Positions 1 through 64,000 of a DNA stretch of 64,000 nucleotides are shown piece by piece. A model generated the notes under the pieces. That model ran no database searches. It was not told the DNA's origin and saw only the letters and a program-made list of their open reading frames with translations. Each line of letters starts with the position of its first letter. Within the stretch, counting starts at the first letter, position 1. The DNA is taken from contig NZ_JAGJEC010000004.1 of assembly GCF_018100785.1 (NCBI RefSeq), forward strand, positions 1-64,000, given 5' to 3'. Made by a program: the position numbers and the translations under genes. Origin of the DNA: Maribacter sp. MMG018. Its GTDB lineage: Bacteria; Bacteroidota; Bacteroidia; Flavobacteriales; Flavobacteriaceae.

Positions 1-128
1 GTACCAACTTTTACGGAAAAAATGCAAACAAATAAAAAAAAGAAGCCAATCGTTTAAATATCAGCACATTACAAAACACACCTAAAACAACACTCTCATA
101 TACAACAAATTACAAACCCTGATTTCTA

Positions 129-2120
129 TTACGAAAAGAAGTTCCAAACAAGACCAAACCGTATTACAAAATCTCTATATGGATAATTAGGGGCAGAATA
201 ATAGTTATAATCTCCAAACAAAGAATTAAAATGTTCTGCTTTTAGAAATATTCTGGTCTGTTGTATTCTTGCATTTATAAAGAAATCCAGCAAAGGATAC
301 CCCCCTAACTCTTCCTTGTCCTGAACAAAGAACTCACCTAGAACAGGATTATAACCGTTCATGTTATATTTAGAAAAATACTTAAAGGTTATGCCTGTCT
401 GTAAATACATGGCCTTCTTAAACACATCGGAAGAAAAATACAAAGTGTTTCTTGTTACCAATTGTGGCACATTTAGCACATCGGCGTCTTGAGAAACCGC
501 TTGGTACATGAATGTATTGTTCAACGCAAATTTACCAAGGGTAAACTCCTTATTGTACTTAACCTTTAAATATGAGATTCCAGCTTCTTCTTGATATGGT
601 TTTATGTTTGCATTTTCAAGTCCCTCTTCCAGATTCAATGAGGGGTCGGTTCCAAAATAGGTGTAGTTATCTAAATTGGTATATTTTACAGAAACACCTC
701 CCAACAATTTCGAATCCAAAGAAAACTCAAGACTATTTATTCTTTCTTTCTTAAAAACATCGGTATTCTGCCAATTGTAATTCAAATATTCACTTTGGTA
801 CAGTAAAAAATTAAAGTTCGGCATTCTTGCAGAGGAATGAACTTTAACCTTAAACCTATATTTATCGTTCAGGTCATAAGAGGCGACCGCGTCCAATATA
901 TTACCAGAAAGATCCCCTGAGACATTATACTTAAAAGAGCCATTTACCAAAAATCCTCCAATTTTCTTTTCATAATCTGCACCTATGGCCACTTCAGCCC
1001 CATTCAACTTACTATCTATCTTATCACCATCCTCGGAAATTAACGTACTATTAAAAAAGTAATCGTAATTAAAAAGGTTTATGTTACCCTTCAACCTTCC
1101 CAATACACTATTATAAAACTCGAGATTAACCTGATTATAGAAAGTTTTTAAACTTGCCTTATCGTTGATCGTTGAAAGAATGGCATCCCCAAAGTACGAA
1201 TCACCCGAATCTTGCATGAATTGATAATATTTGGTCTCGTAATTAAAAACATGCCCTATGGCCAACGACGTTTTTTCTACGATACTGGAATCTTTCCTCT
1301 TTCTGACTAGTTTATATGTATGATCTAAATAATATCTTTTACCCAGGATCTTGTTATCGGCATCATCAAAACGAACGTCCACTTTTGCCCTATCTGTAAA
1401 CTCGGGGTCGCCAGACTCGAACTGGAGCTCTTTATCGGTCAAACCCGCATTTTCTTCCGAAAGTATATCTTGCGCCGCAATATGGGCCCGTAGGGCATAC
1501 CTACCGTTCTCGGTCATGTAATTTGAGGTAGCGGTAAAGTTACCGGATTGTATTTGATTGGAGTTATATTTACCCAGAGACCTATGCCCTTTGTACCCTA
1601 TTGAAAAATTTAACCGCCTAGAGGTATTAAAAGTGAGCATGGCATCCAATAGCTGCCCCTCTTCTAAAGTTGTCTTGAACAAAATATCTGTCATAGGGGT
1701 AGCTACATTATAGTAGTTAATATCCTCTACCTCTCTATAGTTAAAATGTTTGGCCATGGCCCCAAGTTGAGGATACATCGTAGCCCTTTCCGCATTCACC
1801 CCCAATTTATTATAGGTTTGCCCAATATTGGACAAAGGCATAAGCTCAAAATCATCTTGCCGCAGATAATTATACTTGTATTCTTTTTGAACTGTAAGGG
1901 TGGTATCTAAAAAGGTGGTATCTCTCGCAAAAGAAATAATCTTATAATCGCGAATGGTAACCTCGCTAACACTATCTTTCTTAGCAGCTGATTTTGGAAG
2001 TGTCTTCACATTATTAACAGAGAGTGAATCGTTTTTTTGCCTAGGCGGTCTTCTTTCTTGCGAAAAAAGTGTCAGGGCCGAAAAAGAAAATACCAACAAT
2101 AAAAAATATCTCATGCGCAT
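129..2120 (-). CDS. putative outer-membrane porin (Porin_10-like)
   Basis: 663 residues. A signal peptide covers about residues 1-20 (hydrophobic run ending in FSQ), followed by a basic, Ser/Lys-rich linker. The rest is dominated by alternating aromatic/polar strands typical of a large beta barrel, and the protein ends in an aromatic-rich strand (WNFFS). Length and pattern fit the Bacteroidetes 'putative porin' family (Pfam Porin_10); this is recognition by eye, not a search. It has no TonB box, plug or carboxypeptidase-like N-terminal domain, so it is not a SusC homologue. It stands alone on the minus strand, separated from the upstream SusCD operon by a strong terminator. Its substrate cannot be told. 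Confidence 0.75.
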   Translation of the reverse strand: MRMRYFLLLVFSFSALTLFSQERRPPRQKNDSLSVNNVKTLPKSAAKKDSVSEVTIRDYKIISFARDTTFLDTTLTVQKEYKYNYLRQDDFELMPLSNIGQTYNKLGVNAERATMYPQLGAMAKHFNYREVEDINYYNVATPMTDILFKTTLEEGQLLDAMLTFNTSRRLNFSIGYKGHRSLGKYNSNQIQSGNFTATSNYMTENGRYALRAHIAAQDILSEENAGLTDKELQFESGDPEFTDRAKVDVRFDDADNKILGKRYYLDHTYKLVRKRKDSSIVEKTSLAIGHVFNYETKYYQFMQDSGDSYFGDAILSTINDKASLKTFYNQVNLEFYNSVLGRLKGNINLFNYDYFFNSTLISEDGDKIDSKLNGAEVAIGADYEKKIGGFLVNGSFKYNVSGDLSGNILDAVASYDLNDKYRFKVKVHSSARMPNFNFLLYQSEYLNYNWQNTDVFKKERINSLEFSLDSKLLGGVSVKYTNLDNYTYFGTDPSLNLEEGLENANIKPYQEEAGISYLKVKYNKEFTLGKFALNNTFMYQAVSQDADVLNVPQLVTRNTLYFSSDVFKKAMYLQTGITFKYFSKYNMNGYNPVLGEFFVQDKEELGGYPLLDFFINARIQQTRIFLKAEHFNSLFGDYNYYSAPNYPYRDFVIRFGLVWNFFS

Positions 2121-2180
2121 ATATTACGGAAACAAAGTTAATTTTTTTGTTACTAACAAAATGTGAAAGTTTATGCAATA

Positions 2181-2212
2181 AAAAAACCCCGCCAAAAGGC
2201 GGGGTTTTCTTT
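2181..2212 (-). terminator. terminator of the first susCD operon
   Basis: A perfect hairpin with stem ACCCCGCC/GGCGGGGT and an AAAA loop, with A runs on the left and T runs on the right, so it can work in both directions. It lies 21 bases past the SusD stop on the minus strand and before the porin gene, so its main job is to end the susCD transcript. Confidence 0.85.
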
Positions 2213-2233
2213 TATAATTGATACTAAGGTATA

Positions 2234-3610
2234 TTAATAACCTTCGTTCTGTACCATATTAGAATTTGCATTCATCTCAGCCAATGGTATAGGCCAAGCA
2301 AACAAATTATTCGGATAAGTCAATGTCTGAATAACATTTTGAGTTAGCCCAACAGCATCAACTGATTGACCTGTTCTCATCAAATCATCAAAACGGAAAC
2401 CTTCAAATATCAACTCTTTTCTACGCTCGTTCAAAATATCTTCTTTGGTAACAGATGCATAAGGAGCAGCATTTCTGTTTGAAGTTATTTTATTTATCTC
2501 TGTTAATGCATCTCCACCTGTCTCCAATAATGCTTCGGCATAGTTCAATATTACTTCTTCATATCTAAACAATGGAATGTTATCCGTTCCATTTGGCGTC
2601 TCTGGATATTTACCCATATTCCTCAACACAGTACCCCCGTCCTGGTATCCTAAGATATCTAAACGAACATCACCTGCATCATAAATATCAACTACATCAT
2701 CCATCACCTGAACATCACCATAACCTCCTGGTTCATCCTCGGGATATCTGTAAATGTATGCCAATGAATTAGAACTTAAATTATCAGTAGCACTGAATGC
2801 CAATTCAAACAATACGTTAGAACCACCGTCTCCAGACCAACTAGACACATACGAACCGGCATCTATAACAGAATACAAGCCAGAACCAATAACAGCCTCC
2901 GAAGCTGTTACCGCTCTAGGCCAGTCTCCGAAGTAAACAGCAACCCTAGACTCCAATGCCTTAGCCACATACTTAGACACCAATGTCTTATCTGTATCAT
3001 AGGAAGAATCCATCATTCCAAAAGCTGTTTCCAAATCGGTATAGATCGCTTGCTTTACATCCTCTACAGAGCTTCTAGAAGGAAATAAATCCTCACCTTT
3101 AAATGTAGTTACAATAGGCACACCCAAGGTTCCACCTGCATGTTGCTGCCCATATGAACGCAACAAATCATAATTACCCAATGCCCTTAAGATCAATGCT
3201 TGACCCTGAATATGGGCACCATAATCCAAATCACCTTCTAAAGTAGACAAATCTGTATTAATGATAATGTTAAGATTCGCCATCATCTCATATACATCAT
3301 CCCAGATATAACCTGTATTTGAATTATAAGTAAACTGAGCATTCGTGGTAAACCTACCGGAACTACCATTTGCAAAACAGTTGTCAGACCTAACCTCATT
3401 GTTAGCGATTATATCTCGACCATAGTACTCCTCGTCCGTTAAAACATTATGCGCCCCTTTAAGAACACTGTACAAGTTGTCCACTTTGGTAATACTACCC
3501 TCAACATCTTTACTTTGTGCCAAGGTAGGCTCAAGATCTTCCGTACTACACGATGTCATCACCATTGCCATTACAGCAAACGATAACACTAAAATTTTAT
3601 TTGTTTTCAT
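2234..3610 (-). CDS. SusD/RagB-family outer-membrane lipoprotein
   Basis: 458 residues. A lipoprotein signal ends at Cys21 (VMTSC), followed by the acidic residues STED that in this phylum often mark surface export. The body is alpha-helical with the SusD-type TPR-like layout, including the typical early helix after NNEVRSDNC and a C-terminal ERRKELIFEGFRFDDLMRTG block that is a strong RagB/SusD hallmark. SusD proteins sit on top of their SusC partner and capture nutrient (glycan or peptide) for import. The partner lies 13 bases upstream in the same operon. No carbohydrate-active enzyme adjoins this pair, so the substrate is open; peptide or general glycan uptake are both possible. Confidence 0.93.
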   Translation of the reverse strand: MKTNKILVLSFAVMAMVMTSCSTEDLEPTLAQSKDVEGSITKVDNLYSVLKGAHNVLTDEEYYGRDIIANNEVRSDNCFANGSSGRFTTNAQFTYNSNTGYIWDDVYEMMANLNIIINTDLSTLEGDLDYGAHIQGQALILRALGNYDLLRSYGQQHAGGTLGVPIVTTFKGEDLFPSRSSVEDVKQAIYTDLETAFGMMDSSYDTDKTLVSKYVAKALESRVAVYFGDWPRAVTASEAVIGSGLYSVIDAGSYVSSWSGDGGSNVLFELAFSATDNLSSNSLAYIYRYPEDEPGGYGDVQVMDDVVDIYDAGDVRLDILGYQDGGTVLRNMGKYPETPNGTDNIPLFRYEEVILNYAEALLETGGDALTEINKITSNRNAAPYASVTKEDILNERRKELIFEGFRFDDLMRTGQSVDAVGLTQNVIQTLTYPNNLFAWPIPLAEMNANSNMVQNEGY

Positions 3611-3623
3611 CTTTTTCTTTTTT

Positions 3624-6600
3624 TTAGAAGTTCAAATTAACACCTATCGCTATTGTTCTAGAAGGTGGTGTTTCCAACCCGGTTTCACCAGGTGTCACAT
3701 CTCCTCCTTGGCTATCAACATCTACTTCAGGGTCATACAGCAAGTTGTCATCCTTAACCCAAGTAAATAAATTATTACCTCTAACAAAGAACCTAAGTTT
3801 ATCAACACCTATTCTCTCTACCGCTTTTGAAGGCAAATCAAAACCAACAGTCAAAGCTCTTAACCTAAAGAAATCTCCATCGTATAGATACTTAGAGTGT
3901 CTTTGCCATCCAGTTGCACCTCCCGTAAACTTGCCATTACGAGCAATATCACCGGGCTCTTGCCATCTATCCAATAAAGATGTATAACCATTGTAGGAGA
4001 AGACAGAATACCCATTTGGCTGATTCAAATACAAATGCCAACCTTCATATACTTTGTTGCCACCGGCATAATAACCGTTTGCGTTTATGAAAAAGTTCTT
4101 ATACTTGAAATTAAAGTTAAGACCAGCCGTAAAAGTTGGTACTGCATTGGCACCTTGGAAAACCGCTTCAGCTTCGTTAAAATTTGTAGTCGTAGCTCCA
4201 TCTACTCCATTGATGTACCATTCCTCATTACCGGTATCGGGGTTAACACCCGCCCAAGTAGGCATATACCATTCTCTAACAGAGTGTCCGGTTTCTATTC
4301 TCGTAGTCGACGTAGTTATTGTTCTTTCAATTCCATTAGGATCCAGAGGAAGTTCTGTAACCTCATTATCAACGGTTGCAAAATTACCGCCCAAAGAAAA
4401 CTGAACATCTTCTGTATTAACGATATTGAAATTAAGTTCAACCTCAATACCTTTATTGGTCAACTCACCAATGTTTTGATATTGACTACCAAATCCTGTA
4501 GTTAAAGAAAGAGGCACATCTAACAACAAATCTTTAGAAGTTCTGTGGTAATAACCAGCACTACCGCTCACAACGTTGTTAAACAAGCCGAAATCAACCC
4601 CTACATCCAAGGTATTAGAAGTCTCCCATGAAAGATCCTCGTTACCAAAAGAACCGACATACTGAGCACCTTCTCCATTATAGTCAGCACTGTAACCAAA
4701 TAAAGACTGATATTGGTTGGCACTAATATTAGCGTTACCCGTAACACCGTAAGAAGCTCTTAACTTAAGGTTGTTCACCACATCAGAATCAGCTAAGAAA
4801 TTTTCTTTTTGCAAGTTCCATGCAGCACCAACAGACCAGAAGTTACCCCACCTGTTGTCTTTTGAGAATCTAGAATTACCTTCTCTACGATATGAAAGAT
4901 CTAACACATATTTACCTCCAAATGCAGAATACTTAACCAACCCCATGTAGGCAGCTATATAATAATCATAGAAACTAGAGCTCACACCACTAGGAGTACC
5001 TACACTATCTAAATAGTACAATCCGTCATCAGCAAAATTCTGACCATAACCACCTACAAAATATCTGCGGTTTGATTGATATTCTTGCAACACTTTAAAA
5101 TCCAACCTGTGGTCATCATTAACATCCCAACTATAATCAAAGTAATTTTGAAAAACATAGAAGGCATTCGTTCTATCATATTGTTCCGCATCACCAGAAT
5201 TTGCAGCGCCGTAACCATATACACGGTTCGAATAATTCCTGTAATTATATCCTTGATAATCCACATTGAAAACACTACCATAAGATAGACCTTTTCCTAA
5301 ATCCCAATTTAAAGCATTATTGGAAATAACTCTTGTAAGTCTATTTTCGTAAATATTGTTATCTAAAAGATACAAAGGGTTTGGCAACGAACCAGAAAAA
5401 AGGTTATAAGAGCCATCTTCGTTGTAAGGCATATACAATGGAGACATAAAATACTTTGCAGACCTAGGGCTTTCAAAATAAGCACTAGTTTCCAAGAAAG
5501 CATTTTGTGTCGAATACGACCCTTGGTTATTTGAAGTAAACTTCAAACTTGGCGTCAAATTTTTTGTAAAATTGATAGATCCTGAAATTCTCTCAAAAGA
5601 AGGACCTTTTACCGTTCCCTCTTGTTTCATATAACCTATAGACCCAAAAAAAGTATGGTCGTCACCACCGCCAGCAGCAGAAATACTATGCTGTTGAACA
5701 GGGGCAGCGTCGTTTCTTACAGCACGATCCCAATGAGGCTCGGGTCTACCTGCCGCATCCCAATCAGCATAAGAAGTAGCTAACAATTGATTTATCCCAT
5801 CTTGCTTAGTAGCAGCATCCCCATCGTTATAAAGAGCTTCACCACCAAGCTCTAAACGCTGCGCTGCAGTTAATGGAACTGGCCCGGTAATCGCATCTCT
5901 CTGAAACCCGTAGCTAGAGTTAATGCTAAATTTAGTTTCACCCGCCTTACCAGACTTGGTCGTAATCAAAATAACACCGTTAGAACCTCTTGCACCATAC
6001 TGAGCAGTTGCAGAAGCATCTTTAAGTACTGTTATAGACTTGATATTATTGTTATCCAAAGCAGCCAAAGGAGACAATGAAGAGTATGCACTACTAGCGC
6101 CTACATTATCATTACCTACAGGAACACCGTTGATTACATACAAAGGCTCATTCCCCGCAGTAATAGAACTAATACCACGAATACGAACGTTAGATACTGA
6201 ACCTGGAGTACCAGAAGTAGCAGACATAGCCAAACCAGCCACGTTACCCTGTAACGCCTGATCCACACTAGGAGCTATAATTTCAGATAACTTTTCGGCA
6301 TCTACCTGAACAACAGATCCCGTAACATCCGATCTTCTTTGAGAGGTATAACCCGTTACAACAACTTCTTCCAAAGCTTGGGCATCATCCTCCATCTGAA
6401 CATTGATCACATTACCTGCCCCAACTGTTCTAGTCACTGTTTTTTGTCCAACATACGTGAACCTTAATACGTCACCTTGATTTACCATGATGGTATAGTT
6501 ACCATCAAAATCTGTTTGTGTCCCGTTAGTAGTTCCTACTACTACAACAGACACACCGGGTAATGGCACATTTGATTGATCCGTCACATTACCGGAAACC

Positions 6601-6677
6601 GTTTTTTCCTGCGCATAGGAAAATGAGATGCATAACGCCAATAAAGGGGTCAACATCCACGCAAACTTCTGTTTCAT
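3624..6677 (-). CDS. SusC/RagA-family TonB-dependent transporter
   Basis: 1017 residues, a normal length for SusC. Domains in order: signal peptide (about 1-22, ending SYAQ), carboxypeptidase-D regulatory-like beta domain (about 25-105), TonB box/linker region with EEVVVTGY (about 104-111), plug domain with RIRGISS and YVINGVPV (about 112-235), then a 22-strand-type barrel ending in the C-terminal phenylalanine (GVNLNF) used for outer-membrane insertion. It imports a ligand captured by its SusD partner, powered by TonB. First gene of a two-gene operon. A candidate promoter lies 30-60 bases upstream of its start codon. Confidence 0.95.
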   Translation of the reverse strand: MKQKFAWMLTPLLALCISFSYAQEKTVSGNVTDQSNVPLPGVSVVVVGTTNGTQTDFDGNYTIMVNQGDVLRFTYVGQKTVTRTVGAGNVINVQMEDDAQALEEVVVTGYTSQRRSDVTGSVVQVDAEKLSEIIAPSVDQALQGNVAGLAMSATSGTPGSVSNVRIRGISSITAGNEPLYVINGVPVGNDNVGASSAYSSLSPLAALDNNNIKSITVLKDASATAQYGARGSNGVILITTKSGKAGETKFSINSSYGFQRDAITGPVPLTAAQRLELGGEALYNDGDAATKQDGINQLLATSYADWDAAGRPEPHWDRAVRNDAAPVQQHSISAAGGGDDHTFFGSIGYMKQEGTVKGPSFERISGSINFTKNLTPSLKFTSNNQGSYSTQNAFLETSAYFESPRSAKYFMSPLYMPYNEDGSYNLFSGSLPNPLYLLDNNIYENRLTRVISNNALNWDLGKGLSYGSVFNVDYQGYNYRNYSNRVYGYGAANSGDAEQYDRTNAFYVFQNYFDYSWDVNDDHRLDFKVLQEYQSNRRYFVGGYGQNFADDGLYYLDSVGTPSGVSSSFYDYYIAAYMGLVKYSAFGGKYVLDLSYRREGNSRFSKDNRWGNFWSVGAAWNLQKENFLADSDVVNNLKLRASYGVTGNANISANQYQSLFGYSADYNGEGAQYVGSFGNEDLSWETSNTLDVGVDFGLFNNVVSGSAGYYHRTSKDLLLDVPLSLTTGFGSQYQNIGELTNKGIEVELNFNIVNTEDVQFSLGGNFATVDNEVTELPLDPNGIERTITTSTTRIETGHSVREWYMPTWAGVNPDTGNEEWYINGVDGATTTNFNEAEAVFQGANAVPTFTAGLNFNFKYKNFFINANGYYAGGNKVYEGWHLYLNQPNGYSVFSYNGYTSLLDRWQEPGDIARNGKFTGGATGWQRHSKYLYDGDFFRLRALTVGFDLPSKAVERIGVDKLRFFVRGNNLFTWVKDDNLLYDPEVDVDSQGGDVTPGETGLETPPSRTIAIGVNLNF

Positions 6678-6706
6678 ACATTTTTGGTTTTTGAATTAGC
6701 AAGTGC

Positions 6707-6737
6707 CAAAATTCATGAAAAAACCGAAGTAATCCAA
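6707..6737 (-). promoter_or_regulatory. candidate Bacteroidetes promoter of the first susCD operon
   Basis: Reading the minus strand, TTG (6737-6735) is followed after 20 bases by GAATTTTG (6714-6707), a 7 of 8 match to the -7 box TAnnTTTG. Spacing and position upstream of susC fit the phylum consensus. One mismatch at the first base keeps confidence moderate. Confidence 0.45.
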
Positions 6738-6889
6738 AAGTCTTCTTAAGCCGAAGCCAAAAAATGTTAAAATATTCTGCTGTTTTAAAAAAAATAAATC
6801 AATTTTGATTTTTTAATGAAAAAAACACAAACATTTAACTTTTATCAAGAATAAATTTAACTGATTAAAAAGTTAACAAAATCATAATT

Positions 6890-7483
6890 TTGAAGAAATT
6901 TTATACTTTTTTTAACGAAACGGGTACTGACGAAGCTGGAAGAGGGTGTTTGGCCGGTCCGGTAACGGCTGCTTCGGTAGTATTACCAAAAGACTTCGAA
7001 AATACCATTCTTAACGATTCTAAACAAGTATCCGTAAAGAATAGAGATCTGCTAAAATCGATCATCGAAAACGAAAGCGTATCCTTTGGTGTAGCACATA
7101 TAACACCAGAAAAAATTGATGAAATAAATATCCTCAACGCTTCTATATTGGCCATGCACAAAGCAATCGACCAACTTTCGGAGACACCGCCCTTTATTAT
7201 AGTGGACGGCAATAAGTTTAAACCATACAAAAACGTACCATATAAATGTATTGTAAAGGGCGATTCTAAATACATGAGCATTGCCGCGGCCTCTATTTTG
7301 GCAAAAACCTATAGAGATCAATACATGGAAAAATTACATGAAGAATTTCCGATGTACAATTGGAAAAAAAACAAAGGCTACCCTACCAAGGAACATAGGG
7401 AGGCCATAAGAAAATATGGTATTACCAAATACCACAGAAAAACTTTTAGACTACTGCCCGAACAACTTAGTCTAGAACTTTAA
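6890..7483 (+). CDS. rnhB: ribonuclease HII
   Basis: 197 residues. It cleaves the RNA strand of RNA-DNA hybrids and removes misincorporated ribonucleotides. The signature [12 protein letters not shown] begins at Asp14-Glu15; the other two metal-binding acidic residues are Asp106 (IIVDGNKF) and Asp125 ([17 protein letters not shown]), so the DEDD set is complete. The start codon is TTG: no ATG or GTG lies in frame between it and the catalytic motif, and the N-terminus is only 13 residues, the usual length in flavobacteria. The following lipoprotein gene begins within about 30 bases and is probably cotranscribed. Cytoplasmic. Function is secure. Confidence 0.97.
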
Positions 7484-7512
7484 AAAGTATAAATTTGCCT
7501 AAAAGTAAATTT

Positions 7513-9987
7513 ATGAGGGTTAGAATACTACTTCTTTTTTTTAGTGCTATCTACTTTACCGCCTGCTCACCAAAAAAAGAGCCTACGGATTCTCTCCTTA
7601 ATTTTGTTCCGGAAAACGTTTCGGTAATAGTTAAAATCAATGACTTAAATTCTTTTAAATCAGAAATTGAGGACAACGACCTCATATCCAATGTAGAAAA
7701 ATTAGATTTTTCGGAAAAAATAAGCAACGGGCTACGACAGCTTAAATATATTCAAAGTAAAACAGACGGTCTTCTTGCCATATTGGAAAATTCTCAAAAC
7801 AGTTTTGATTTTGTTTATGTTTCATCGGATACGCTTCCCATCCTAAATATGGACAATATAAAGGACAAAACCCTTGAAACAATTGAAAACGCCGGATTGA
7901 AGATTGATAAATACACTTTAAACAATACTACCTTTAACAAAGCCACAATAAAAAACAAACAAGTAATTAGTTCTTCGGAAATTCTTCTATTAAACATCAA
8001 GGAAAATATAGAACGGCAGAAGGGCACTAAAAATGATATCCTCGAAAAATTCAACAAATTATCGGACCCATCTAAATCTGCCCAAATATGGGTAGACTTG
8101 TCTAAAGGTGAACAACTATACAACCACCTATTGAATATTAAGCCGGACACGACCCAATCTTTTAAACACAATAACTGGCTCTCGTTGGACGTAAACCTTA
8201 AGGACGACCAATTATTATTGAACGGTATAACTGTTCTAAAAGATTCCACAAACAACTACCTTAAACTCTTCACCGACACCAAACCTTTACCCAACACCAC
8301 CGCAAAACTTATACCTACAAATACGGACTCTTACCGATCCATCACCTTTAACGACTTTAAGTCGTTTTCCAACAACAGGGAAAAATATTTGGATGGGGAC
8401 TTAGAAAAGGATTCTATTTTATCTACGGTAGAAGAAATAGGCATTGCTCAAATAAACGGTGCTAAGGCCGTTGTTCTAAAAACCTATGGAGCTGCCAACA
8501 TCACCGATTTTGTAAACAATCTTAAGAGCTCCTCCATCGATTTTCAGGGAAGTGAAATATTAGAGCTTAGACCCGATAATTTTATCTCTAAAAACCTTTC
8601 CCCGATCATTGATGATTTTACACCAAAGTATGCCAGTATTATCGAAAACACCTTTGTCTTTAGTAAAGAACTAGCACCTATAAAAGACATTATCTCTACC
8701 AATAAAGGCGAGAGATCATTGGCCAATACGGTAATGTACAAAAACACAGAGAATATTACTACAGACGAGTCCACCATACTTACCGTCTCAAACTTCAAAG
8801 GTTTTCAAGAAAACCTAAAACAAAATGGTTATACGCATTTGGCCAATGATTTAAAGAATACCGGTTTATCAGATTACCTTTTTGGGTCTCAAATAATTGC
8901 CGACCACGGTTTTCTACATACCAATTATTTTCTAAAAAAAATATCGGAATCGGAGAACTTGGCAGGTGTTTCCGAAATATTCAATATTCAATTAGAGACC
9001 GATATTCTGCTTAACCCCCAATTCTTCACAAACCACAGAACAAACAAGAAAGAAATTGTTGTTCAAGACCAAGACAATGTACTTTACCTTATTTCCACAC
9101 AAGGAAAAATTCTTTGGAAGAAACAGTTAGAGAGTGCCGTGCAAGGCAAAATACACGAAATAGACATTTATAAAAACGGAAAATTCCAACTGGCATTTAC
9201 GACCAACAATAGATTTTTTGTTATAGACCGAAACGGCAAAGAGGTGGCGCCTTTTACCTTTAAATATGAAGGCGGTAACCTTAACCCATTGGCCGTATTC
9301 GATTATGAGGGCAACAAGAACTATAGGTTCGTGGTTACCCAAAACGATAAAGTATTTATGTACAATAGCCAAGGGAACATTGTATCCGGCTTTAAGTATA
9401 CAAAGGCCAAAGAGAATATAATAGCCGCACCACAGCATTTTAACATCGGCCAAAAAGATTATTTGGTCTTTAGACTCAATGATGGCAGTCTTAAAATACT
9501 AAATCGTGTTGGCAATGTTAGGGTAAAAGTTTCTCAAAAATTCTCTTTTTCCGAAAACGATGTCAAGGTCCATAAAAATAAGTTTGTCATAACTACCAAA
9601 GACGGTGTTCTATATAAAATAGATACCAAGGGCAACATTGAAAAAGCGGACATGAAATTAAATGCGGACCATGGCATGGATGCTACCTCTAGAACATTGG
9701 TGTTAATGGACGATAATATTTTGACCATCAGGGACAAAAAAGTAGCCTTAGAGCTAGGCGTATACACCAAACCATCCATTTTTTACCTGAACGATAAAAT
9801 ATATGTATCGGTGACCGATATACAAAATCAAAAATCGTACTTGTTCGACAGTCAGGCAAAACCCATTTCCGGTTTTCCGATTTTCGGCACTTCTACTATA
9901 GATATGGCCGATATGGACAATGACAAAAGACCTGAACTGGTCATTAAAGACCTGGATAATTCTTTCATAGTCTATAAAATACGTTAA
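7513..9987 (+). CDS. large envelope lipoprotein with C-terminal propeller-like repeats
   Basis: 824 residues if it starts at ATG 7513; the frame is open from TTG 7495, but only the ATG start gives a standard lipoprotein signal (hydrophobic run then YFTAC). The N-terminal half contains FVPENVSVIVKINDL, which recalls DUF3352-like proteins. The second half (about residues 490-824) has repeated short strands such as VLYLISTQGKILWKK, FFVIDRNGKEVAPF and VFMYNSQGNIVSGF, the look of PQQ/WD-type propeller blades, and ends in an FG-GAP-like DMDNDKRPELV. It follows rnhB directly; this pairing is, as far as I recall, common in flavobacteria. The role is unknown; scaffold or envelope maintenance is a guess. 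Confidence 0.8.
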   Translation: MRVRILLLFFSAIYFTACSPKKEPTDSLLNFVPENVSVIVKINDLNSFKSEIEDNDLISNVEKLDFSEKISNGLRQLKYIQSKTDGLLAILENSQNSFDFVYVSSDTLPILNMDNIKDKTLETIENAGLKIDKYTLNNTTFNKATIKNKQVISSSEILLLNIKENIERQKGTKNDILEKFNKLSDPSKSAQIWVDLSKGEQLYNHLLNIKPDTTQSFKHNNWLSLDVNLKDDQLLLNGITVLKDSTNNYLKLFTDTKPLPNTTAKLIPTNTDSYRSITFNDFKSFSNNREKYLDGDLEKDSILSTVEEIGIAQINGAKAVVLKTYGAANITDFVNNLKSSSIDFQGSEILELRPDNFISKNLSPIIDDFTPKYASIIENTFVFSKELAPIKDIISTNKGERSLANTVMYKNTENITTDESTILTVSNFKGFQENLKQNGYTHLANDLKNTGLSDYLFGSQIIADHGFLHTNYFLKKISESENLAGVSEIFNIQLETDILLNPQFFTNHRTNKKEIVVQDQDNVLYLISTQGKILWKKQLESAVQGKIHEIDIYKNGKFQLAFTTNNRFFVIDRNGKEVAPFTFKYEGGNLNPLAVFDYEGNKNYRFVVTQNDKVFMYNSQGNIVSGFKYTKAKENIIAAPQHFNIGQKDYLVFRLNDGSLKILNRVGNVRVKVSQKFSFSENDVKVHKNKFVITTKDGVLYKIDTKGNIEKADMKLNADHGMDATSRTLVLMDDNILTIRDKKVALELGVYTKPSIFYLNDKIYVSVTDIQNQKSYLFDSQAKPISGFPIFGTSTIDMADMDNDKRPELVIKDLDNSFIVYKIR

Positions 9988-10072
9988 TACATATTTTTTA
10001 AGTATTCATAAGCCTGTAGTTGCCAGCTATACATTCTTCTTAAAGATTTGTTGAAGTTTCTTTAGTTTTAAT

Positions 10073-10102
10073 GTTAACCCTAATAGATGTGCAGGCATTA
10101 AA
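10073..10102 (+). promoter_or_regulatory. GTTAACC-N16-CATTAAA, candidate ECF-sigma promoter of the ompA operon
   Basis: GTTAACC at 10073-10079 and CATTAAA at 10096-10102. It is one of seven matching sites in 10-22.5 kb; the spacer here is 16 instead of 15. It lies inside the longest open frame of the downstream gene, which argues that translation starts later, at ATG 10191, giving a leader of about 80 bases. Confidence 0.65.
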
Positions 10103-10190
10103 TAGTGAGATTAGATCGGGAACCAAATTATTTCCCCTTTTCTGTTTCTCTATTAAAAACACCTATGAATACACTAAAATTTATGTACCG

Positions 10191-11525
10191 ATGAAACGTA
10201 TTAAGCACTTCTTACACCTAATACTCACCTTATCCTTTGTTTTTTTATCCGCATCTGAAGTTCATGGCCAGTTTCTGAAAAAATTAGGGAAAGCGGCCGA
10301 AAAGGCCGCGGAAAGAACAGTAGAACGGCGTGTAGAGAAAGAAACCTCCGAAAAGACAGATCAGGCCTTGGACAGTATTTTTGAACCCGGAGCAAAGAGC
10401 GGTAAAAAATCCCCCATCCCTACCGGAGACAAATCGTCACAGACAGGCTCTGGCGACACCAATTCTCCACAAAGTTCCGACGTAGGAACCCCGACAGAAG
10501 CCTCATCCAAAACATTGTCGGTTTACAGTAAGTTCGATTATGTTCCTGGGGACGAACCCTTGTTCTTAGATGATTTTTCAAATGAATTTGTCGGTGATTT
10601 TCCTTCCCGATGGAACACCAACGGAAGTGGCGAACTTGTTACACTAGATGGCGAAGAAAATAAATGGCTAAAAATTCTACCGGGCTTCTCAATGGCCTAC
10701 ATTCCTGATATCAGCCCATTGCCAGATGAATTCACCTTAGAGTTTGATGTAATTGCCTTAGGACTGGACAGCAAAACTTCATCACAATCTTATTTCGGCA
10801 TTGTTATAAGTGACAACAACACTTTTAAACAATCGGCGAACATGGGTATGGTAGAATACTCTTTTTGTCAATTTATAAACCCCGGGGTAATCGTTGAAAA
10901 CAAAATAGCCTCGAAAAGGGTGATCCGAAACGACGTAAAGGCAGATATACGAAACATTGTAAAAGAGAAACACCATGTATCGATAGCTGTAAACAAAGAA
11001 CGTTTTAGATTTTGGATCAACGAGAACAAATATATTGACGTACCACGACTGTTACCGTCAAATACACAAATGCGGGGTATAAAATTTACGCTCCGCGGAA
11101 CCGACACCAACAAAGAATCTATTCTTATAAGTAATGTAAAAGTAGCCAAGGGAGGTGTGGATCTAAGAAGAAAATTATTGGCAGACGGAAAAATATCTAC
11201 CACCGGTATTCTGTTCAACAGTGGATCGGCCCAGATACAACCACAATCTATGGGTATTATCCGACAGATATACCAGGTACTTCAACAAGACAGTACTATA
11301 AATCTAAAGATCGTTGGCCATACCGATGCAGATGGCGATGACCAAAAAAACCTTGAATTATCAAAAAAAAGGGCAGATGCGGTAAAAAACGCCCTTGTAT
11401 CTATCTATAACGTCTCTCAAAGTAGATTGTCTACAGAAGGTATGGGAGAAACAAAACCTGTTGGAGACAATACTACAGCAGACGGTAAAGCATTGAACCG
11501 GCGTGTAGAATTTATTAAACTATAA
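10191..11525 (+). CDS. OmpA-family protein with N-terminal amphipathic helix
   Basis: 444 residues from ATG 10191. The frame is open from 10071, but the promoter motif overlaps that part and only the ATG gives a clean signal peptide (LTLSFVFLSASEVHG). After the signal comes a charged helix rich in Ala, Glu, Lys and Arg (KKLGKAAEKAAERTVERR), then a Ser/Thr/Pro-rich linker, a beta-rich domain resembling a concanavalin/laminin-like sandwich (about 115-325), and a C-terminal OmpA peptidoglycan-binding domain (about 335-444; GHTDADGDDQKNLELSKKRA, then NRRVEFI). The protein probably tethers to the cell wall from the periplasm or outer membrane. First gene of a three-gene operon with the TapB-like protein (11 bases on) and the subtilisin. 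Confidence 0.85.
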   Translation: MKRIKHFLHLILTLSFVFLSASEVHGQFLKKLGKAAEKAAERTVERRVEKETSEKTDQALDSIFEPGAKSGKKSPIPTGDKSSQTGSGDTNSPQSSDVGTPTEASSKTLSVYSKFDYVPGDEPLFLDDFSNEFVGDFPSRWNTNGSGELVTLDGEENKWLKILPGFSMAYIPDISPLPDEFTLEFDVIALGLDSKTSSQSYFGIVISDNNTFKQSANMGMVEYSFCQFINPGVIVENKIASKRVIRNDVKADIRNIVKEKHHVSIAVNKERFRFWINENKYIDVPRLLPSNTQMRGIKFTLRGTDTNKESILISNVKVAKGGVDLRRKLLADGKISTTGILFNSGSAQIQPQSMGIIRQIYQVLQQDSTINLKIVGHTDADGDDQKNLELSKKRADAVKNALVSIYNVSQSRLSTEGMGETKPVGDNTTADGKALNRRVEFIKL

Positions 11526-11536
11526 AAAACGAAATC

Positions 11537-12235
11537 ATGAAAACCACTTTACTAACTGTAGTATTATCTTTTATCATGGCCACCATCACTTTTGGCCAAG
11601 ACAACTGCAGTAAATTCTACCCACTCAAAGAAGGTAGTTCTTTTGAATATACCAACTACAACAAAAAAGGAAAGATAGATGGCTCTGTACATTACACCAT
11701 CTCAGAAGTACGGTCCGAAGGTAATGCCACCGTAGCTACGTTCGACATGAAATACAAGGATAAAAAGGGAAAGGACCTATTTGAATCCAACTATTCCTTT
11801 AGTTGTGAAAACGGTTTGGTCACCATCGATTATGAATCTCTTTTCCCTTCGCAAATGATGCAGCAGTATACCGACATGGGAATGGAGATGGATATCTCGG
11901 GAACCGATATTCAATTGCCCAACAACCTGAGCGTGGGCCAACAATTGGCAGATGCCAATGTTTCAATAGCCATGAGCATGGGAGGTATTAATATGAATAC
12001 CTCGGTAAACCAAACAAATCGAAAAGTAGAGAAAAAAGAAAGTATAACCACCTCTGCGGGCACCTTTGATTGTTATCTACTAACCGAGGACCAAACTACC
12101 GAGGCTATGGGCGCGAATATTGAAACATCTACAAAACTATGGTTAGCAGAGGGCATAGGCATGATAAAGCAAGAGAGCTACAAAAAGAACGGAGCCCTGA
12201 TCAGCCGAATGGAGCTTACCCAATATAGCAAGTAA
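11537..12235 (+). CDS. secreted TapB/DUF3108-like protein
   Basis: 232 residues. Signal peptide about 1-20 (MATITFGQ). The mature part starts with NCSKFYPLKEGSSFEYTNYNKKGK and contains a later TTSAGTFDCYLL and WLAEGIGMIKQESY; this pattern of a two-sheet beta domain with a 'threshold-to-cysteine' hairpin is that of the DUF3108/TapB group. The assignment is by memory of the pattern and not certain. It lies 11 bases after the OmpA gene and 31 bases before the subtilisin, so it is in one operon under the GTTAACC promoter. Role unknown; periplasmic or outer-membrane-associated. Confidence 0.65.
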   Translation: MKTTLLTVVLSFIMATITFGQDNCSKFYPLKEGSSFEYTNYNKKGKIDGSVHYTISEVRSEGNATVATFDMKYKDKKGKDLFESNYSFSCENGLVTIDYESLFPSQMMQQYTDMGMEMDISGTDIQLPNNLSVGQQLADANVSIAMSMGGINMNTSVNQTNRKVEKKESITTSAGTFDCYLLTEDQTTEAMGANIETSTKLWLAEGIGMIKQESYKKNGALISRMELTQYSK

Positions 12236-12266
12236 CCAAAACTAAAAATATTAAACAACCACTACT

Positions 12267-13637
12267 ATGAAATTAAAGACAACCCTGATTATATTGGTAT
12301 GCCTTGGCATTACCTCCTGTTCTAAATGGCATTACGGAGACCACAATGACGACGACCCAAACGACAACGAAGAAAAGTACAATGAAATAATTGTCGACGA
12401 GGGCGCCAGTAGCCAAAAAGATAAGATCGACCTTTCGCCCAACGAGGTCATCGTTACCTATGATGGTGTCGATACGACCCGAAAAACCGAAATACGTGAT
12501 AGCATAACGAGCGAATATCCCGGATTGGAAATCTTGAAATGCGATTGTGGCAGCGATGATATTGAAATGTGGAAGTTCGACCCGGCCACACCAAACGTAG
12601 AGGCGATCATCGAGGGGGTCGTGGACAGATTGCCGCGACGCAACCCTCGGGGAAGAATCGAGGGAGAACAATCGTTTATTGTCTCCTTACCGGATATGCC
12701 CCCCTTTGTCGCCCAAGGTCAAAGCGGTGGCGAACCGGCCTTTATAGCGCCTCGCGATGAAAACAGTGTGAACATTGCCATTTTGGATACCGGGATAGAT
12801 TATTTTCGGCCCGAACTTACCTCATCGGACAGAAATGTTCTTTTCCCAAGTGCCGATTTCACCGATTGTATAAGCACCCAATCGGGATGGAATTTCACCC
12901 AGGGAAATCAAGATATTTTGGACGAAAACGGCCACGGCACTTATGTCACCAAGATCATTACCGATATCCTCGATGCCGAAGAAACTCCGGTAAACTACCA
13001 AATTCTGCCCTTAAAAGTGTTCGATAGCGAAGGCAAGGGCTCATATTGGAACATACTATGTGCCCTGACCTATGTAAAATCGATAAACGAAAACGGAGGG
13101 AATATCCATGTAGTCAACGCCAGTTTTGGTGGTGCCTTGGACCGCACTTATTTCAGTTCTGACAGCAACATATTCGCCCATCTTTTAGGCGAACTAAATG
13201 ACCTTGGGGTTCTGGTGACCACATCGGCAGGCAACGAAGGCAGGGATAACGACAATGGTCCCGAAGGCCACTTTTTATCTTCCTATCGGACCAAAAACAT
13301 GTTGACCGTAGCCGGCTACAATTACATTGAGGGCGACGGAGAGGATCCAAGGTTACACGAAAAATCAAATTTCGGAAACGAAAGCGTACAAGTAGCCATG
13401 GCCTTTAATGGCTATGAAGTTATCCTAGGTTACCCTAGCGGATTGGACGACCTGATTAAGTTAGAGGGCACTTCCTATTCAACGGGAGCCATGACGGCCC
13501 TGGCAGCCATTGTACATCGCGAGACAGGATTGGTATCGGAGGGTTTAAAATCGGCGATATTGTCTTTGCCCATAGTTAGCTACTCTCCCGAACTCGACGG
13601 AAAAATTGAAGGGGGACGTGTAATTCTACGCGAATAG
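12267..13637 (+). CDS. subtilisin-like (S8) serine protease, lipoprotein
   Basis: 456 residues. Lipoprotein signal ending at Cys18 (GITSC), then a very Asp/Asn-rich stretch (DHNDDDPNDNEE) and a probable pro-region to about residue 155. The catalytic triad is complete: Asp174 (AILDTGID), His223 (NGHGTYV), Ser403 (GTSYSTGAM), with oxyanion Asn323 (SAGNEG). It should be an active endopeptidase anchored by lipid at the outer membrane, either facing outward or in the periplasm. Third gene of the ompA operon and followed by a terminator. Codons look richer in G/C at third positions than in the flanking SusC genes. Its substrate is unknown; processing of envelope proteins made by the neighbouring regulon is a reasonable guess. 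Confidence 0.93.
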   Translation: MKLKTTLIILVCLGITSCSKWHYGDHNDDDPNDNEEKYNEIIVDEGASSQKDKIDLSPNEVIVTYDGVDTTRKTEIRDSITSEYPGLEILKCDCGSDDIEMWKFDPATPNVEAIIEGVVDRLPRRNPRGRIEGEQSFIVSLPDMPPFVAQGQSGGEPAFIAPRDENSVNIAILDTGIDYFRPELTSSDRNVLFPSADFTDCISTQSGWNFTQGNQDILDENGHGTYVTKIITDILDAEETPVNYQILPLKVFDSEGKGSYWNILCALTYVKSINENGGNIHVVNASFGGALDRTYFSSDSNIFAHLLGELNDLGVLVTTSAGNEGRDNDNGPEGHFLSSYRTKNMLTVAGYNYIEGDGEDPRLHEKSNFGNESVQVAMAFNGYEVILGYPSGLDDLIKLEGTSYSTGAMTALAAIVHRETGLVSEGLKSAILSLPIVSYSPELDGKIEGGRVILRE

Positions 13638-13647
13638 TTTTGCCCAT

Positions 13648-13702
13648 AAACAGGTTTGAGAGCTCTTGGTTTCTATCAAGGGCTTTCCTGTTTTTAATTT
13701 TT
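13648..13702 (+). terminator. terminator of the ompA-tapB-subtilisin operon
   Basis: Outer stem AAACAGG (13648-13654) with CCTGTTT (13687-13693), inner stem AGCTCTTG with CAAGGGCT (one G-U pair), then a T-rich tail. It lies 11 bases past the protease stop codon. Confidence 0.7.
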
Positions 13703-13785
13703 CGGCATATTATACTCTCTTTTAGCCATTTGTATTTATATACATTGTGCAATTGTTGTACTTTGTAGCATTCATAGGTCAAAAA

Positions 13786-16608
13786 ATGTCAAAGCAACGC
13801 CCTTTCTTTTCGGTTCCCGTTTTTTGGTGCATACCTATTCTCTTTTTTCTATTTCCCATTGTTGGTGTATCGCAACACGACCAACTGCTTCAGATAATTG
13901 AAAGCGGACAGGCCAAGCAGCGTACAGAAAATAGCCTCGATCAATTTTTCAAGGACAACAAGCCCCACTTAAACGACCGGGAACTTGCCGATTGCTACCA
14001 TGATGTGGCGAGCAAATGGTATTATGAAAACTGGTGGAATACCGGCAGCGTTACCGACCTCGAAAAGGCCATTGGCTATACGGAAAGGGCCTTGAACATT
14101 AAAAAGAAGCTCGATAGCCTTCCCCCAGGTTCTTTGGAAAAAACTGCCTACAACCTCGGTGCCTTCCATCATTTGAACGGGGAAGTGTTCAAAGCCGAAA
14201 AAGCATATCTTTTTCTAGTGCAAAACGGTAAAGATGCCGCTAAGATAGAAAATGCCAAGGTTGAACTGGGCAACATCTATCTTGAGATCGGGGACTTTTA
14301 CAAGGCACTGGAACAATTTGATGAAATTATAATTTCCAACAACAGCACTAAAATAACCGAGAATCTCATCGATGCCCATATCATCAAGGCCGAAATTTTC
14401 TCCTTAATGGGCATCGCCCAGTTTTCGCAAGAGATCCGTACCAATCTGTCAAAGGCAGATTCCCTTTTGAAACATTCGGGCATCAGCGAGAGTTACTATA
14501 ATAATAGGATCAACCAAACCGAGGGCAACAGGCTGATTGAAATCGGTGACTATGAAAATGCCATAAAATTTCACAAAAAGGTATTATCGGACTCCCTCAA
14601 CCTCTACCCCAACGAACTCGCCCGGGTATATAACAGCCTTGGTTTTTCCGAAATTAAATTAAAACGATTTGAGTTGGCCGAGAAGTATCTGCAAATTTCC
14701 ATCGACCATGACCCCAACTACTCGCTGCCCTATGAAAATTTGGGAGACCTCTATAGCGCCAAGAAAGATTTTGACAAGGCAATGTACCACTACCAAAAGG
14801 CCATTTACTGGTCGATCAACAAATCGGACCCCGTTGAAGTCACAACCCTACCTTCCCTCAGTGAAATAGAAGTGGCCTCCGAAAAAATATTCTTGCTCAA
14901 CCATTTGGTCACCAAGGCAAATGGTTGGTTGCGATTTTATGAGGAAGAGCCCAAGAAGGCCTATCTTCAATATGCACTTTCCACTTTCCGTCTTTCCGAT
15001 CGCTTGATCGACCTGATCCGAAACGAAAGCACCGAAAACCAGTCCAAATACTTTTGGAGGGAGAAGGGCGCAAACCTCTATTCAAAGGCGGTAGAAGTGT
15101 GTTATTTGCTAAACCTCCCCGAAACGGCCTATTACTTTATGGAGCGGAACAAGGCCCTTTTGCTTTTGGAGGATATCAGTGCGGAACAAGCCAAGGAAAT
15201 CGCCAATTTACCCCAAGACGTATCGGAGCGGGAGTTTCTTTTAAAAAAGGACATTTTACTTCAGGAAAACCAGTACCAGAACCACACCGACCCCACCTTA
15301 AAAGATTCCCTTAAAAAAGTGGTTTACGAGACAAAACAAAGGTATTACTCCTTTATAGACTCCTTGACCGAAGCTTATCCGGAGTATGAAAAGACCAAAA
15401 AACAGATTCAAATTTTACCGTATGAATCCTTTAAGTCGAAATATGTAACGCAAGACCGTGCGGTGTTGCAATACATCCTCAATAAAGACCAAGGTTACGG
15501 TCTTTTCAACAGCAGCGAATCCACCGTATTTTTTAAGTTGGAAAACGCCCCCGAACTCAATAACGAACTCATAGAACTATATACCCAACTGACCGACTTT
15601 GGGGCCTCGCGGTCTAAACTGGAGCAGTTTAACCGCATTTCCAATAAAATTTTTTCGCAACTAATTCCTTCTACCGTTCTTAAAGAACTTCAGAACAAAA
15701 AAGTGACCATCGTCTCCGATTACCTTTTACAGCAAATACCCTTTGAGGCCTTTGTCACCAAAACAAACCCGGCCCGCTATCTCATTGAGGACACCGAAAT
15801 AACCTATGCGTATTCCGTTTCGTATTTAGATGCGAAGCAAAAGATAGGCAACACACCCCGTCGGGGCTTTTTCGGTTTGGCCCCGGTCGAATTTTCGACC
15901 TTGAACCTGCAGCAACTCCATTTTAGCCAACCGGAGGTTGAAGAGGCCGCAATCTATTTTGAAGGGGATACCTACCTCAACGACCTAGCTACCAAAAGCA
16001 ACTTTCTCGAGAACCTTCCGCTTTACAAGATCATTCATTTATCGACCCATGCGGATGTGGGCGATAACGGCAACCCCTGGATTGCCTTCAGTGATGAAAA
16101 AGTTTACCTAAACGAACTTTATGCCGCAAAAACAGAGGCCCAAATGGTAGTTTTAAGTGCCTGTAACACCTCTATTGGGGAGCTAAAAAAAGGCGAAGGT
16201 GCCATGAGTCTGGCTAGGGGCTTTTTTCATGCCGGAGCCAAAAGTGTCATTTCTTCGCTATGGTCGACCAACGATAAGAGCAGCAAGGAAATAATGGCCG
16301 GTTTTTATCAAAATCTTAGTGAAGGACTTAGCCAATCGGAAGCGCTGCGCGAAGCCAAACTGCATTACATAAACACCAACAAGGGCAGTAACTTGGGCCC
16401 GGGCTACTGGGCGGCGCTTATCGTAATCGGAGATGATGCGCCCGTAGTGCAACATACTTACAAATGGCCGCTTTACGGCGCCCTTCTATTTGTATGCCTC
16501 ACTTTCTTGGTTTACTTCTTGATAAAAAAACGTGCAAAAACTAGTTTACTCCAATTCGCCCAAAAGTTCAATCGCCTCCGGTTTTTTGTACCTACCGTCT
16601 TCCACTAG
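13786..16608 (+). CDS. TPR-CHAT protease with C-terminal membrane anchor
   Basis: 940 residues from ATG 13786; the frame opens at GTG 13747, but the ATG start gives the better signal (basic start, then a long hydrophobic run ending VGVSQ). Residues about 80-360 hold tetratricopeptide repeats (GNRLIEIGDYENAIKFHKK; YENLGDLYSAKKDFDKAMYH). The C-terminal CHAT domain (about 590-885) has the caspase-like dyad: His755 (IIHLSTHAD) and Cys793 (VVLSACNTS), plus GAKSVISSLWSTND. A membrane segment covers about 896-915, followed by a basic tail. The predicted layout is periplasmic TPR plus CHAT with a cytoplasmic tail. No GTTAACC site precedes it, so it may be made independently of the regulon. Its 3' end overlaps the convergent TPR/anti-sigma gene by 63 bases. 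Family known; substrate unknown. Confidence 0.9.
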   Translation: MSKQRPFFSVPVFWCIPILFFLFPIVGVSQHDQLLQIIESGQAKQRTENSLDQFFKDNKPHLNDRELADCYHDVASKWYYENWWNTGSVTDLEKAIGYTERALNIKKKLDSLPPGSLEKTAYNLGAFHHLNGEVFKAEKAYLFLVQNGKDAAKIENAKVELGNIYLEIGDFYKALEQFDEIIISNNSTKITENLIDAHIIKAEIFSLMGIAQFSQEIRTNLSKADSLLKHSGISESYYNNRINQTEGNRLIEIGDYENAIKFHKKVLSDSLNLYPNELARVYNSLGFSEIKLKRFELAEKYLQISIDHDPNYSLPYENLGDLYSAKKDFDKAMYHYQKAIYWSINKSDPVEVTTLPSLSEIEVASEKIFLLNHLVTKANGWLRFYEEEPKKAYLQYALSTFRLSDRLIDLIRNESTENQSKYFWREKGANLYSKAVEVCYLLNLPETAYYFMERNKALLLLEDISAEQAKEIANLPQDVSEREFLLKKDILLQENQYQNHTDPTLKDSLKKVVYETKQRYYSFIDSLTEAYPEYEKTKKQIQILPYESFKSKYVTQDRAVLQYILNKDQGYGLFNSSESTVFFKLENAPELNNELIELYTQLTDFGASRSKLEQFNRISNKIFSQLIPSTVLKELQNKKVTIVSDYLLQQIPFEAFVTKTNPARYLIEDTEITYAYSVSYLDAKQKIGNTPRRGFFGLAPVEFSTLNLQQLHFSQPEVEEAAIYFEGDTYLNDLATKSNFLENLPLYKIIHLSTHADVGDNGNPWIAFSDEKVYLNELYAAKTEAQMVVLSACNTSIGELKKGEGAMSLARGFFHAGAKSVISSLWSTNDKSSKEIMAGFYQNLSEGLSQSEALREAKLHYINTNKGSNLGPGYWAALIVIGDDAPVVQHTYKWPLYGALLFVCLTFLVYFLIKKRAKTSLLQFAQKFNRLRFFVPTVFH

Positions 16609-17283
16609 GGCTTCTAAGCTTTCCATTGCTTTTTCTTTTTCCCTTAGTTTTAAATAGGCCAAAGATCGGTACCAAAGGGCCTGTGGCAGAAATTCGCCGT
16701 TAACATCAATTACCTGGTCGAACAAGTCGATTGCCCGCTTGGGCTCGCTTATCTTTAAATACGACTGAGCAAGGTAAAAGTTGACCGTTTCCGTGTTTTG
16801 GGTTTGCTTAAGCTCCGTAAAAAGAGCAATGGCCTCAGAGGTGTTATCGGTTTCATAGGCCATAAAAGCTTTCCGTTCTTGCGAATCACCGGTATCCTCT
16901 CCTCGGGTAATGGCATAGACCGTATTCGGATACTCTTGAAAGTTATCCTCGTACAAATTGCCATAATTTGGACCAGAAAATGTATTGTACCCCAACCAAC
17001 CTAAGCCAATTACCAAAGCAACAGAAGCTGCTATGGCCCATTTACGGATGTCTAGTGTTGTTTTTTGGATAGGCCTTTCTTTTTTGATATCATCTTCAAA
17101 ATCTACCAACCGTGACTTAAGTTCACTATTTTCTTTTTCCCTTATAACCTGTTTAAGGTCATTTTCAAAATTGAACTGTTGTCGAAACTCTTTATCCGTC
17201 TCCAAAAGTTGATCCAAAAGTTTCTGCTCCTCTGGTGTAATACGGTCAGAAAAATAGTTATATAGTAATTGCTCTTTGTCCAT
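16546..17283 (-). CDS. one-pass membrane TPR protein, candidate anti-sigma factor
   Basis: 245 residues. N-terminal cytoplasmic part (1-80) is acidic/basic and helical, with ITPEEQKLLDQLLETDKEFRQ, the pattern seen at the start of Bacteroidetes anti-sigma factors. A membrane helix covers about 82-101 (WAIAASVALVIGLGWLGY). The C-terminal part (about 120-245) holds at least three TPR-like units (FMAYETDNTSEAIALFTELK; VNFYLAQSYLKISEPKRAIDLF; ALWYRSLAYLKLREKEKAMESL) and should be periplasmic. It starts 3 bases after the sigma gene, so the two are cotranscribed, the classic sigma/anti-sigma arrangement. Anti-sigma function is inferred from order and topology; no zinc-binding ZAS motif is visible. 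The 3' end overlaps the CHAT gene. Confidence 0.8.
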   Translation of the reverse strand: MDKEQLLYNYFSDRITPEEQKLLDQLLETDKEFRQQFNFENDLKQVIREKENSELKSRLVDFEDDIKKERPIQKTTLDIRKWAIAASVALVIGLGWLGYNTFSGPNYGNLYEDNFQEYPNTVYAITRGEDTGDSQERKAFMAYETDNTSEAIALFTELKQTQNTETVNFYLAQSYLKISEPKRAIDLFDQVIDVNGEFLPQALWYRSLAYLKLREKEKAMESLEALVEDGRYKKPEAIELLGELE

Positions 17284-17286
17284 AAT

Positions 17287-17856
17287 CTAGTAGGTATTTT
17301 CCTGGATGCGTTCTTTCAGTGTTTTCATACATCTGGATTTAGCGGCTTTCACCACATTTTCACTATTATAATTGCCTTTTTCCATAATCTCTTGAATGGT
17401 ATAACCACGGTAATAAAAGAGTGTCAACAATTCTTGGCATTTAGCTCCTAGACCTTTAAAGTGTTCTTTGAGCAACTTCTGCTCCCTAGTAAGATCTGCA
17501 CTTTCAAGGTCGAGCGTATTTATATGCACATCGGTTTCCCCTACTTTTGAAAGGTCATAACTTCCTGAGACCGATTTTTTGTTCTTCCTCATTCTATCAA
17601 AAATTAAATACTTACCGATAGAGAACAGATAAGTGGAAACACTGCTGGTCAGTTCTTCCAATTTTCCGTTCATTACGTTCTCATAAAAGACGATATAGGC
17701 ATCTTGGTAGATATCTATATTCTCTTCTTCGGTAAGATCATAACGCCTTGCAAAATTCAGAAACTTGGCCCGGTTATCCTCATATACCTTTTTAAGTACT
17801 TTCTCAGAACCCGATCTAAGTTCTTCTAGCGTAATGTCTTTATCTGTCTTTGCCAC
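17287..17856 (-). CDS. ECF-type RNA polymerase sigma factor
   Basis: 189 residues. Region 2 lies at about 25-95 (FARRYDLTEEENIDIYQDAYIVFYENV, then SYLFSIGKYLIFDRMRKNKK, here abbreviated), and region 4 at about 135-183 (CQELLTLFYYRGYTIQEI with a following recognition helix NYNSENVVKAAKSRCMK). There is no region 1 or 3, so it is an ECF (group IV) type. The only plausible start is GTG 17856; an in-frame stop lies 27 bases upstream and no ATG occurs before residue 60. The next gene on the strand is the membrane TPR protein. A GTTAACC-type site ends directly at the start codon, which suggests autoregulation but leaves no room for a normal leader. Proposed to read the GTTAACC-N15-CATwAAA promoters of this region. 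Confidence 0.92.
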   Translation of the reverse strand: MAKTDKDITLEELRSGSEKVLKKVYEDNRAKFLNFARRYDLTEEENIDIYQDAYIVFYENVMNGKLEELTSSVSTYLFSIGKYLIFDRMRKNKKSVSGSYDLSKVGETDVHINTLDLESADLTREQKLLKEHFKGLGAKCQELLTLFYYRGYTIQEIMEKGNYNSENVVKAAKSRCMKTLKERIQENTY

Positions 17857-17885
17857 TTTAATAATCAGGAATTGAAAAGGTTAAC
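17857..17885 (-). promoter_or_regulatory. GTTAACC-N15-TATTAAA at the sigma gene
   Basis: Minus strand: GTTAACC at 17885-17879, 15-base spacer, TATTAAA at 17863-17857. It matches the regional motif in both halves and spacing. It abuts the GTG start codon, so a standard transcription start would fall inside the reading frame; either the site binds a regulator, or the real translation start differs. Confidence 0.5.
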
Positions 17886-18022
17886 ATCATTAACGGCTAA
17901 TTTAACCTTTTTTAGACCTGATGCCCACCAATAAATCGCATAACTCCCTGTTAACGGACTTTTGTAGTATTCCTATTACAAAATTCTAAAAAAAACAGAC
18001 CTATATTTTTTTTAGAATTAAT

Positions 18023-18051
18023 GTTAACCTACCCCTTCTTGCAACATACAT
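18023..18051 (+). promoter_or_regulatory. GTTAACC-N15-CATACAT, candidate ECF-sigma promoter
   Basis: GTTAACC at 18023-18029, exactly 15 bases, then CATACAT at 18045-18051. It lies 27 bases before the small membrane-peptide gene at 18078. Confidence 0.6.
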
Positions 18052-18077
18052 TATAACACGCATAAAAAAACACACCA

Positions 18078-18173
18078 ATGGAAACCTATAAGAAATTAGA
18101 AATGATAAAAAGAATTTTGATCATAGCCCTAGCCATAACAATATGGATATATTTTTTTCTATTACTAGCATAG
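18078..18173 (+). CDS. 31-residue single-pass membrane peptide
   Basis: Too short for usual gene finders. The frame runs from ATG 18078 to TAG 18173: a charged start METYKKLEMIKR, then a continuous hydrophobic helix rich in Ile, Leu and Ala with one Trp and Tyr, ending in FFLLLA. It would be inserted with the N-terminus inside. The evidence that it is real is the GTTAACC-N15-CAT site placed 27 bases upstream and the clear design of charged start plus one membrane helix. I recognise no family. It could be a small regulator of the neighbouring membrane TPR protein or CHAT protease, which is speculation. Confidence 0.45.
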   Translation: METYKKLEMIKRILIIALAITIWIYFFLLLA

Positions 18174-18208
18174 TCTACACCCAATTATCCATTCTTTTTT
18201 GTTCGCTT

Positions 18209-18237
18209 GTTAACCTTTGCACAGGTTCTTCATAAAA
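18209..18237 (+). promoter_or_regulatory. GTTAACC-N15-CATAAAA, candidate ECF-sigma promoter
   Basis: GTTAACC at 18209-18215, exactly 15 bases, then CATAAAA at 18231-18237; the lipoprotein start codon follows at 18262, a suitable distance for a leader of about 20 bases. Confidence 0.7.
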
Positions 18238-18261
18238 GGGTGTATCTATAAAAATTACATT

Positions 18262-19359
18262 ATGAAAATTTCAAGAATTCACTCCGTGGTTTTGGCCCTA
18301 ACATCATTATTATTCATTCATTGCAGCAAAAACGATGATTCGCCCGAACCCATAGCCGAAAACACACCCACCGAAGAAACCCCCGTTGAAGAGACCCCTA
18401 TTGAGGAAACCCCACAAATTGATGGTACTTGGTCGGTTAGTTCGACTAATCTTTATGGTTACGATAATGCTAAATATTTTATAATTAACACCGACAATAC
18501 CTTAGTAATCCTCAATGAAAACGAATTGGGATTCAAAAACCTTAATAATGCCAATTATGCCAATGATGAGGAAAACAGCCAGATAACCCTAAATTATGGC
18601 TATGGATCAGCTTTGGTGAATTACACATTAACAGAGGATGAATTGGTCTTGAATTTTCCTGACGGTTCCATAAACTTGATTAAAAGCGAAACGGTAGATG
18701 ACACCGATTGGATAGAAGAACTAACTATTTTAGAGGAAGGGGACGCACCTTGGAACGAGGATGTGGATATTGCCTGGAACGGGAGCCAAATTTTGGTCGG
18801 CAACGGTTATGAAGTTGAAGACATAGGGTTGGTAAACCCCGAGACCTTTGCCCTAGAGGGCACCATTACGACCACCCGAAGTGCCTTTGCCGTAGAAGTA
18901 GAAAAATATGACAGTTCTGGCAAATATATATTTCAAAGCAGCAACGGCTATTCTAAGTTCTTTTTCTACCGAGAATCTGACAACACCTACATAGATGAGT
19001 CTATAGACCTAGGTGCTTGGATATACGGATTAGCCTCCGTTGATTATAATAAAATTTGGGCCGCCAGTGGTAACGAAAGAACTTTGTATCTATACAATTA
19101 TAATACTGTTTCCATTGAGCAAACCATTGAGCTGGGAGATACCACACCTAACGGACTAGATTACCAAGACGGTTATTTATATGTATGTGCAGACGGCATG
19201 TTGTATAAATGTGATGTTACTGACGGGCTAACTGTGGTAAATTCTTATGCCCTTCCAGATGTATCCATTGTTGGGATAGCCTATGACGGATCCAATTTTT
19301 GGATTTACGGCCACCGTGGCAATGATGGAAAATTAATAAAATTGGACCTGTCCATATAA
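18262..19359 (+). CDS. surface lipoprotein with C-terminal propeller-like domain
   Basis: 365 residues from ATG 18262 (the open frame reaches back to 18217, but the promoter motif overlaps it). Lipid cysteine at Cys21 (LLFIHC) followed by SKNDDSPE, which resembles the Lys/Asp lipoprotein export signal described in Capnocytophaga and Flavobacterium, so surface exposure is likely. Residues 33-52 form a Thr/Pro/Glu repeat (TPTEETPVEETPIEETP). A small lipocalin-like beta domain (about 53-150; DGTWSVSSTNLYGYD) precedes a propeller-like part (about 160-365; IWAASGNERTLYLYNYN, FWIYGHRGNDGKLIKLD). No family assignment. First of six tandem envelope lipoproteins. Confidence 0.8.
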   Translation: MKISRIHSVVLALTSLLFIHCSKNDDSPEPIAENTPTEETPVEETPIEETPQIDGTWSVSSTNLYGYDNAKYFIINTDNTLVILNENELGFKNLNNANYANDEENSQITLNYGYGSALVNYTLTEDELVLNFPDGSINLIKSETVDDTDWIEELTILEEGDAPWNEDVDIAWNGSQILVGNGYEVEDIGLVNPETFALEGTITTTRSAFAVEVEKYDSSGKYIFQSSNGYSKFFFYRESDNTYIDESIDLGAWIYGLASVDYNKIWAASGNERTLYLYNYNTVSIEQTIELGDTTPNGLDYQDGYLYVCADGMLYKCDVTDGLTVVNSYALPDVSIVGIAYDGSNFWIYGHRGNDGKLIKLDLSI

Positions 19360-19383
19360 TCCCTTCCTTTTAAAGTACCAACA

Positions 19384-19412
19384 TAAACACCTACACCTAT
19401 CACATCATAAAA
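19384..19412 (+). promoter_or_regulatory. weak match to the regional promoter motif
   Basis: CATAAAA at 19406-19412 is placed properly upstream of ATG 19429, but the bases 15 upstream (TAAACAC at 19384-19390) match GTTAACC poorly. Only the downstream half is convincing. Confidence 0.2.
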
Positions 19413-19428
19413 ACTAAAACAAAATATT

Positions 19429-20463
19429 ATGAAAGTTCTAAAATATATAATGGCTTACACGATATTGATCAGTATATTCTGTTCATGCGAGAAAGACCTG
19501 ATCGGCGAGATCAAAGACTATGACCAAAAAGAAAAAGACACCAAAGGTTTTCCTAAAGACGATAGTTATTTCCTTAAAATCAACGTTGAGACCCATGAAG
19601 ACCAAATGGGCAGTTTTTATGACAATAAAATCGTAGAGTTTCATGGTAAAATATGGTCCATTGGCGGGTATAATAGTTATAGTTCTCCCAATTGCAATAG
19701 CGATGTCTGGAACAGTGACAACGGTATTAATTGGCGTAGTGTAACCTCTAACCAATTTGGAGCCAGAAGAGGACACGCAACTGCCGTTTTTAATGATCGG
19801 ATATGGATGGTTGGAGGCATAAATACCGATACCCCTACATGGGTAGAATATGATGATATATGGTCCTCCTCCGATGGGGAGACATGGGTTCGACAATTGG
19901 AACATGCTCCATTCGGGCATTTGTTTTACCCCACCCTTACCGTCTTTAATGGTAGAATGTTCGTTATCGGGGTAAGTCGCTCATCTTTTTGGAAGACCGA
20001 AGTATGGTCTACCAGCAACGGTATTTCATGGAATTTGGAAACCTCCGACCCCTTTCCCCCAAGGGAAGCACACCAAACCGTTGTTTTTAACGACAAACTA
20101 TATGTAATAGGAGGACAAGGCGAAGGTATCGCCTACAACGAAATCTGGGAAAGCGACAACGGTAGAACATGGACGCGCCTTACCCTTTCCGGCGATATAT
20201 TTTCCGATAGGTATCATCATGGTGCAGTCGTATATGACGGCAAAGTATGGATCCTTGGCGGAATGGGCCTTATTACAGGACCTTATGCAGATCTATATTA
20301 TTCCGACGACATGGAAAATTGGACTCAATATACCGATTTAGGGCCTTCTCCCACTCCACTGAACAAATTTGCCACCCTTAACTATGATGGGGCCATTTGG
20401 GTCTTTGGTGGTTTTAACACACGAGAACCCGTTGGTGAAATCGTCACTTTAAGGGGCTTATAG
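19429..20463 (+). CDS. Kelch-type beta-propeller lipoprotein
   Basis: 344 residues. Lipoprotein signal ending at Cys20 (SIFCSC) followed by EKDLIGE. Five to six Kelch-like blades are visible, each with a hydrophobic strand plus G-G turn and a WxSxDGxxW element: IWSIGGYNS, IWMVGGINT, MFVIGVSRS, LYVIGGQGE, VWILGGMGL, IWVFGGFNT, interleaved with VWNSDNGINW, IWSSSDGETW, VWSTSNGISW and IWESDNGRTW. It should form a propeller for protein or glycan contact on the cell surface. Followed by a strong terminator. Neighbours on both sides are surface lipoproteins. Ligand unknown. Confidence 0.9.
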   Translation: MKVLKYIMAYTILISIFCSCEKDLIGEIKDYDQKEKDTKGFPKDDSYFLKINVETHEDQMGSFYDNKIVEFHGKIWSIGGYNSYSSPNCNSDVWNSDNGINWRSVTSNQFGARRGHATAVFNDRIWMVGGINTDTPTWVEYDDIWSSSDGETWVRQLEHAPFGHLFYPTLTVFNGRMFVIGVSRSSFWKTEVWSTSNGISWNLETSDPFPPREAHQTVVFNDKLYVIGGQGEGIAYNEIWESDNGRTWTRLTLSGDIFSDRYHHGAVVYDGKVWILGGMGLITGPYADLYYSDDMENWTQYTDLGPSPTPLNKFATLNYDGAIWVFGGFNTREPVGEIVTLRGL

Positions 20464-20468
20464 ATAAC

Positions 20469-20499
20469 AAAAAAACCTCGGTCAATACCGAGGTTTTTT
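20469..20499 (+). terminator. terminator with AACCTCGG hairpin (copy 1)
   Basis: Stem AACCTCGGT (20474-20482) and ACCGAGGTT (20487-20495), loop CAAT, with A run before and T run after. The same stem recurs at 22446 and 24526. Confidence 0.9.
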
Positions 20500-20509
20500 A
20501 TGCCCCAAT

Positions 20510-20538
20510 ATTAACCTAGATTCCTACGGTACATCAAA
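20510..20538 (+). promoter_or_regulatory. ATTAACC-N15-CATCAAA, candidate ECF-sigma promoter
   Basis: ATTAACC at 20510-20516, exactly 15 bases, then CATCAAA at 20532-20538. It follows the terminator through the string TGCCCCAAT, which also links terminator and promoter at 22475-22483. Confidence 0.6.
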
Positions 20539-20572
20539 TAAAAACACTTAATAATCTAAAAATTTCAACCCC

Positions 20573-21775
20573 ATGAAAACTTCAACGCAAAGTCTAGAAG
20601 ACTGTAAAAAAAATATATGGGCAATTATAATTACGGAAATTTCAGATATAAAATGGATCTGGACAATTGTCCTATTGTCTTTTGCGACTGCCTGTGATAA
20701 AGATCAAGTTATGGAAGACGAAAACGGATTCAGTGACGAACCTACGGAAATAAGGGCTTATACGGCTACCCAAAGTCCAGGTGACATCTGGACATTTGAT
20801 CTAGACCACACCGCTATGACCTGGACAGGCACTTGGGACCATGGTACCGAAACCGACCCGTCGGACGACCTAGCCTTCAGTGGCACATTCTCGCAACTAC
20901 CTTCGGGGTTTCTAAAATTGGTTTTGGATACCACTACCCCGGCCGATGCAGCCTACCCTTCAGGAGGTTTGGGCTTCTTCTACGCCGCGGAAATACCGGG
21001 AATGTCACTTTTTGCCCAACCTGCCGGCAGCTTGTCCGGCCCAATAATAAATGGCGTCGACCGCAGCGATTGCGGAACCTTGGCAGGCACCTACAATTAT
21101 GTAAGGATTCCGCCCCAAGGCGTATACGATGTACGCACCCAACCCGCATATGGGTCGCTCAACATTTCGGAAACAGGAGGCGGATTTACTTTCAACGGAA
21201 TTCAAAAAAGCCTTGACTGTCTTGATCCATTGGCCCCCTGTACAACGGATGGCCCCATGAGTATTCCCGGAAGTGCCACTTGTGACTCTGGCACCCTCGA
21301 AATCAACGACGGAACTACTTGGGTAGGTCTTGGGCAGACCACTCCTTCGGGCATGTTCATGATCGATTTTGGGGCAGGAAACGGAGGTATCTACGGAGGA
21401 CAGCAACAAAGCATAACCTTATCCGAAGTCGTGGGCAAAAAATTAATAGGTTTTGTCGACCAGCCCAGAACAGGAGAACAACAGGCCACCAGTATCGTAT
21501 TCGATGAAACAGGCAGGGGCCTCGGCACCCTCTATCTTGATTTGGAGACCAACGTCATTGACACTGACTCCCAACTCGAAGTACAGATCAATTCGGTGAA
21601 CAACGGACTTTTTGAAGGAGCCATAACCAATAAATCAGGTGTCATATCCTGGATTGTTGGAAGCATACGGCGCAACGGCCCACAACTGGTCATGGCAATC
21701 GTCACCTTCTCCGATGAAGGCCCCGGTGGTGTCCTTTTTCCGGCTAACTCGGCAGTGGTGGGCTATACGCCCTGA
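20573..21775 (+). CDS. secreted lipoprotein of unknown family
   Basis: 400 residues. The lipid cysteine is unusually late, Cys41 (LLSFATAC), because about 27 polar residues precede the hydrophobic stretch; no later in-frame ATG gives a shorter signal, so the long N-region may be real. After DKDQVMEDENG comes a Gly/Thr/Ser-rich, beta-rich body with several cysteines (RSDCGTLAG, KSLDCLDPLAPC, SATCDSGTLEI) and WxGTW motifs. The third-position G/C content looks higher than in the next gene. Not recognised. It belongs to the lipoprotein array and has its own motif-type promoter, so it is probably an envelope-facing product of the same regulon. Confidence 0.75.
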   Translation: MKTSTQSLEDCKKNIWAIIITEISDIKWIWTIVLLSFATACDKDQVMEDENGFSDEPTEIRAYTATQSPGDIWTFDLDHTAMTWTGTWDHGTETDPSDDLAFSGTFSQLPSGFLKLVLDTTTPADAAYPSGGLGFFYAAEIPGMSLFAQPAGSLSGPIINGVDRSDCGTLAGTYNYVRIPPQGVYDVRTQPAYGSLNISETGGGFTFNGIQKSLDCLDPLAPCTTDGPMSIPGSATCDSGTLEINDGTTWVGLGQTTPSGMFMIDFGAGNGGIYGGQQQSITLSEVVGKKLIGFVDQPRTGEQQATSIVFDETGRGLGTLYLDLETNVIDTDSQLEVQINSVNNGLFEGAITNKSGVISWIVGSIRRNGPQLVMAIVTFSDEGPGGVLFPANSAVVGYTP

Positions 21776-21805
21776 CCAACATAACCTAATTTCTTAACCT
21801 CTTGT

Positions 21806-21834
21806 GTTAACCCCAACTTCTTTAGCACATTAAT
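21806..21834 (+). promoter_or_regulatory. GTTAACC-N15-CATTAAT, candidate ECF-sigma promoter
   Basis: GTTAACC at 21806-21812, exactly 15 bases, then CATTAAT at 21828-21834, 26 bases before the collagen-like lipoprotein gene. Confidence 0.7.
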
Positions 21835-21860
21835 AGATGTAAATATTAAATAATATAATT

Positions 21861-22427
21861 ATGAAAACTAAAATCAAAAGTACACTGTTTTTACTTTTAG
21901 GTATCATTTTATTGAACACCTCTTGTACAAAAGAAGGCGACATCGGCCCTATAGGACCAGAAGGACCACAGGGAGAGCAAGGCCTTCAAGGACCTGAGGG
22001 ACCACAAGGTGATTCTGCACCCACCTCAAATTATTTTGAACGTTCCAATTTAAATACCGCATCGATAGATGCCAATACAACAGCAGCTCCTATTGGCCCT
22101 GTTTTAACCATTGAAAAGGAATTCGACGATACTAGAATAGAGGTCATACTAAATTCTAGGGTAGGTTCAGGAACCTTTTCCGGGGCTAATGGGATTAAAG
22201 TATCTACTAGAATAAATGGCGAGGTCGGTTCATTGCAAAGTCTCGCTGCAATAACTTCTAGTAATACAACAGATTTTGTATCTGTTTTTGATGTTTTTGA
22301 TGATCTACCTGCCGGAACCCATGATATACAGATATATGTAGAAACGACTCCTTCCGGCACTTCCAGTGGGGTAATACTGGATCCAGGCGGATATGGAGGA
22401 AAACTAATTGCCAAAGAAACTTATTAA
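21861..22427 (+). CDS. collagen-like lipoprotein, 9 G-X-Y triplets
   Basis: 188 residues. Lipid cysteine at Cys22 (LLNTSC) followed by TKEGD. Immediately after come nine uninterrupted Gly-X-Y triplets (GDIGPIGPEGPQ, then GEQGLQGPEGPQGDS), enough to start a short triple helix, followed by a beta-rich globular C-terminal domain (about 55-188; TTAAPIGPVLTIEKEF, GTHDIQIYVETTPSG). The layout, lipid anchor plus collagen stalk plus globular head, suggests a trimeric surface stalk. A related gene lies at 23847. Head function unknown. Confidence 0.85.
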   Translation: MKTKIKSTLFLLLGIILLNTSCTKEGDIGPIGPEGPQGEQGLQGPEGPQGDSAPTSNYFERSNLNTASIDANTTAAPIGPVLTIEKEFDDTRIEVILNSRVGSGTFSGANGIKVSTRINGEVGSLQSLAAITSSNTTDFVSVFDVFDDLPAGTHDIQIYVETTPSGTSSGVILDPGGYGGKLIAKETY

Positions 22428-22442
22428 AATACTCAAATAGAC

Positions 22443-22473
22443 AAAAACCTCGGCCGACCCCGAGGTTTTTTTA
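22443..22473 (+). terminator. terminator with AACCTCGG hairpin (copy 2)
   Basis: Stem AACCTCGG (22446-22453) and CCGAGGTT (22460-22467), loop CCGACC, then a T run. Confidence 0.9.
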
Positions 22474-22482
22474 TGCCCCAAT

Positions 22483-22511
22483 GTTAACCTTCACACAGCC
22501 CCTGCATAAAA
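22483..22511 (+). promoter_or_regulatory. GTTAACC-N15-CATAAAA, candidate ECF-sigma promoter
   Basis: GTTAACC at 22483-22489, exactly 15 bases, then CATAAAA at 22505-22511, 22 bases before ATG 22534. It is preceded by TGCCCCAAT as in the copy at 20501-20509. Confidence 0.7.
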
Positions 22512-22533
22512 GAACAAACAAACTTTAATTATT

Positions 22534-23739
22534 ATGAAAATCTTTAAATCCATCTTGGGAATATTTCTATTGCTCAGCGTCTTTACAAATTGTAAAAAAA
22601 ACGATGACACCGATTTTGTAGAAACAGAAGAAATTACAGAAGAAACAAAAGACCCTGTGAACGATATCGCAGGAAGCATTTGGATCCGTAGCGACAATCT
22701 TTATACCGAATTGGATTTAAATGACAATCAACAGATTGACTCCTTTACCACCACGGCTCCTTTTTACTGTAATGAATCTAACGGTGTTTTTATCTGTACA
22801 CAAGGGGAATATTCAGGAACAAAAACACTACTTCGCAAAGGCACTATTAATGGAGAAGCCCTTTGGTCTAAAGACTATGTTGAAGACGGTGACAAGTATT
22901 TTCTAATTGGCGCCACTACAGTGTTCCAAAACACAGTTTTGGCTGGCTATAGAACAATCGATACGACCACCTATAGTTCCATCCAATACCTAGAAGCACT
23001 GAATCTTGAAACAGGCGACGTTCTTTGGACTATTGAACTTAACAATGAGGTGAAAAAGATTATTCCGTACCAAGACAAAATAATTGTAGAATTGAGCCAA
23101 GGTTCAAGCACCCAGGAAATTTTGAGTATAGATCCCGATAATGGGAATATTGACAAAAGAATACCCTTTTCCGATAGGATATCAAAATTAGTAGCTGCTT
23201 CCTCTTCGATAATAGCCATGACCTGGAGTAACAGTGTTGTTTCCTTGGATGCCGATTTGAACGAGAATTGGACGTTCAGCACAGGAAGCCCCAATATTTT
23301 GGGAGGTTACGAAAGTGGAGACCAATTTATTTTTTACTCCCGTGACGAGCACGTTTACAGCATTGACAAAAATAACGGAACGCTTATTTGGGAACACGCC
23401 TATACCGGAAAATTCCCTTCGGCCATAGATATATCGAACGATATGGTGTTCATTAGTTATAATGAATTGGGCTCGACCATTGTAACCAAGACTCTTGATA
23501 TTTTAAGTGGGGAAGAACTGTATTCCTTTACCTACCCCGTCAATGAAGAATGGGATTCCGATTCAACAACATACTATTTCTTCGACAACCATCTATTGCT
23601 CTTTAACACTGTATCAAGTGACAACAAAGCCCATATTGTTTTGATAAATATTTCTACCGAAACATTGGTCTGGGAACAAGAACTAAATCAAAAAGCCTAT
23701 CCAAGTTTAATAATTACCCCAACAGGCTACTATCAATAA
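22534..23739 (+). CDS. PQQ-like beta-propeller lipoprotein
   Basis: 401 residues. Lipid cysteine at Cys20 (VFTNC) followed by KKNDDTD, a good surface-export type signal. After an acidic Glu/Thr linker (about 28-45) the protein has PQQ/YVTN-like blades: ALNLETGDVLWTIEL, LDADLNENWTFSTGS, SIDKNNGTLIWEHAY, and NISTETLVWEQELN, each with the 'GxxxW' outer strand. This is a 6- to 8-bladed propeller for binding rather than catalysis; the residues that bind the quinone cofactor in dehydrogenases are not evident. It shares the lipoprotein-plus-propeller plan with 18262 and the Kelch gene. Confidence 0.85.
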   Translation: MKIFKSILGIFLLLSVFTNCKKNDDTDFVETEEITEETKDPVNDIAGSIWIRSDNLYTELDLNDNQQIDSFTTTAPFYCNESNGVFICTQGEYSGTKTLLRKGTINGEALWSKDYVEDGDKYFLIGATTVFQNTVLAGYRTIDTTTYSSIQYLEALNLETGDVLWTIELNNEVKKIIPYQDKIIVELSQGSSTQEILSIDPDNGNIDKRIPFSDRISKLVAASSSIIAMTWSNSVVSLDADLNENWTFSTGSPNILGGYESGDQFIFYSRDEHVYSIDKNNGTLIWEHAYTGKFPSAIDISNDMVFISYNELGSTIVTKTLDILSGEELYSFTYPVNEEWDSDSTTYYFFDNHLLLFNTVSSDNKAHIVLINISTETLVWEQELNQKAYPSLIITPTGYYQ

Positions 23740-23790
23740 GGTTATTACCACACAATGGACATTTACGGGTATCCTTGGTTTCACACAAGC

Positions 23791-23819
23791 ACTACCCTCT
23801 TGGCCCGAATAACATAAAA
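23791..23819 (+). promoter_or_regulatory. partial match to the regional promoter motif
   Basis: CATAAAA at 23813-23819 is preceded at the right 15-base distance by ACTACCC (23791-23797), which matches GTTAACC at 4 of 7 positions. It is well placed for the collagen-like gene at 23847; a degraded member of the set, or chance. Confidence 0.3.
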
Positions 23820-23846
23820 GGGAAAGAAATTTTAAATATTTAAATC

Positions 23847-24503
23847 ATGAAAACTACATTACGCTTTTTATCCTGCATTTTAATGAGTATCGGCCTATTG
23901 ACCACTTCCTGTTCAAAGGACGGGGACGTCGGCCCCATAGGACCACAAGGGGAACAAGGTATTCAAGGGGAGCAAGGACCCGAAGGCCCCCAAGGACCGG
24001 CCGGTGAAGACGGACAAGACGGAGTTGATGGAGAGGATGGGGAAGATGGAGAAGATGGAGAAGACGGCAATGCAGAAGTGTACTACAGTGAATGGATACC
24101 TGCCAATTTTACCGGAGACTCAGAAACTAGTAAGTATATGAGAATCGATTTTCCCTCCCCGATGGAATCCGCTTTTTCTATTAAAAACACCCATATCGTT
24201 TTAGTCTACTTCACCGGTTTTGGCGATGGCAATGTTTATCAACTACCTGTTCTCAATTTTAGAGGTGCCCAATTCACTTTTGGTTACGGTTCTGGATCTT
24301 CACTTTCAGGAGATATTAACATACATGCAAAATCAACAAGTACCAGTGCCTTAAGCGAATACGCTATAAGTCCAGAAAGGGGCAACAGATTTCGTTATCT
24401 TATCATTCCTCCGAACATACTCATCTCTTCAAAAGGAAACAAACCCAATTTTTATGACATGACCTACGAAGAAGTTATACAGTATTTTGGTATGGAATAT
24501 TAA
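23847..24503 (+). CDS. collagen-like lipoprotein, 17 G-X-Y triplets
   Basis: 218 residues. Lipid cysteine at Cys23 (LLTTSC) followed by SKDGD. About 17 consecutive Gly-X-Y triplets follow (GDVGPIGPQGEQ onward), the last seven or so being acidic GED/GQD/GVD units encoded by a near-perfect 9-base-type repeat around 24020-24065. A beta-rich globular domain then covers about 80-218 (YSEWIPANFTGD; LPVLNFRGAQFTFGYG). Same plan as the gene at 21861 but with a stalk twice as long, so the two are likely paralogues with diverged heads. The triplet tract is a candidate for length variation between strains. Confidence 0.87.
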   Translation: MKTTLRFLSCILMSIGLLTTSCSKDGDVGPIGPQGEQGIQGEQGPEGPQGPAGEDGQDGVDGEDGEDGEDGEDGNAEVYYSEWIPANFTGDSETSKYMRIDFPSPMESAFSIKNTHIVLVYFTGFGDGNVYQLPVLNFRGAQFTFGYGSGSSLSGDINIHAKSTSTSALSEYAISPERGNRFRYLIIPPNILISSKGNKPNFYDMTYEEVIQYFGMEY

Positions 24504-24521
24504 AGTGTTTTCTAAGCAAAC

Positions 24522-24550
24522 AAAAAACCTCGGTTATACCGAGGTTTTTT
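24522..24550. terminator. shared terminator with AACCTCGG hairpin (copy 3)
   Basis: Stem AAAACCTCGG and CCGAGGTTTT with a short TTATA loop. It serves the collagen-like gene on the plus strand and, read on the other strand, lipB; the lipB stop codon (24534-24536) lies inside the hairpin. Confidence 0.88.
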
Positions 24551-25253
24551 GTTGTTCTATCATTTCAGCTTCAAAAAGGCTCGAAAAATGTTTCAATAGC
24601 TTTTCTTTCACCTCATCCATATCCACCTCTTTTTTTCCCAGCTCCACATTTAATGAAGTTACGGCCTTATCTTTAATACCACATGGGATCATCATATCAA
24701 AATACCCCAAATCGGCATTTACGTTCAATGCAAAACCGTGCATGGTCACCCAACGGCTGGCCCGTACGCCCATGGCACATATTTTACGGGCAAATGGCGT
24801 ACCAACATCCAGCCAGACACCGGTCTCCCCTTTTGAACGCTCTGCCTTCACTCCATATTCCGCCAAGGTCAGAATGACCATTTCTTCCAGCAAACGGAGG
24901 TATTTGTGTATGTCGGTAAAGAAATTTTCAAGATCTAGAATGGGGTATCCGACAATCTGCCCGGGACCATGATAGGTAATATCCCCTCCCCTATTTATTT
25001 TATAAAATTTAGCCCCTTTTGCCGCTAGCTGATTCTCATCCACCAACAGGTTTTTAATATCCCCGCTCTTACCTAAGGTATATACGTGGGGGTGTTCTAC
25101 AAATAGAAAATGGTTGGGCGTTTCCAGATCCAGCTCCTCTCTTCTGTTCCTTATCTTTAAATTAAGGGTCTCTTGAAAAAGTTCCTCTTGGTAATCCCAA
25201 GTTTCTTTATAATCCTTGACCCCAAGATCTTTATGGTACACCTTCTTGTTCAT
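24534..25253 (-). CDS. lipB: octanoyl-[ACP]:protein N-octanoyltransferase
   Basis: 239 residues. It moves octanoyl groups from acyl carrier protein to the lipoyl domains of 2-oxoacid dehydrogenases and the glycine cleavage system, the first step of lipoate synthesis. Signatures: NRGGDITYHGPGQ (about 87-99), catalytic Lys157 (ARKICAMGV) and catalytic Cys191 (MIPCGI). It is the last gene of a minus-strand group with a lipoprotein and the YqaE-like peptide. The last codons are formed by one arm of the terminator hairpin shared with the collagen-like gene, so its C-terminal residues KTSV are constrained by that hairpin. Cytoplasmic. Confidence 0.96.
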   Translation of the reverse strand: MNKKVYHKDLGVKDYKETWDYQEELFQETLNLKIRNRREELDLETPNHFLFVEHPHVYTLGKSGDIKNLLVDENQLAAKGAKFYKINRGGDITYHGPGQIVGYPILDLENFFTDIHKYLRLLEEMVILTLAEYGVKAERSKGETGVWLDVGTPFARKICAMGVRASRWVTMHGFALNVNADLGYFDMMIPCGIKDKAVTSLNVELGKKEVDMDEVKEKLLKHFSSLFEAEMIEQQKTSV

Positions 25254-25281
25254 GCGACAAAGATACGAAATGAACCCTTCT

Positions 25282-26019
25282 TTATTTTTCCAATTCTACC
25301 TCTATAAAAATAGATTCGGGATCTTTGAGCATCTCTAAAAAATTAACTTCGTAGACCATGGTTTTGCCATCCATAGAAAAAGTTGCATTGTCTAGATTGG
25401 TAGATTTTACCCTTTTGGGAAAATGGTATTTAAAGGTATAGGTGGATCCGGATAAAAACATCTCGGCACTGTCAAGGCTATCGATACTTTTGTTAAAAAG
25501 CTCCCTATCCACTATTTCCGACTTTCTTGTAAACGTATTCTTTTTGAACGTATAATTTACCTGTGTAGCCCCGTTCGAAGGGTTTTGCGGCATTGGTTTG
25601 CTTCCTGCATTTGGGCCTATCGAACTGGCACTTTGAAAGGTATTAAAAGCATCGTTTACTTCAGAAACATTATTAAAATCTCGAAAGAGGTCAAAATTCA
25701 TAACACCGTTCTCGGGATCCATCTTCATGTGCAGTGAGAAAGGCTCCAATTTTTTAAGCTCTGCTTGGCGTTCTTCTGAAAGTTGGGCAATACTGTCTTT
25801 CTTCTCACGAAACAAATCTCTAAAAACCAAGGTAGAATCCATGGCTTCTTCTAGTTGTGTAGAGTCGTTGGAGGGTAACATCTGCATCATTTCACTACCA
25901 TCAAAAGAAATACTCATTTTACCGGTACCATTATCATTTATATAAATCTCCTCGGTAAAATTACATGCGACAAATAGGGCGACCATAAAAATCGCCAAGA
26001 ATACATTCGATAACTTCAT
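25282..26019 (-). CDS. conserved lipoprotein, function unknown
   Basis: 245 residues. Lipid cysteine at Cys19 (ALFVAC) followed by NFTEE. The mature part begins IYINDNGTGKMSISFDGSEMMQML, a pattern I have seen in flavobacterial proteins with no named function, and ends EVNFLEMLKDPESIFIEVELEK. Predicted two-layer alpha/beta with a helical middle part (about 70-100, EKKDSIAQLSEERQAELKKL). It lies 28 bases before lipB and 12 bases after the YqaE-like gene, so it is in one transcription unit. No catalytic motif seen. Confidence 0.75.
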   Translation of the reverse strand: MKLSNVFLAIFMVALFVACNFTEEIYINDNGTGKMSISFDGSEMMQMLPSNDSTQLEEAMDSTLVFRDLFREKKDSIAQLSEERQAELKKLEPFSLHMKMDPENGVMNFDLFRDFNNVSEVNDAFNTFQSASSIGPNAGSKPMPQNPSNGATQVNYTFKKNTFTRKSEIVDRELFNKSIDSLDSAEMFLSGSTYTFKYHFPKRVKSTNLDNATFSMDGKTMVYEVNFLEMLKDPESIFIEVELEK

Positions 26020-26031
26020 TTAAAATTTGTT

Positions 26032-26187
26032 CTAATTAGGATTGTTCAATATGACCAATGCGGCGATAACCCCAGGGACCCAGCCACAAAAAGTCAAAAG
26101 TAGTACAATTAGAAACGACCCACAACCTTTTCCGATTACGGCAAGGGGCGGAAACAAAATAGCCAGTAAGACCCTGATAAAACTCAT
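26032..26187 (-). CDS. YqaE/Pmp3-family two-helix membrane peptide
   Basis: 51 residues, ATG at 26187 and TAG at 26032-26034; not an annotated long frame because of its size. The sequence MSFIRVLLAILFPPLAVIGK followed by GCGSFLIVLLLTFCGWVPG and VIAALVIL contains both family hallmarks, FPPLAV and the second hydrophobic helix with GWxPGxIAA. Pmp3/YqaE proteins are small inner-membrane proteins linked to membrane potential and salt or cold stress in other organisms. It starts the group that continues with the lipoprotein (12 bases on) and lipB. Assignment by motif is firm; the cellular role here is unproven. Confidence 0.92.
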   Translation of the reverse strand: MSFIRVLLAILFPPLAVIGKGCGSFLIVLLLTFCGWVPGVIAALVILNNPN

Positions 26188-26379
26188 TACGATTATAATT
26201 TTGATTGATGTACTAAATACGTCGTAAAAATATTGGTTTTGTTACAAAACATGATTTAAAAGGAGTAAAATAAATCGTATTTGCCTACCTGTACCATCTA
26301 CGTAACATATATCAAGAACAATATAGATAGTATTGTCTCTTTTGTTCTTCCGTAATTTAAAGATTAATGCATTGTTACC

Positions 26380-26387
26380 TATATTTG
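26380..26387 (+). promoter_or_regulatory. -7 box TATATTTG upstream of lysS
   Basis: TATATTTG is a full match to TAnnTTTG and lies 20 bases before the lysS start codon. No TTG is found at the usual -33 distance, so only the -7 half is supported. Confidence 0.5.
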
Positions 26388-26406
26388 CGGCTTTAAATAG
26401 TATAGC

Positions 26407-28098
26407 ATGCAGTTATCCGAACAAGAGGTTGTAAGAAGAGAAAAATTGGCCAAATTAAGGGAAATGGGCATAGACCCATACCCAGCCGCATTGTACCCTG
26501 TGAATGCGACTTCAAAAAGTATCAAGACCGATTATGTTGAAGGAAAAGAGGTAATCATAGCCGGTAGGCTGATGTCTCGCCGTATACAAGGAAAAGCTTC
26601 CTTTGCAGAACTTCAAGATAGCGAAGGCCGTATTCAGGTATATTTCAACAGAGATGAAATCTGTACCGGTGACGACAAGACCCTTTATAACGATGTTTAC
26701 AAAAAGCTTTTGGACATCGGTGACATCATAGGCATTGAAGGCGAACTATTTACCACCAAAGTGGGAGAAAAAACCGTAATGGTCAAAAAATTTAAAATGC
26801 TGAGCAAGGCATTAAGACCGTTACCGTTACCAAAAGTAGATGCGGAGGGTAACGTATATGATGAATTTAACGATCCAGAACTTAGGTATCGCCAACGATA
26901 TGTAGACCTTATCGTAAACCCAAAGGTTAAAGAGACATTTATAAAAAGAACCAAAATAACCAACAGTATCAGGGAGTTTTATAACGAACGTGGTTATTTA
27001 GAGGTAGAAACACCTATTCTGCAACCCATCCCCGGTGGTGCCGCGGCAAGACCGTTTCTTACCCACCACAATGCATTGAACATTCCGTTATACCTAAGAA
27101 TTGCAAACGAACTTTATTTAAAAAGGTTAATCGTGGGTGGTTTTGACGGGGTCTATGAGTTTGCCAAGGATTTTAGAAACGAAGGTATGGACCGTACCCA
27201 TAACCCCGAGTTTACCGTAATGGAACTCTATGTAGCCTATAAAGACTACAACTGGATGATGGAGACTACGGAACAACTCTTGGAAAAAATTGCTATTGAT
27301 GCCAATGGAACCTCTAAATTACAGGTGGGTGACAATGAGATAGAATTTAAAGCTCCGTACGCAAGAGTTCCTATTTTGGAAGCTATTAAGATACATACCG
27401 GTATAGATGTCTCTGACATGAACGAGGAAGAGCTACGGGAAACCGCAAAAAAATTGGGAATAGAAGTAGACGAAACCATGGGTGTGGGCAAGCTTATCGA
27501 TGAGATATTCGGAGAAAAGTGTGAACACCATTACATACAGCCCACCTTTATTACCGATTACCCAAAAGAAATGAGTCCGTTGACAAAACAACATAGAGAC
27601 AACCCAAGATTAACGGAACGTTTTGAGTTAATGGTAAACGGAAAAGAACTGGCCAATTGTTACTCTGAGCTAAACGACCCCATAGATCAAAGAGAGCGTT
27701 TTGAGGAACAACTGAGACTATCGGAAAAAGGAGATGACGAAGCCATGTTCATAGACCAAGACTTTATTAGAGCATTGGAATATGGTATGCCCCCTACTTC
27801 AGGTATTGGTATAGGTATAGACCGTTTGGTAATGTTAATGACCAACAATTCGTCTATACAAGAAGTATTGTTCTTTCCTCAAATGAGGCCAGAGAAAAAA
27901 CAGGTAGAGCTTTCTGAAAACGAAAAAGCAGTTTTTGATATTCTCAAAAAAGAAAAGACCATGCCTTTGTCGGAGCTAAAATCACAATCAGGATTAAGTA
28001 ACAAAGGATGGGACAAAAGCATTAAGGGACTCACCAAGCACAAATTGGCCAAGGTATTTAAAGAAGGGGAATCTCTGTTGGTAAAACTAGAAGAATAG
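26407..28098 (+). CDS. lysS: lysyl-tRNA synthetase (class II)
   Basis: 563 residues. An OB-fold anticodon-binding domain (about 50-150; [19 protein letters not shown]) precedes the class II catalytic core: motif 2 [14 protein letters not shown] (about 258-271) and motif 3 [12 protein letters not shown] (about 468-479). Compared with the usual 500-residue enzyme there is a C-terminal add-on of about 65 residues ([16 protein letters not shown], then [14 protein letters not shown]) that looks like a winged-helix or similar small domain; such tails occur in Bacteroidetes LysRS. It charges tRNA-Lys in the cytoplasm. It is convergent with susD and they share the terminator at 28163. Confidence 0.97.
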
Positions 28099-28162
28099 TT
28101 TTTGACGAAAAACCAAAAGCCATAGCTTGAGTCCATATTGTTGAGATTGTACGGCACTAAAT

Positions 28163-28196
28163 AAAAAAGAGCCACATCCGTTGATGTGGCTCTTTT
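28163..28196. terminator. bidirectional terminator between lysS and susD
   Basis: Stem AAAAGAGCCACATC / GATGTGGCTCTTTT with a CGTT loop, a nearly perfect 14-base stem, with A and T runs on its sides. Confidence 0.92.
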
Positions 28197-28220
28197 GCTA
28201 TAACTAATTCAAGGATACGA

Positions 28221-29675
28221 TTATCTCCAACCTCCAGTCGAATAGTCGACACCGGGTTCACCTGTTGTACCTCCAAAAGTATAATACTCAGCAGGTATTG
28301 CGGCCAAGGCTGTTCCCGGAACAGGAAAGTGTAGCAATGTACCTTCTTGTAATAGATTTTCTTTTCTCATTTCAAAGAAATTAAGCCCATAACCGGTAAA
28401 AGGAAACTCTACCAACCGCTCATAATGTATTGCATCGGCAATTTCTTCAGGAGACGAGCCAATATTGGGCAACTCCCCTCTGGTAGTTCTTGTCCCTGAA
28501 TTTATCACCTCTGCGGCTTCTGCGTATCTTTCAAGTCTTAATAATGCTTCCGCCTTGTACATGTCATTTTCAGAAACAACAAACTCTTGCATAGGAGTAG
28601 TCCATTCCGATATATAATCGTCATATCTGCTATATCTATAACTACTATAGTGATATGTTCCCCTAGCGGCATTAAAATCTTGGGACGAAAGATATTCAAA
28701 ATCTGTTGTCAATCTTGCATCGGCACTGGTAGATTCTGGAAGTACCGTAGCATCTTCTGGCCAGTATGCGGGCGTTGATGGATCCATCAGATTTATAACA
28801 TACATATCTACCCTGGCCCATCCTGGATAAACGGCATAGGTTTTGTAAAGATCATACCATACCACGTCATCTGCTACAGGAGCAAAATCTACCGTTATAC
28901 CATTATTGGCATATTCCAGTACTTTCCCCCAATCCGTAGCATCCCTTTCAGAAATATTTCGCGAATTCATAGTAAGCATACGCGCACCAAATGAATTCAT
29001 AAGAGCCGCCAAATAATCACTATCTATAGTCATTCCGGGCACCCAAGTTTCAGGCAGTGTAAAAGATGATTGGTTGGCTATGGCTATGGCTTCGTCCAAC
29101 CTACCTATTGCATAGTCCATTGCCTCCTTGTAATCAACGGATTCACCTTCATTGAGCACTCCGTTTTCATCAGAAAGCCACACTTGATCATATGTCATGG
29201 CCAAATATCCCACAATAATAGCCTGTGTAAATCTGCCAAGGGCGGCCACAGCCTCGGGGTTTTCAAATTCAACTCCTGCATTTACGGCATACATAATAAT
29301 ATTGGCATCACTAAGAATAGAATACATGGAGTTAAAAAAAGATTCATTTATAACTGCATTTCCATAACTACCTTGGTTATTAAAAGCCACCCTAGGTTCG
29401 CTCGAAGTATCCCTCATTCCAAAATTACCCCATGAACAGGTTAAAACATCTGACATGGTAGCCATAGCAAATACAGGGCTATCATAACTATGAGTGGTCT
29501 GAAACCAGTTATTGATCAAGGTACCGGCCGTTGACTCAAGGGCTACGGGATCCGTTGCCAATATCTCATCATTCGGGTTCTCTGGATTTCCAACATCCAA
29601 ATTGGTGTCAAAATCATCACAACCTATCAAAAAGGTCATGAGCGAGAATAAGACAAATATTTTATTAGTTTTCAT
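28221..29675 (-). CDS. SusD-like outer-membrane lipoprotein
   Basis: 484 residues from ATG 29675; the frame is open 60 bases further upstream, into the susC gene. This start gives a proper signal ending at Cys19 (FLIGC) then DDFDTNLD. The body has NPENPND and a TPR-like helical plan; together with LAALMNSFGARMLTMNSRN and a late YEEVVRF-like block (HYERLVEFPFTGYGLNFFEMRKEN) it fits the SusD-like_2 branch better than the classic SusD. It is partner of the SusC gene starting 4 bases upstream of it. Nothing next to it hints at a glycan substrate. Confidence 0.88.
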   Translation of the reverse strand: MKTNKIFVLFSLMTFLIGCDDFDTNLDVGNPENPNDEILATDPVALESTAGTLINNWFQTTHSYDSPVFAMATMSDVLTCSWGNFGMRDTSSEPRVAFNNQGSYGNAVINESFFNSMYSILSDANIIMYAVNAGVEFENPEAVAALGRFTQAIIVGYLAMTYDQVWLSDENGVLNEGESVDYKEAMDYAIGRLDEAIAIANQSSFTLPETWVPGMTIDSDYLAALMNSFGARMLTMNSRNISERDATDWGKVLEYANNGITVDFAPVADDVVWYDLYKTYAVYPGWARVDMYVINLMDPSTPAYWPEDATVLPESTSADARLTTDFEYLSSQDFNAARGTYHYSSYRYSRYDDYISEWTTPMQEFVVSENDMYKAEALLRLERYAEAAEVINSGTRTTRGELPNIGSSPEEIADAIHYERLVEFPFTGYGLNFFEMRKENLLQEGTLLHFPVPGTALAAIPAEYYTFGGTTGEPGVDYSTGGWR

Positions 29676-29679
29676 TCGT

Positions 29680-32600
29680 TTAAAATTTAAATTGTAGTGA
29701 AAAAGAATATGCTCTTTGAACAGGGTAAACACCATAATCTACAGAATAGTACTGTAATGTTTCACTGTCATATTGGGCCACTTCTGGATCCCATCCTTTA
29801 TAATCGGAAAATGTTAATAGATTTCTGCCGATCAAACTAAATTTTATCGAGTCAAAAAATCCTCCGGCAACATTGTCCAATGCTTTCTTATCCAAAGTGT
29901 ATGACAAAGATGCCTCTCTAAGTTTCACAAAAGAACCATCCTCTACCCAAAAAGCGTTATTTTGGTTAACATCATAAAGAGACGCATAATATGTTGTTGT
30001 TTTCTTTTGGTCTACCGGTTTACCAGCTTGGTCCACAATAGCACTTCTTAAATCAATGGTGTTCCACTGATAATTGCGGTTATATACATCACCCCCTTGC
30101 TTCCAGTCCCAAAGCATGTAGAACCCAAAATTCTTATATGAGAAATTAGAGGTGATCCCTAATTGGAAATCCGCATTTTGGTTACCGATTTTTTCATATG
30201 CGACCGAACCGTCTTCGTTTAACTTTATAATTCCCTTTTCATCTTCGGTTCCAACAGATGAGGCCAAAACTACTACCCCATCAGAATTTACCACATAGTC
30301 CGATATGCTTTCACCGGCCCCTAGTTGATTTTCCATTTCTTCTAAAGAAGTAACGAACTTTCTTCCGTACATGCTACCAAACTCTTCATTTTCATTAATA
30401 TAGAAAAGATCGTCCGGTCCTACTTTCATAGAAGATACGGATAGTTCTTTAATTTCATTTTTGGTAGTGGCAAAATTAAATCCAAGGGTCCAATTGGTAT
30501 TATCGTTCCTTATAGCATCTACCTGTAACGATGCTTCATATGTATCGAACGCTACAGTACCCACATTTTGCCATTGTTTGTTTTTACCTGCATTGGCAGG
30601 TGAAAACAAATCAACTTTCATGAATTGGTCTTCTGTTTCCGATTTTGAATAATTCGCTTCTAACCTAAACCTATTGTCCAAAAAGTCAAGATTCAATCCT
30701 ACTTCCAATTCCGAGGTTCTTGAAGGTTTCAAATCTGGGTTTCCTTTTAGCCTATCGGTAGAAAGACTACCATCGGAAATACCTGTTTGTTCGTATTGCC
30801 AATTAAATCCAGGACGCTGTCCGGAAGTTCCATAAGACGCATGAACTTTTAATTCGTCTATTCCATTTATAGAAAGGTCCTGACTGATTCGGTATGCTCC
30901 CGAAACCCTATAATAGGGTGCCCATTTTTCGTTTTCTCCAAAAAGCGACGAACCGTCATACCTGAACATTCCATCAAGAATATATCTATCCTTATAATCT
31001 AAGCCAACGATGGCAAAAAAGTTTTTAGCACGTTCGGTTTGACTATCGGAAGAAGAAGAAATGGTAGAGGTGTCAAAGTTATCCATGGTTGGTAGATCTT
31101 TATAAAGGAAGTCATATCCAGAGGCGTCATAGTTCTCGTAGTACCTATCTTCCATTAAGAAACTCAACTTTGATTTTAGATTCAATTCACCCCATTTTTG
31201 AGCTATATTGGCCGTGAACTGGGCTTTTTGCGACAATCCATAGGATGAAAATTTATAGAGCGACCCTTTTGAATATTCAAAACCAAGTGCATCTCCAGAA
31301 GAGGTATAGGTTTCATAGGGCCTATAAGTAGTGTAGCGATAGTCTCTCTTCTCGAAAGAATACTCAGAATCCAAGTTGATCCAATCGGCGAGTTTAATGT
31401 TCAGGTTATATCCTCCCAAAAATCGCTGTTGTCTGGCAAGACGATTATAAGTGCTCAAATAATATAACGGGTTGGTTACTTCTGACGACCATTGGTCTGG
31501 ATAGTAATAATATGGTTGCCCATCGGGGTTGTCCGCAAAAACATTTGCATCAGGACTTACGCGGGTGGCCGCTCTATACAAGCCACTGTCACCTGTAGGA
31601 ACATAATCCTTTGTTTTAACAAAAAGGTTGGATGCAGAAAACTTAAGCCATTCATTAATTTTAAAGTCGGTATTAAGCCTAAAACTGTTTCGTGCATAAC
31701 CATCGGTTTCTATAAGAATACCTTCATTTTCAGTGTGCTCGTACGAGAAAAAGGTTTGCGAATTCTCACTCCCTGAAGACACCGAGGTATAAACTGTCTG
31801 ATTAAAGCCTTTTCTAAAGAACTCGTCTTGAAAGTCATGAAAAACACCATAAGGATTATCGGAGTACAAATCATCTTCCTCTATTCTGGCACCAACAACT
31901 GTCGGAACCCGCACCCCTTGATAACCACTAGGATATGTTACTCCGTCATATTTTGTAAATCGACCTAAATAATTTTCATAATCCGAAGCTAGCACGTAAT
32001 GATGTGACTTATTGATGTCCATTTTATCACCTAGCTCAGAAAAACCTACTTCTGATCTTATGGTCACTTGGGTCTTACCCTCTTTTCCTTTCTTGGTAGT
32101 CACAACAATAACCCCATTTCCTGCTCGTGAACCATATAAAGAAGAAGCCGAGGCCCCTTTTACTATTTCAAATGATTCGATATCATCAACATTGATGTCT
32201 GAGAGCCCGCCCTCTACAAAAACACCATCTACGATAACCAAAGGACTTTGAGATCCAAAAAGGTTTTTGGCCCCCCTAAGAATAATATTGGCACCTTGTC
32301 CAGGGCGACCAAGATTGGTAACCGTTACACCAGATACTTTACCTTGAAGCGCACTGGCCGCAGATGCTGCCGGAACATTCTGTAGTTCATCCGCTGTAAC
32401 CTTGGCTACTGTAACGGAGAGCTTCTTTACATTAGTGGCGCCCGCAACACCTGTTACGACCACTTCGTCGAGAGTTTGTGCATCCTCTTCCATCTGCACG
32501 TTGATCACGTTGCCGGCCCCGACAACTCTTTTTGTGGTCTTTTGCCCAATATAAGTAAAGAGCAGTGTCTGCCCTTGACTTGCACTGATGGCATAGTTTC

Positions 32601-32775
32601 CATCAAAATCTGTTTGGGTACCTTTTGTGGTACCTTCCACGACAATGTTAACACCAGGCAGCGGAAGACCTTCGGAATCCTTAACCGTACCGGTAATTGT
32701 CTTGTCTTGTGCATAGGATGCATGCACAACAAACGCCAAGAATAGCGTTAACAATCCATTAAGTTTAGTTTTCAT
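29680..32775 (-). CDS. SusC/RagA-family TonB-dependent transporter
   Basis: 1031 residues. Signal peptide about 1-22 (VVHASYAQ), carboxypeptidase-regulatory-like domain about 27-105, DEVVVTGVA TonB-box region near 106-114, plug with NIILRGAKN and PLVIVDGVFV (about 165-190), then the barrel ending in FSLQFKF. The N-terminal 100 residues are very similar to those of the SusC at 3624 (both hold GTQTDFDGNY and GAGNVINVQM), while the barrels differ, so the ligand differs. Operon with the SusD-like gene; no enzyme genes adjoin. Confidence 0.94.
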   Translation of the reverse strand: MKTKLNGLLTLFLAFVVHASYAQDKTITGTVKDSEGLPLPGVNIVVEGTTKGTQTDFDGNYAISASQGQTLLFTYIGQKTTKRVVGAGNVINVQMEEDAQTLDEVVVTGVAGATNVKKLSVTVAKVTADELQNVPAASAASALQGKVSGVTVTNLGRPGQGANIILRGAKNLFGSQSPLVIVDGVFVEGGLSDINVDDIESFEIVKGASASSLYGSRAGNGVIVVTTKKGKEGKTQVTIRSEVGFSELGDKMDINKSHHYVLASDYENYLGRFTKYDGVTYPSGYQGVRVPTVVGARIEEDDLYSDNPYGVFHDFQDEFFRKGFNQTVYTSVSSGSENSQTFFSYEHTENEGILIETDGYARNSFRLNTDFKINEWLKFSASNLFVKTKDYVPTGDSGLYRAATRVSPDANVFADNPDGQPYYYYPDQWSSEVTNPLYYLSTYNRLARQQRFLGGYNLNIKLADWINLDSEYSFEKRDYRYTTYRPYETYTSSGDALGFEYSKGSLYKFSSYGLSQKAQFTANIAQKWGELNLKSKLSFLMEDRYYENYDASGYDFLYKDLPTMDNFDTSTISSSSDSQTERAKNFFAIVGLDYKDRYILDGMFRYDGSSLFGENEKWAPYYRVSGAYRISQDLSINGIDELKVHASYGTSGQRPGFNWQYEQTGISDGSLSTDRLKGNPDLKPSRTSELEVGLNLDFLDNRFRLEANYSKSETEDQFMKVDLFSPANAGKNKQWQNVGTVAFDTYEASLQVDAIRNDNTNWTLGFNFATTKNEIKELSVSSMKVGPDDLFYINENEEFGSMYGRKFVTSLEEMENQLGAGESISDYVVNSDGVVVLASSVGTEDEKGIIKLNEDGSVAYEKIGNQNADFQLGITSNFSYKNFGFYMLWDWKQGGDVYNRNYQWNTIDLRSAIVDQAGKPVDQKKTTTYYASLYDVNQNNAFWVEDGSFVKLREASLSYTLDKKALDNVAGGFFDSIKFSLIGRNLLTFSDYKGWDPEVAQYDSETLQYYSVDYGVYPVQRAYSFSLQFKF

Positions 32776-33241
32776 AGTTAAATTATTTGAATTATCCGGT
32801 ATCTAAAATCATAATTTAACGTTAATAATGCAAATTGGATTTTATAAAAATTTAAGAGAAATATTAACCCACAATCCATTTAAAATCATCCTTAGGCAAT
32901 TAACAAGAATTGACCAATCGCCCGTATATATTAAATTTACAACATATTTATTCTCAGCTGTATAGCTCAAAATATCAATGAAATAAAAGTTTTCTAAGGC
33001 ATTTTTCTATTCGAAATACTTGTAAGAAAAATACTTCGCTATAAAGAAATCAGCGGCTATCCTATGAATTATTTTTAGTGAAATGGTATGGTGATTATCT
33101 AGAGAACACTCTTAAAAAAAAGTTTAAAACCCACATTTGTCAAAAAAAGAGAACATAGCACCATTAAAACAAACAACATCACAGATTACTCGAAAAGTTC
33201 TTATTTTTAATTTTTAGCAAAAAACCATAGCTTAGGACCTA
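32776..33241. other. 466-base intergenic region between divergent susC and DASS genes
   Basis: AT-rich DNA with no open frame of note. It must hold the promoters of both divergent genes, but I find no clear TTG...TAnnTTTG pair. An ATTAACC at 32863-32869 has no CATwAAA at the right distance. Confidence 0.6.
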
Positions 33242-34672
33242 ATGGAACTAAGCAAAAAAATTGGCTTGGCCTTGGGACCGGCCATCTTCCTTATATTGAA
33301 CCTTTTTCCTTTTGAGCTCGTCTCCGAAAAAGGAGACCCTGTTATTTCGATTGCAATTTGGATGATTGTTTGGTGGATCACAGAAGCTGTTTCCATCTCT
33401 GTAACCGCCTTATTACCGTTATTACTATTCCCAATTCTAAAGGTAATGCCCATGGAAGAGGTGGGAGCTAACTACGGCAGCCCGATTGTATTTTTGTTCT
33501 TTGGAGGGTTTGTAATGGCCCTTGCCTTGGAAAAAGTTAATCTACACAAACGAATTGCCCTTACCATTATTAAAATTACGGGCACTACCCCCAACAAAGT
33601 GGTCCTCGGTTTTATGATAGCTACCGCGGTTTTAAGTATGTGGATAAGCAACACCGCAAGTACAGTGGTCATGTTACCTATAGCCATGTCGGTGATTCAA
33701 TTACTGGTAAACGATACCGATGGCTTTACAAAACGTGACCGCAACTTTGCACTAAGCGTTATGCTCGGCATCGCATTTTCAGCAAATGCCGGAGGCATTG
33801 CCACGGTCATCGGCACACCCCCAAATTCTGTTCTTATAGGTTTATTGGAAAATGAATACAACATAGAAATCTCTTTTCTAAAATGGATGATCATTGGCCT
33901 CCCCTTCTCTATTATAATGGTATCGATCTGTTATTTAGCTCTTGTAAAATTGATGTACCCCAATAAAGGCCTCGAATTTAACGCCTCAAAATCCATCATA
34001 GACAATGAACTACAAAAATTAGGACCTATAACCAGAAAAGAAAAAATGGTGTTGGTCATTTTTGGCATCACCACGTTCTTATGGATATTTAGAACCGTAA
34101 TCAATTCTATCGTTCCTAACTTAGGGATATCGGACGCCATGATCAGTATTTTTGCCGCCTTAGCATTGTTTACTATCCCCTTCAACGTTAAAAAGGGCCT
34201 TTTTATACTAGATTGGCGAGATACCCAAAAACTGGCTTGGGGCATTCTTGTGTTATTCGGTGGCGGTTTGGCCCTGGCAAAAGGAATGTCGGTTACCGGC
34301 ATCGTAGACCTTGTTGCCTCTGCGATAGCGGAAAGTGAAATAAGCATCCTTTTTACGGCGAGCCTATTAATATTTCTAATGCTCTTTATGACCGAGCTTA
34401 TGAGCAATGTTGCCTTGGTAGCCGTATTGGCTCCTGTGGTTGCCGGTATAGCGCTGGGATTGGGGCTCCCGATCGAACATCTGCTCATTCCCATAACCAT
34501 GGCAAGCAGCTGTGCTTTCATGTTGCCCATGGCCACCCCGCCAAACGCCATTGTTTTTGCCAGTGGATATATTAAGGTTTACGAAATGGCCAAAGTCGGT
34601 TTTTTGTTAAACATTATTGCTATTATCTTATTGATCGGACTATTTCAATTTGTACTCCCTTTGCTATTTTAA
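33242..34672 (+). CDS. DASS/SLC13-family sodium:dicarboxylate-type symporter
   Basis: 476 residues with about 11-12 membrane helices. Family marks: WWITEAVSISVTALLPLLL near the start, the first SNTASTVVMLP (sodium and substrate hairpin) at about 138-148, NAGGIATVIGTPPNSVL at about 181-197, and in the second repeat TELMSNVALVAVLAPV and MLPMATPPNAIVFASGY. The two SNT/SNV and TPPN pairs are the binding motifs of this fold, so the protein should import C4-dicarboxylates, citrate, sulfate or similar with sodium. Which substrate cannot be read from sequence. Inner membrane. Single gene, followed by a short hairpin. Confidence 0.93.
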   Translation: MELSKKIGLALGPAIFLILNLFPFELVSEKGDPVISIAIWMIVWWITEAVSISVTALLPLLLFPILKVMPMEEVGANYGSPIVFLFFGGFVMALALEKVNLHKRIALTIIKITGTTPNKVVLGFMIATAVLSMWISNTASTVVMLPIAMSVIQLLVNDTDGFTKRDRNFALSVMLGIAFSANAGGIATVIGTPPNSVLIGLLENEYNIEISFLKWMIIGLPFSIIMVSICYLALVKLMYPNKGLEFNASKSIIDNELQKLGPITRKEKMVLVIFGITTFLWIFRTVINSIVPNLGISDAMISIFAALALFTIPFNVKKGLFILDWRDTQKLAWGILVLFGGGLALAKGMSVTGIVDLVASAIAESEISILFTASLLIFLMLFMTELMSNVALVAVLAPVVAGIALGLGLPIEHLLIPITMASSCAFMLPMATPPNAIVFASGYIKVYEMAKVGFLLNIIAIILLIGLFQFVLPLLF

Positions 34673-34689
34673 TATTACTACAAAAAAAT

Positions 34690-34714
34690 AAGGTCCTTGC
34701 ACATGCAAGGACCC
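34690..34714. terminator. hairpin after the DASS gene
   Basis: Perfect 10-base stem GGTCCTTGCA / TGCAAGGACC around a CA loop. An A-rich run precedes it but no clear T run follows on the plus strand, so terminator function there is uncertain. Confidence 0.4.
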
Positions 34715-34874
34715 TACAATTAACTAATTCAGGAATAAAAATGATATTTCCCCTTTAATGGACTGTATAAAAAGTAAAATGTTACAAGTTATGCTTATGA
34801 TTTCGTTAACAATACCTTAAATTAATTTTTCAGTACTTTGAAATTTAGCAAACTCAGCAAACTATTCAAAAAAA

Positions 34875-37364
34875 ATGATTAAAAAATCACTATTTCAATT
34901 ACTAATTTTATTTTTTGTTCTCAACTACCAAACTTCTGAGGCACAAATATTTAAAAAGAAAAAAAGTAAAACAGAGAACACCTCTGAAAAACCGAGCAAA
35001 GGAAAAATACAACCTTACGACAAGGTCATTACCAAAGATGCTAAGACAGACAAAGGGCTCTTTGATGTGCATGTAGTAGAGGACAAACATTATTACGAAA
35101 TACCCGACTCTCTCTTTAACAGAGAAATGTTAATGGTGAGCCGCATTTCTAAAACGGCCTCTAAAATTGGTTTTGGCGGAGGCAAAATAAATACCCAGGT
35201 ACTACGCTGGGAAAAGAAAGACAAAAAGGTATTACTACGGGTCGTATCACACGACGTAGTAGCTGCAGATTCACTTCCCGTACACGAAGCTGTGGTAAAC
35301 TCTAATTTTGAGCCTGTTCTATATACCTTTGACATAAAAGCTTTCAAAAAAGATTCTTTAAACCCGGCTACGGTAATAGCGGTAGATGACATTTTTACCA
35401 AGGACACCAAAGCTCTTGGCCTACCGGAGTCTTACAGAAAAAGATATAAGGTTTCCCGTTTAGACGATAGTAGAAGTTTTATAGAAAGCTTAAAAAGTTA
35501 CCCCTTAAACCTAGAGGCCAGACATGTTAAGACTTATTTCGCCAGTGCACCGCCAAGCAATGGAAGTTTGGGTTCTATCTCTGTAGAAATAAACAATTCA
35601 ATGGTATTACTACCAAAAGAACCCATGAAAAGAAGGTATTTTGACCGTCGTGTCGGCTGGTTCGCCAGAGGACAGGTAGACTATGGCCTAGATGCCCAAG
35701 AAAGTAAGACAGTAACCTTTTTGGATCGATGGAGACTTGAGGTAAAAGACGAAGACTTGGAAAAATTTAAAAACGGGGAACTTGTAGAACCTAAAAAACA
35801 AATTGTATATTATATAGATAGGGCCACTCCAAAGCAATGGGTTCCTTACATTAAACAAGGTATCGAAGATTGGCAAGTTGCCTTTGAGGCCGCCGGTTTT
35901 AAAAATGCCATTATAGCAAAAGACCCCCCAACCCCTGAAGAAGATCCTGATTGGTCTCCCGAAGATGTAAGATACTCAGTAGTAAGATACCTAGCATCTC
36001 CTATTCCAAATGCGAACGGACCACACGTAAGCGACCCTCGAAGTGGTGAAATTTTAGAATCTGATATAAATTGGTACCACAATGTAATGACGCTACTCAG
36101 AAACTGGTACTTTGTACAGACCGCAGCCATAAACCCAGCCGCACGTAGTGTTGAGTTCGATGAAGAGGTAATGGGACGTTTAATACGATTTGTTTCTTCT
36201 CATGAAGTAGGCCACACACTAGGCCTTCCCCACAATATGGGAAGCAGTGTCGCCTACCCTGTAGATTCACTAAGGTCGGCTACTTTTACAAAAAAATACG
36301 GAACGGCACCATCTATAATGGATTATGCACGTTTTAACTATGTAGCTCAACCTGGAGACGAAGGTGTTGCCTTAATGCCAGGAATCGGGGTGTACGACAA
36401 ATATGCTATTAAATGGGGATACAGACCTATTTTAGACAAAGATGCCAAAGAAGAAAAACCTATTTTGGATAGCTGGATACTTGAACATGCGGGAGATCCC
36501 CTATATCGTTTTGGCCATCAACAAGTAGGAGATATCGTAGACCCCAGCTCACAAACCGAAGACCTTGGCGACGATGCGGTAAAAGCAAGTGAATATGGTA
36601 TTGCCAACTTAAAGCGTATTGTTCCCAATTTAATTGAATGGACAAAAGAAGACGGTAAAAATTACGATGACCTTGAAACCTTATACGGACAAGTAATTTC
36701 TCAGTTTAACAGGTACATGGGACACGTATCCAACAACATTGGAGGGGTCTATGAACACCACAAAACCTATGATCAAGAAGGAGACGTTTACACTCATGTA
36801 CCTGAAGACCACCAGACCAATTGCATGGCATTCTTACAAGAACAATTGTTCAAGACCCCAGAATGGCTATTAGATCCAGAAATATTCGGAAAAACTCAAT
36901 ATTCAGGATTCGTAGAGCGCATACGAGGCATACAGGTTCGTACATTGAACAATATTCTTAGTCTAGGTAAAATGGCTCGTCTAATCGAAAATGAAGCTTT
37001 AAACGGTAAAGAAGCCTATAGCTTAATAGAAATGATGGACGATTTGAGAAAAGGCATCTGGTCCGAGCTTTCTTCAGGTAAAAAAATAGACACCTATAGG
37101 AGAAACCTCCAAAAGGCACATATAGACCGCTTGGCCTATTTAATGACAGCTGAAAATCAGTCTAAAAAACCTGACTTTGGTGGATATCAAAAATCTACAG
37201 CTGTAAACACAAGTCAGTCAGATATTAGATCTATCGCTAGGGCCGAACTGAACATCATTAAAAGAAATGTAAGAAATGCCATAGGCAGAACCTCTGATCG
37301 TATGAGCAAATATCATTTACAAGATGTTGAAGAGAGAATAGATATGATTTTAGAGCCAAAATAA
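34875..37364 (+). CDS. secreted zinc metalloprotease (DUF5117/DUF4953 type)
   Basis: 829 residues. Signal peptide about 1-23 (NYQTSEAQ), a Lys-rich linker, a long N-terminal domain, then a metzincin-like core: SHEVGHTLGLPHN with His443, Glu444, His447 and His453 as the zinc site and catalytic base, followed by a Met-turn SIMDYARFNYV. The N-terminal ITKDAKTDKGLFDVHVVEDKHYYEIPDSLFNREML is typical of this large Bacteroidetes family. It should be an active endopeptidase in the periplasm or outside; the substrate is unknown. Single gene with a strong terminator after it. Confidence 0.92.
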   Translation: MIKKSLFQLLILFFVLNYQTSEAQIFKKKKSKTENTSEKPSKGKIQPYDKVITKDAKTDKGLFDVHVVEDKHYYEIPDSLFNREMLMVSRISKTASKIGFGGGKINTQVLRWEKKDKKVLLRVVSHDVVAADSLPVHEAVVNSNFEPVLYTFDIKAFKKDSLNPATVIAVDDIFTKDTKALGLPESYRKRYKVSRLDDSRSFIESLKSYPLNLEARHVKTYFASAPPSNGSLGSISVEINNSMVLLPKEPMKRRYFDRRVGWFARGQVDYGLDAQESKTVTFLDRWRLEVKDEDLEKFKNGELVEPKKQIVYYIDRATPKQWVPYIKQGIEDWQVAFEAAGFKNAIIAKDPPTPEEDPDWSPEDVRYSVVRYLASPIPNANGPHVSDPRSGEILESDINWYHNVMTLLRNWYFVQTAAINPAARSVEFDEEVMGRLIRFVSSHEVGHTLGLPHNMGSSVAYPVDSLRSATFTKKYGTAPSIMDYARFNYVAQPGDEGVALMPGIGVYDKYAIKWGYRPILDKDAKEEKPILDSWILEHAGDPLYRFGHQQVGDIVDPSSQTEDLGDDAVKASEYGIANLKRIVPNLIEWTKEDGKNYDDLETLYGQVISQFNRYMGHVSNNIGGVYEHHKTYDQEGDVYTHVPEDHQTNCMAFLQEQLFKTPEWLLDPEIFGKTQYSGFVERIRGIQVRTLNNILSLGKMARLIENEALNGKEAYSLIEMMDDLRKGIWSELSSGKKIDTYRRNLQKAHIDRLAYLMTAENQSKKPDFGGYQKSTAVNTSQSDIRSIARAELNIIKRNVRNAIGRTSDRMSKYHLQDVEERIDMILEPK

Positions 37365-37451
37365 AGCTCTATATGTATCGAGTAGCTATAAAAACAGCCT
37401 AAAGGCAAATACCTAAAATCTGTTCACCACATTTTAAGGCATTTTGCCATC

Positions 37452-37486
37452 AAAAAAAGCCCATTTTACAACAATGGGCTTTTTTT
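37452..37486 (+). terminator. terminator of the metalloprotease gene
   Basis: Stem AAAAAAAGCCCATT / AATGGGCTTTTTTT with a TTACAAC-type loop, followed by T run. Confidence 0.9.
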
Positions 37487-37534
37487 ATATAATATCTTTT
37501 CATAGTTTAGAATCAACAAAAACCCCCAACAACC

Positions 37535-37714
37535 ATGAACAACAAAATAAAAAGTCTTATTTACCTAGGCTGCTTTATGTTAGCAGCGGTTACTTATCAT
37601 TTAGAGACCGGAGCTTCCAATAACGAAGAACCTAAAAAGAATAAAGAAGTAGCTCAGGCAGACATTGTAATACAACCTTTTACAGAGCATTTAACTGCCG
37701 AAGAGGTACAATAA
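37535..37714 (+). CDS. 59-residue secreted or membrane-anchored peptide
   Basis: ATG 37535 to TAA 37714. Residues 1-20 form a signal or anchor (KIKSLIYLGCFMLAAVTYHL), followed by a charged, polar tail (SNNEEPKKNKEVAQADIVIQ) that ends AEEVQ. It stands between two terminators (37452 and 37733), and an A-rich sequence plus ATG of normal type precede it, so it is a separate small transcription unit. I recognise no family. An internal Cys13 is not in a lipobox. Confidence 0.65.
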   Translation: MNNKIKSLIYLGCFMLAAVTYHLETGASNNEEPKKNKEVAQADIVIQPFTEHLTAEEVQ

Positions 37715-37732
37715 AAACCTTTACACAAGTCT

Positions 37733-37770
37733 AAAAAAAAAGCATGGCCCATCGCCATGCTTTTTCTTTT
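37733..37770 (+). terminator. terminator of the small-peptide gene
   Basis: Stem AAAAAGCATGGC / GCCATGCTTTTT, loop CCATC, then T-rich tail; 19 bases past the stop codon. Confidence 0.9.
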
Positions 37771-37875
37771 TGACCATATTTACCAAACAGTTAAAATACT
37801 ATTAAAAGAATACCCTTATTTAAACCTTTCCCCAAAGAGACCGTCCTACTTACGAAACCCATAAAAATTATAACG

Positions 37876-38316
37876 ATGAAAAAATTAATAATGATCGCCG
37901 TTCTATTAACAGGTATGACGGCAATGGCACAACGACACGATATGAAAGAAGGTAGAAAATCAGCAAAAGATCTAACCGCTGAACAGATAGCTACCCTTCA
38001 GACAAAAAGAATGACCTTGGCGCTGGACCTTACCGATGCACAACAAGCAAAAATGAAAACATTGTTGACTAAAGATGCAGAAGAAAGAAAAGCAAAAATG
38101 GAAGAACTCAAGGCTAAAAGAAAAAATGATGAAAAATTGACCGCAGAGGAAAAGTATGCCATGCAAAACGAGCGCCTTGACAAGCAGATTGCACATAAAA
38201 AAGCTATAAAATCTATCTTATCCGACGAGCAATATGCCAAATGGGAAAAAATGCAGAAAAGGAGAGGAATGGACAAAAAAGAAAAAAAGAAACGAGGTAG
38301 AGAAGCTAGAAAATAA
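37876..38316 (+). CDS. secreted Lys/Glu-rich helical protein (DUF4890/Spy-like)
   Basis: 146 residues. Signal peptide about 1-18 (GMTAMAQ). The mature part is almost wholly helical and very rich in Lys, Glu and Ala: DLTAEQIATLQTKRMTLALDLTDAQQAKMKTLL, then EERKAKMEELKAKRK and a basic C-terminus (KKEKKKRGREARK). The 'LTxxQ' pair of hairpin helices resembles Spy/CpxP-type periplasmic chaperones and the Bacteroidetes DUF4890 family. The basic tail could bind lipopolysaccharide or nucleic acid nonspecifically. Single gene, terminator at 38341. Function unproven. Confidence 0.8.
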   Translation: MKKLIMIAVLLTGMTAMAQRHDMKEGRKSAKDLTAEQIATLQTKRMTLALDLTDAQQAKMKTLLTKDAEERKAKMEELKAKRKNDEKLTAEEKYAMQNERLDKQIAHKKAIKSILSDEQYAKWEKMQKRRGMDKKEKKKRGREARK

Positions 38317-38340
38317 GGTTAATTGTTTAGTGATTGTTTG

Positions 38341-38377
38341 AAAAAGGCCCTGCAACAAAAATGCAGGGCCTTTTTTT
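38341..38377 (+). terminator. terminator after the DUF4890-like gene
   Basis: Stem AAAAAGGCCCTGCA / TGCAGGGCCTTTTT around an A-rich loop, then T run. Confidence 0.92.
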
Positions 38378-38465
38378 AGTTAAAAAAATGTTCTTTAAGA
38401 CGATGCCTCACATCATATGACCGTGTAAGAAACGAATATAAAACACCCCAAAAGCATTGGTATTT

Positions 38466-39746
38466 TTACAAGTCCAATTCCTCAACGGCCGCAATCGTCT
38501 TATCTAGATCCTGATACGATAGTGCATCGTTCAAAAAATAACTTTCAAAAGCAGAAGGGGGAAGATATATCCCTTTGTCCAACATTCCATGAAAGTATTT
38601 TTTAAAGGTTTCATTGTTTCCTTTTGCAGATGAAGCAAAGTCTACGACAGGCTCATCGGTAAAGTGAACAGAAATCATACTTCCGAAACGGTTGATCTGG
38701 TAGGGCACATTCTTATTATTTAAAGCTTGCGACAGACCATCGTGTAAATATTCCGTTTTTTTCTGAAGGCTATCAAATACTTCGGGCTTATTGTTCAACT
38801 CGGTCAACATGGCCAAACCTGCACTCATCGCCAAAGGGTTTCCACTTAAGGTACCCGCTTGGTATACGGGCCCGTCGGGAGCCAGATGATTCATAATATC
38901 CTCTTTGGCGGCAAAGGCCCCTACAGGTAACCCACCTCCAATTACTTTACCAAAGGTTACAATGTCGGCATCGATTCCCAAAGCTTCTTGCGCTCCTCCT
39001 TTACCCAATCTAAAACCGGTCATGACCTCGTCAAAAATGAGTAGAATATCGTTTTTGGTACAAAGCTCCCTTAATCCGTGCATAAACTCATCGGTAGGTA
39101 CGATACAACCCATATTACCGGCTATCGGCTCTATGATCACAGCCGCAATCTCACCTGCATTCGCCGATACCAACTTGGCTACACTCTCTAAGTTATTATA
39201 ATCCGCCAACAAGGTATCTTTTGCAGTACCCTGGGTAACTCCAGGACTATTGGGACTTCCAAAAGTAACTGCCCCACTACCTGCCTGTATCAAAAAAGAA
39301 TCTGAATGGCCATGGTAACAACCTGCAAATTTTATGATCTTATCTTTTCCCGTATAACCCCTAGCCAATCTAACGGCACTCATACAAGCCTCTGTACCAC
39401 TATTTACAAAACGGATCTTGTCTATATTAGGCACCATAGAAACTGCCAACCTCGCCAAATCGGTCTCAATTTCGGTCGGCATACCAAAAGAGGTTCCTTT
39501 CTGTGCTTTTTCTATGATGGCAGAAATTACAGGTTCATAAGCATGCCCCAGGATCAATGGCCCCCATGAAGCAATATAATCTATTAGCTTATTACCGTCT
39601 TCATCATACAAATAGGCGCCTTTGGCCTCTTTTACAAAAATCGGATCACCACCTACCGCTTTAAAAGCTCTAACAGGTGAATTTACCCCACCGGGCAAAT
39701 ACTTTTTTGCGTCTGCGAACAACGCACTACTTCTCTTATAAATCAT
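38466..39746 (-). CDS. hemL: glutamate-1-semialdehyde 2,1-aminomutase
   Basis: 426 residues. PLP enzyme that turns glutamate-1-semialdehyde into 5-aminolevulinate in the C5 haem pathway. Marks: [31 protein letters not shown] (PLP-binding Asp239) and the Schiff-base Lys267 in [13 protein letters not shown]. Typical length and complete active site. It is the last gene of a four-gene minus-strand operon (HExxH protein, PLP lyase-like enzyme, glucosaminidase, hemL), 7 bases after the glucosaminidase gene. Cytoplasmic. The neighbours have no known link to haem, so the operon probably reflects shared expression only. Confidence 0.97.
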
Positions 39747-39753
39747 CTACTTA

Positions 39754-40602
39754 TTAGTTTACGGAGGTGGTCTTCACCAATAGCTTTTGACCAACGGAAA
39801 GTCCGGAATCCCTTAAATTGTTCATACGCATAAGTTCATCTACCGACACATAATAACGTTTAGACAAAGAATAAAGGGTATCTCCTTTTTTAACTATATG
39901 AACGGCATGGGCTTCCGTATTTTTACTTGGACTTTTTTGATAAGCAATTTTAGCGCCCCCCTTATCATATTTGTACAACTGATATTTTTCTATCAGATAA
40001 ATCAATTTTTGAGGATATTTCTTATCGGTCGCATAACCTGCTTTTCGCAAGCCATGGGCCCATTTTTTATAATCGGTCACCCTATAATCGAACAAAAAGG
40101 CATACCTACTTCTAGTTGTTAAAAACAGACTATGATCCCTAAAAGAATACATAGGATGATTATATTTTCTGAAACATTCCCCTTTGGCATCATCATCATG
40201 AAAGTCATAATCGCCCTCCCATCCGGTATGGCATTTGATACCAAAATGGTTATTGGTCTTCAGGGCCAACTCCCCTTTTCCGTATCCGCTCTCCAATAAA
40301 CCTTGGGCCAAGGTAATACTCGCAGGTATCCCATAGGTCTCCATTTCTAACTGGGCTATTTCAGAAAAAGTATCTATGTACTCCGAAACAGTTTCTATCT
40401 TAAAACGCACAAACTTACCCGAATCCTCTGGAAGTGAAGTATCTACATTGTTTTTATCACTTATTTTATGGTGACCGGATCTTGACTTACTGCGTTCGGA
40501 AAGCACATTTTTGGTACGAAGATTATCGGAATAGGCTTTTTTGGATTTACACCCTACTGCCAGCACCGTTAATACCAATAGTGTTAAAAGTTTATTTTTC
40601 AT
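39754..40602 (-). CDS. glucosaminidase-LysM peptidoglycan hydrolase, lipoprotein
   Basis: 282 residues. Lipid cysteine at Cys18 (VLAVGC). A glucosaminidase domain (about 75-215) carries the catalytic Glu of the FlgJ/AcmA type in ITLAQGLLESGYGKGELA, followed by NNHFGIKCH and the YRKYNHPMYSF-like segment (here FRKYNHPMYSFRDHS). A LysM repeat for cell-wall binding closes the protein (about 233-278; VKKGDTLYSLSKRY to GLSVGQKLLVK). It hydrolyses GlcNAc bonds in peptidoglycan for growth or division. Its ATG overlaps the stop codon of the upstream PLP gene by 4 bases (ATGA), so translation is coupled. Confidence 0.94.
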   Translation of the reverse strand: MKNKLLTLLVLTVLAVGCKSKKAYSDNLRTKNVLSERSKSRSGHHKISDKNNVDTSLPEDSGKFVRFKIETVSEYIDTFSEIAQLEMETYGIPASITLAQGLLESGYGKGELALKTNNHFGIKCHTGWEGDYDFHDDDAKGECFRKYNHPMYSFRDHSLFLTTRSRYAFLFDYRVTDYKKWAHGLRKAGYATDKKYPQKLIYLIEKYQLYKYDKGGAKIAYQKSPSKNTEAHAVHIVKKGDTLYSLSKRYYVSVDELMRMNNLRDSGLSVGQKLLVKTTSVN

Positions 40603-41504
40603 ATATCCAACAAAGGTAATTTTTTCTTTTGCAATACAGAATTCATGCCAATAACTCCCTGTAAGCCACCCGTATGTATCGCTAAAATTTTTGTTCTCGG
40701 AACAAAATTATCATTCTTAATCATATCCAACAACCCATACATCATTTTTCCTGTATAAACGGGATCTAGCGGAATTTCTGTTTCTTTTTTAAAGGTATTT
40801 ATAAAGGTGACCAATTTTTCATCGACCTTGCCGTATCCTCCAAAATGATATTCGTGTATCAAATCCCAATTCGCCCTTTGCGTCATTTTTTCTATTTCGG
40901 CACGAAGAAAATCTCCCTTTAATGCCGAAAAGCCCAGTACCTTCTGCCCATGTGTTAAAGAGTTGCTTAATCCGGATATAGTTCCCCCAGTGCCCACACA
41001 AACAGTTACAAAATCAAATTCCTCGTCTCCTTGCTTTAAAATTTCCTCACAGCCCTGTATCGCCAATGGGTTGGTACCCCCTTCGGGCACTAAATAAAAT
41101 TCACCGAATTCTTCCCTTAATCCCTTCAAGAGTTCCCTATCTGATTTATTACGATAGAGCTCCCTGCTTATAAATTTAAACCGCATATTGTTTTCAGCGG
41201 CAAATTTCAAAGTAGGGTTCTTATGCCACTTTTGCTTCAGCTCTTCTCCCCGGATTACACCGATAGCCTTTAGGCCGTTGTTCTTGGCCGCTACCGATGC
41301 TGCCGAAATATGGTTGGAATATGCACCCCCAAAGGTCAACAAGGTATCATGGCCTTGAGCTATCGCTTCCTTTAAATTATACTTTAATTTTCGGTATTTG
41401 TTTCCAGAAATGTGAGGGTGCAACAAATCTTCCCTTTTAACAGCAAGGGTTATCTGCTTTTCCTTTAAAAGGGAAAGGTCTAGGAATTGATTATCACTTT
41501 GCAA
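40599..41504 (-). CDS. PLP enzyme of the ACC deaminase / D-cysteine desulfhydrase family
   Basis: 301 residues. HISGNKYRKLKYNL holds the PLP lysine (probably Lys36), GGAYSNHISAAS (about 59-70) contacts substrate, and VCVGTGGTISGL (about 174-185) is the phosphate loop, all features of the tryptophan-synthase-beta fold group that includes ACC deaminase and D-cysteine desulfhydrase. It is shorter than ACC deaminases (about 340), so D-cysteine or D-serine type lyase activity is more likely. Cytoplasmic. Overlaps the glucosaminidase gene by 4 bases and lies 6 bases after the HExxH gene. Confidence 0.88.
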   Translation of the reverse strand: MQSDNQFLDLSLLKEKQITLAVKREDLLHPHISGNKYRKLKYNLKEAIAQGHDTLLTFGGAYSNHISAASVAAKNNGLKAIGVIRGEELKQKWHKNPTLKFAAENNMRFKFISRELYRNKSDRELLKGLREEFGEFYLVPEGGTNPLAIQGCEEILKQGDEEFDFVTVCVGTGGTISGLSNSLTHGQKVLGFSALKGDFLRAEIEKMTQRANWDLIHEYHFGGYGKVDEKLVTFINTFKKETEIPLDPVYTGKMMYGLLDMIKNDNFVPRTKILAIHTGGLQGVIGMNSVLQKKKLPLLDI

Positions 41505-41510
41505 ACAGAT

Positions 41511-41852
41511 CTATTTACTACTGCAAAAGTATTTAATAAAGCTAAAAGGCCTGCGATAATCCAAATAATCCTCAAAATGTTCATTTGCATAAGCCTCTTG
41601 CTCAAAACTTAGGTTCTGATAGGCCTTATATGTATCTAAGTACCAAATAGACCTTATTAACCACTCTGTCAGATATAGTATGTAAAATGGCACAATGAGA
41701 AGTTCTTGCTGCTGTCTTAAATGAATTTTTTCATGGTTAATGAGTTCCTTATCGAACTTAAGGGTATGATTTTTTATAAAAATGAAAGGCCAAAGGGACA
41801 ACCCTACATAGTTTTTATAAAAAAAATGTTTGAACACCAATATCATAGACAA
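41511..41852 (-). CDS. 113-residue membrane-associated HExxH protein
   Basis: 113 residues. It has two hydrophobic segments (about 15-27 and 51-70) and the zinc-protease motif NHEKIHLRQQQE with His40, Glu41 and His44; a downstream SFEQEAYANE could supply the third ligand (Glu86). This arrangement, HExxH then a hydrophobic hairpin then ExxAY, resembles a minimal M56/M48-type metalloprotease core. No other domain. First gene of the four-gene operon. Whether it is an active protease or only a zinc-binding remnant is open; the family is, as far as I recall, common in flavobacteria and unnamed. Confidence 0.75.
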   Translation of the reverse strand: MSMILVFKHFFYKNYVGLSLWPFIFIKNHTLKFDKELINHEKIHLRQQQELLIVPFYILYLTEWLIRSIWYLDTYKAYQNLSFEQEAYANEHFEDYLDYRRPFSFIKYFCSSK

Positions 41853-41870
41853 CTCTATTCTAGTCTTCTA

Positions 41871-41878
41871 CAAAGATA
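41871..41878 (-). promoter_or_regulatory. -7 box TATCTTTG of the hemL operon
   Basis: On the minus strand TATCTTTG fully matches TAnnTTTG and lies 18 bases upstream of the HExxH gene start. No clear TTG is seen at -33. Confidence 0.5.
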
Positions 41879-42066
41879 AATGTTAAAAACACCTATTAAA
41901 AAGATACTGGATTTTATTGCCAACAAAACCGACCAACGTCTCAAATATGTCAAAATACCGTTAAACATTGGTCTAAAAAAGGATGTTTTATTGGGTTATC
42001 AACATAAAAAAGTAATTTTAAGTATTATAAATCTCAATTGAAACATACAGAACCCATATTATTAGA

Positions 42067-42225
42067 ATGAAAAATATACTCCCTATTGAAGAAGGAGATT
42101 TTTACTGGTCAGAGGATGGATACCGGGTTTTCACAGAACAGTACCATCTAAAAAGAGGATACTGTTGCGAAAGTGGTTGCAAACATTGCCCCTATGGCTA
42201 CGACCCAAAGACCAACAGCCAATAA
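42067..42225 (+). CDS. DUF5522-family protein, 52 residues
   Basis: ATG 42067 to TAA 42225. The short sequence carries LPIEEGDFYWSEDGYRVFTE, then YHLKRGYCCESGCKHCPYG, with four cysteines in a CC-x3-C-x2-C array that could bind zinc or an iron-sulfur cluster. This is the pattern of the DUF5522 family, found as tiny proteins in Bacteroidetes and other bacteria. Single gene, no operon partner. Function unknown; the cysteine array is the only functional clue. Missed by minimum-length gene calls. Confidence 0.9.
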   Translation: MKNILPIEEGDFYWSEDGYRVFTEQYHLKRGYCCESGCKHCPYGYDPKTNSQ

Positions 42226-42294
42226 CAAAGGGATTCGGCATGATTTTTGAGGCTTTTTAACTGGAGAAAAATTCTTTAACGTAAAAATAGTATT

Positions 42295-42870
42295 ATGAAA
42301 AACTTTAAATTTCTGGTCCTGCCAATGCTAGCCGTTTTTATGCTCGGCTCCTGTTCTTCTATACAGGTTCTTTCCGATTATGACCAACAAACTGACTTTA
42401 ACGGGTATAAATCTTACGCGTTCTATAAAACTGGAATAGACAAAGCGCAAATTTCGGATTTGGATAAAAAGCGTATTCTTAGGGCCATAGAGGCCGAAAT
42501 GCAGTCTAGGGGATTTGTAAAGTCGGAGAACCCTGATTTATTGGTCAGCATTTTTACAAAGGAACAGGAAAGAGTTGATATCTACAATAACAATTTTGGC
42601 TGGGGCGGCGCCTGGGGCTGGGGTTATAATCCATATGCCTGGGGTCCTGGTTGGGGCTGGGGCTGGGGAGGCAACAGCGTAAGCACCCGTACTCAAGGAT
42701 CGCTTTATATAGATCTTATTGACACCAAGAGCAAAGAACTGGTATGGCAAGGAAAAGGCGAAGGCACCTTGGCCAACACCAATAATATAGAAAAGAAAGA
42801 ACAACGCATTAAAGAATTTGTTTCTCAAATATTGGAACAATATCCGCCCAATGCAGTGGCCTTAAAATAA
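42295..42870 (+). CDS. DUF4136 lipoprotein with a Gly/Trp-rich insert
   Basis: 191 residues. Lipid cysteine at Cys20 (FMLGSC) followed by SSIQVLSDYDQQTDFNGYKSYAFYKTG, the standard DUF4136 opening, and a C-terminal helix KEQRIKEFVSQILEQYPP. Between residues about 99 and 126 there is an unusual run of Gly, Trp, Tyr and Pro (GWGGAWGWGYNPYAWGPG and more), encoded by ggctggggc-like repeats. DUF4136 proteins are outer-membrane or periplasmic lipoproteins of unknown function. The Gly/Trp tract suggests a flexible loop that contacts glycans or membrane. Terminator follows. Confidence 0.88.
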   Translation: MKNFKFLVLPMLAVFMLGSCSSIQVLSDYDQQTDFNGYKSYAFYKTGIDKAQISDLDKKRILRAIEAEMQSRGFVKSENPDLLVSIFTKEQERVDIYNNNFGWGGAWGWGYNPYAWGPGWGWGWGGNSVSTRTQGSLYIDLIDTKSKELVWQGKGEGTLANTNNIEKKEQRIKEFVSQILEQYPPNAVALK

Positions 42871-42892
42871 GGGCATATCCATTATAATACCG

Positions 42893-42929
42893 AAATCCGT
42901 TTGATCATACGACCAAACGGATTTTTTTT
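42893..42929. terminator. terminator between DUF4136 and the Lrp gene
   Basis: Stem AAATCCGTTTG (42893-42903) and CAAACGGATTT (42914-42924), followed by T run on the plus strand. The Lrp gene on the minus strand stops inside its right edge. Confidence 0.88.
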
Positions 42930-43392
42930 ATAATAACGGAAAATGTTGACTCTTCTTAGCCTCATTTAACACAAAAGCACTCTTTACCGCCCCAATATTG
43001 GGCAATGAAGCAATTCTTGTTTTGGCAAAATGGTAATACGCATCAAGGTTCTTCACGGTTACCTTTAATAGAAAATCAAACTCACCACCTACCACATAAC
43101 ATTCGGTTACCTCATTGAACTTAGAGACATCTTCTAAAAATTCGTCCATTAAACTTCCTTTCTGGGCATCTAAAGAAACAAAACTGAAAACAGTTATACT
43201 CCGCTCTATTTTTGCCGTATCAAGTACCGCCTTATAACCCTTTATAAACCCTTCTTTCTCTAATCTTTTAATACGCTCATATACCGGGGTCTTTGTTAAC
43301 CCCAACTGCCCTGCAATAGATTTTGCGCCCGATTTCGCATCTTCTTCCAGTATTTTTAAAATCTGCCGGTCAATATCATCCAAAGTGTACAT
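42928..43392 (-). CDS. Lrp/AsnC-family transcriptional regulator
   Basis: 154 residues from ATG 43392; an upstream in-frame extension of nine residues exists but the start at MYTLDDIDRQILKILEED is the family norm. Winged helix-turn-helix at about 5-60 (SIAGQLGLTKTPVYERIKRLEKEG), then the RAM effector domain (about 70-150; TVFSFVSLDAQKG, ECYVVGGEFDFLLKV). It senses an amino acid. It is divergent from the aromatic amino acid hydroxylase gene, 166 bases away, which suggests it controls aromatic amino acid breakdown, as PhhR/AsnC-like regulators do elsewhere; direct evidence is absent. Confidence 0.93.
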   Translation of the reverse strand: MYTLDDIDRQILKILEEDAKSGAKSIAGQLGLTKTPVYERIKRLEKEGFIKGYKAVLDTAKIERSITVFSFVSLDAQKGSLMDEFLEDVSKFNEVTECYVVGGEFDFLLKVTVKNLDAYYHFAKTRIASLPNIGAVKSAFVLNEAKKSQHFPLL

Positions 43393-43558
43393 ACAATCTT
43401 TTCCTTTTAACTGCAGCAAAATTATATCAAAAAAGACTTATTCACTAACAATAACTCAAAAATCAGTAAAAAATACTGTTAACATATCATTATTAAAGCT
43501 TTTAAACTAAAAATATTATATTTAAGTATAAGTTTTTAATTCTAAATGAATTGACATT

Positions 43559-45316
43559 ATGAGTTACGAGAGCAATCCAATTTTAGACAAACTTCCGAAG
43601 CATCTGAAGCAATACATTAAACCTCAGAACTACGAGGATTACACCCCTATTGATCAGGCCGTATGGCGTTACGTTATGAGGAAGAATGTTGATTATCTAA
43701 GTAAGGTTGCCCACAGTTCATATATTCAAGGATTGGCCAGAACAGGAATTTCTATAAACGACATACCTAATATGTATGGCATGAACCGTATCCTCAAAGA
43801 CTTAGGATGGGCGGCCGTTGCCGTAGATGGTTTTATACCTCCTGCCGCCTTTATGGAGTTTCAGGCATACAATGTTCTGGTAATTGCGGCCGATATACGC
43901 CAATTGGAACATATAGAATACACTCCCGCACCCGATATTATACATGAAAGCGCCGGCCACGCACCAATTATAGCTAACCCCGAATATGCCGCTTATTTAA
44001 GAAGGTTTGGAGAAATTGGAAGTAAAGCCGTTTCCAACGCTAAAGATTTTGAACTATACCAAGCGGTAAGACATTTATCTATCATAAAAGAAGCCAAAGG
44101 CACTTCTGCCGAAACTATTGCTGAAGCTGAAAAAAAAGTAGAAGAACTACAACAGAACATGGGTGAACCCAGTGAAATGGCCTTGATAAGAAACCTACAT
44201 TGGTGGACCGTGGAATATGGCCTAATCGGCCCTTTGGACGCCCCAAAGATTTATGGTGCAGGATTACTCTCCAGTATTGGGGAAAGCACCTGGTGCATGA
44301 CGGACGCCGTACAGAAAGTACCCTATTCCATAGAAGCGGCAAAAACCTCTTTTGACATTACCAAGCCGCAACCTCAGCTATTCGTTACACCCGACTTTGC
44401 CTTTTTAAGTCAAGTTCTAGAAGATTTCGCCAATACCATGGCTCTTCGCACCGGAGGGTTGAGCGGTATTCAAAAACTTATAGATTCAAAAGACCTAGGG
44501 ACCATAGAACTAAGTACCGGACTTCAGGTATCTGGAAATTTTGAATACGTAATTGCACATGAAGGCAACCCCATATATTTTCAAACAAGCGGTAAATCCG
44601 CTTTGGCCTACAGAGAGAAAGAATTGGTAGGCCAAGACACTAAACAGCACAGATCCGGCTTTGGATCTCCTTTAGGGCGGTTAAAGGGAATTAATCTGGC
44701 CATAGAGAATATGAGCCCAAGAGATTTAAAAGCCTATGACCTGTACGAAGGAAATACCGTTTCTTTAGATTTTGAAGGCGGTATCAAGGTAACTGGAAAA
44801 ATAATTACCGGAACCAGAAACCTTCAAGGTAAGATTATGCTTATCACTTTAGAAAACTGTAAGGTCACCCACAATGGTAAGGTATTGTTCGAATCTAACG
44901 ACGAACTATACAATATGGCGATCGGCGAACATATCGTATCTGCTTTCAACGGTCCTGCAGATCTAAACAGCTTTGACCTTATGGATCACGAGCTCACCAA
45001 AACAATTACCGACCCAACAAACTCAAAACAAAGTGAACTTGCCCATCTTTACCAACAGATAAGGGACTATAGAGAGGGAAAAAACACGACCATTTCGCGT
45101 AACAAGGTATTTAAAGAAGTTAAATCGAAATACCCAAACGACTGGTTATTACCCGTGGAGCTTTACGAATTGGCCATTACCAATAACGACATTCAATTTG
45201 CGGAAGAAATAAAAAACCATCTAGAGAACATTAAGTTGGACAATCCTAAGGTGGGCCATTTAATCGATGATGGTATTGCTCTTACGAACAGTAATTTGGC
45301 AACTAGGGCAACATAG
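43559..45316 (+). CDS. aromatic amino acid hydroxylase, long form (phenylalanine 4-monooxygenase-like)
   Basis: 585 residues, twice the length of typical bacterial PhhA (about 270). The N-terminal 250 residues are the biopterin-dependent hydroxylase domain: Fe(II) ligands His129 and His134 (PDIIHESAGHAP) and Glu219 (WWTVEYGLIG), plus PEYAAYLRRFGEIG. It should convert phenylalanine to tyrosine using tetrahydrobiopterin and O2. The extra C-terminal 330 residues have no motif I know; GFGSPLGRLKG and LDFEGGIKVTGKIITG suggest a beta-rich domain. Divergent Lrp regulator upstream. Overlaps the convergent DUF4230 gene by 14 bases. It could be for catabolism or melanin-type pigment supply. Confidence 0.9.
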   Translation: MSYESNPILDKLPKHLKQYIKPQNYEDYTPIDQAVWRYVMRKNVDYLSKVAHSSYIQGLARTGISINDIPNMYGMNRILKDLGWAAVAVDGFIPPAAFMEFQAYNVLVIAADIRQLEHIEYTPAPDIIHESAGHAPIIANPEYAAYLRRFGEIGSKAVSNAKDFELYQAVRHLSIIKEAKGTSAETIAEAEKKVEELQQNMGEPSEMALIRNLHWWTVEYGLIGPLDAPKIYGAGLLSSIGESTWCMTDAVQKVPYSIEAAKTSFDITKPQPQLFVTPDFAFLSQVLEDFANTMALRTGGLSGIQKLIDSKDLGTIELSTGLQVSGNFEYVIAHEGNPIYFQTSGKSALAYREKELVGQDTKQHRSGFGSPLGRLKGINLAIENMSPRDLKAYDLYEGNTVSLDFEGGIKVTGKIITGTRNLQGKIMLITLENCKVTHNGKVLFESNDELYNMAIGEHIVSAFNGPADLNSFDLMDHELTKTITDPTNSKQSELAHLYQQIRDYREGKNTTISRNKVFKEVKSKYPNDWLLPVELYELAITNNDIQFAEEIKNHLENIKLDNPKVGHLIDDGIALTNSNLATRAT

Positions 45317-45914
45317 TAAAGTCTTCGGTAGTTTCTATTGGGGTGCCTTCAAAAGAAAGGCGCCACCCTAAACTATTGGTCAGTATATAAAACTTGTGCA
45401 ACTCGCTCAAAAGTCTATTCTGGGCGTTCGTTTTTAATGAAGAAGCCTCTACCTTTTGCAACAATGAAGCCCTTACATTTCTTTTTATAGTATTATAATC
45501 GCCCGCACTAAAAGGATTTAGGTAATCTGCGGTAACATCGTAATACTCAAAATCTGGATTCAATTTAATTTCTGACTCAGGTATACTTTTTATTATCAAC
45601 GTTTTTGAAGCCTCATCAATATCAAACTCAACCTTACTTAAATCATAAGAGACCGTCACATCTGCATTAACCACCACCAAAGCCTTCTTGTCTGCCGTCA
45701 ACAATGGGCCAAACAATTCTTTCGAATCTTTATAGTTGTATACCTCCGCAAAATGCCCCTCGGTAACCACAAGCTTAGACACATTTTCAATTTGCTGTTG
45801 TATAAGCATAGAATCTTCTTTCAGAATAGCCTTTGAACCTTTCTCATCCATACATGAACGAAAAATGAACACACCCGCCAATGTTATTATAACCCCGGCA
45901 ACAAATCTTCTCAT
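45303..45914 (-). CDS. DUF4230 membrane-anchored protein
   Basis: 203 residues. One membrane helix at about 4-20 (VAGVIITLAGVFIFRSC), then a beta/alpha domain with the DUF4230 pattern VTEGHFAEVYNYKD, KALVVVNADVTVSYDLSKV, and SLLQKVEASSLKTNAQNRLL. Function of the family is unknown. It overlaps the upstream GSCFA gene by 4 bases, so the two are translationally coupled, and it overlaps the convergent hydroxylase gene by 14 bases. Confidence 0.88.
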   Translation of the reverse strand: MRRFVAGVIITLAGVFIFRSCMDEKGSKAILKEDSMLIQQQIENVSKLVVTEGHFAEVYNYKDSKELFGPLLTADKKALVVVNADVTVSYDLSKVEFDIDEASKTLIIKSIPESEIKLNPDFEYYDVTADYLNPFSAGDYNTIKRNVRASLLQKVEASSLKTNAQNRLLSELHKFYILTNSLGWRLSFEGTPIETTEDFTMLP

Positions 45915-46873
45915 AAAGAACGGTTATCAAAATTCATAAATGGATACTCTTTCTTAAGGTAATCAATTTTTTGATCAAGCGAGTTTATGAATTTTCGATG
46001 TGCTTCTGAATTAGGATTAAAAGCCCTGTGTTGTAATCCTTTTTCAACCTCAGCCACCTTTTTCATGGTCTCTTCCACGGTATCGGATATCCACATACCC
46101 TTGAACTTTTCCCAAATATAATCTATGGCCACCTCGTTCGGATGCACCATATCCTTTGTATAAAAGCGATAATCGCGCAACTCGTCCATCATAATTTCAT
46201 AGGAAGGAAAATATTGAGTATTGTTCGATTGCCCCACCACCTCATGTACCGCACTAATTAAATGCGCCTTACTACATTGGTTCTCCACAAAACCGTCCTT
46301 TAAGTGACGTACCGGAGAAACCGTAAAAACAAAATTAACGGTTGGGTTTATGGCCGAAACCTCATTTACAATAGAACGAAGCGATCTCGTAACATCGGCT
46401 ACCGTCAACAAACTCTTTTGAAACCGCTTCTGGGGTACTTTATGGCAGTTTGCCACTACGCCCTCCGTTTCTTTATCCACATACACCCATGCGGTCCCCA
46501 GGGTGATGATTATATGTGAGGCCTGCCGAAGCCATTTACCCATCGATTCAAGCGCTCCGTTCAAGCTATTTAAAAGGTCTTCTTTAGAAACAGCACTTAA
46601 ATGGGAGTGCGCATCAAAACAGTGCCATTGTTCGTTCAAATAAAAAATATCGGCTTCGGTATATGTATAACCCTCTATCGCTTTTAAAATTAAATTCTTA
46701 ATGGATATAGGGTGAAACAAGATTCCGAAGGGATTTTGTTCCGTTTGAAATTGATGATAGTTAAGTTTACCTCCAATATTTTCAGAAAAACAAGACCCCA
46801 ACAACAAGATTCGACTGGCATAGTCGATCTGCCGCTCCGGTTTTGATAACGGTACTTGGGTCTGAAGTTTCAT
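45911..46873 (-). CDS. GSCFA-family protein
   Basis: 320 residues. The family signature appears in RILLLGSCFSENIGGKL (about 22-38) as GSCFSE. Other conserved parts: IITLGTAWVY (about 122-131), FVFTVSPVRHLKDGF and KDMVHPNEVAIDYIWEKF. The GDSL-like Ser/His layout (GSCFS and MVHPNEVA) suggests an SGNH-type hydrolase or esterase fold. Substrate unknown. No signal peptide, so cytoplasmic. It lies 66 bases downstream of alaS on the same strand, followed by DUF4230 with a 4-base overlap. Confidence 0.93.
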   Translation of the reverse strand: MKLQTQVPLSKPERQIDYASRILLLGSCFSENIGGKLNYHQFQTEQNPFGILFHPISIKNLILKAIEGYTYTEADIFYLNEQWHCFDAHSHLSAVSKEDLLNSLNGALESMGKWLRQASHIIITLGTAWVYVDKETEGVVANCHKVPQKRFQKSLLTVADVTRSLRSIVNEVSAINPTVNFVFTVSPVRHLKDGFVENQCSKAHLISAVHEVVGQSNNTQYFPSYEIMMDELRDYRFYTKDMVHPNEVAIDYIWEKFKGMWISDTVEETMKKVAEVEKGLQHRAFNPNSEAHRKFINSLDQKIDYLKKEYPFMNFDNRSL

Positions 46874-46939
46874 ATATATCTATTACTTTCCTATTGAACG
46901 TATCCGCATTTAGTACCGAAATTCAATTGTTTCGGACAC

Positions 46940-49555
46940 CTAAACCAAATACTCCTTTACTTTCGCCAAGGCCTCTTCTATACCTTCGGGTCTTTTACCT
47001 CCTGCAGTGGCAAAGAAAGGCTGTCCGCCACCACCACCTTGAATGAATTTTCCAAGTTCACGAACAATATTACCGGCATTTAATTGCTTGGCAGCTACCA
47101 ACTCTTTTGATATATAGCAAGAAAGCAAAGCTTTACCATTCTGTTCGGTACCGAACAACAGAAACATATCATCGTTGTTCTGCCCCATTTCAAAAGATAG
47201 GTCTTTGATTCCGGCAGCATCCAGATCCAACTTTTTTGCCAAGAAACGGACCCCGTTAACTTCTTGCAGTTCTTTCAACAAATCGACCTTAAGGTTCTTC
47301 GCCTTGTCCTTCAACAATGCCGAAACCTGTTTTTTCAGTTGTGCATTTTCCTCCTGTAAACTGTTTACGGCCTTTAGGGCATCTTGAGGGTTGCCCAAAA
47401 CTCCTTTTATTTCATTTAAAAACTTCTCGTTCTCAAGATAAAATCCTTTTACAGCATCACTGGTGATTGCCTCTATTCTTCGTATGCCAGCGGCAACCGC
47501 CCCTTCAGACACTATTTTAAAATGCCAAATATCACCCGTGTTCTTTACATGGGTACCACCACACAGTTCTACAGATTTACCGAATTTTATCGTTCTAACG
47601 GTATCTCCGTACTTTTCCCCAAACAAGGCCATTGCCCCAGCTTCCAATGCATCTTTCATTGGAACGTTCCTCTCTTCCTGTAAAGGCAACTGCCCTTCGA
47701 TTCTTGCATTTACAAACCTTTCTACCTGGTCTAGTTCCTCTTTGGTCATTTTTGCAAAGTGCGAGAAATCGAACCGTAAATATTTAGAATGCACGGCAGA
47801 CCCCTTTTGTTCTACATGGGTCCCCAATATTTCGCGCAAGGCTTGGTGCAATAGATGTGTTGCGGTATGGTTGGCCTCAGTTCTATGCCTTTGTTTTGCA
47901 TCTACCACCGCTTTAAAAGTGCCTTCTAACTTTTTTGGCAACGTTTTGGCAAAATGAACAATTTCATTATTCTCACGCTTGGTGTCTATGATATACACCA
48001 CATCTCCGTTTGATGCCTCTAAGTACCCTTTATCACCTACTTGTCCGCCCCCTTCTGCGTAGAAGGGCGTTAAATTAAACACCAATTGATATTGTTCTCC
48101 TTGTTTTTTAGAGACTATTTTCCTGTATTTTACAATTTTTACATCGGTCTGTAATAAATCATAGCCTACAAACTCTTGTTCGGTATCAAACTGTAATACC
48201 GTCCAATCGCCCTTTGATATTTCAGAGGCAGACTTAGACCTGCTCTTCTGTTTTTGCATGGCCGCATTAAAACCGTCCTCATCCAACTCATATCCTTTTT
48301 CACTTAAAATAAGTGCCGTTAGATCTATAGGAAACCCAAAAGTATCATAGAGTTCAAATGCCTTGGCCCCATCTACTATTTTGTTTTTTGTGCTCTTTAT
48401 GATCGTATCCAACAAGACCAAGCCCTGGTCTAGGGTTTTAAGAAAACTATGTTCCTCTTCCTTGATCACATTCTCTATCAACTGTTTTTGATCGGCAAGT
48501 TCAGGGTAGGCTTCGCCCATTGTATGGGTTAAAACTTTCACCAACCTGTACATAAACGGTTCTTTGGTATTCAAGAACGTGAAACCGTACCGAACGGCGC
48601 GTCGGAGAATTCTTCTTATAACATATCCCGCACCATTGTTGCTCGGTAATTGCCCGTCCGCTATAGAAAAAGATACCGCTCTTATATGATCTGCAATAAC
48701 ACGAATCGCAATATCTACCTCCTCATTCTTCCCGTACCCAGAATTTGTAATCGTCTCTATTTCGCGTATCAAGGGAGTAAAGACATCTGTATCGTAATTG
48801 GATTTCACATTTTGCAACACCATGCACAAACGTTCAAACCCCATACCCGTATCTACATGTTTGGCCGGCAGATTCTCTAAAGAACCATCCGCTTTTCTGT
48901 TGTATTGCATAAATACCAGGTTCCAGATCTCCACCACCAAAGGATGGTCTTGGTTTACCAAACTGGCACCGGGAATTTTTTTCTTCTCCTCTTCCGACCG
49001 TATATCTACATGGATCTCTGAACAAGGCCCGCAAGGCCCCTGATCTCCCATTTCCCAAAAATTGTCTTTTTTATTGCCCATGAGAATCCTGTCCTCGGGT
49101 ACAATTTTACTCCAGATAGCATATGCCTCATGGTCTTTATCCAGTTTATCGGCATCATCACTACCTTCAAAAACCGAAACGTACAGGCTTTCCTTATCAA
49201 TTTTAAAAACCTCTGTTAACAGTTCCCAGGCCCAAGAAATGGCCTCTTCCTTGAAGTAATCGCCAAAACTCCAGTTCCCCAACATTTCGAACATGGTATG
49301 ATGATAGGTATCTTTTCCTACCTCTTCCAAATCGTTGTGCTTGCCACTTACCCTTAGGCACTTCTGCGTATCGACCACTCTAGAACTTTTTGGCTCATTG
49401 ATTCCCAAGAAAAATTCTTTGAACTGGTTCATTCCCGCATTGGTAAAAAGTAATGTAGGGTCGTCTTTTATCACCATGGGTGCCGAAGGCACTATTTTAT
49501 GTTTCTTACCTTCAAAAAATGTTAAGAACTGCTTTCTTATTTCCTTGGAATTCAT
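46940..49555 (-). CDS. alaS: alanyl-tRNA synthetase
   Basis: 871 residues. Class II catalytic core at the start ([19 protein letters not shown], about 82-100), tRNA-binding middle, editing domain with [11 protein letters not shown] (HxxxH of the zinc site, about 565-575) and CGGTH (about 668-672), and a C-terminal coiled-coil/DHHA1 domain ending [15 protein letters not shown]. All needed motifs are present. Essential charging of tRNA-Ala. The M23 peptidase operon is divergent, 103 bases upstream. Confidence 0.98.
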
Positions 49556-49605
49556 CTAAAATGCTAAGCTTTTACAAATTTTAACTGTTTATAGAAAACA
49601 ATTTT

Positions 49606-49613
49606 TATATTTG
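49606..49613 (+). promoter_or_regulatory. -7 box TATATTTG of the M23-lemA operon
   Basis: TATATTTG fully matches TAnnTTTG, 45 bases before the M23 start codon. No TTG at the expected -33 distance. Confidence 0.4.
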
Positions 49614-49658
49614 TTTGTTTTGTTAAAATAAACAACAAAAATAGGATAAAATCCCTTC

Positions 49659-50636
49659 ATGTCTAAAGTTAAGTACTATTACGATCCGGATACACTTTCT
49701 TATCGAAAGATAGAACCCGAAAAATCTAAGCGTTATAGAAATATTGCTTTTTTCTTTTTGGGGTCTTTTCTATTTGGTCTTTTAGGTCTTATACTGCTCT
49801 TGAATACCAGTATCATCAACACTCCAAGAGAATTATCCCTACAACGGGAAGTCAGGAATTACGAACTTCAATTTGAGCTTCTTAATAAAAAAATGGAGCA
49901 GATAGAGGAAGTACTGGCCAATATCGAGGATAGGGACAATAACATATATAGACTTTATTTTGAAGCGAATCCCATACCTGAAGAACAGCGGCGTGCCGGT
50001 TTTGGTGGTATAAATCGATATAAATCGCTGGAAGGTTTCAACAACTCAGAAATGGTGATAGCCACCACCAAAAGGTTGGATATTATCAAAAAACAACTGG
50101 CCATACAATCCAAATCTCTGGATGAAATCACAAAATTGGCAGAGGAAAAAGAAAAATTATTAGCGGCCATACCGGCTATACAACCTGTAAACAACGAAGA
50201 CTTAACACGAATGGCATCGGGTTATGGATGGCGAACAGATCCTTTTACCAAAGTTAGAAAGAAACATTGGGGCATGGACTTTACCGCCCCCAAAGGCACA
50301 CCGATCTATGCTTCTGGAGACGGTGTCGTCGTCAGAGCTGACAATAACTCTTCTGGTTACGGTAAACATATACGCATAGATCACGGCTATGGCTATTTAA
50401 GCCTGTATGCCCATATGAGCCGATATAACGTTAAAAAAGGACAGAAGGTAAAACGTGGAGACCTTATTGGGTTCGTAGGAAATACCGGCCGTTCGCAAGG
50501 CCCCCATGTACACTACGAAGTGTGGAAAGACGGCCAAAGAATCAATCCAATAAATTTCTATTATGGCAGTTTGTCTCCCGAAGAGTACGAGAACATGCTT
50601 AAATATGCCAATCAAGAAAATCAATCTTTGGATTAA
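49659..50636 (+). CDS. M23-family (LytM) metalloendopeptidase, membrane-anchored
   Basis: 325 residues. One membrane helix at about 29-49, a coiled coil at about 58-95, and a C-terminal M23 domain (about 185-310). Zinc site: His203 and Asp207 (KKHWGMDF), and His283 with His285 (GPHVHYEV); His252 (LYAHMS) is the remaining conserved active-site histidine. All are present, so it is likely an active peptidoglycan endopeptidase, unlike the degenerate division activators such as EnvC. First gene of an operon; its stop codon shares one base with the MerR gene start (TAATG). Confidence 0.95.
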   Translation: MSKVKYYYDPDTLSYRKIEPEKSKRYRNIAFFFLGSFLFGLLGLILLLNTSIINTPRELSLQREVRNYELQFELLNKKMEQIEEVLANIEDRDNNIYRLYFEANPIPEEQRRAGFGGINRYKSLEGFNNSEMVIATTKRLDIIKKQLAIQSKSLDEITKLAEEKEKLLAAIPAIQPVNNEDLTRMASGYGWRTDPFTKVRKKHWGMDFTAPKGTPIYASGDGVVVRADNNSSGYGKHIRIDHGYGYLSLYAHMSRYNVKKGQKVKRGDLIGFVGNTGRSQGPHVHYEVWKDGQRINPINFYYGSLSPEEYENMLKYANQENQSLD

Positions 50637-50965
50637 TGCAAGTAGAACTTCCCGAAAAAAGATATTATGGTATTGGCGAAGTGGCCCGCGCTTTTGGGGT
50701 GAACACTTCTCTGATAAGGTTTTGGGAAAAAGAATTTGATGTTCTTCAACCTAAAAAAAATGCAAAGGGAAATAGAAAATTTACTCCCCAAGACATCAAA
50801 AACCTTCAATTGATCTTTCATTTGGTCAAGGAAAGAGGCTTTACTTTAGAAGGTGCAAAAACACATCTTAAAGAAGAAAAACAAAAGACACTTTCCAATT
50901 TTGAAATCATACAAAAATTAGAACGCGTAAAAACAGAATTGATAAAAATAAAGAATCAACTATAA
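50636..50965 (+). CDS. MerR-family transcriptional regulator
   Basis: 109 residues. Winged helix-turn-helix at about 8-75: YYGIGEVARAFGVNTSLIRFWEKEF then GNRKFTPQDIKNLQLI and VKERGFTLEGAKTHL. A short coiled coil (about 85-109) closes it for dimerisation; there is no effector domain. The common flavobacterial order is M23 peptidase, MerR, LemA, TPM proteins. Start codon overlaps the M23 stop codon by one base. Target genes unknown. Confidence 0.95.
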   Translation: MQVELPEKRYYGIGEVARAFGVNTSLIRFWEKEFDVLQPKKNAKGNRKFTPQDIKNLQLIFHLVKERGFTLEGAKTHLKEEKQKTLSNFEIIQKLERVKTELIKIKNQL

Positions 50966-50977
50966 ACAAACACTACC

Positions 50978-51577
50978 ATGAAAAAAGGATTAATCGCACT
51001 AATAGTCGTAGCTGTCGTAGCATTTGGGCTCTATCAATGGGGCGTGGGCTTTAACAACAAGGCAATTGAGCTGAAAGAGACATCTACCAAAACTTGGGCC
51101 AATGTAGAAAGTGCCTATCAGAGAAGAAATGACCTGATCGGTAATTTAGTGAAAACCGTACAGGGTGCCGCTGATTTTGAAAGAGGTACTTTAACAGATG
51201 TTATTGAGGCCCGTGCAAAAGCGACCTCTATAAGTATTGACCCCACCAACATTACCCCAGAACAATTGACACAGTTCAACCAAGCACAAAGTGGACTTAG
51301 CGGGGCCTTAAGTAAATTATTGGTCACTGTAGAGCGTTACCCCGACCTAAAGGCCAACCAGAATTTTTTAGAGTTGCAATCACAATTGGAAGGAACGGAA
51401 AACAGGATAAACGTAGCTAGAGATCGTTTTAACGCTACCGTTGAACCTTATAACCTTCATGTAAAGAAATTCCCGAATTCTATTTTAGCCGGAATTTTTG
51501 GTTTTGAAGAATTAGCCTATTTTAAATCGGAGGCCGGATCAGAACAAGCACCAGACGTAAACTTTGAATTTGATTGA
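50978..51577 (+). CDS. lemA: LemA-family membrane protein
   Basis: 199 residues. An N-terminal membrane helix (about 4-21, IALIVVAVVAFGLYQWGV), then a long helical bundle with the family pattern TWANVESAYQRRNDLIGNLVKTVQG and YPDLKANQNFLELQSQLEGTENRI. LemA proteins are small envelope proteins of unclear role often next to TPM-domain proteins, as here. It lies 12 bases after MerR and 6 bases before the first TPM gene. Confidence 0.96.
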   Translation: MKKGLIALIVVAVVAFGLYQWGVGFNNKAIELKETSTKTWANVESAYQRRNDLIGNLVKTVQGAADFERGTLTDVIEARAKATSISIDPTNITPEQLTQFNQAQSGLSGALSKLLVTVERYPDLKANQNFLELQSQLEGTENRINVARDRFNATVEPYNLHVKKFPNSILAGIFGFEELAYFKSEAGSEQAPDVNFEFD

Positions 51578-51583
51578 TAACCA

Positions 51584-52021
51584 ATGTCTAAAGTTGAAGA
51601 TTTCTTAACACAGGCCGAAGAGCAAGAAATTGTTGAAGCCATCATAGAGGCCGAAAAAAACACTTCGGGTGAAATTAGGGTGCATATTGAAGCACATACC
51701 CGATCCAATCATTTTGAACGTGCAAAAGAAATTTTCCATTTGCTTAAGATGGACAACACTAAGCAAAGTAACGGAGTACTGATCTATGTGGCCGTTAACG
51801 ACCGTAAATTTGTTATCTGCGGAGACAAGGGAATAGACAATGTAGTACCTGAAAATTTTTGGGACACTACAAAGGATGCTATTCAACATAAATTCAAGGA
51901 AGGAAAATTTAAGGAAGGAATCATTGATGGCATTTTAATGGCCGGAAATGAGTTAAAAACGCATTTTCCTTGGCAAGCAAACGACACAAACGAATTAAGC
52001 AATGAGATATCTAAAGGCTAG
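51584..52021 (+). CDS. TPM-domain protein (short form)
   Basis: 145 residues. TPM_phosphatase domain (also DUF477) over about 1-140: ITKAEEQEI-like DFLTQAEEQEIVEAI, then IRVHIEAHTR and NGVLIYVAVNDRKFVICGDKGI. No signal or membrane segment, so cytoplasmic. The following TPM gene starts inside it (20-base overlap), so the two are coupled. The phosphatase activity shown for plant TLP18.3 is not proven for bacterial forms. Confidence 0.93.
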   Translation: MSKVEDFLTQAEEQEIVEAIIEAEKNTSGEIRVHIEAHTRSNHFERAKEIFHLLKMDNTKQSNGVLIYVAVNDRKFVICGDKGIDNVVPENFWDTTKDAIQHKFKEGKFKEGIIDGILMAGNELKTHFPWQANDTNELSNEISKG

Positions 52022-52787
52022 TCTTAGCTTTTTACTTTTTTTTAGCTTTCTTCAGTTATGGAGCCAATTTGAGATACCCGAAAAGCCCCAAAAAGAAACC
52101 AGTGTCTATGATTATATAAACCTTTTACCCGCAGGGCAAAGAGTCTCTTTAGAACAAAAGCTCATTACATACTCAGATAGCACCTCTACCCAAATAGTTA
52201 TTGCCATTATTGGTAGTACCGAGGGTGAGAACATCAACTATTTAGGAGCACAATGGGGGCATAAGTGGGGCATTGGACAAAGCGGAAAAGATAATGGGAT
52301 ATTGATACTATTAGCAAGAGATGACCGCCAAATCGCCATTAATACCGGTTATGGGGTCGAAGGCTCCTTAACAGATGCCATGTCGAAAAGAATCATTGAA
52401 AACATTATTATTCCAGAATTTAAAAAAGGCGATTATTACAGCGGACTTAATCTAGGTGCAGATGCCATATTCAAGGTTCTAACCGGCGAATTTAAGGAAG
52501 ACCGCACCTTTAACAACGGTAATAGCTCTCCTTTACCGGCCTTTCTTCCCTTTATCATATTTGCGATAATCCTAATTATATTGTGGAGCCGTAAGGATGG
52601 AAACAACAATGGCAGAGGTGGTGGTAAACGCGGTCTTAGTCCATGGGATGTAATCATCTTAAGCAACATGGGACGTAGCGGGTCATCTGGAGGTGGCTTC
52701 AGTGGAGGCAGCTTTGGCGGAGGTGGCTTTAGTGGCGGCTTTGGCGGAGGTGGTTTCGGTGGAGGCGGTGCCTCTGGTGGCTGGTAA
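52002..52787 (+). CDS. TPM-domain protein with Gly-rich tail (YgcG-like)
   Basis: 261 residues. Signal peptide about 1-20 (FSFLQLWSQ), TPM domain (about 25-160; VYDYINLLPAGQRVSLEQKL, STSTQIVIAIIGS, GILILLARDDRQIAINTGYG), a membrane helix at about 180-197 (FLPFIIFAIILIILW), then a tail of glycine with Ser and Phe (about 225-261). The layout is that of YgcG-type proteins. The tail, encoded by GGTGG-rich DNA, is low complexity and may be a linker exposed outside. Last gene of the M23-lemA operon. Confidence 0.94.
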   Translation: MRYLKASLSFLLFFSFLQLWSQFEIPEKPQKETSVYDYINLLPAGQRVSLEQKLITYSDSTSTQIVIAIIGSTEGENINYLGAQWGHKWGIGQSGKDNGILILLARDDRQIAINTGYGVEGSLTDAMSKRIIENIIIPEFKKGDYYSGLNLGADAIFKVLTGEFKEDRTFNNGNSSPLPAFLPFIIFAIILIILWSRKDGNNNGRGGGKRGLSPWDVIILSNMGRSGSSGGGFSGGSFGGGGFSGGFGGGGFGGGGASGGW

Positions 52788-52814
52788 AAGCCAACTTCCC
52801 AACAACAAAAAACA

Positions 52815-52842
52815 AAAAAGGGTCTTTTCTAAAGACCCTTTT
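52815..52842. terminator. terminator between TPM gene and der
   Basis: Stem AAAAGGGTCTTT / AAAGACCCTTTT, loop TCT. It separates the convergent lemA operon and der. Confidence 0.9.
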
Positions 52843-52859
52843 CCATATCATAATTCCAA

Positions 52860-54164
52860 TTATTTTTTTCGCATAAAAACCGTCATGGGTACCCCGGTAA
52901 AATTGTATTTCTCACGTATCTTGTTTTCTAGATAACGTTTATAGGGTTCTCTTACATACTGGGGCAGATTGCAAAAAAATGCAAACTGCGGATACGGTGT
53001 GGGCAATTGTGTACAGAACTTAATCTTTACATGTTTGCCTTTATATGCAGGCGGCGGATAGTTCTCAATTAACGGCAACATTACATCATTGAACTCTCGC
53101 GTCTTAATTTTCTTGCTTCTATTCTGGTATACTTCTACAGCTGTTTCAATAGCCTTGTAAATACGTTGTTTTGTCAATACCGATATAAATAAAACGGGAA
53201 CATCGGTGAATGGCTCTATGGCCTTTTTAATACGTTGGGTATACTGTTTCATCGTGTTGGTCTCCTTATCCTCGACCAGGTCCCACTTGTTTACCAAGAT
53301 CACTATACCCTTATTATTACGGGCAGCCAACCAAAAAATATTCTCTACCTGCCCATCAAAACCACGGGTAGCATCTAACAGTAACAAACAAACATCACAG
53401 TGCTCTATCGCCCTTACAGAACGCATTACAGAATAGAACTCCAAGTCTTCTTTTACCTTCGATTTTCTTCTGATACCTGCAGTATCTACCAAGTTAAACT
53501 CAAAACCGAACCTGTTATATCTGGTATCTATACTATCTCTTGTGGTTCCGGCAATATCGGTAACGATATAACGTTCTTCTCCGATCAGTGCATTTATAAA
53601 AGAGGATTTACCAGCATTGGGCCTACCCACTACGGCAAACCTAGGAAGATCACTTTCTTCCTCTTCTACATCAGGCAATTCTTTTACCAATGCATCTAAC
53701 AACTCACCCGTTCCGCTACCGTTTATACTTGAAAGTGTGTAATATTCACCTAACCCCAAAGAATAGAATTCCACGGCATCTTCTTCTCGCATAGCGTTAT
53801 CCACTTTGTTGATAGCCAAAAACACAGGTTTGTTGACCCTTCTTAAAAGTTTCGCCACATCCTCGTCCATCCCCGTAACCCCAGTTTCCACATCCACCAT
53901 AAATATAATGGCATCGGCTTCTTGGATGGCCAATTCTACTTGCTTATCTATTTCTTTTTCGAAAACATCATCACTGCCCAGCACATAACCACCGGTATCG
54001 ATTAGCGAAAATTCTTTTCCGTTCCAGTCGCTTTTACCATAGTGTCTATCTCTGGTAACGCCACTTACGGCATCAACAATAGCTTCCCTACGCTGAATTA
54101 ATCGATTAAAAAATGTCGATTTTCCAACATTAGGTCTTCCAACAATGGCTACAATAGCTCCCAT
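52860..54164 (-). CDS. der: GTPase Der (EngA)
   Basis: 434 residues. Two GTPase domains in tandem: first G1 loop GRPNVGKST (about 9-17), DTGG (about 56-59) and NKVD; second G1 GRPNAGKSS (about 180-188), DTAGIRRKS and NKWDLV. A KH-like domain closes it (about 350-434). It acts in maturation of the 50S ribosomal subunit. All switch motifs are present. Its gene stands alone next to a hexapeptide acyltransferase gene; transcription from its own promoter. Confidence 0.98.
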
Positions 54165-54225
54165 AGTTTATAATTTGGGTGCAAAGGTAACAATTAAAGA
54201 ACTGATATAAATTAAGGTAAGATTA

Positions 54226-54936
54226 TTATTGCCCTATATACAAAGGAATAACATTGTTTTCTTTCTTTCTTGCAGACATGTAAGGCTCCCCTATTTTTCG
54301 ACTCCTAATCTTTTTTGCAGGAGCACCGAAAGCTAAAACATGACTATCAATATTACCTACCACCAAAGAACCGGCGCCTACGACGGTATGATTACCAATA
54401 GATATATCGTTTATCACATTTGAACCCAAACAAATTGCAGAGTATTGTCCTAAGATAAAATTACCTCCCGTACAGGTTTTAGGAGCAAGACTTGAGAAAT
54501 GTTGCATGAAACCGTCATGCCCCAAAGAACAATTGGTATTCAAAATACAGAAATTACCGATTGTAGAGTTTGAATTAACAATTACACCCGCCATTATCAC
54601 GGTACCTGCACCAATCTCCACATCCTTTCCAATTTCGGCACTGGGATGTACAGCTGTTATATAGATAAAATTTGGAGCTATTTTATTAATCCGTTCTACT
54701 ACGGTATTACGCACCCAATTATCTCCTATGGCTACAATGCCACCATAAATATTGTGTTTATCGATAAGGTAAGGTAAATCAATTTCGCTGCCTAAAACAG
54801 TGTATCCATTCACTTTCGTCCCCTTCTTCTTGAATGAATCAATAAAACCTATGACTTTATATTTTCCTTCTTTTTCAATACAGTCTAATACAACACTGCC
54901 GTGACCTGAGGCTCCAAATATTACTACATTATGCAT
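54226..54936 (-). CDS. PglD/NeuD-type sugar O-acyltransferase (hexapeptide repeat)
   Basis: 236 residues from ATG 54936; the open frame extends 16 residues upstream, but MHNVVIFGASGHGSVVLD is the normal start of the Rossmann-type N-domain (about 1-75). Hexapeptide-repeat beta-helix follows (about 90-210: GAGTVIMAGVIVNSNSTIGNF and GNFILGQYSAICLGSNVI). The family transfers an acetyl group from acetyl-CoA to a nucleotide sugar amino group, as in bacillosamine or sialic acid synthesis. A catalytic histidine is plausible in LGHDGFMQHF. Surrounding genes do not form a polysaccharide cluster, so the product is open. Confidence 0.87.
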   Translation of the reverse strand: MHNVVIFGASGHGSVVLDCIEKEGKYKVIGFIDSFKKKGTKVNGYTVLGSEIDLPYLIDKHNIYGGIVAIGDNWVRNTVVERINKIAPNFIYITAVHPSAEIGKDVEIGAGTVIMAGVIVNSNSTIGNFCILNTNCSLGHDGFMQHFSSLAPKTCTGGNFILGQYSAICLGSNVINDISIGNHTVVGAGSLVVGNIDSHVLAFGAPAKKIRSRKIGEPYMSARKKENNVIPLYIGQ

Positions 54937-55194
54937 TTCATCGGGGTTTATGAGCATTTTGTCGATTATTTCAAAGATAGTCAAAGTTCTTACTCTTCAA
55001 AGGAAAAAGAACATTTTTTCAATAAAAATTGTAACCCATATAGAAAATGGAGACAGGTAGAAACAATATTTTCAATTCCCTAAATCCTCTCATAAGTCAA
55101 TAAAAAACAGTACTAAAAAGAAATAAACAAACAAGAAAAAAGCAGAATCGATAAAAGGAAAATTATTCAAAAAACAGTAAAATCGCCAAACAAC

Positions 55195-56079
55195 CTACTT
55201 ATTGTACCCAAAGCGCTTTAATTGCCGACTGTCATTACGCCAATTTTTGTTCACTTTTACGTAGAGTTCTATATGTACCTGTTTGTCAAAAAACTTCTCT
55301 AAATCCTTTCGGGCCTCAACACCTACCTTCTTCAAAGCAGCACCTTTATGACCGATAATAATTCCTTTTTGACTATCTCTTTCCACCATGATCACAGAAC
55401 GGATCCTTATGATCTTCTCGTCTTCTACAAACTCCTCCGTTTCTACCTCAACGGAATATGGAATCTCTTTTTTATAGTACAATAATATCTTCTCTCTAAT
55501 AATCTCGTTCACAAAAAAGCGTTCGGGCTTATCGGTCAATTGATCTTTTGGATAATAAGGGGGCGATACCGGAAGTAATTCTAAAATACGTTCAAAGACA
55601 CCTTTCACATTAAAATTCTGAAGTGCAGAAATAGGGTGAATCTCTACCGTCGGCAACTGATCTTGCCAGTACTGCACCTGCTCCTCCAATAATTCTTGAC
55701 TGGCGCCATCAATCTTATTTAATAGTAACAGTACGGGAATCTTCGAATTTTTAACTTTTTCAAAGAACTTTTCGTCCTTTAGTGCCTTCTCTCCTATTTC
55801 TACCATATATAATAGTACATCGGCATCTTCAAAGGCGGATTTTACAAAATCCATCATCGAAGATTGAAGGTCATATGCGGGTTTTATGATTCCCGGAGTA
55901 TCGGACAATACTACCTGAAAATCATCCCCGTTTACAATGCCCAAAATCCTATGCCTGGTCGTTTGTGCCTTTGAGGTAATAATGGAAAGCCGTTCTCCAA
56001 CGAATGCATTCATTAGTGTAGACTTCCCCACATTGGGGTTACCTATAATATTTACAAAACCAGCTTTATGTTCTTTCAT
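55195..56079 (-). CDS. era: GTPase Era
   Basis: 294 residues. G1 loop GNPNVGKST (about 12-20), DTPGI (about 58-62), NKID (about 122-125), then the KH RNA-binding domain (about 205-294; GHKGAALKKVGVEARKDLEKFF). It binds the 3' end of 16S rRNA and helps assemble the 30S subunit. It overlaps the upstream alanine symporter gene by 14 bases, hence coupled translation. Complete and typical. Confidence 0.98.
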   Translation of the reverse strand: MKEHKAGFVNIIGNPNVGKSTLMNAFVGERLSIITSKAQTTRHRILGIVNGDDFQVVLSDTPGIIKPAYDLQSSMMDFVKSAFEDADVLLYMVEIGEKALKDEKFFEKVKNSKIPVLLLLNKIDGASQELLEEQVQYWQDQLPTVEIHPISALQNFNVKGVFERILELLPVSPPYYPKDQLTDKPERFFVNEIIREKILLYYKKEIPYSVEVETEEFVEDEKIIRIRSVIMVERDSQKGIIIGHKGAALKKVGVEARKDLEKFFDKQVHIELYVKVNKNWRNDSRQLKRFGYNK

Positions 56080-57430
56080 TCTTTAATTTTTCAAAATAAA
56101 TTTTGGCAGCTACATTTACTTTTGGCGCCAGCAACAATACCGCAATCATATTAGGTATCACCATTAGGGCATACGACAGATCAATAAGGTTCTTTACCAA
56201 ATCTAAGGATGCCACCGCTGCAAAAACAATCATTATCACAAAATAAACATTGTACAAACGACCTATTTTCGCATTGGTCAAAAAAGATAAACATTTAACC
56301 CCGTAATACGAATATGTAAACAGTGTGGAAAGTGCAAAAGCACTTACAATTACCATTAACAATTCATCTCCAAAACCGAACAACGTTTTTTGAAACGCAT
56401 TCAAGGTCATTACTATTCCACTTCCATCCTCCAAATACGCACCACTTAAGATAATCACTACCGCGGTAAAGGTACAGACTAAAATGGTATCTATAAAAGG
56501 ACCCAACATAGCGACCAGACCTTCACGTATCGGTTCATCGTTCTTTGATTGCCCATGATACATTGGTGCACTACCCAAACCAGCCTCATTGGAAAACATG
56601 GCCCTACGCACCCCTATGATGACCAAGCCCCAAAAACCTCCTGTTACGAGGGAGTTAAAATTCCAAGCTTCGGTAAGTATCAGTTTTAAGGACGGCAGCA
56701 CCAATGATGCATTCATTACCATTACAACTATTACGGCCACTAAATAAACCATAACCATAAAAGGGACTATGGCCGTTGCTACCTTTGCTATTTTAGAAAG
56801 CCCCCCAAAAATCACAAAAGAACTTATGATGGCAAGTACAAAACCGACCGTTAATTTCCAGTTGTAATCGCTCATTTCAAAAATGGCCACCGAGGGATCA
56901 ACAACACTCATGAAAGTTTCGGTAAATTGATTGGCCGTAAAGACTCCCAAAAAGCCAAAAAGCCCTGCCAAGGCAAAGAAAACAGCCAAAGGTTTATACT
57001 TTTTTCCCAATCCCTTTGTAATATAGAACATAGGCCCTCCTTGTAGTTTCCCTTCAGAATCCTCCCCCCTGAACATTATGGATAGGCTACAAGAATAAAA
57101 TTTGATGCACATGCCAATAAAAGCTGTCATCCAAATCCAAAACACCACTCCGGGCCCACCATCATGAATGGCAATGGCGACACCGGATATATTCCCCAAA
57201 CCGACGGTAGCGGCCACGGCTGCGGACAATGCCTGTAAAGAACTTACATCTCCCTTAGCGTTTTTATCATCGTATTTACCTCTGGTAATAGCTAGTGCAT
57301 GTCTAAAATAACGATAGGGCATTAGCTTGGAATACGCCATCAAAAACAGTCCGCCACCAATTAGTAATACAAACATTGGCCATTCTGTCCCAGAAATTGC
57401 CTTGACCAAAAAATCATTGAATTGCTCCAT
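56066..57430 (-). CDS. alanine/glycine:cation symporter (AGCS family)
   Basis: 454 residues from ATG 57430; the upstream 14-residue extension lacks family similarity. About 11 membrane helices. Family signature VRRAMFSNEAGLGSAPMYHG (about 291-310) and an early SAAVAATVGLGNISGVAIA, both lining the sodium and substrate sites. It imports alanine or glycine with sodium. Overlaps era by 14 bases. Inner membrane. Confidence 0.95.
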   Translation of the reverse strand: MEQFNDFLVKAISGTEWPMFVLLIGGGLFLMAYSKLMPYRYFRHALAITRGKYDDKNAKGDVSSLQALSAAVAATVGLGNISGVAIAIHDGGPGVVFWIWMTAFIGMCIKFYSCSLSIMFRGEDSEGKLQGGPMFYITKGLGKKYKPLAVFFALAGLFGFLGVFTANQFTETFMSVVDPSVAIFEMSDYNWKLTVGFVLAIISSFVIFGGLSKIAKVATAIVPFMVMVYLVAVIVVMVMNASLVLPSLKLILTEAWNFNSLVTGGFWGLVIIGVRRAMFSNEAGLGSAPMYHGQSKNDEPIREGLVAMLGPFIDTILVCTFTAVVIILSGAYLEDGSGIVMTLNAFQKTLFGFGDELLMVIVSAFALSTLFTYSYYGVKCLSFLTNAKIGRLYNVYFVIMIVFAAVASLDLVKNLIDLSYALMVIPNMIAVLLLAPKVNVAAKIYFEKLKNERT

Positions 57431-57543
57431 ATTTCGAAGGTAGATATTTAAAACGAAAATATCACTTTGCATAAAAACGGAGCTACTAAATACCCTTATT
57501 TATTTAATTAAAACATTTTCTTTAAAATCAAGCGTAGGGATAT

Positions 57544-57575
57544 TTGGTTTTTATATTAAAACAATTGTATCTTTG
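57544..57575 (+). promoter_or_regulatory. Bacteroidetes promoter of the initiator tRNA gene
   Basis: TTG at 57544-57546, 21-base spacer, TATCTTTG at 57568-57575, a full match to TTG-N17-23-TAnnTTTG. The tRNA starts 11 bases after the -7 box, the best such promoter in the window. Confidence 0.85.
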
Positions 57576-57585
57576 TCGTCCACAT

Positions 57586-57658
<73 letters not shown>

Positions 57659-57666
57659 CAAAGCTT

Positions 57667-57709
57667 AAAGTAAAGGTCCAGTTTTCACTGGACCTTTACT
57701 TTTTTTTAT
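57667..57709 (+). terminator. terminator of the tRNA gene
   Basis: Stem AAAGTAAAGGTCCAGT / ACTGGACCTTTACTTT, a 16-base perfect stem with TTTC loop and a long T run. Confidence 0.95.
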
Positions 57710-58653
57710 TTTTATAAATAATTATCAGTTTAACAAACACCTCATGTGTACCGTTGGATTGTGAACAAATCTCATTATCATAAGGCCTTTTTGAAACCAT
57801 TATAAAGCAGTTCTATCCTGACATGCTTTCTCTACCAAACTTATTAGAAAGTTCGCCAAAAGTTGATTTTAAATAAAAGGTTAAAGATTAGGGTATAGTG
57901 TTTGAAATTTGGCCAATAATAAGTAATAAAAAATGTCTTGTTCTAATTTGATTGCCCTTGGCACTACCCTAGACACCCCTATTTTCTTTAAGACAAACCC
58001 TAAAACCTAACATTGACACCCCATACCACCCTATCGCCTAACCATGATAGTCTTTAAAAATGGATGATCAACCCTACCGCTTTATATACAAATTTATAAT
58101 ATTTGTGACTGTAAATGGTTTTATAACAAAAGCATGGATTGGTCTGCTTTTTTTGACAACCTACTCAAGATTTTTTTAATAACCAGAAAACTAAAACGGC
58201 ATACTGTAGCCTTCCCTGAAAATAGGACAGTTTAAAATTCAGATTTTCTAACTTTAAATTTTAACTGGCACATAAAAAAAGTAAGTTTACCGAAAGCCAG
58301 ATAGATCATAAAGCCACTGAAAGAGAATGAACGGGGCCGCAAGCTGTTTATCTGAATCATAATTAAAGTTATGACACTCAATGCATCAGAAGATGCTCCC
58401 GCCCAACTTTTAAACATATATATCCTTCTTTACCAATTGCTATTATTTTTTACTTCTGACCCCGATAATAAACTACCATATATATAATAACCAAAAGAAT
58501 TTTCTAATTAAAATGAATAAGGACGGAATTTTCATCCCGTCCTTACCAAAAACAACTAACTCAACAATATTTCTTAATTATATGGCAACAAAGCCTTGCT
58601 GTACTTTTTATATATACTTATATTTTCACCTTGTTTTTTTTAAAAGAAAAAAG
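57710..58653. other. 940-base intergenic region, no convincing gene
   Basis: AT-rich DNA between the tRNA terminator and the polysaccharide utilization locus. Only short frames occur (for example 58232-58417, minus strand, 61 residues, and a 38-residue-type frame from ATG 58059); none has a family pattern, a promoter or a sensible start. A degraded gene is possible. The terminator at 58519 lies near its right end. Confidence 0.6.
58519..58544 (-). terminator. hairpin ending the polysaccharide utilization locus
   Basis: Stem AAGGACGG / CCGTCCTT (58519-58526 with 58537-58544). It lies 110 bases past the glycosidase-like gene on the minus strand; the downstream T content is only moderate. Confidence 0.5.
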
Positions 58654-60090
58654 TTATTCAGTAAATTTTATGGAGTATAGATCAGCATCTTTCATATAAA
58701 TACGCAACCGAACTGGTTTAGACGCTAACTTTTCTAATTTTCCATTCCATAAAACAGTTCTAGAAATTTCATTTCCTATCAAGGAACGTGACTCTTCCAT
58801 AGTAAAGCCAGGAATAGCCCTACCATGTTCATCCTGCATCTCAAATTTAATTTCCCCCGCAGCCGAAGTAGAATAATTAACCTCTAACTTACTACCTGTA
58901 AATGTAAATAGTTTTGTCTCAAACTCCCCCCCGCTATAAGGAGCTGAAATTGAAGTAAAACCATCAATTCTAAGCGAATAACGATTGAGGTTTGCCGTAG
59001 GTTGGGCATAGTTTTGATTCACATATAAAGACATTTCTTCAGGGCTCGTCTGAACTACATTAAGCGCTGGATAGTTCGACCTAGAAACCCAATTATCAAG
59101 ACCAATGCCGGGGTGGATAAATGCCTCCATAAACGTTCGTGTATATTCATTTCCTCCTCTTGAAGTCATAAAAAAAGCGTCTGAACAATCTTTAAAATAT
59201 TTTGGATTTACATCAAACTCTTCAGCCTGTTCCTCTGTCAATACCTGACGCCCCGGCATAAAACGCCCCCCAATAGCAATATAAATATGGGGCGCCCTAT
59301 AATAGGGACTAGTCTGATTGGTGTACAAATGTTCAAGAGGCGTGTCCCCAAAAGTCATTTGTTCAGGTTCAGACCAGTTAATAAAATCTGAAGAAGTAGT
59401 ACGACTAATACTCCTAATTCCCGAATATCCTTCACCAGTCCAAGTTCTGAAATAACAAACATATTTTTTTTCCGATTCAGACCAGAATGCAACATTTTGC
59501 GAATCTAAAATACCCTTGGTAAAAACAGGTTTTTCTTGAATTTTTTCCCAATGAATACCATCAGGAGAGGCATAAGCAATAAGTCCACTAGTCAAAACAC
59601 CTGTCAATGCTTTATACTTTTGATTTGGTTTTGCATTCGGATTTGTATCTAAAAATGGACTGAAGTTATGTGAAAGGGGAGCCGCATTTGCTAAGATTAC
59701 ATTATTATCTAAAGTTCCATCTATTTCAAATAATCTTAAATTGGGCTTTACCCAGTTAATACCATCTTTTGATTCCGCATAACAAGTAACTTCAGCATCA
59801 TTACCATCATTACCAGCTTCACGTACACCACGATAAAATGCCTTATATGTATCTCCATCTTTTATGATGGTAGTATAGGTGCTAAAATTACCTTCCCAAG
59901 GTTTATCAAACTTCAACACCGGCCCTTCATCTACTGGAGTGTGCTTTACAATTTCCAATCCATCAAGTTTTTCGATTAAAAAACTATCAACGAAAATTTC
60001 TCTTCTATCACCTAAATCTATCGGGTTTTGTCCGAAAATAAGCATCGGAAAAATCGAACAAACCAAAATGCTAATTATTCTATTTTTCAT
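58654..60090 (-). CDS. secreted glycosidase-like beta-propeller protein (GH32/GH43-like)
   Basis: 478 residues from ATG 60090; the frame opens further upstream at 60147, but this start gives a signal peptide (ISILVCSIFPMLIFGQ). The mature part starts NPIDLGDRREIFVDSFLIEKLDG and has blades such as DGDTYKAFYRGVREAG, YAESKDGINWVKP, IAYASPDGIHWEKI and TTSSDFINWSEPEQM, a five-bladed-propeller plan as in GH32/GH43/GH117 enzymes. I recall close relatives in Planctomycetes and Bacteroidetes annotated as GH32-like. The acidic catalytic residues cannot be assigned by eye. Encoded 3' of susD in a polysaccharide utilization locus, so it probably acts on a marine polysaccharide. Confidence 0.75.
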   Translation of the reverse strand: MKNRIISILVCSIFPMLIFGQNPIDLGDRREIFVDSFLIEKLDGLEIVKHTPVDEGPVLKFDKPWEGNFSTYTTIIKDGDTYKAFYRGVREAGNDGNDAEVTCYAESKDGINWVKPNLRLFEIDGTLDNNVILANAAPLSHNFSPFLDTNPNAKPNQKYKALTGVLTSGLIAYASPDGIHWEKIQEKPVFTKGILDSQNVAFWSESEKKYVCYFRTWTGEGYSGIRSISRTTSSDFINWSEPEQMTFGDTPLEHLYTNQTSPYYRAPHIYIAIGGRFMPGRQVLTEEQAEEFDVNPKYFKDCSDAFFMTSRGGNEYTRTFMEAFIHPGIGLDNWVSRSNYPALNVVQTSPEEMSLYVNQNYAQPTANLNRYSLRIDGFTSISAPYSGGEFETKLFTFTGSKLEVNYSTSAAGEIKFEMQDEHGRAIPGFTMEESRSLIGNEISRTVLWNGKLEKLASKPVRLRIYMKDADLYSIKFTE

Positions 60091-60150
60091 GAATTTCAAT
60101 TTTAATATATGTGTTTTCTTAAGTTCATAATCAATGACACCCCACATAGT

Positions 60151-61632
60151 CTAATTGTAACCAGGATTTTGTTCTACATTTGGTTCTAAACTCAAAATAT
60201 CTAACCCAATAGGCCACAATAATTTATAGTCATCACCCGGATTATCCCTGAAATAAGGAACTAACTCAGACGTTTTATTAAACCGAACAATATCCCACCA
60301 ATACTTACCCTCATAAAAGAACTCAATAAGCCTTTCATTTAAAATAACACTATCATTTTCTTCTTGGGTCCCATTTACAAAAACATGGTCATCATAGTTA
60401 TCACCAAATGCACGCATTCTTATTTCGTTCATTGGTGTTGATGGATCTTGGCCAAGTGCATTTTGTGCCTCTGCTTTCATTAATAAAACATCGGCGTAGC
60501 GATATATAACAACATCATCTAAAAAATACCTTGCCCCATTTTCAACTAGACCGTTAAATTTAACCTGTAAACAACCATAGAAATCTGTGTATTCCCCAGA
60601 TTCTTCATTCAGAGTATAAAGCTCAACAAATGTGGCATCTTTACGTTGATCTTCCTCTAAGAACTTTGAAATACTTTCATCCGTTAGCGTCCAATAGCTC
60701 GCACCAGCAGGTACTCCCAAAATATCAGCCGCTTCAGGTTCTGCGTCTGGAGGTATGGCATCTATATACATGTTTGCCATAAAAGTTGATTCTGATTCAA
60801 ATTGTTGATTATTACTAGAAAATAATATCTCTTTATTTCCCTTATTATCATAATCAAAAATGCTACTAAAGTCCGATAACAAAGAAACATCACTAGACTC
60901 TATTTCATTTAAAGCATCAAGAGCGATTATAAAATCAGGTTCACCACCATTCATCACCTTTGCTGTCCACAAATATACATCACCCTTCAAAGCATTAACT
61001 GCAGGCTTAGACCATCTGTTTCTACCAGTAGTGAAATCATTATTTTCATAAAAACTCAACGCTTCTTCTATATCTTCTTTAATTAATGTAAATACATCTA
61101 TTACAGGTGAACGTTCTTTGTACAATTCTTCTGGGAAATAACCTTCGGTTGGCTCAGTAAATATAACCGCATCACCCCAAGTTTTCGTAATAACGAAGTA
61201 ACAGAAAGCTCTCATTGAGTATGCCTCGGCAAGGATTTGATTTTTATCCAATTGATTGGAAAACTCAATATCAGGAACATGTTTTATAATTAAATTCGCA
61301 TCATTTATTACTTTGTAAAGCGTTTCCCAACTTGGTCCTGCATCTATTGCATCCAAGGTGTTTTGGAAAATCCTAACATTTGTATAATCATTCCCAATGG
61401 ATTGCTGCATACTTTGACTTCTAGCTTCTCCCCATAAAAATAGATTCCTATTTGTTACATCTCTAAAGCGATCATACATTCCATACAAACCTCCCTGGGC
61501 ATCATCTTCAGTTTGCCAAAATGCCGTAGCAGATATAGTACTAACCGGCTCTAAATCTAAGGTATCATTACAAGATGTTAATTGAATGATTATAACGGGC
61601 AGCCAAATAAATATTTTATTTAATTTTTTCAT
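60151..61632 (-). CDS. SusD/RagB-family outer-membrane lipoprotein
   Basis: 493 residues. Lipid cysteine at Cys21 (IIIQLTSC) then NDTLDLEPVSTISATAFWQTEDDA, the standard opening of the SusD family with its first helix. Late signature LNERLIEFFYEGKYWWDIVRF (here ILNERLIEFFYEG) is the RagB hallmark, and the protein ends EQNPGYN as many SusD proteins do. It lies 22 bases after susC and 60 bases before the glycosidase-like gene, one operon. It binds glycan for the SusC partner. Confidence 0.95.
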   Translation of the reverse strand: MKKLNKIFIWLPVIIIQLTSCNDTLDLEPVSTISATAFWQTEDDAQGGLYGMYDRFRDVTNRNLFLWGEARSQSMQQSIGNDYTNVRIFQNTLDAIDAGPSWETLYKVINDANLIIKHVPDIEFSNQLDKNQILAEAYSMRAFCYFVITKTWGDAVIFTEPTEGYFPEELYKERSPVIDVFTLIKEDIEEALSFYENNDFTTGRNRWSKPAVNALKGDVYLWTAKVMNGGEPDFIIALDALNEIESSDVSLLSDFSSIFDYDNKGNKEILFSSNNQQFESESTFMANMYIDAIPPDAEPEAADILGVPAGASYWTLTDESISKFLEEDQRKDATFVELYTLNEESGEYTDFYGCLQVKFNGLVENGARYFLDDVVIYRYADVLLMKAEAQNALGQDPSTPMNEIRMRAFGDNYDDHVFVNGTQEENDSVILNERLIEFFYEGKYWWDIVRFNKTSELVPYFRDNPGDDYKLLWPIGLDILSLEPNVEQNPGYN

Positions 61633-61653
61633 CGTAGATATTTTAAAATTGAT

Positions 61654-64000
61654 TTAGAAATTAATTGATACACCAAAAATCAGTTCTCTTGGAATAGGAT
61701 ATCCAACATCTGAATCCGTCACCTCTGGATTAAGTCCTTCATATTTAGTAAAATAATGAAGGTTATTACCTGTTAAATGAAGCCTTACATCTTGCAATCC
61801 AATCTTTTTCACAGCATTCGATGGAAGATTATAAGCTAAAGTGACCTCCCTAATGCTCAAATAGTCTGTTTTTTGAAAGAATCTTGAACTCCCTCTAGAA
61901 TTCCAAACATTCCAATTTGCGTTTTGATCCGCCCAATAATATTTTGGTTGATCTGTAATATCGCCTTGATTCTCCCATGAGTTAAGCACGTTTGCACTAA
62001 TCGCATTTGCTCCGGAAAAATTACCCTCAAGTCTAGCTCCCGTCTCATAATAAACAGTACCTCCTAAGGAATAATCCATGCGAAAATTCATACTAAAGTT
62101 CTTATAGGTAAATTGGTTTGAAAAACCACCTGTAAAATCAGGATACTGATTCCCCATATAAACCATATCCCTAGTGTCAATAATATTATTACCATCGGCA
62201 TCCAACCAATTAACATCTCCGCCAGATTTGGTTTTATCATCCCTAGGAATTAACATATCCACCGGACCCGCGGCAGCTTCCTCATCGGTAGCGTATACAC
62301 TAACTTGTTTGAATCCATATAAATCCCCTATTCTTCCTCCTTCTTGGAGTCCGCCTTTCCATGCATATTCACCTAACTCAGAATCCCAAACATAATAACC
62401 TCCCACACGATTATTTTCAACACCATTTGGTGGAAGTTTTAGAATTTTAGTATTCACTTTTGCAGTATTAAAAGACATATTCCACTGCAATTCAGATGAA
62501 TGAGGAAGTATATGAGCATTCACCCCAATTTCTATACCTTTATTTTCCAATGAACCATAGTTTGTAATAATATTATCAAACCCAGATGTTGGCGGCATGT
62601 CAAGCGTTGTTAACAAATTATCACTGACTCGTCTATAATAATCGAACATTATATCAATTCTCCTATTAAAGAGCCCTAAGTCTACACCAAAATCCAATGT
62701 TTTTGATTGTTCCCATTTAAGATCCTGATTAGGTAAAACAGAAATCTGCAGAGCAGAATTACTATCATACTTGGCATTTGAACCATATTCTCCCTGAGCC
62801 TGATAATAACCAAGACCACTAATATTCCCTGTTACACCGTAACTTCCTCTTAGTTTTAATTGAAGTACACTTTCAGGTATCATGTTTGCCCAAAAATCTT
62901 CTTTGTTCACTACCCATCCTGCCGAAACACCTGGAAAAACCCCCCATTTATTTTTTTCACCCAAATTTGAGGCTCCATCGTATCTTAAACTTGCACTCAG
63001 AAGATATTTTTCTTTGTAATTGTATGTAGCTCTTGAAAAATACCCCAACAACACATGATGGGTTTCCTGACCAAATACAGAGGTAGGCACTGCAGAACCA
63101 TTTAATGTAGGAATTAAATCGGTTGCAGCGCCATTACCAGTTGCCTCTACTTCATCAATATCATTCCCTAAATAAGAAAACCCAGCCATTAAGCTTAAAT
63201 CATGATTGCCTAATTTTTTTGCATAATTGAAAACACCGTTAAACTGAGGACTATAACTTTGAATCACTGATGTACTAGCATTTCGAGATGTATCATAAGA
63301 GGCCACTCCGTTCCAATATGCACCAGTAAAGTTTCTCGAATAGTCCGTTCCTTGCTTCCAAGAAAATTGTGGCTCAAACGATAAGCCTTTTGCAATGTCA
63401 AAATGGCCACCTACAATCAGAGTTAAATCATTAGAAAGATTACGTGCATCATTAACCGACAAAGAATACAATGGATTAGAGTAGGAAAAATTTCGGCCCG
63501 GGGCCAATGTACCATCCTCAAAGTAAAGTTTATTTGTTGGAGGCTGTATAAGACCATCTCTAAAAACACTTTGTATATTATGAACTTGAGTATTCTTCAC
63601 ATTAGAATACATAACTTTAGCATAAGCCTTAATTTTGTCAGTTATTTCTATTTCACCCCCTAAATTTAAAGTGTATCTCTTATAATCCGTCTGAATAGCT
63701 ATCCCTTCATTATCCGAATACCCAAGTCCTAAACTAAATGACGTTTTTTCTCCACCCCCAGAAATTGATAACGAATGATCAATAGAAACAGCTGTTCTAA
63801 AAAGCAAATCCTGAAAATCGGTATCGGAAAAAATTAATGTTTTTGATGGATCTAAGGGATCTGGCATACTTTGCCAACCCTCATTTAGTTTATATTCATT
63901 TTCCGGGGTTAAATACTGCAAACTTGAATATGTGCTGTTTGTTAAATCATTACCTATTCCCCCAGCATATGTAGACCCATCCAATTGCGGCGCTATAGCC
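61654..64000 (-). CDS. SusC-family TonB-dependent transporter, cut by the window end
   Basis: At least 782 residues of the C-terminal part. The frame is open to the last base of the window; the TTG at 63984 is an internal leucine, not a start. Visible: the end of the plug-to-barrel transition and the barrel with the usual SusC segments (SLSISGGGEKTSFSLGLGY, LRYDGASNLGEKNKWGVFP, LRGSYGVTGN) and the terminal VSINF. The missing N-terminus should hold the signal, carboxypeptidase-like domain and plug. First gene of the partial locus susC-susD-GH-like. Confidence 0.94.
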   Translation of the reverse strand, partial: AIAPQLDGSTYAGGIGNDLTNSTYSSLQYLTPENEYKLNEGWQSMPDPLDPSKTLIFSDTDFQDLLFRTAVSIDHSLSISGGGEKTSFSLGLGYSDNEGIAIQTDYKRYTLNLGGEIEITDKIKAYAKVMYSNVKNTQVHNIQSVFRDGLIQPPTNKLYFEDGTLAPGRNFSYSNPLYSLSVNDARNLSNDLTLIVGGHFDIAKGLSFEPQFSWKQGTDYSRNFTGAYWNGVASYDTSRNASTSVIQSYSPQFNGVFNYAKKLGNHDLSLMAGFSYLGNDIDEVEATGNGAATDLIPTLNGSAVPTSVFGQETHHVLLGYFSRATYNYKEKYLLSASLRYDGASNLGEKNKWGVFPGVSAGWVVNKEDFWANMIPESVLQLKLRGSYGVTGNISGLGYYQAQGEYGSNAKYDSNSALQISVLPNQDLKWEQSKTLDFGVDLGLFNRRIDIMFDYYRRVSDNLLTTLDMPPTSGFDNIITNYGSLENKGIEIGVNAHILPHSSELQWNMSFNTAKVNTKILKLPPNGVENNRVGGYYVWDSELGEYAWKGGLQEGGRIGDLYGFKQVSVYATDEEAAAGPVDMLIPRDDKTKSGGDVNWLDADGNNIIDTRDMVYMGNQYPDFTGGFSNQFTYKNFSMNFRMDYSLGGTVYYETGARLEGNFSGANAISANVLNSWENQGDITDQPKYYWADQNANWNVWNSRGSSRFFQKTDYLSIREVTLAYNLPSNAVKKIGLQDVRLHLTGNNLHYFTKYEGLNPEVTDSDVGYPIPRELIFGVSINF

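Follow-up and report, generated by a model that had tools for sequence, protein, structure and literature searches.

A two-block promoter motif and its probable ECF sigma factor at a lipoprotein-rich locus of Maribacter sp. MMG018

Introduction

In ECF/membrane anti-sigma systems such as Bacillus subtilis SigW and Escherichia coli sigma-E, an ECF sigma factor is encoded next to a membrane protein, the promoters carry a -35 element with an AAC core and a short fixed spacer, and the targets belong to the envelope. The -10 element of these promoters is CGTA or CGTC. The locus described here, within a 64,000-nucleotide stretch of Maribacter sp. MMG018 (the window), has a similar layout; however, its -10 element is CATWAA, its supposed anti-sigma factor bears a TPR domain, and its candidate targets form a mostly local, variable lipoprotein array.

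For the SigH-RshA system of Corynebacterium glutamicum, the available text of PMC3489674 describes housekeeping promoters that transcribe the sigma gene and a SigH-dependent promoter inside the sigma gene that drives the anti-sigma gene only. The candidate promoter found here differs from the arrangement in that text: it spans the sigma start codon, beside a presumed housekeeping promoter. In the CASP system, as far as the excerpt of PMC10028731 describes it (Csx29 TPR-CHAT protease, Csx30 inhibitor and CASP-sigma), a TPR-CHAT protein, an ECF sigma factor and a supposed inhibitor likewise share a locus, and in both systems the motif matches fall inside the locus. The window also encodes a TPR-CHAT protein with His-Cys motifs. 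Unlike the CASP protein of that excerpt, it appears to be exported and carries a hydrophobic stretch at its C-terminal end, its supposed partner is a subtilisin or, in other loci, a lipoprotein of about 205 residues, and no CRISPR protein was found among the ten window proteins scanned. The SM6 promoters of Flavobacterium psychrophilum are likewise flavobacterial and ECF-type, with an ECF/anti-sigma pair among their genes; the accessible part of PMC9723704 gives a CGT box in the -10 region and T9SS genes among the targets, in contrast to CATWAA here. Porphyromonas gingivalis SigP was rejected as a match, the motif suggested in the available text of PMC4800418 being different. A paper on this locus was not found in a search of the open literature.

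The sigma factor and its candidate promoters in the window

The sigma gene (17287-17856, minus strand) encodes a protein of 189 amino acids that matches TIGR02937 with 53.4 bits (cut-off 42.9), while the Pfam models Sigma70_r2 (23.8, cut-off 24) and Sigma70_r4 (12.8, cut-off 24.1) both stay below their cut-offs. A short protein with regions 2 and 4 and a family profile above cut-off, linked to a two-block promoter with an AAC-core -35, is the pattern of an ECF (group 4) sigma factor.

Seven GTTAACC/CATWAAA-like sites had been proposed by a sequence-only reading, and their coordinates, strands and spacers (15 bases, 16 at 10073) were reproduced. The -35 block is exact in 6/7, with ATTAACC at 20510 as the exception, and the -10 block is exactly CATWAAA in only three (10073, 18209 and 22483). 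The other -10 blocks are TATTAAA (17885), CATACAT (18023), CATCAAA (20510) and CATTAAT (21806). Six of these candidate ECF-type promoters are on the plus strand: GTTAACC-N16-CATTAAA (10073-10102) for the OmpA-DUF3108-subtilisin genes; GTTAACC-N15-CATACAT (18023-18051) for a micropeptide, with identical boxes in the Maribacter thermophilus locus L061; GTTAACC-N15-CATAAAA (18209-18237 and again 22483-22511); ATTAACC-N15-CATCAAA (20510-20538); and GTTAACC-N15-CATTAAT (21806-21834).

The full pattern GTTAACC-N14-17-CATWAAA has 3 exact matches in the window, against 0.02 expected from shuffles. That the window holds no further copy proved correct at spacers of 15-16 bases with up to one mismatch; at two mismatches, the level at which 18023 and 20510 themselves match, four more appear, at 32652 minus, 39358 minus, 47260 minus and 58285 plus. 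Because such copies exist, the sites at 18023 and 20510 are assigned by context and conservation and not by sequence alone. The seven sites are also not fully independent, since a duplicated stretch of terminator and promoter underlies both 20510 and 22483. A decayed eighth site that the sequence-only reading overlooked, ACTACCC-N15-CATAAAA (23791-23819, plus strand), precedes the gene at 23847; its CATAAAA begins at 23813 and its -35 is lost, whereas the M. thermophilus relative has GTTAACC there.

Distribution of the motif in the genome

GTTAACC-N15/16-CATWAA has four exact matches in the 4.13-Mb genome, all inside the 12-kb region of the seven sites. With up to two mismatches the genome-wide count shows no excess (127, and 210 with the reversed control), and the enrichment is local, as had been claimed. 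Outside the locus the genome has 8 matches with one mismatch, and no ATG-started frame of at least 100 codons begins 12-44 bases downstream of any of them. A looser pattern gave 9 matches, 5 of them in the locus, and L141 (C1:71822), before an EGF-like protein, is only a possible further target outside it. In another motif scan the reversed control gave about 38 matches (manual count) against 21 for the pattern itself; the signal there is the placement of the matches, not their number. A sigma-70 consensus scan gave 39 matches against 32 in shuffles, a consensus that says little for this phylum. A relative of the sigma factor was not found in the viral contigs searched. With no other exact match in the genome, the sigma/promoter pair might be usable for orthogonal expression in marine flavobacteria.

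The site at the start codon of the sigma gene

The seventh site, GTTAACC-N15-TATTAAA (17857-17885, minus strand), had been left unassigned. It is the sigma gene's own, which the earlier reading overlooked: it abuts the GTG start at 17856. The -10 block abuts or overlaps the sigma start codon in 18/20 homologues of at least 50% identity, and in 18/20 the G of GTTAAC lies 28 bases from an ATG or 29 from a GTG. The off-register homologues are G275:C15 (GTTTAC, 27 bases by manual count) and G234.

Of the 116 sites collected, 17 are at sigma genes, 27 and 70 are on the operon and array sides, respectively, and 2 are on an unexpected strand. The 17 exclude L072 and L076, where the block reads CAATTAA/AATTAAA, and L089, a duplicate of L062, was left out of all counts. 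At least two of the sites (L062 324 and L075 13965) seem to lie inside coding frames. The box TAAATTAG (17897-17904, minus strand) resembles the primary-sigma element TAnnTTTG of Bacteroidota and is probably the main promoter of the sigma gene. TAnnTTnG occurs at the same index in 16 of the 17 sigma-gene sites and in none of the 99 others.

ECF promoters such as those of sigma-E and SigW have the AAC about 30-32 bases upstream of the start. With this usual geometry, the transcript would start inside the sigma gene and could serve the anti-sigma gene only, as negative feedback. We tentatively propose, at a little less than an even chance, that the sigma-dependent transcript starts a few bases inside the sigma gene and cannot encode sigma. 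Once active, sigma would then silence the housekeeping promoter of its gene and yield mRNA for the anti-sigma factor. This self-limiting circuit would be kept in place by the promoter/start overlap across the family, while the same sigma would fire an exchangeable surface-lipoprotein array and a conserved membrane micropeptide.

It is considered rather unlikely that the site serves ordinary positive autoregulation, with a leaderless sigma mRNA starting at the ATG or GTG itself. Such a start would lie only 2-3 bases past the CATW core and 23-26 past the AAC core, which does not fit an AAC at about 30-32 bases, and the G31/A33/A34 tendency of the other sites stays in the promoter register despite the one-base frame shift between ATG and GTG. 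The leaderless reading does account for the fixed distance of 28/29 bases to the start codon in 18/20 homologues, and leaderless mRNAs occur in flavobacteria, at 5.5% in F. psychrophilum according to the available text of PMC9723704. A single 5' end at this promoter would separate positive from negative autoregulation.

Conservation of the motif in related genomes

Across 18 named loci around sigma-gene relatives plus the window, CATWAA stands at +15/+16 of GTTAACC in 91/138 words, and no other offset from 0 to 37 has more than 4. A chance origin of the motif was ruled out by the shuffles, the genome scan and this spacing histogram. Motif matches also follow the sigma gene: the 11 sigma-bearing genomes (the window's genome and close relatives) hold 3-7 each (mean 4.8), against 0-3 (mean 0.8) in 26 relatives without the sigma gene. 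A further 23 genomes of the same order, which hold 2 matches between them, are not part of this comparison. The reversed control pattern gave 2.9 and 3.5, respectively.

Where the OmpA relative reaches at least 50% identity, a site was recognised ahead of its gene in 17/20 sigma-bearing loci and 0/6 sigma-less loci. The three sigma-bearing loci with no recognised site before OmpA are L070, L071 and L086, and the OmpA frame of L071 is a fragment. In five same-genus genomes the sigma module is located elsewhere, yet the array genes in the usual slot retain sites, in a scan that took GTTAAC followed by C or T only (L091-L094 and L132 against L083, L085, L081, L080 and L084). In the sigma-less genome G020 (L138), other genes fill the slot, one of them weakly related to an array family, and these have no site.

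Six gene-paired sites of the window and of M. thermophilus (L061) are identical at 84/84 box bases and 68/92 spacer bases, a comparison biased toward the boxes because the L061 sites were located by motif. In a seventh pair (23791 and L061 5351), 3 box bases differ. An ATG-started frame of at least 100 codons follows 92 of the non-sigma sites; its ATG lies 18-35 bases past the -10 in 64, 36-90 bases in 15, more than 90 in 9 and fewer than 18 in 4. By manual reading, 14 of the 15 sites at 36-90 bases precede OmpA, and a later in-frame ATG follows each of the 4 shortest distances. At L086 11126, a non-sigma site outside this set, the ATG overlaps the block and another in-frame ATG lies 14 bases on. 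All these counts are not independent, because the sequences are related.

GTTAAC is its own reverse complement, as would suit the palindromic operator of a transcription factor at genes transcribed by the primary sigma factor. This is very improbable, as the second block is fixed at 15-16 bases, the unit keeps a preferred distance to the start codon, and the motif occurs together with the ECF gene. It is scarcely credible that the motif regulates nothing and was only copied along with duplicated cassettes: 20510 and 22483 do have a duplicated terminator and flank in common, but sites also precede unrelated genes (sigma, OmpA, micropeptide and partner lipoprotein) and occur at other loci with differing spacers.

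The sites are very probably promoters of the ECF sigma factor at 17287-17856, forming a regulon with a feedback copy at the sigma gene. The local regulon proposed by the sequence-only reading is thus supported by the exclusivity of exact matches, the spacing peak and the co-occurrence, and further by the 0/6 sites at sigma-less OmpA loci and the site-bearing arrays with the sigma gene elsewhere; that this sigma factor reads the sites is the step we infer. RNA polymerase with this sigma factor would recognise GTTAACC(TT) as -35 and CATWAA as -10, 15-16 bases apart. The sigma factor would turn on the OmpA/DUF3108/subtilisin operon, the 31-residue peptide and a variable array. The array encodes mostly lipoproteins, among others collagen-like proteins and Kelch and PQQ propellers, and many of its genes have a predicted promoter of their own. 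The copy that spans the start codon of the sigma gene would act as a feedback promoter and may limit the sigma factor. A changeable set of neighbouring genes for mostly lipid-anchored, surface-type proteins thus appears to be activated, in marine flavobacteria, by a dedicated ECF sigma factor through a common start signal. This offers a concrete promoter code for one ECF sigma family of Flavobacteriaceae.

The OmpA operon, the anti-sigma candidate and the CHAT protein

The first site is followed on the plus strand by genes for an OmpA-domain protein (10191-11525; the listed frame starts at 10071, and ATG 10191 is downstream of the promoter), a DUF3108-like protein (11537-12235), a subtilisin-family lipoprotein (12267-13637) and the TPR-CHAT protein (13747-16608), which has His/Cys motifs and a C-terminal hydrophobic stretch.

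The minus-strand gene at 16546-17283 adjoins the sigma gene. Its product has a helical N-terminal domain, one hydrophobic, likely membrane helix (residues 79-102) and a TPR domain, a layout that fits a membrane anti-sigma factor. The structure model is of intermediate quality (pLDDT 78, pTM 0.48) and weak around the membrane helix. Sequence matches fall on the TPR part, of the matches to curated families only TPR-type ones passed, and Foldseek gave TPR proteins only among the matches listed. The protein is called a probable anti-sigma factor by position and layout, because no curated anti-sigma family or fold matched.

The CHAT His-Cys motifs of the window protein are IHLSTHA and LSACNT. The Cys pattern was unmatched in the CHAT proteins of L080, L081, L083, L084 and L085, and the His pattern in that of L090. 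The CHAT type agrees with the partner type in 26/26 loci, each type being that of the best-matching reference, with references drawn from two loci: nine type A proteins pair with a subtilisin and 17 type B proteins with a lipoprotein of about 205 residues. The 26 do not include L079, L088, L090, L097 and L098, which are paralogous modules with no recognised partner; in L087, at a contig end, a CHAT gene was not seen. The adjacent TPR protein would hold the sigma factor as its likely anti-sigma factor, and the TPR-CHAT protein with its cognate partner would probably be the signal path that frees it. The promoter code would connect this sigma family with a lipoprotein array that varies, with the conserved micropeptide, and with a CHAT protein that changes together with its partner. 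A defence role was considered from PADLOC, which gave a weak BovA match for the CHAT protein and a subtilase match; these were not counted as evidence.

The lipoprotein array and the micropeptide

The micropeptide (18078-18173, plus strand) has 31 residues with one hydrophobic stretch. A profile, built from 9 sequences that it then recovers, was searched in the window and the 18 named loci; it matched in 12 of these, and a site lies upstream of every match. The peptide is a conserved gene, a point overlooked by the earlier reading, with its own predicted promoter, and its size is one that gene lists often miss.

The array lies on the plus strand. It comprises lipoproteins with no Pfam family at 18262-19359 and 20573-21775, a Kelch-propeller lipoprotein (19429-20463) that lacks its own site and is probably cotranscribed with 18262, a collagen-like lipoprotein (21861-22427), a PQQ-type propeller lipoprotein (22534-23739) and a second collagen-like lipoprotein (23847-24503). 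A hairpin resembling an intrinsic terminator lies between cassettes at 20470-20499 (plus strand), with more copies at 22443 and 24522.

Proteins scored as lipoproteins follow 51/70 array-side sites, under a rule that missed some evident cases such as the window's own 18262 protein. The LES surface-export signal is given in the available text of PMC5080379 as C-X-K-(D/E)2 after the lipid cysteine. C-x-K-[DE] is present in 41/51 of the array lipoproteins, many with a single acidic residue at that spot.

Distribution and conservation of the candidate promoter motif

The sequence-only reading had placed seven copies of a candidate two-part ECF promoter, GTTAACC-N15/16-CATWAAA, between 10073 and 22511, and all seven were found with the positions, strands and spacings claimed. 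The consensus was exact in three; the other four were one or two bases off, and four unrelated copies appeared elsewhere in the window once two mismatches were allowed. Across the 17 contigs (4.13 Mb) of the genome, GTTAACC-N15/16-CATWAA has four exact matches, all within 10073-22511. With up to two mismatches, no motif excess was detected genome-wide (127 matches versus 210 for the reversed control pattern); therefore, the site set is local. An eighth, decayed site lies before the 23847 gene, with CATAAAA intact and the -35 block ruined; a full site precedes the relative of this gene in Maribacter thermophilus.

Conservation was examined in the window and in 18 named loci, obtained by a sigma-protein scan of genome contigs (Maribacter, Zobellia, Pseudozobellia, Euzebyella, Kriegella, Pelagihabitans and others). 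Words were chosen by the -35 sequence alone. CATWAA followed 91 of the 138 GTTAACC words at +15 (68) or +16 (23), and at most 4 words at any of the other offsets (0 to 37); relatedness among the sequences means that test values overstate their independence. In the joint site profile, a T-rich tract is followed by GTTAACCTT, some 13 free bases and CATWAAa, and then by a GG and AAA tendency. Between the window and M. thermophilus, six gene-paired sites share 84/84 box bases and 68/92 spacer bases, a comparison tilted toward the boxes because the M. thermophilus sites were found by motif; 3 box bases differ in the seventh pair, the decayed one. For 92 non-sigma sites with a downstream ORF that starts with ATG and has 100 or more codons, the distance to the ATG was 18-35 bases in 64, 36-90 in 15 (largely ompA sites), farther in 9 and nearer in 4.

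Similar terminator-like hairpins, CCTCGG..CCGAGG, lie 3' of array genes at 20471, 22443 and 24522, and two directly precede a promoter copy. Elsewhere in the genome (L141, C1:71822-71849), a degenerate site, ATTAACC-N15-CATGAA, lies upstream of the gene for a cysteine-rich, EGF-like protein, which may be a distant regulon member.

The site at the sigma gene

The 17885 minus-strand site exists as claimed, and the gene missing from that claim was identified. By its position, it is the ECF sigma gene's own site (17287-17856, minus), as TATTAAA is immediately followed by the GTG start. Other sigma orthologues read CATTAAATG, where the ATG overlaps the block. This ATG form was made into a pattern and searched in 249 genomes of the family, and 12 of the 21 matches coincided precisely with a sigma homologue's start codon. 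The reversed control gave about 38 matches in all versus 21; therefore, the informative part is the position, not the number. When ATG-pattern matches, the GTG type and directly read loci were pooled, 18 of 20 sigma homologues (identity 50% or more) had GTTAAC at a distance of 28 or 29 bases ahead of the start codon. An overlap of block and ATG was also seen at one non-sigma site (locus L086, 11126).

A conserved TAnnTTnG box was found upstream of 16/17 sigma-gene sites versus 0/99 other sites. This box looks like the primary-sigma element of Bacteroidota, located at -12 to -5 in Flavobacterium psychrophilum (PMC9723704). Five of six further genomes have a TAnnTT match no more than about 25 bases upstream, a count to which chance may contribute.

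In ECF promoters, the AAC core usually lies about 30-32 bases ahead of the transcription start. By this ruler, a transcript from the sigma-gene site would start 4-7 bases within the sigma ORF. Such an RNA, without the sigma start codon, could be useful solely for the anti-sigma gene downstream, and polymerase on the site would also cover the TAnnTT promoter. We infer that the site may provide negative feedback on sigma. The logic is similar to that of Corynebacterium glutamicum SigH, where the sigma gene is transcribed from housekeeping promoters and a SigH-dependent promoter inside it drives the anti-sigma gene only (PMC3489674). Alternatively, the site may make a leaderless sigma mRNA; leaderless mRNAs account for 5.5% in F. 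psychrophilum (PMC9723704).

Co-occurrence of the sigma gene and the motif

Co-occurrence was analyzed in the window's genome and 36 relatives (35 of the same genus, one of the same family). Genomes with sigma (n=11) contain 3-7 motif matches, and those without (n=26) contain 0-3. Within the slot, the usual chromosomal place of the array between the pre7495 gene and lipB, no recognised site was present in the 19 sigma-less genomes of the genus examined. Relatives of ompA (at least 50% identity) are left in the slot of six sigma-less genomes, and the site is absent in all six; in sigma-bearing loci, the site is upstream of such a relative in 17 of 20. Five genomes from this genus (G001, G004, G011, G016 and G017) carry the sigma module elsewhere, and the slot collagen-like genes still have upstream sites, with a single site upstream of two such genes in G016. 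The slot sites kept while the module sits elsewhere argue for sigma acting in trans on the predicted promoters. Mere hitch-hiking of the motif with sigma is disfavoured by the same five genomes.

Sigma, probable anti-sigma and CHAT components

The sigma protein scores above the TIGR02937 cut-off. The adjoining 245-residue protein (16546-17283, minus) shows four helices at its N-terminus, another at 79-102 on a hydrophobic stretch, and TPR repeats in a predicted model of moderate confidence. It is the probable anti-sigma and matched none of the curated anti-sigma domain families. The TPR-CHAT protein encoded opposite (13747-16608) has a hydrophobic stretch at its C-terminus, in addition to His and Cys motifs. 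In 26 loci (L061-L078, L080-L086 and window 12267-16608), CHAT type tracks the partner with no exceptions: type A with a subtilisin lipoprotein (9 loci), type B with a lipoprotein of about 205 residues (17 loci). Both states occur within Zobellia, Euzebyella and Pseudozobellia; thus, CHAT and partner seem to travel together and leave sigma in place. Our guess is that sigma may be freed by proteolysis through a CHAT path, as in the Csx29/Csx30 system (PMC10028731).

No Pfam family is matched above its cut-off by the partner of about 205 residues (L077, 14203-14817, minus). In the structure predicted for this partner (pLDDT 82), the N-terminal half is helical and the C-terminal part forms a beta domain, for which the best Foldseek matches were to CopC (E 2e-5). 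Paralogous ECF sigma and CHAT modules, with sigma 28-43% identical, were found at L079, L088, L090, L097 and L098; four of the five contain the anti-sigma TPR gene, and a recognised partner gene was found in none of the five. In L090, GTTAACC lies 28 bases ahead of a TTG start.

Array lipoproteins and a small peptide

Array gene types and numbers differ between loci. Array-side sites precede proteins scored as lipoproteins in 51 of 70 cases, and 41 of these 51 proteins carry C-x-K-[DE], a near match to C-X-K-(D/E)2, the surface-export signal described in PMC5080379. The peptide of 31 residues encoded downstream of the 18023 site (18078-18173) is present in the window and in 12 of the 18 named loci, with a site upstream every time. 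Its sequence suggests a membrane micropeptide, because a charged, M[DEN]TYEKLE-like start is combined with a single hydrophobic stretch. A gene of this size is easy for gene finders to overlook.
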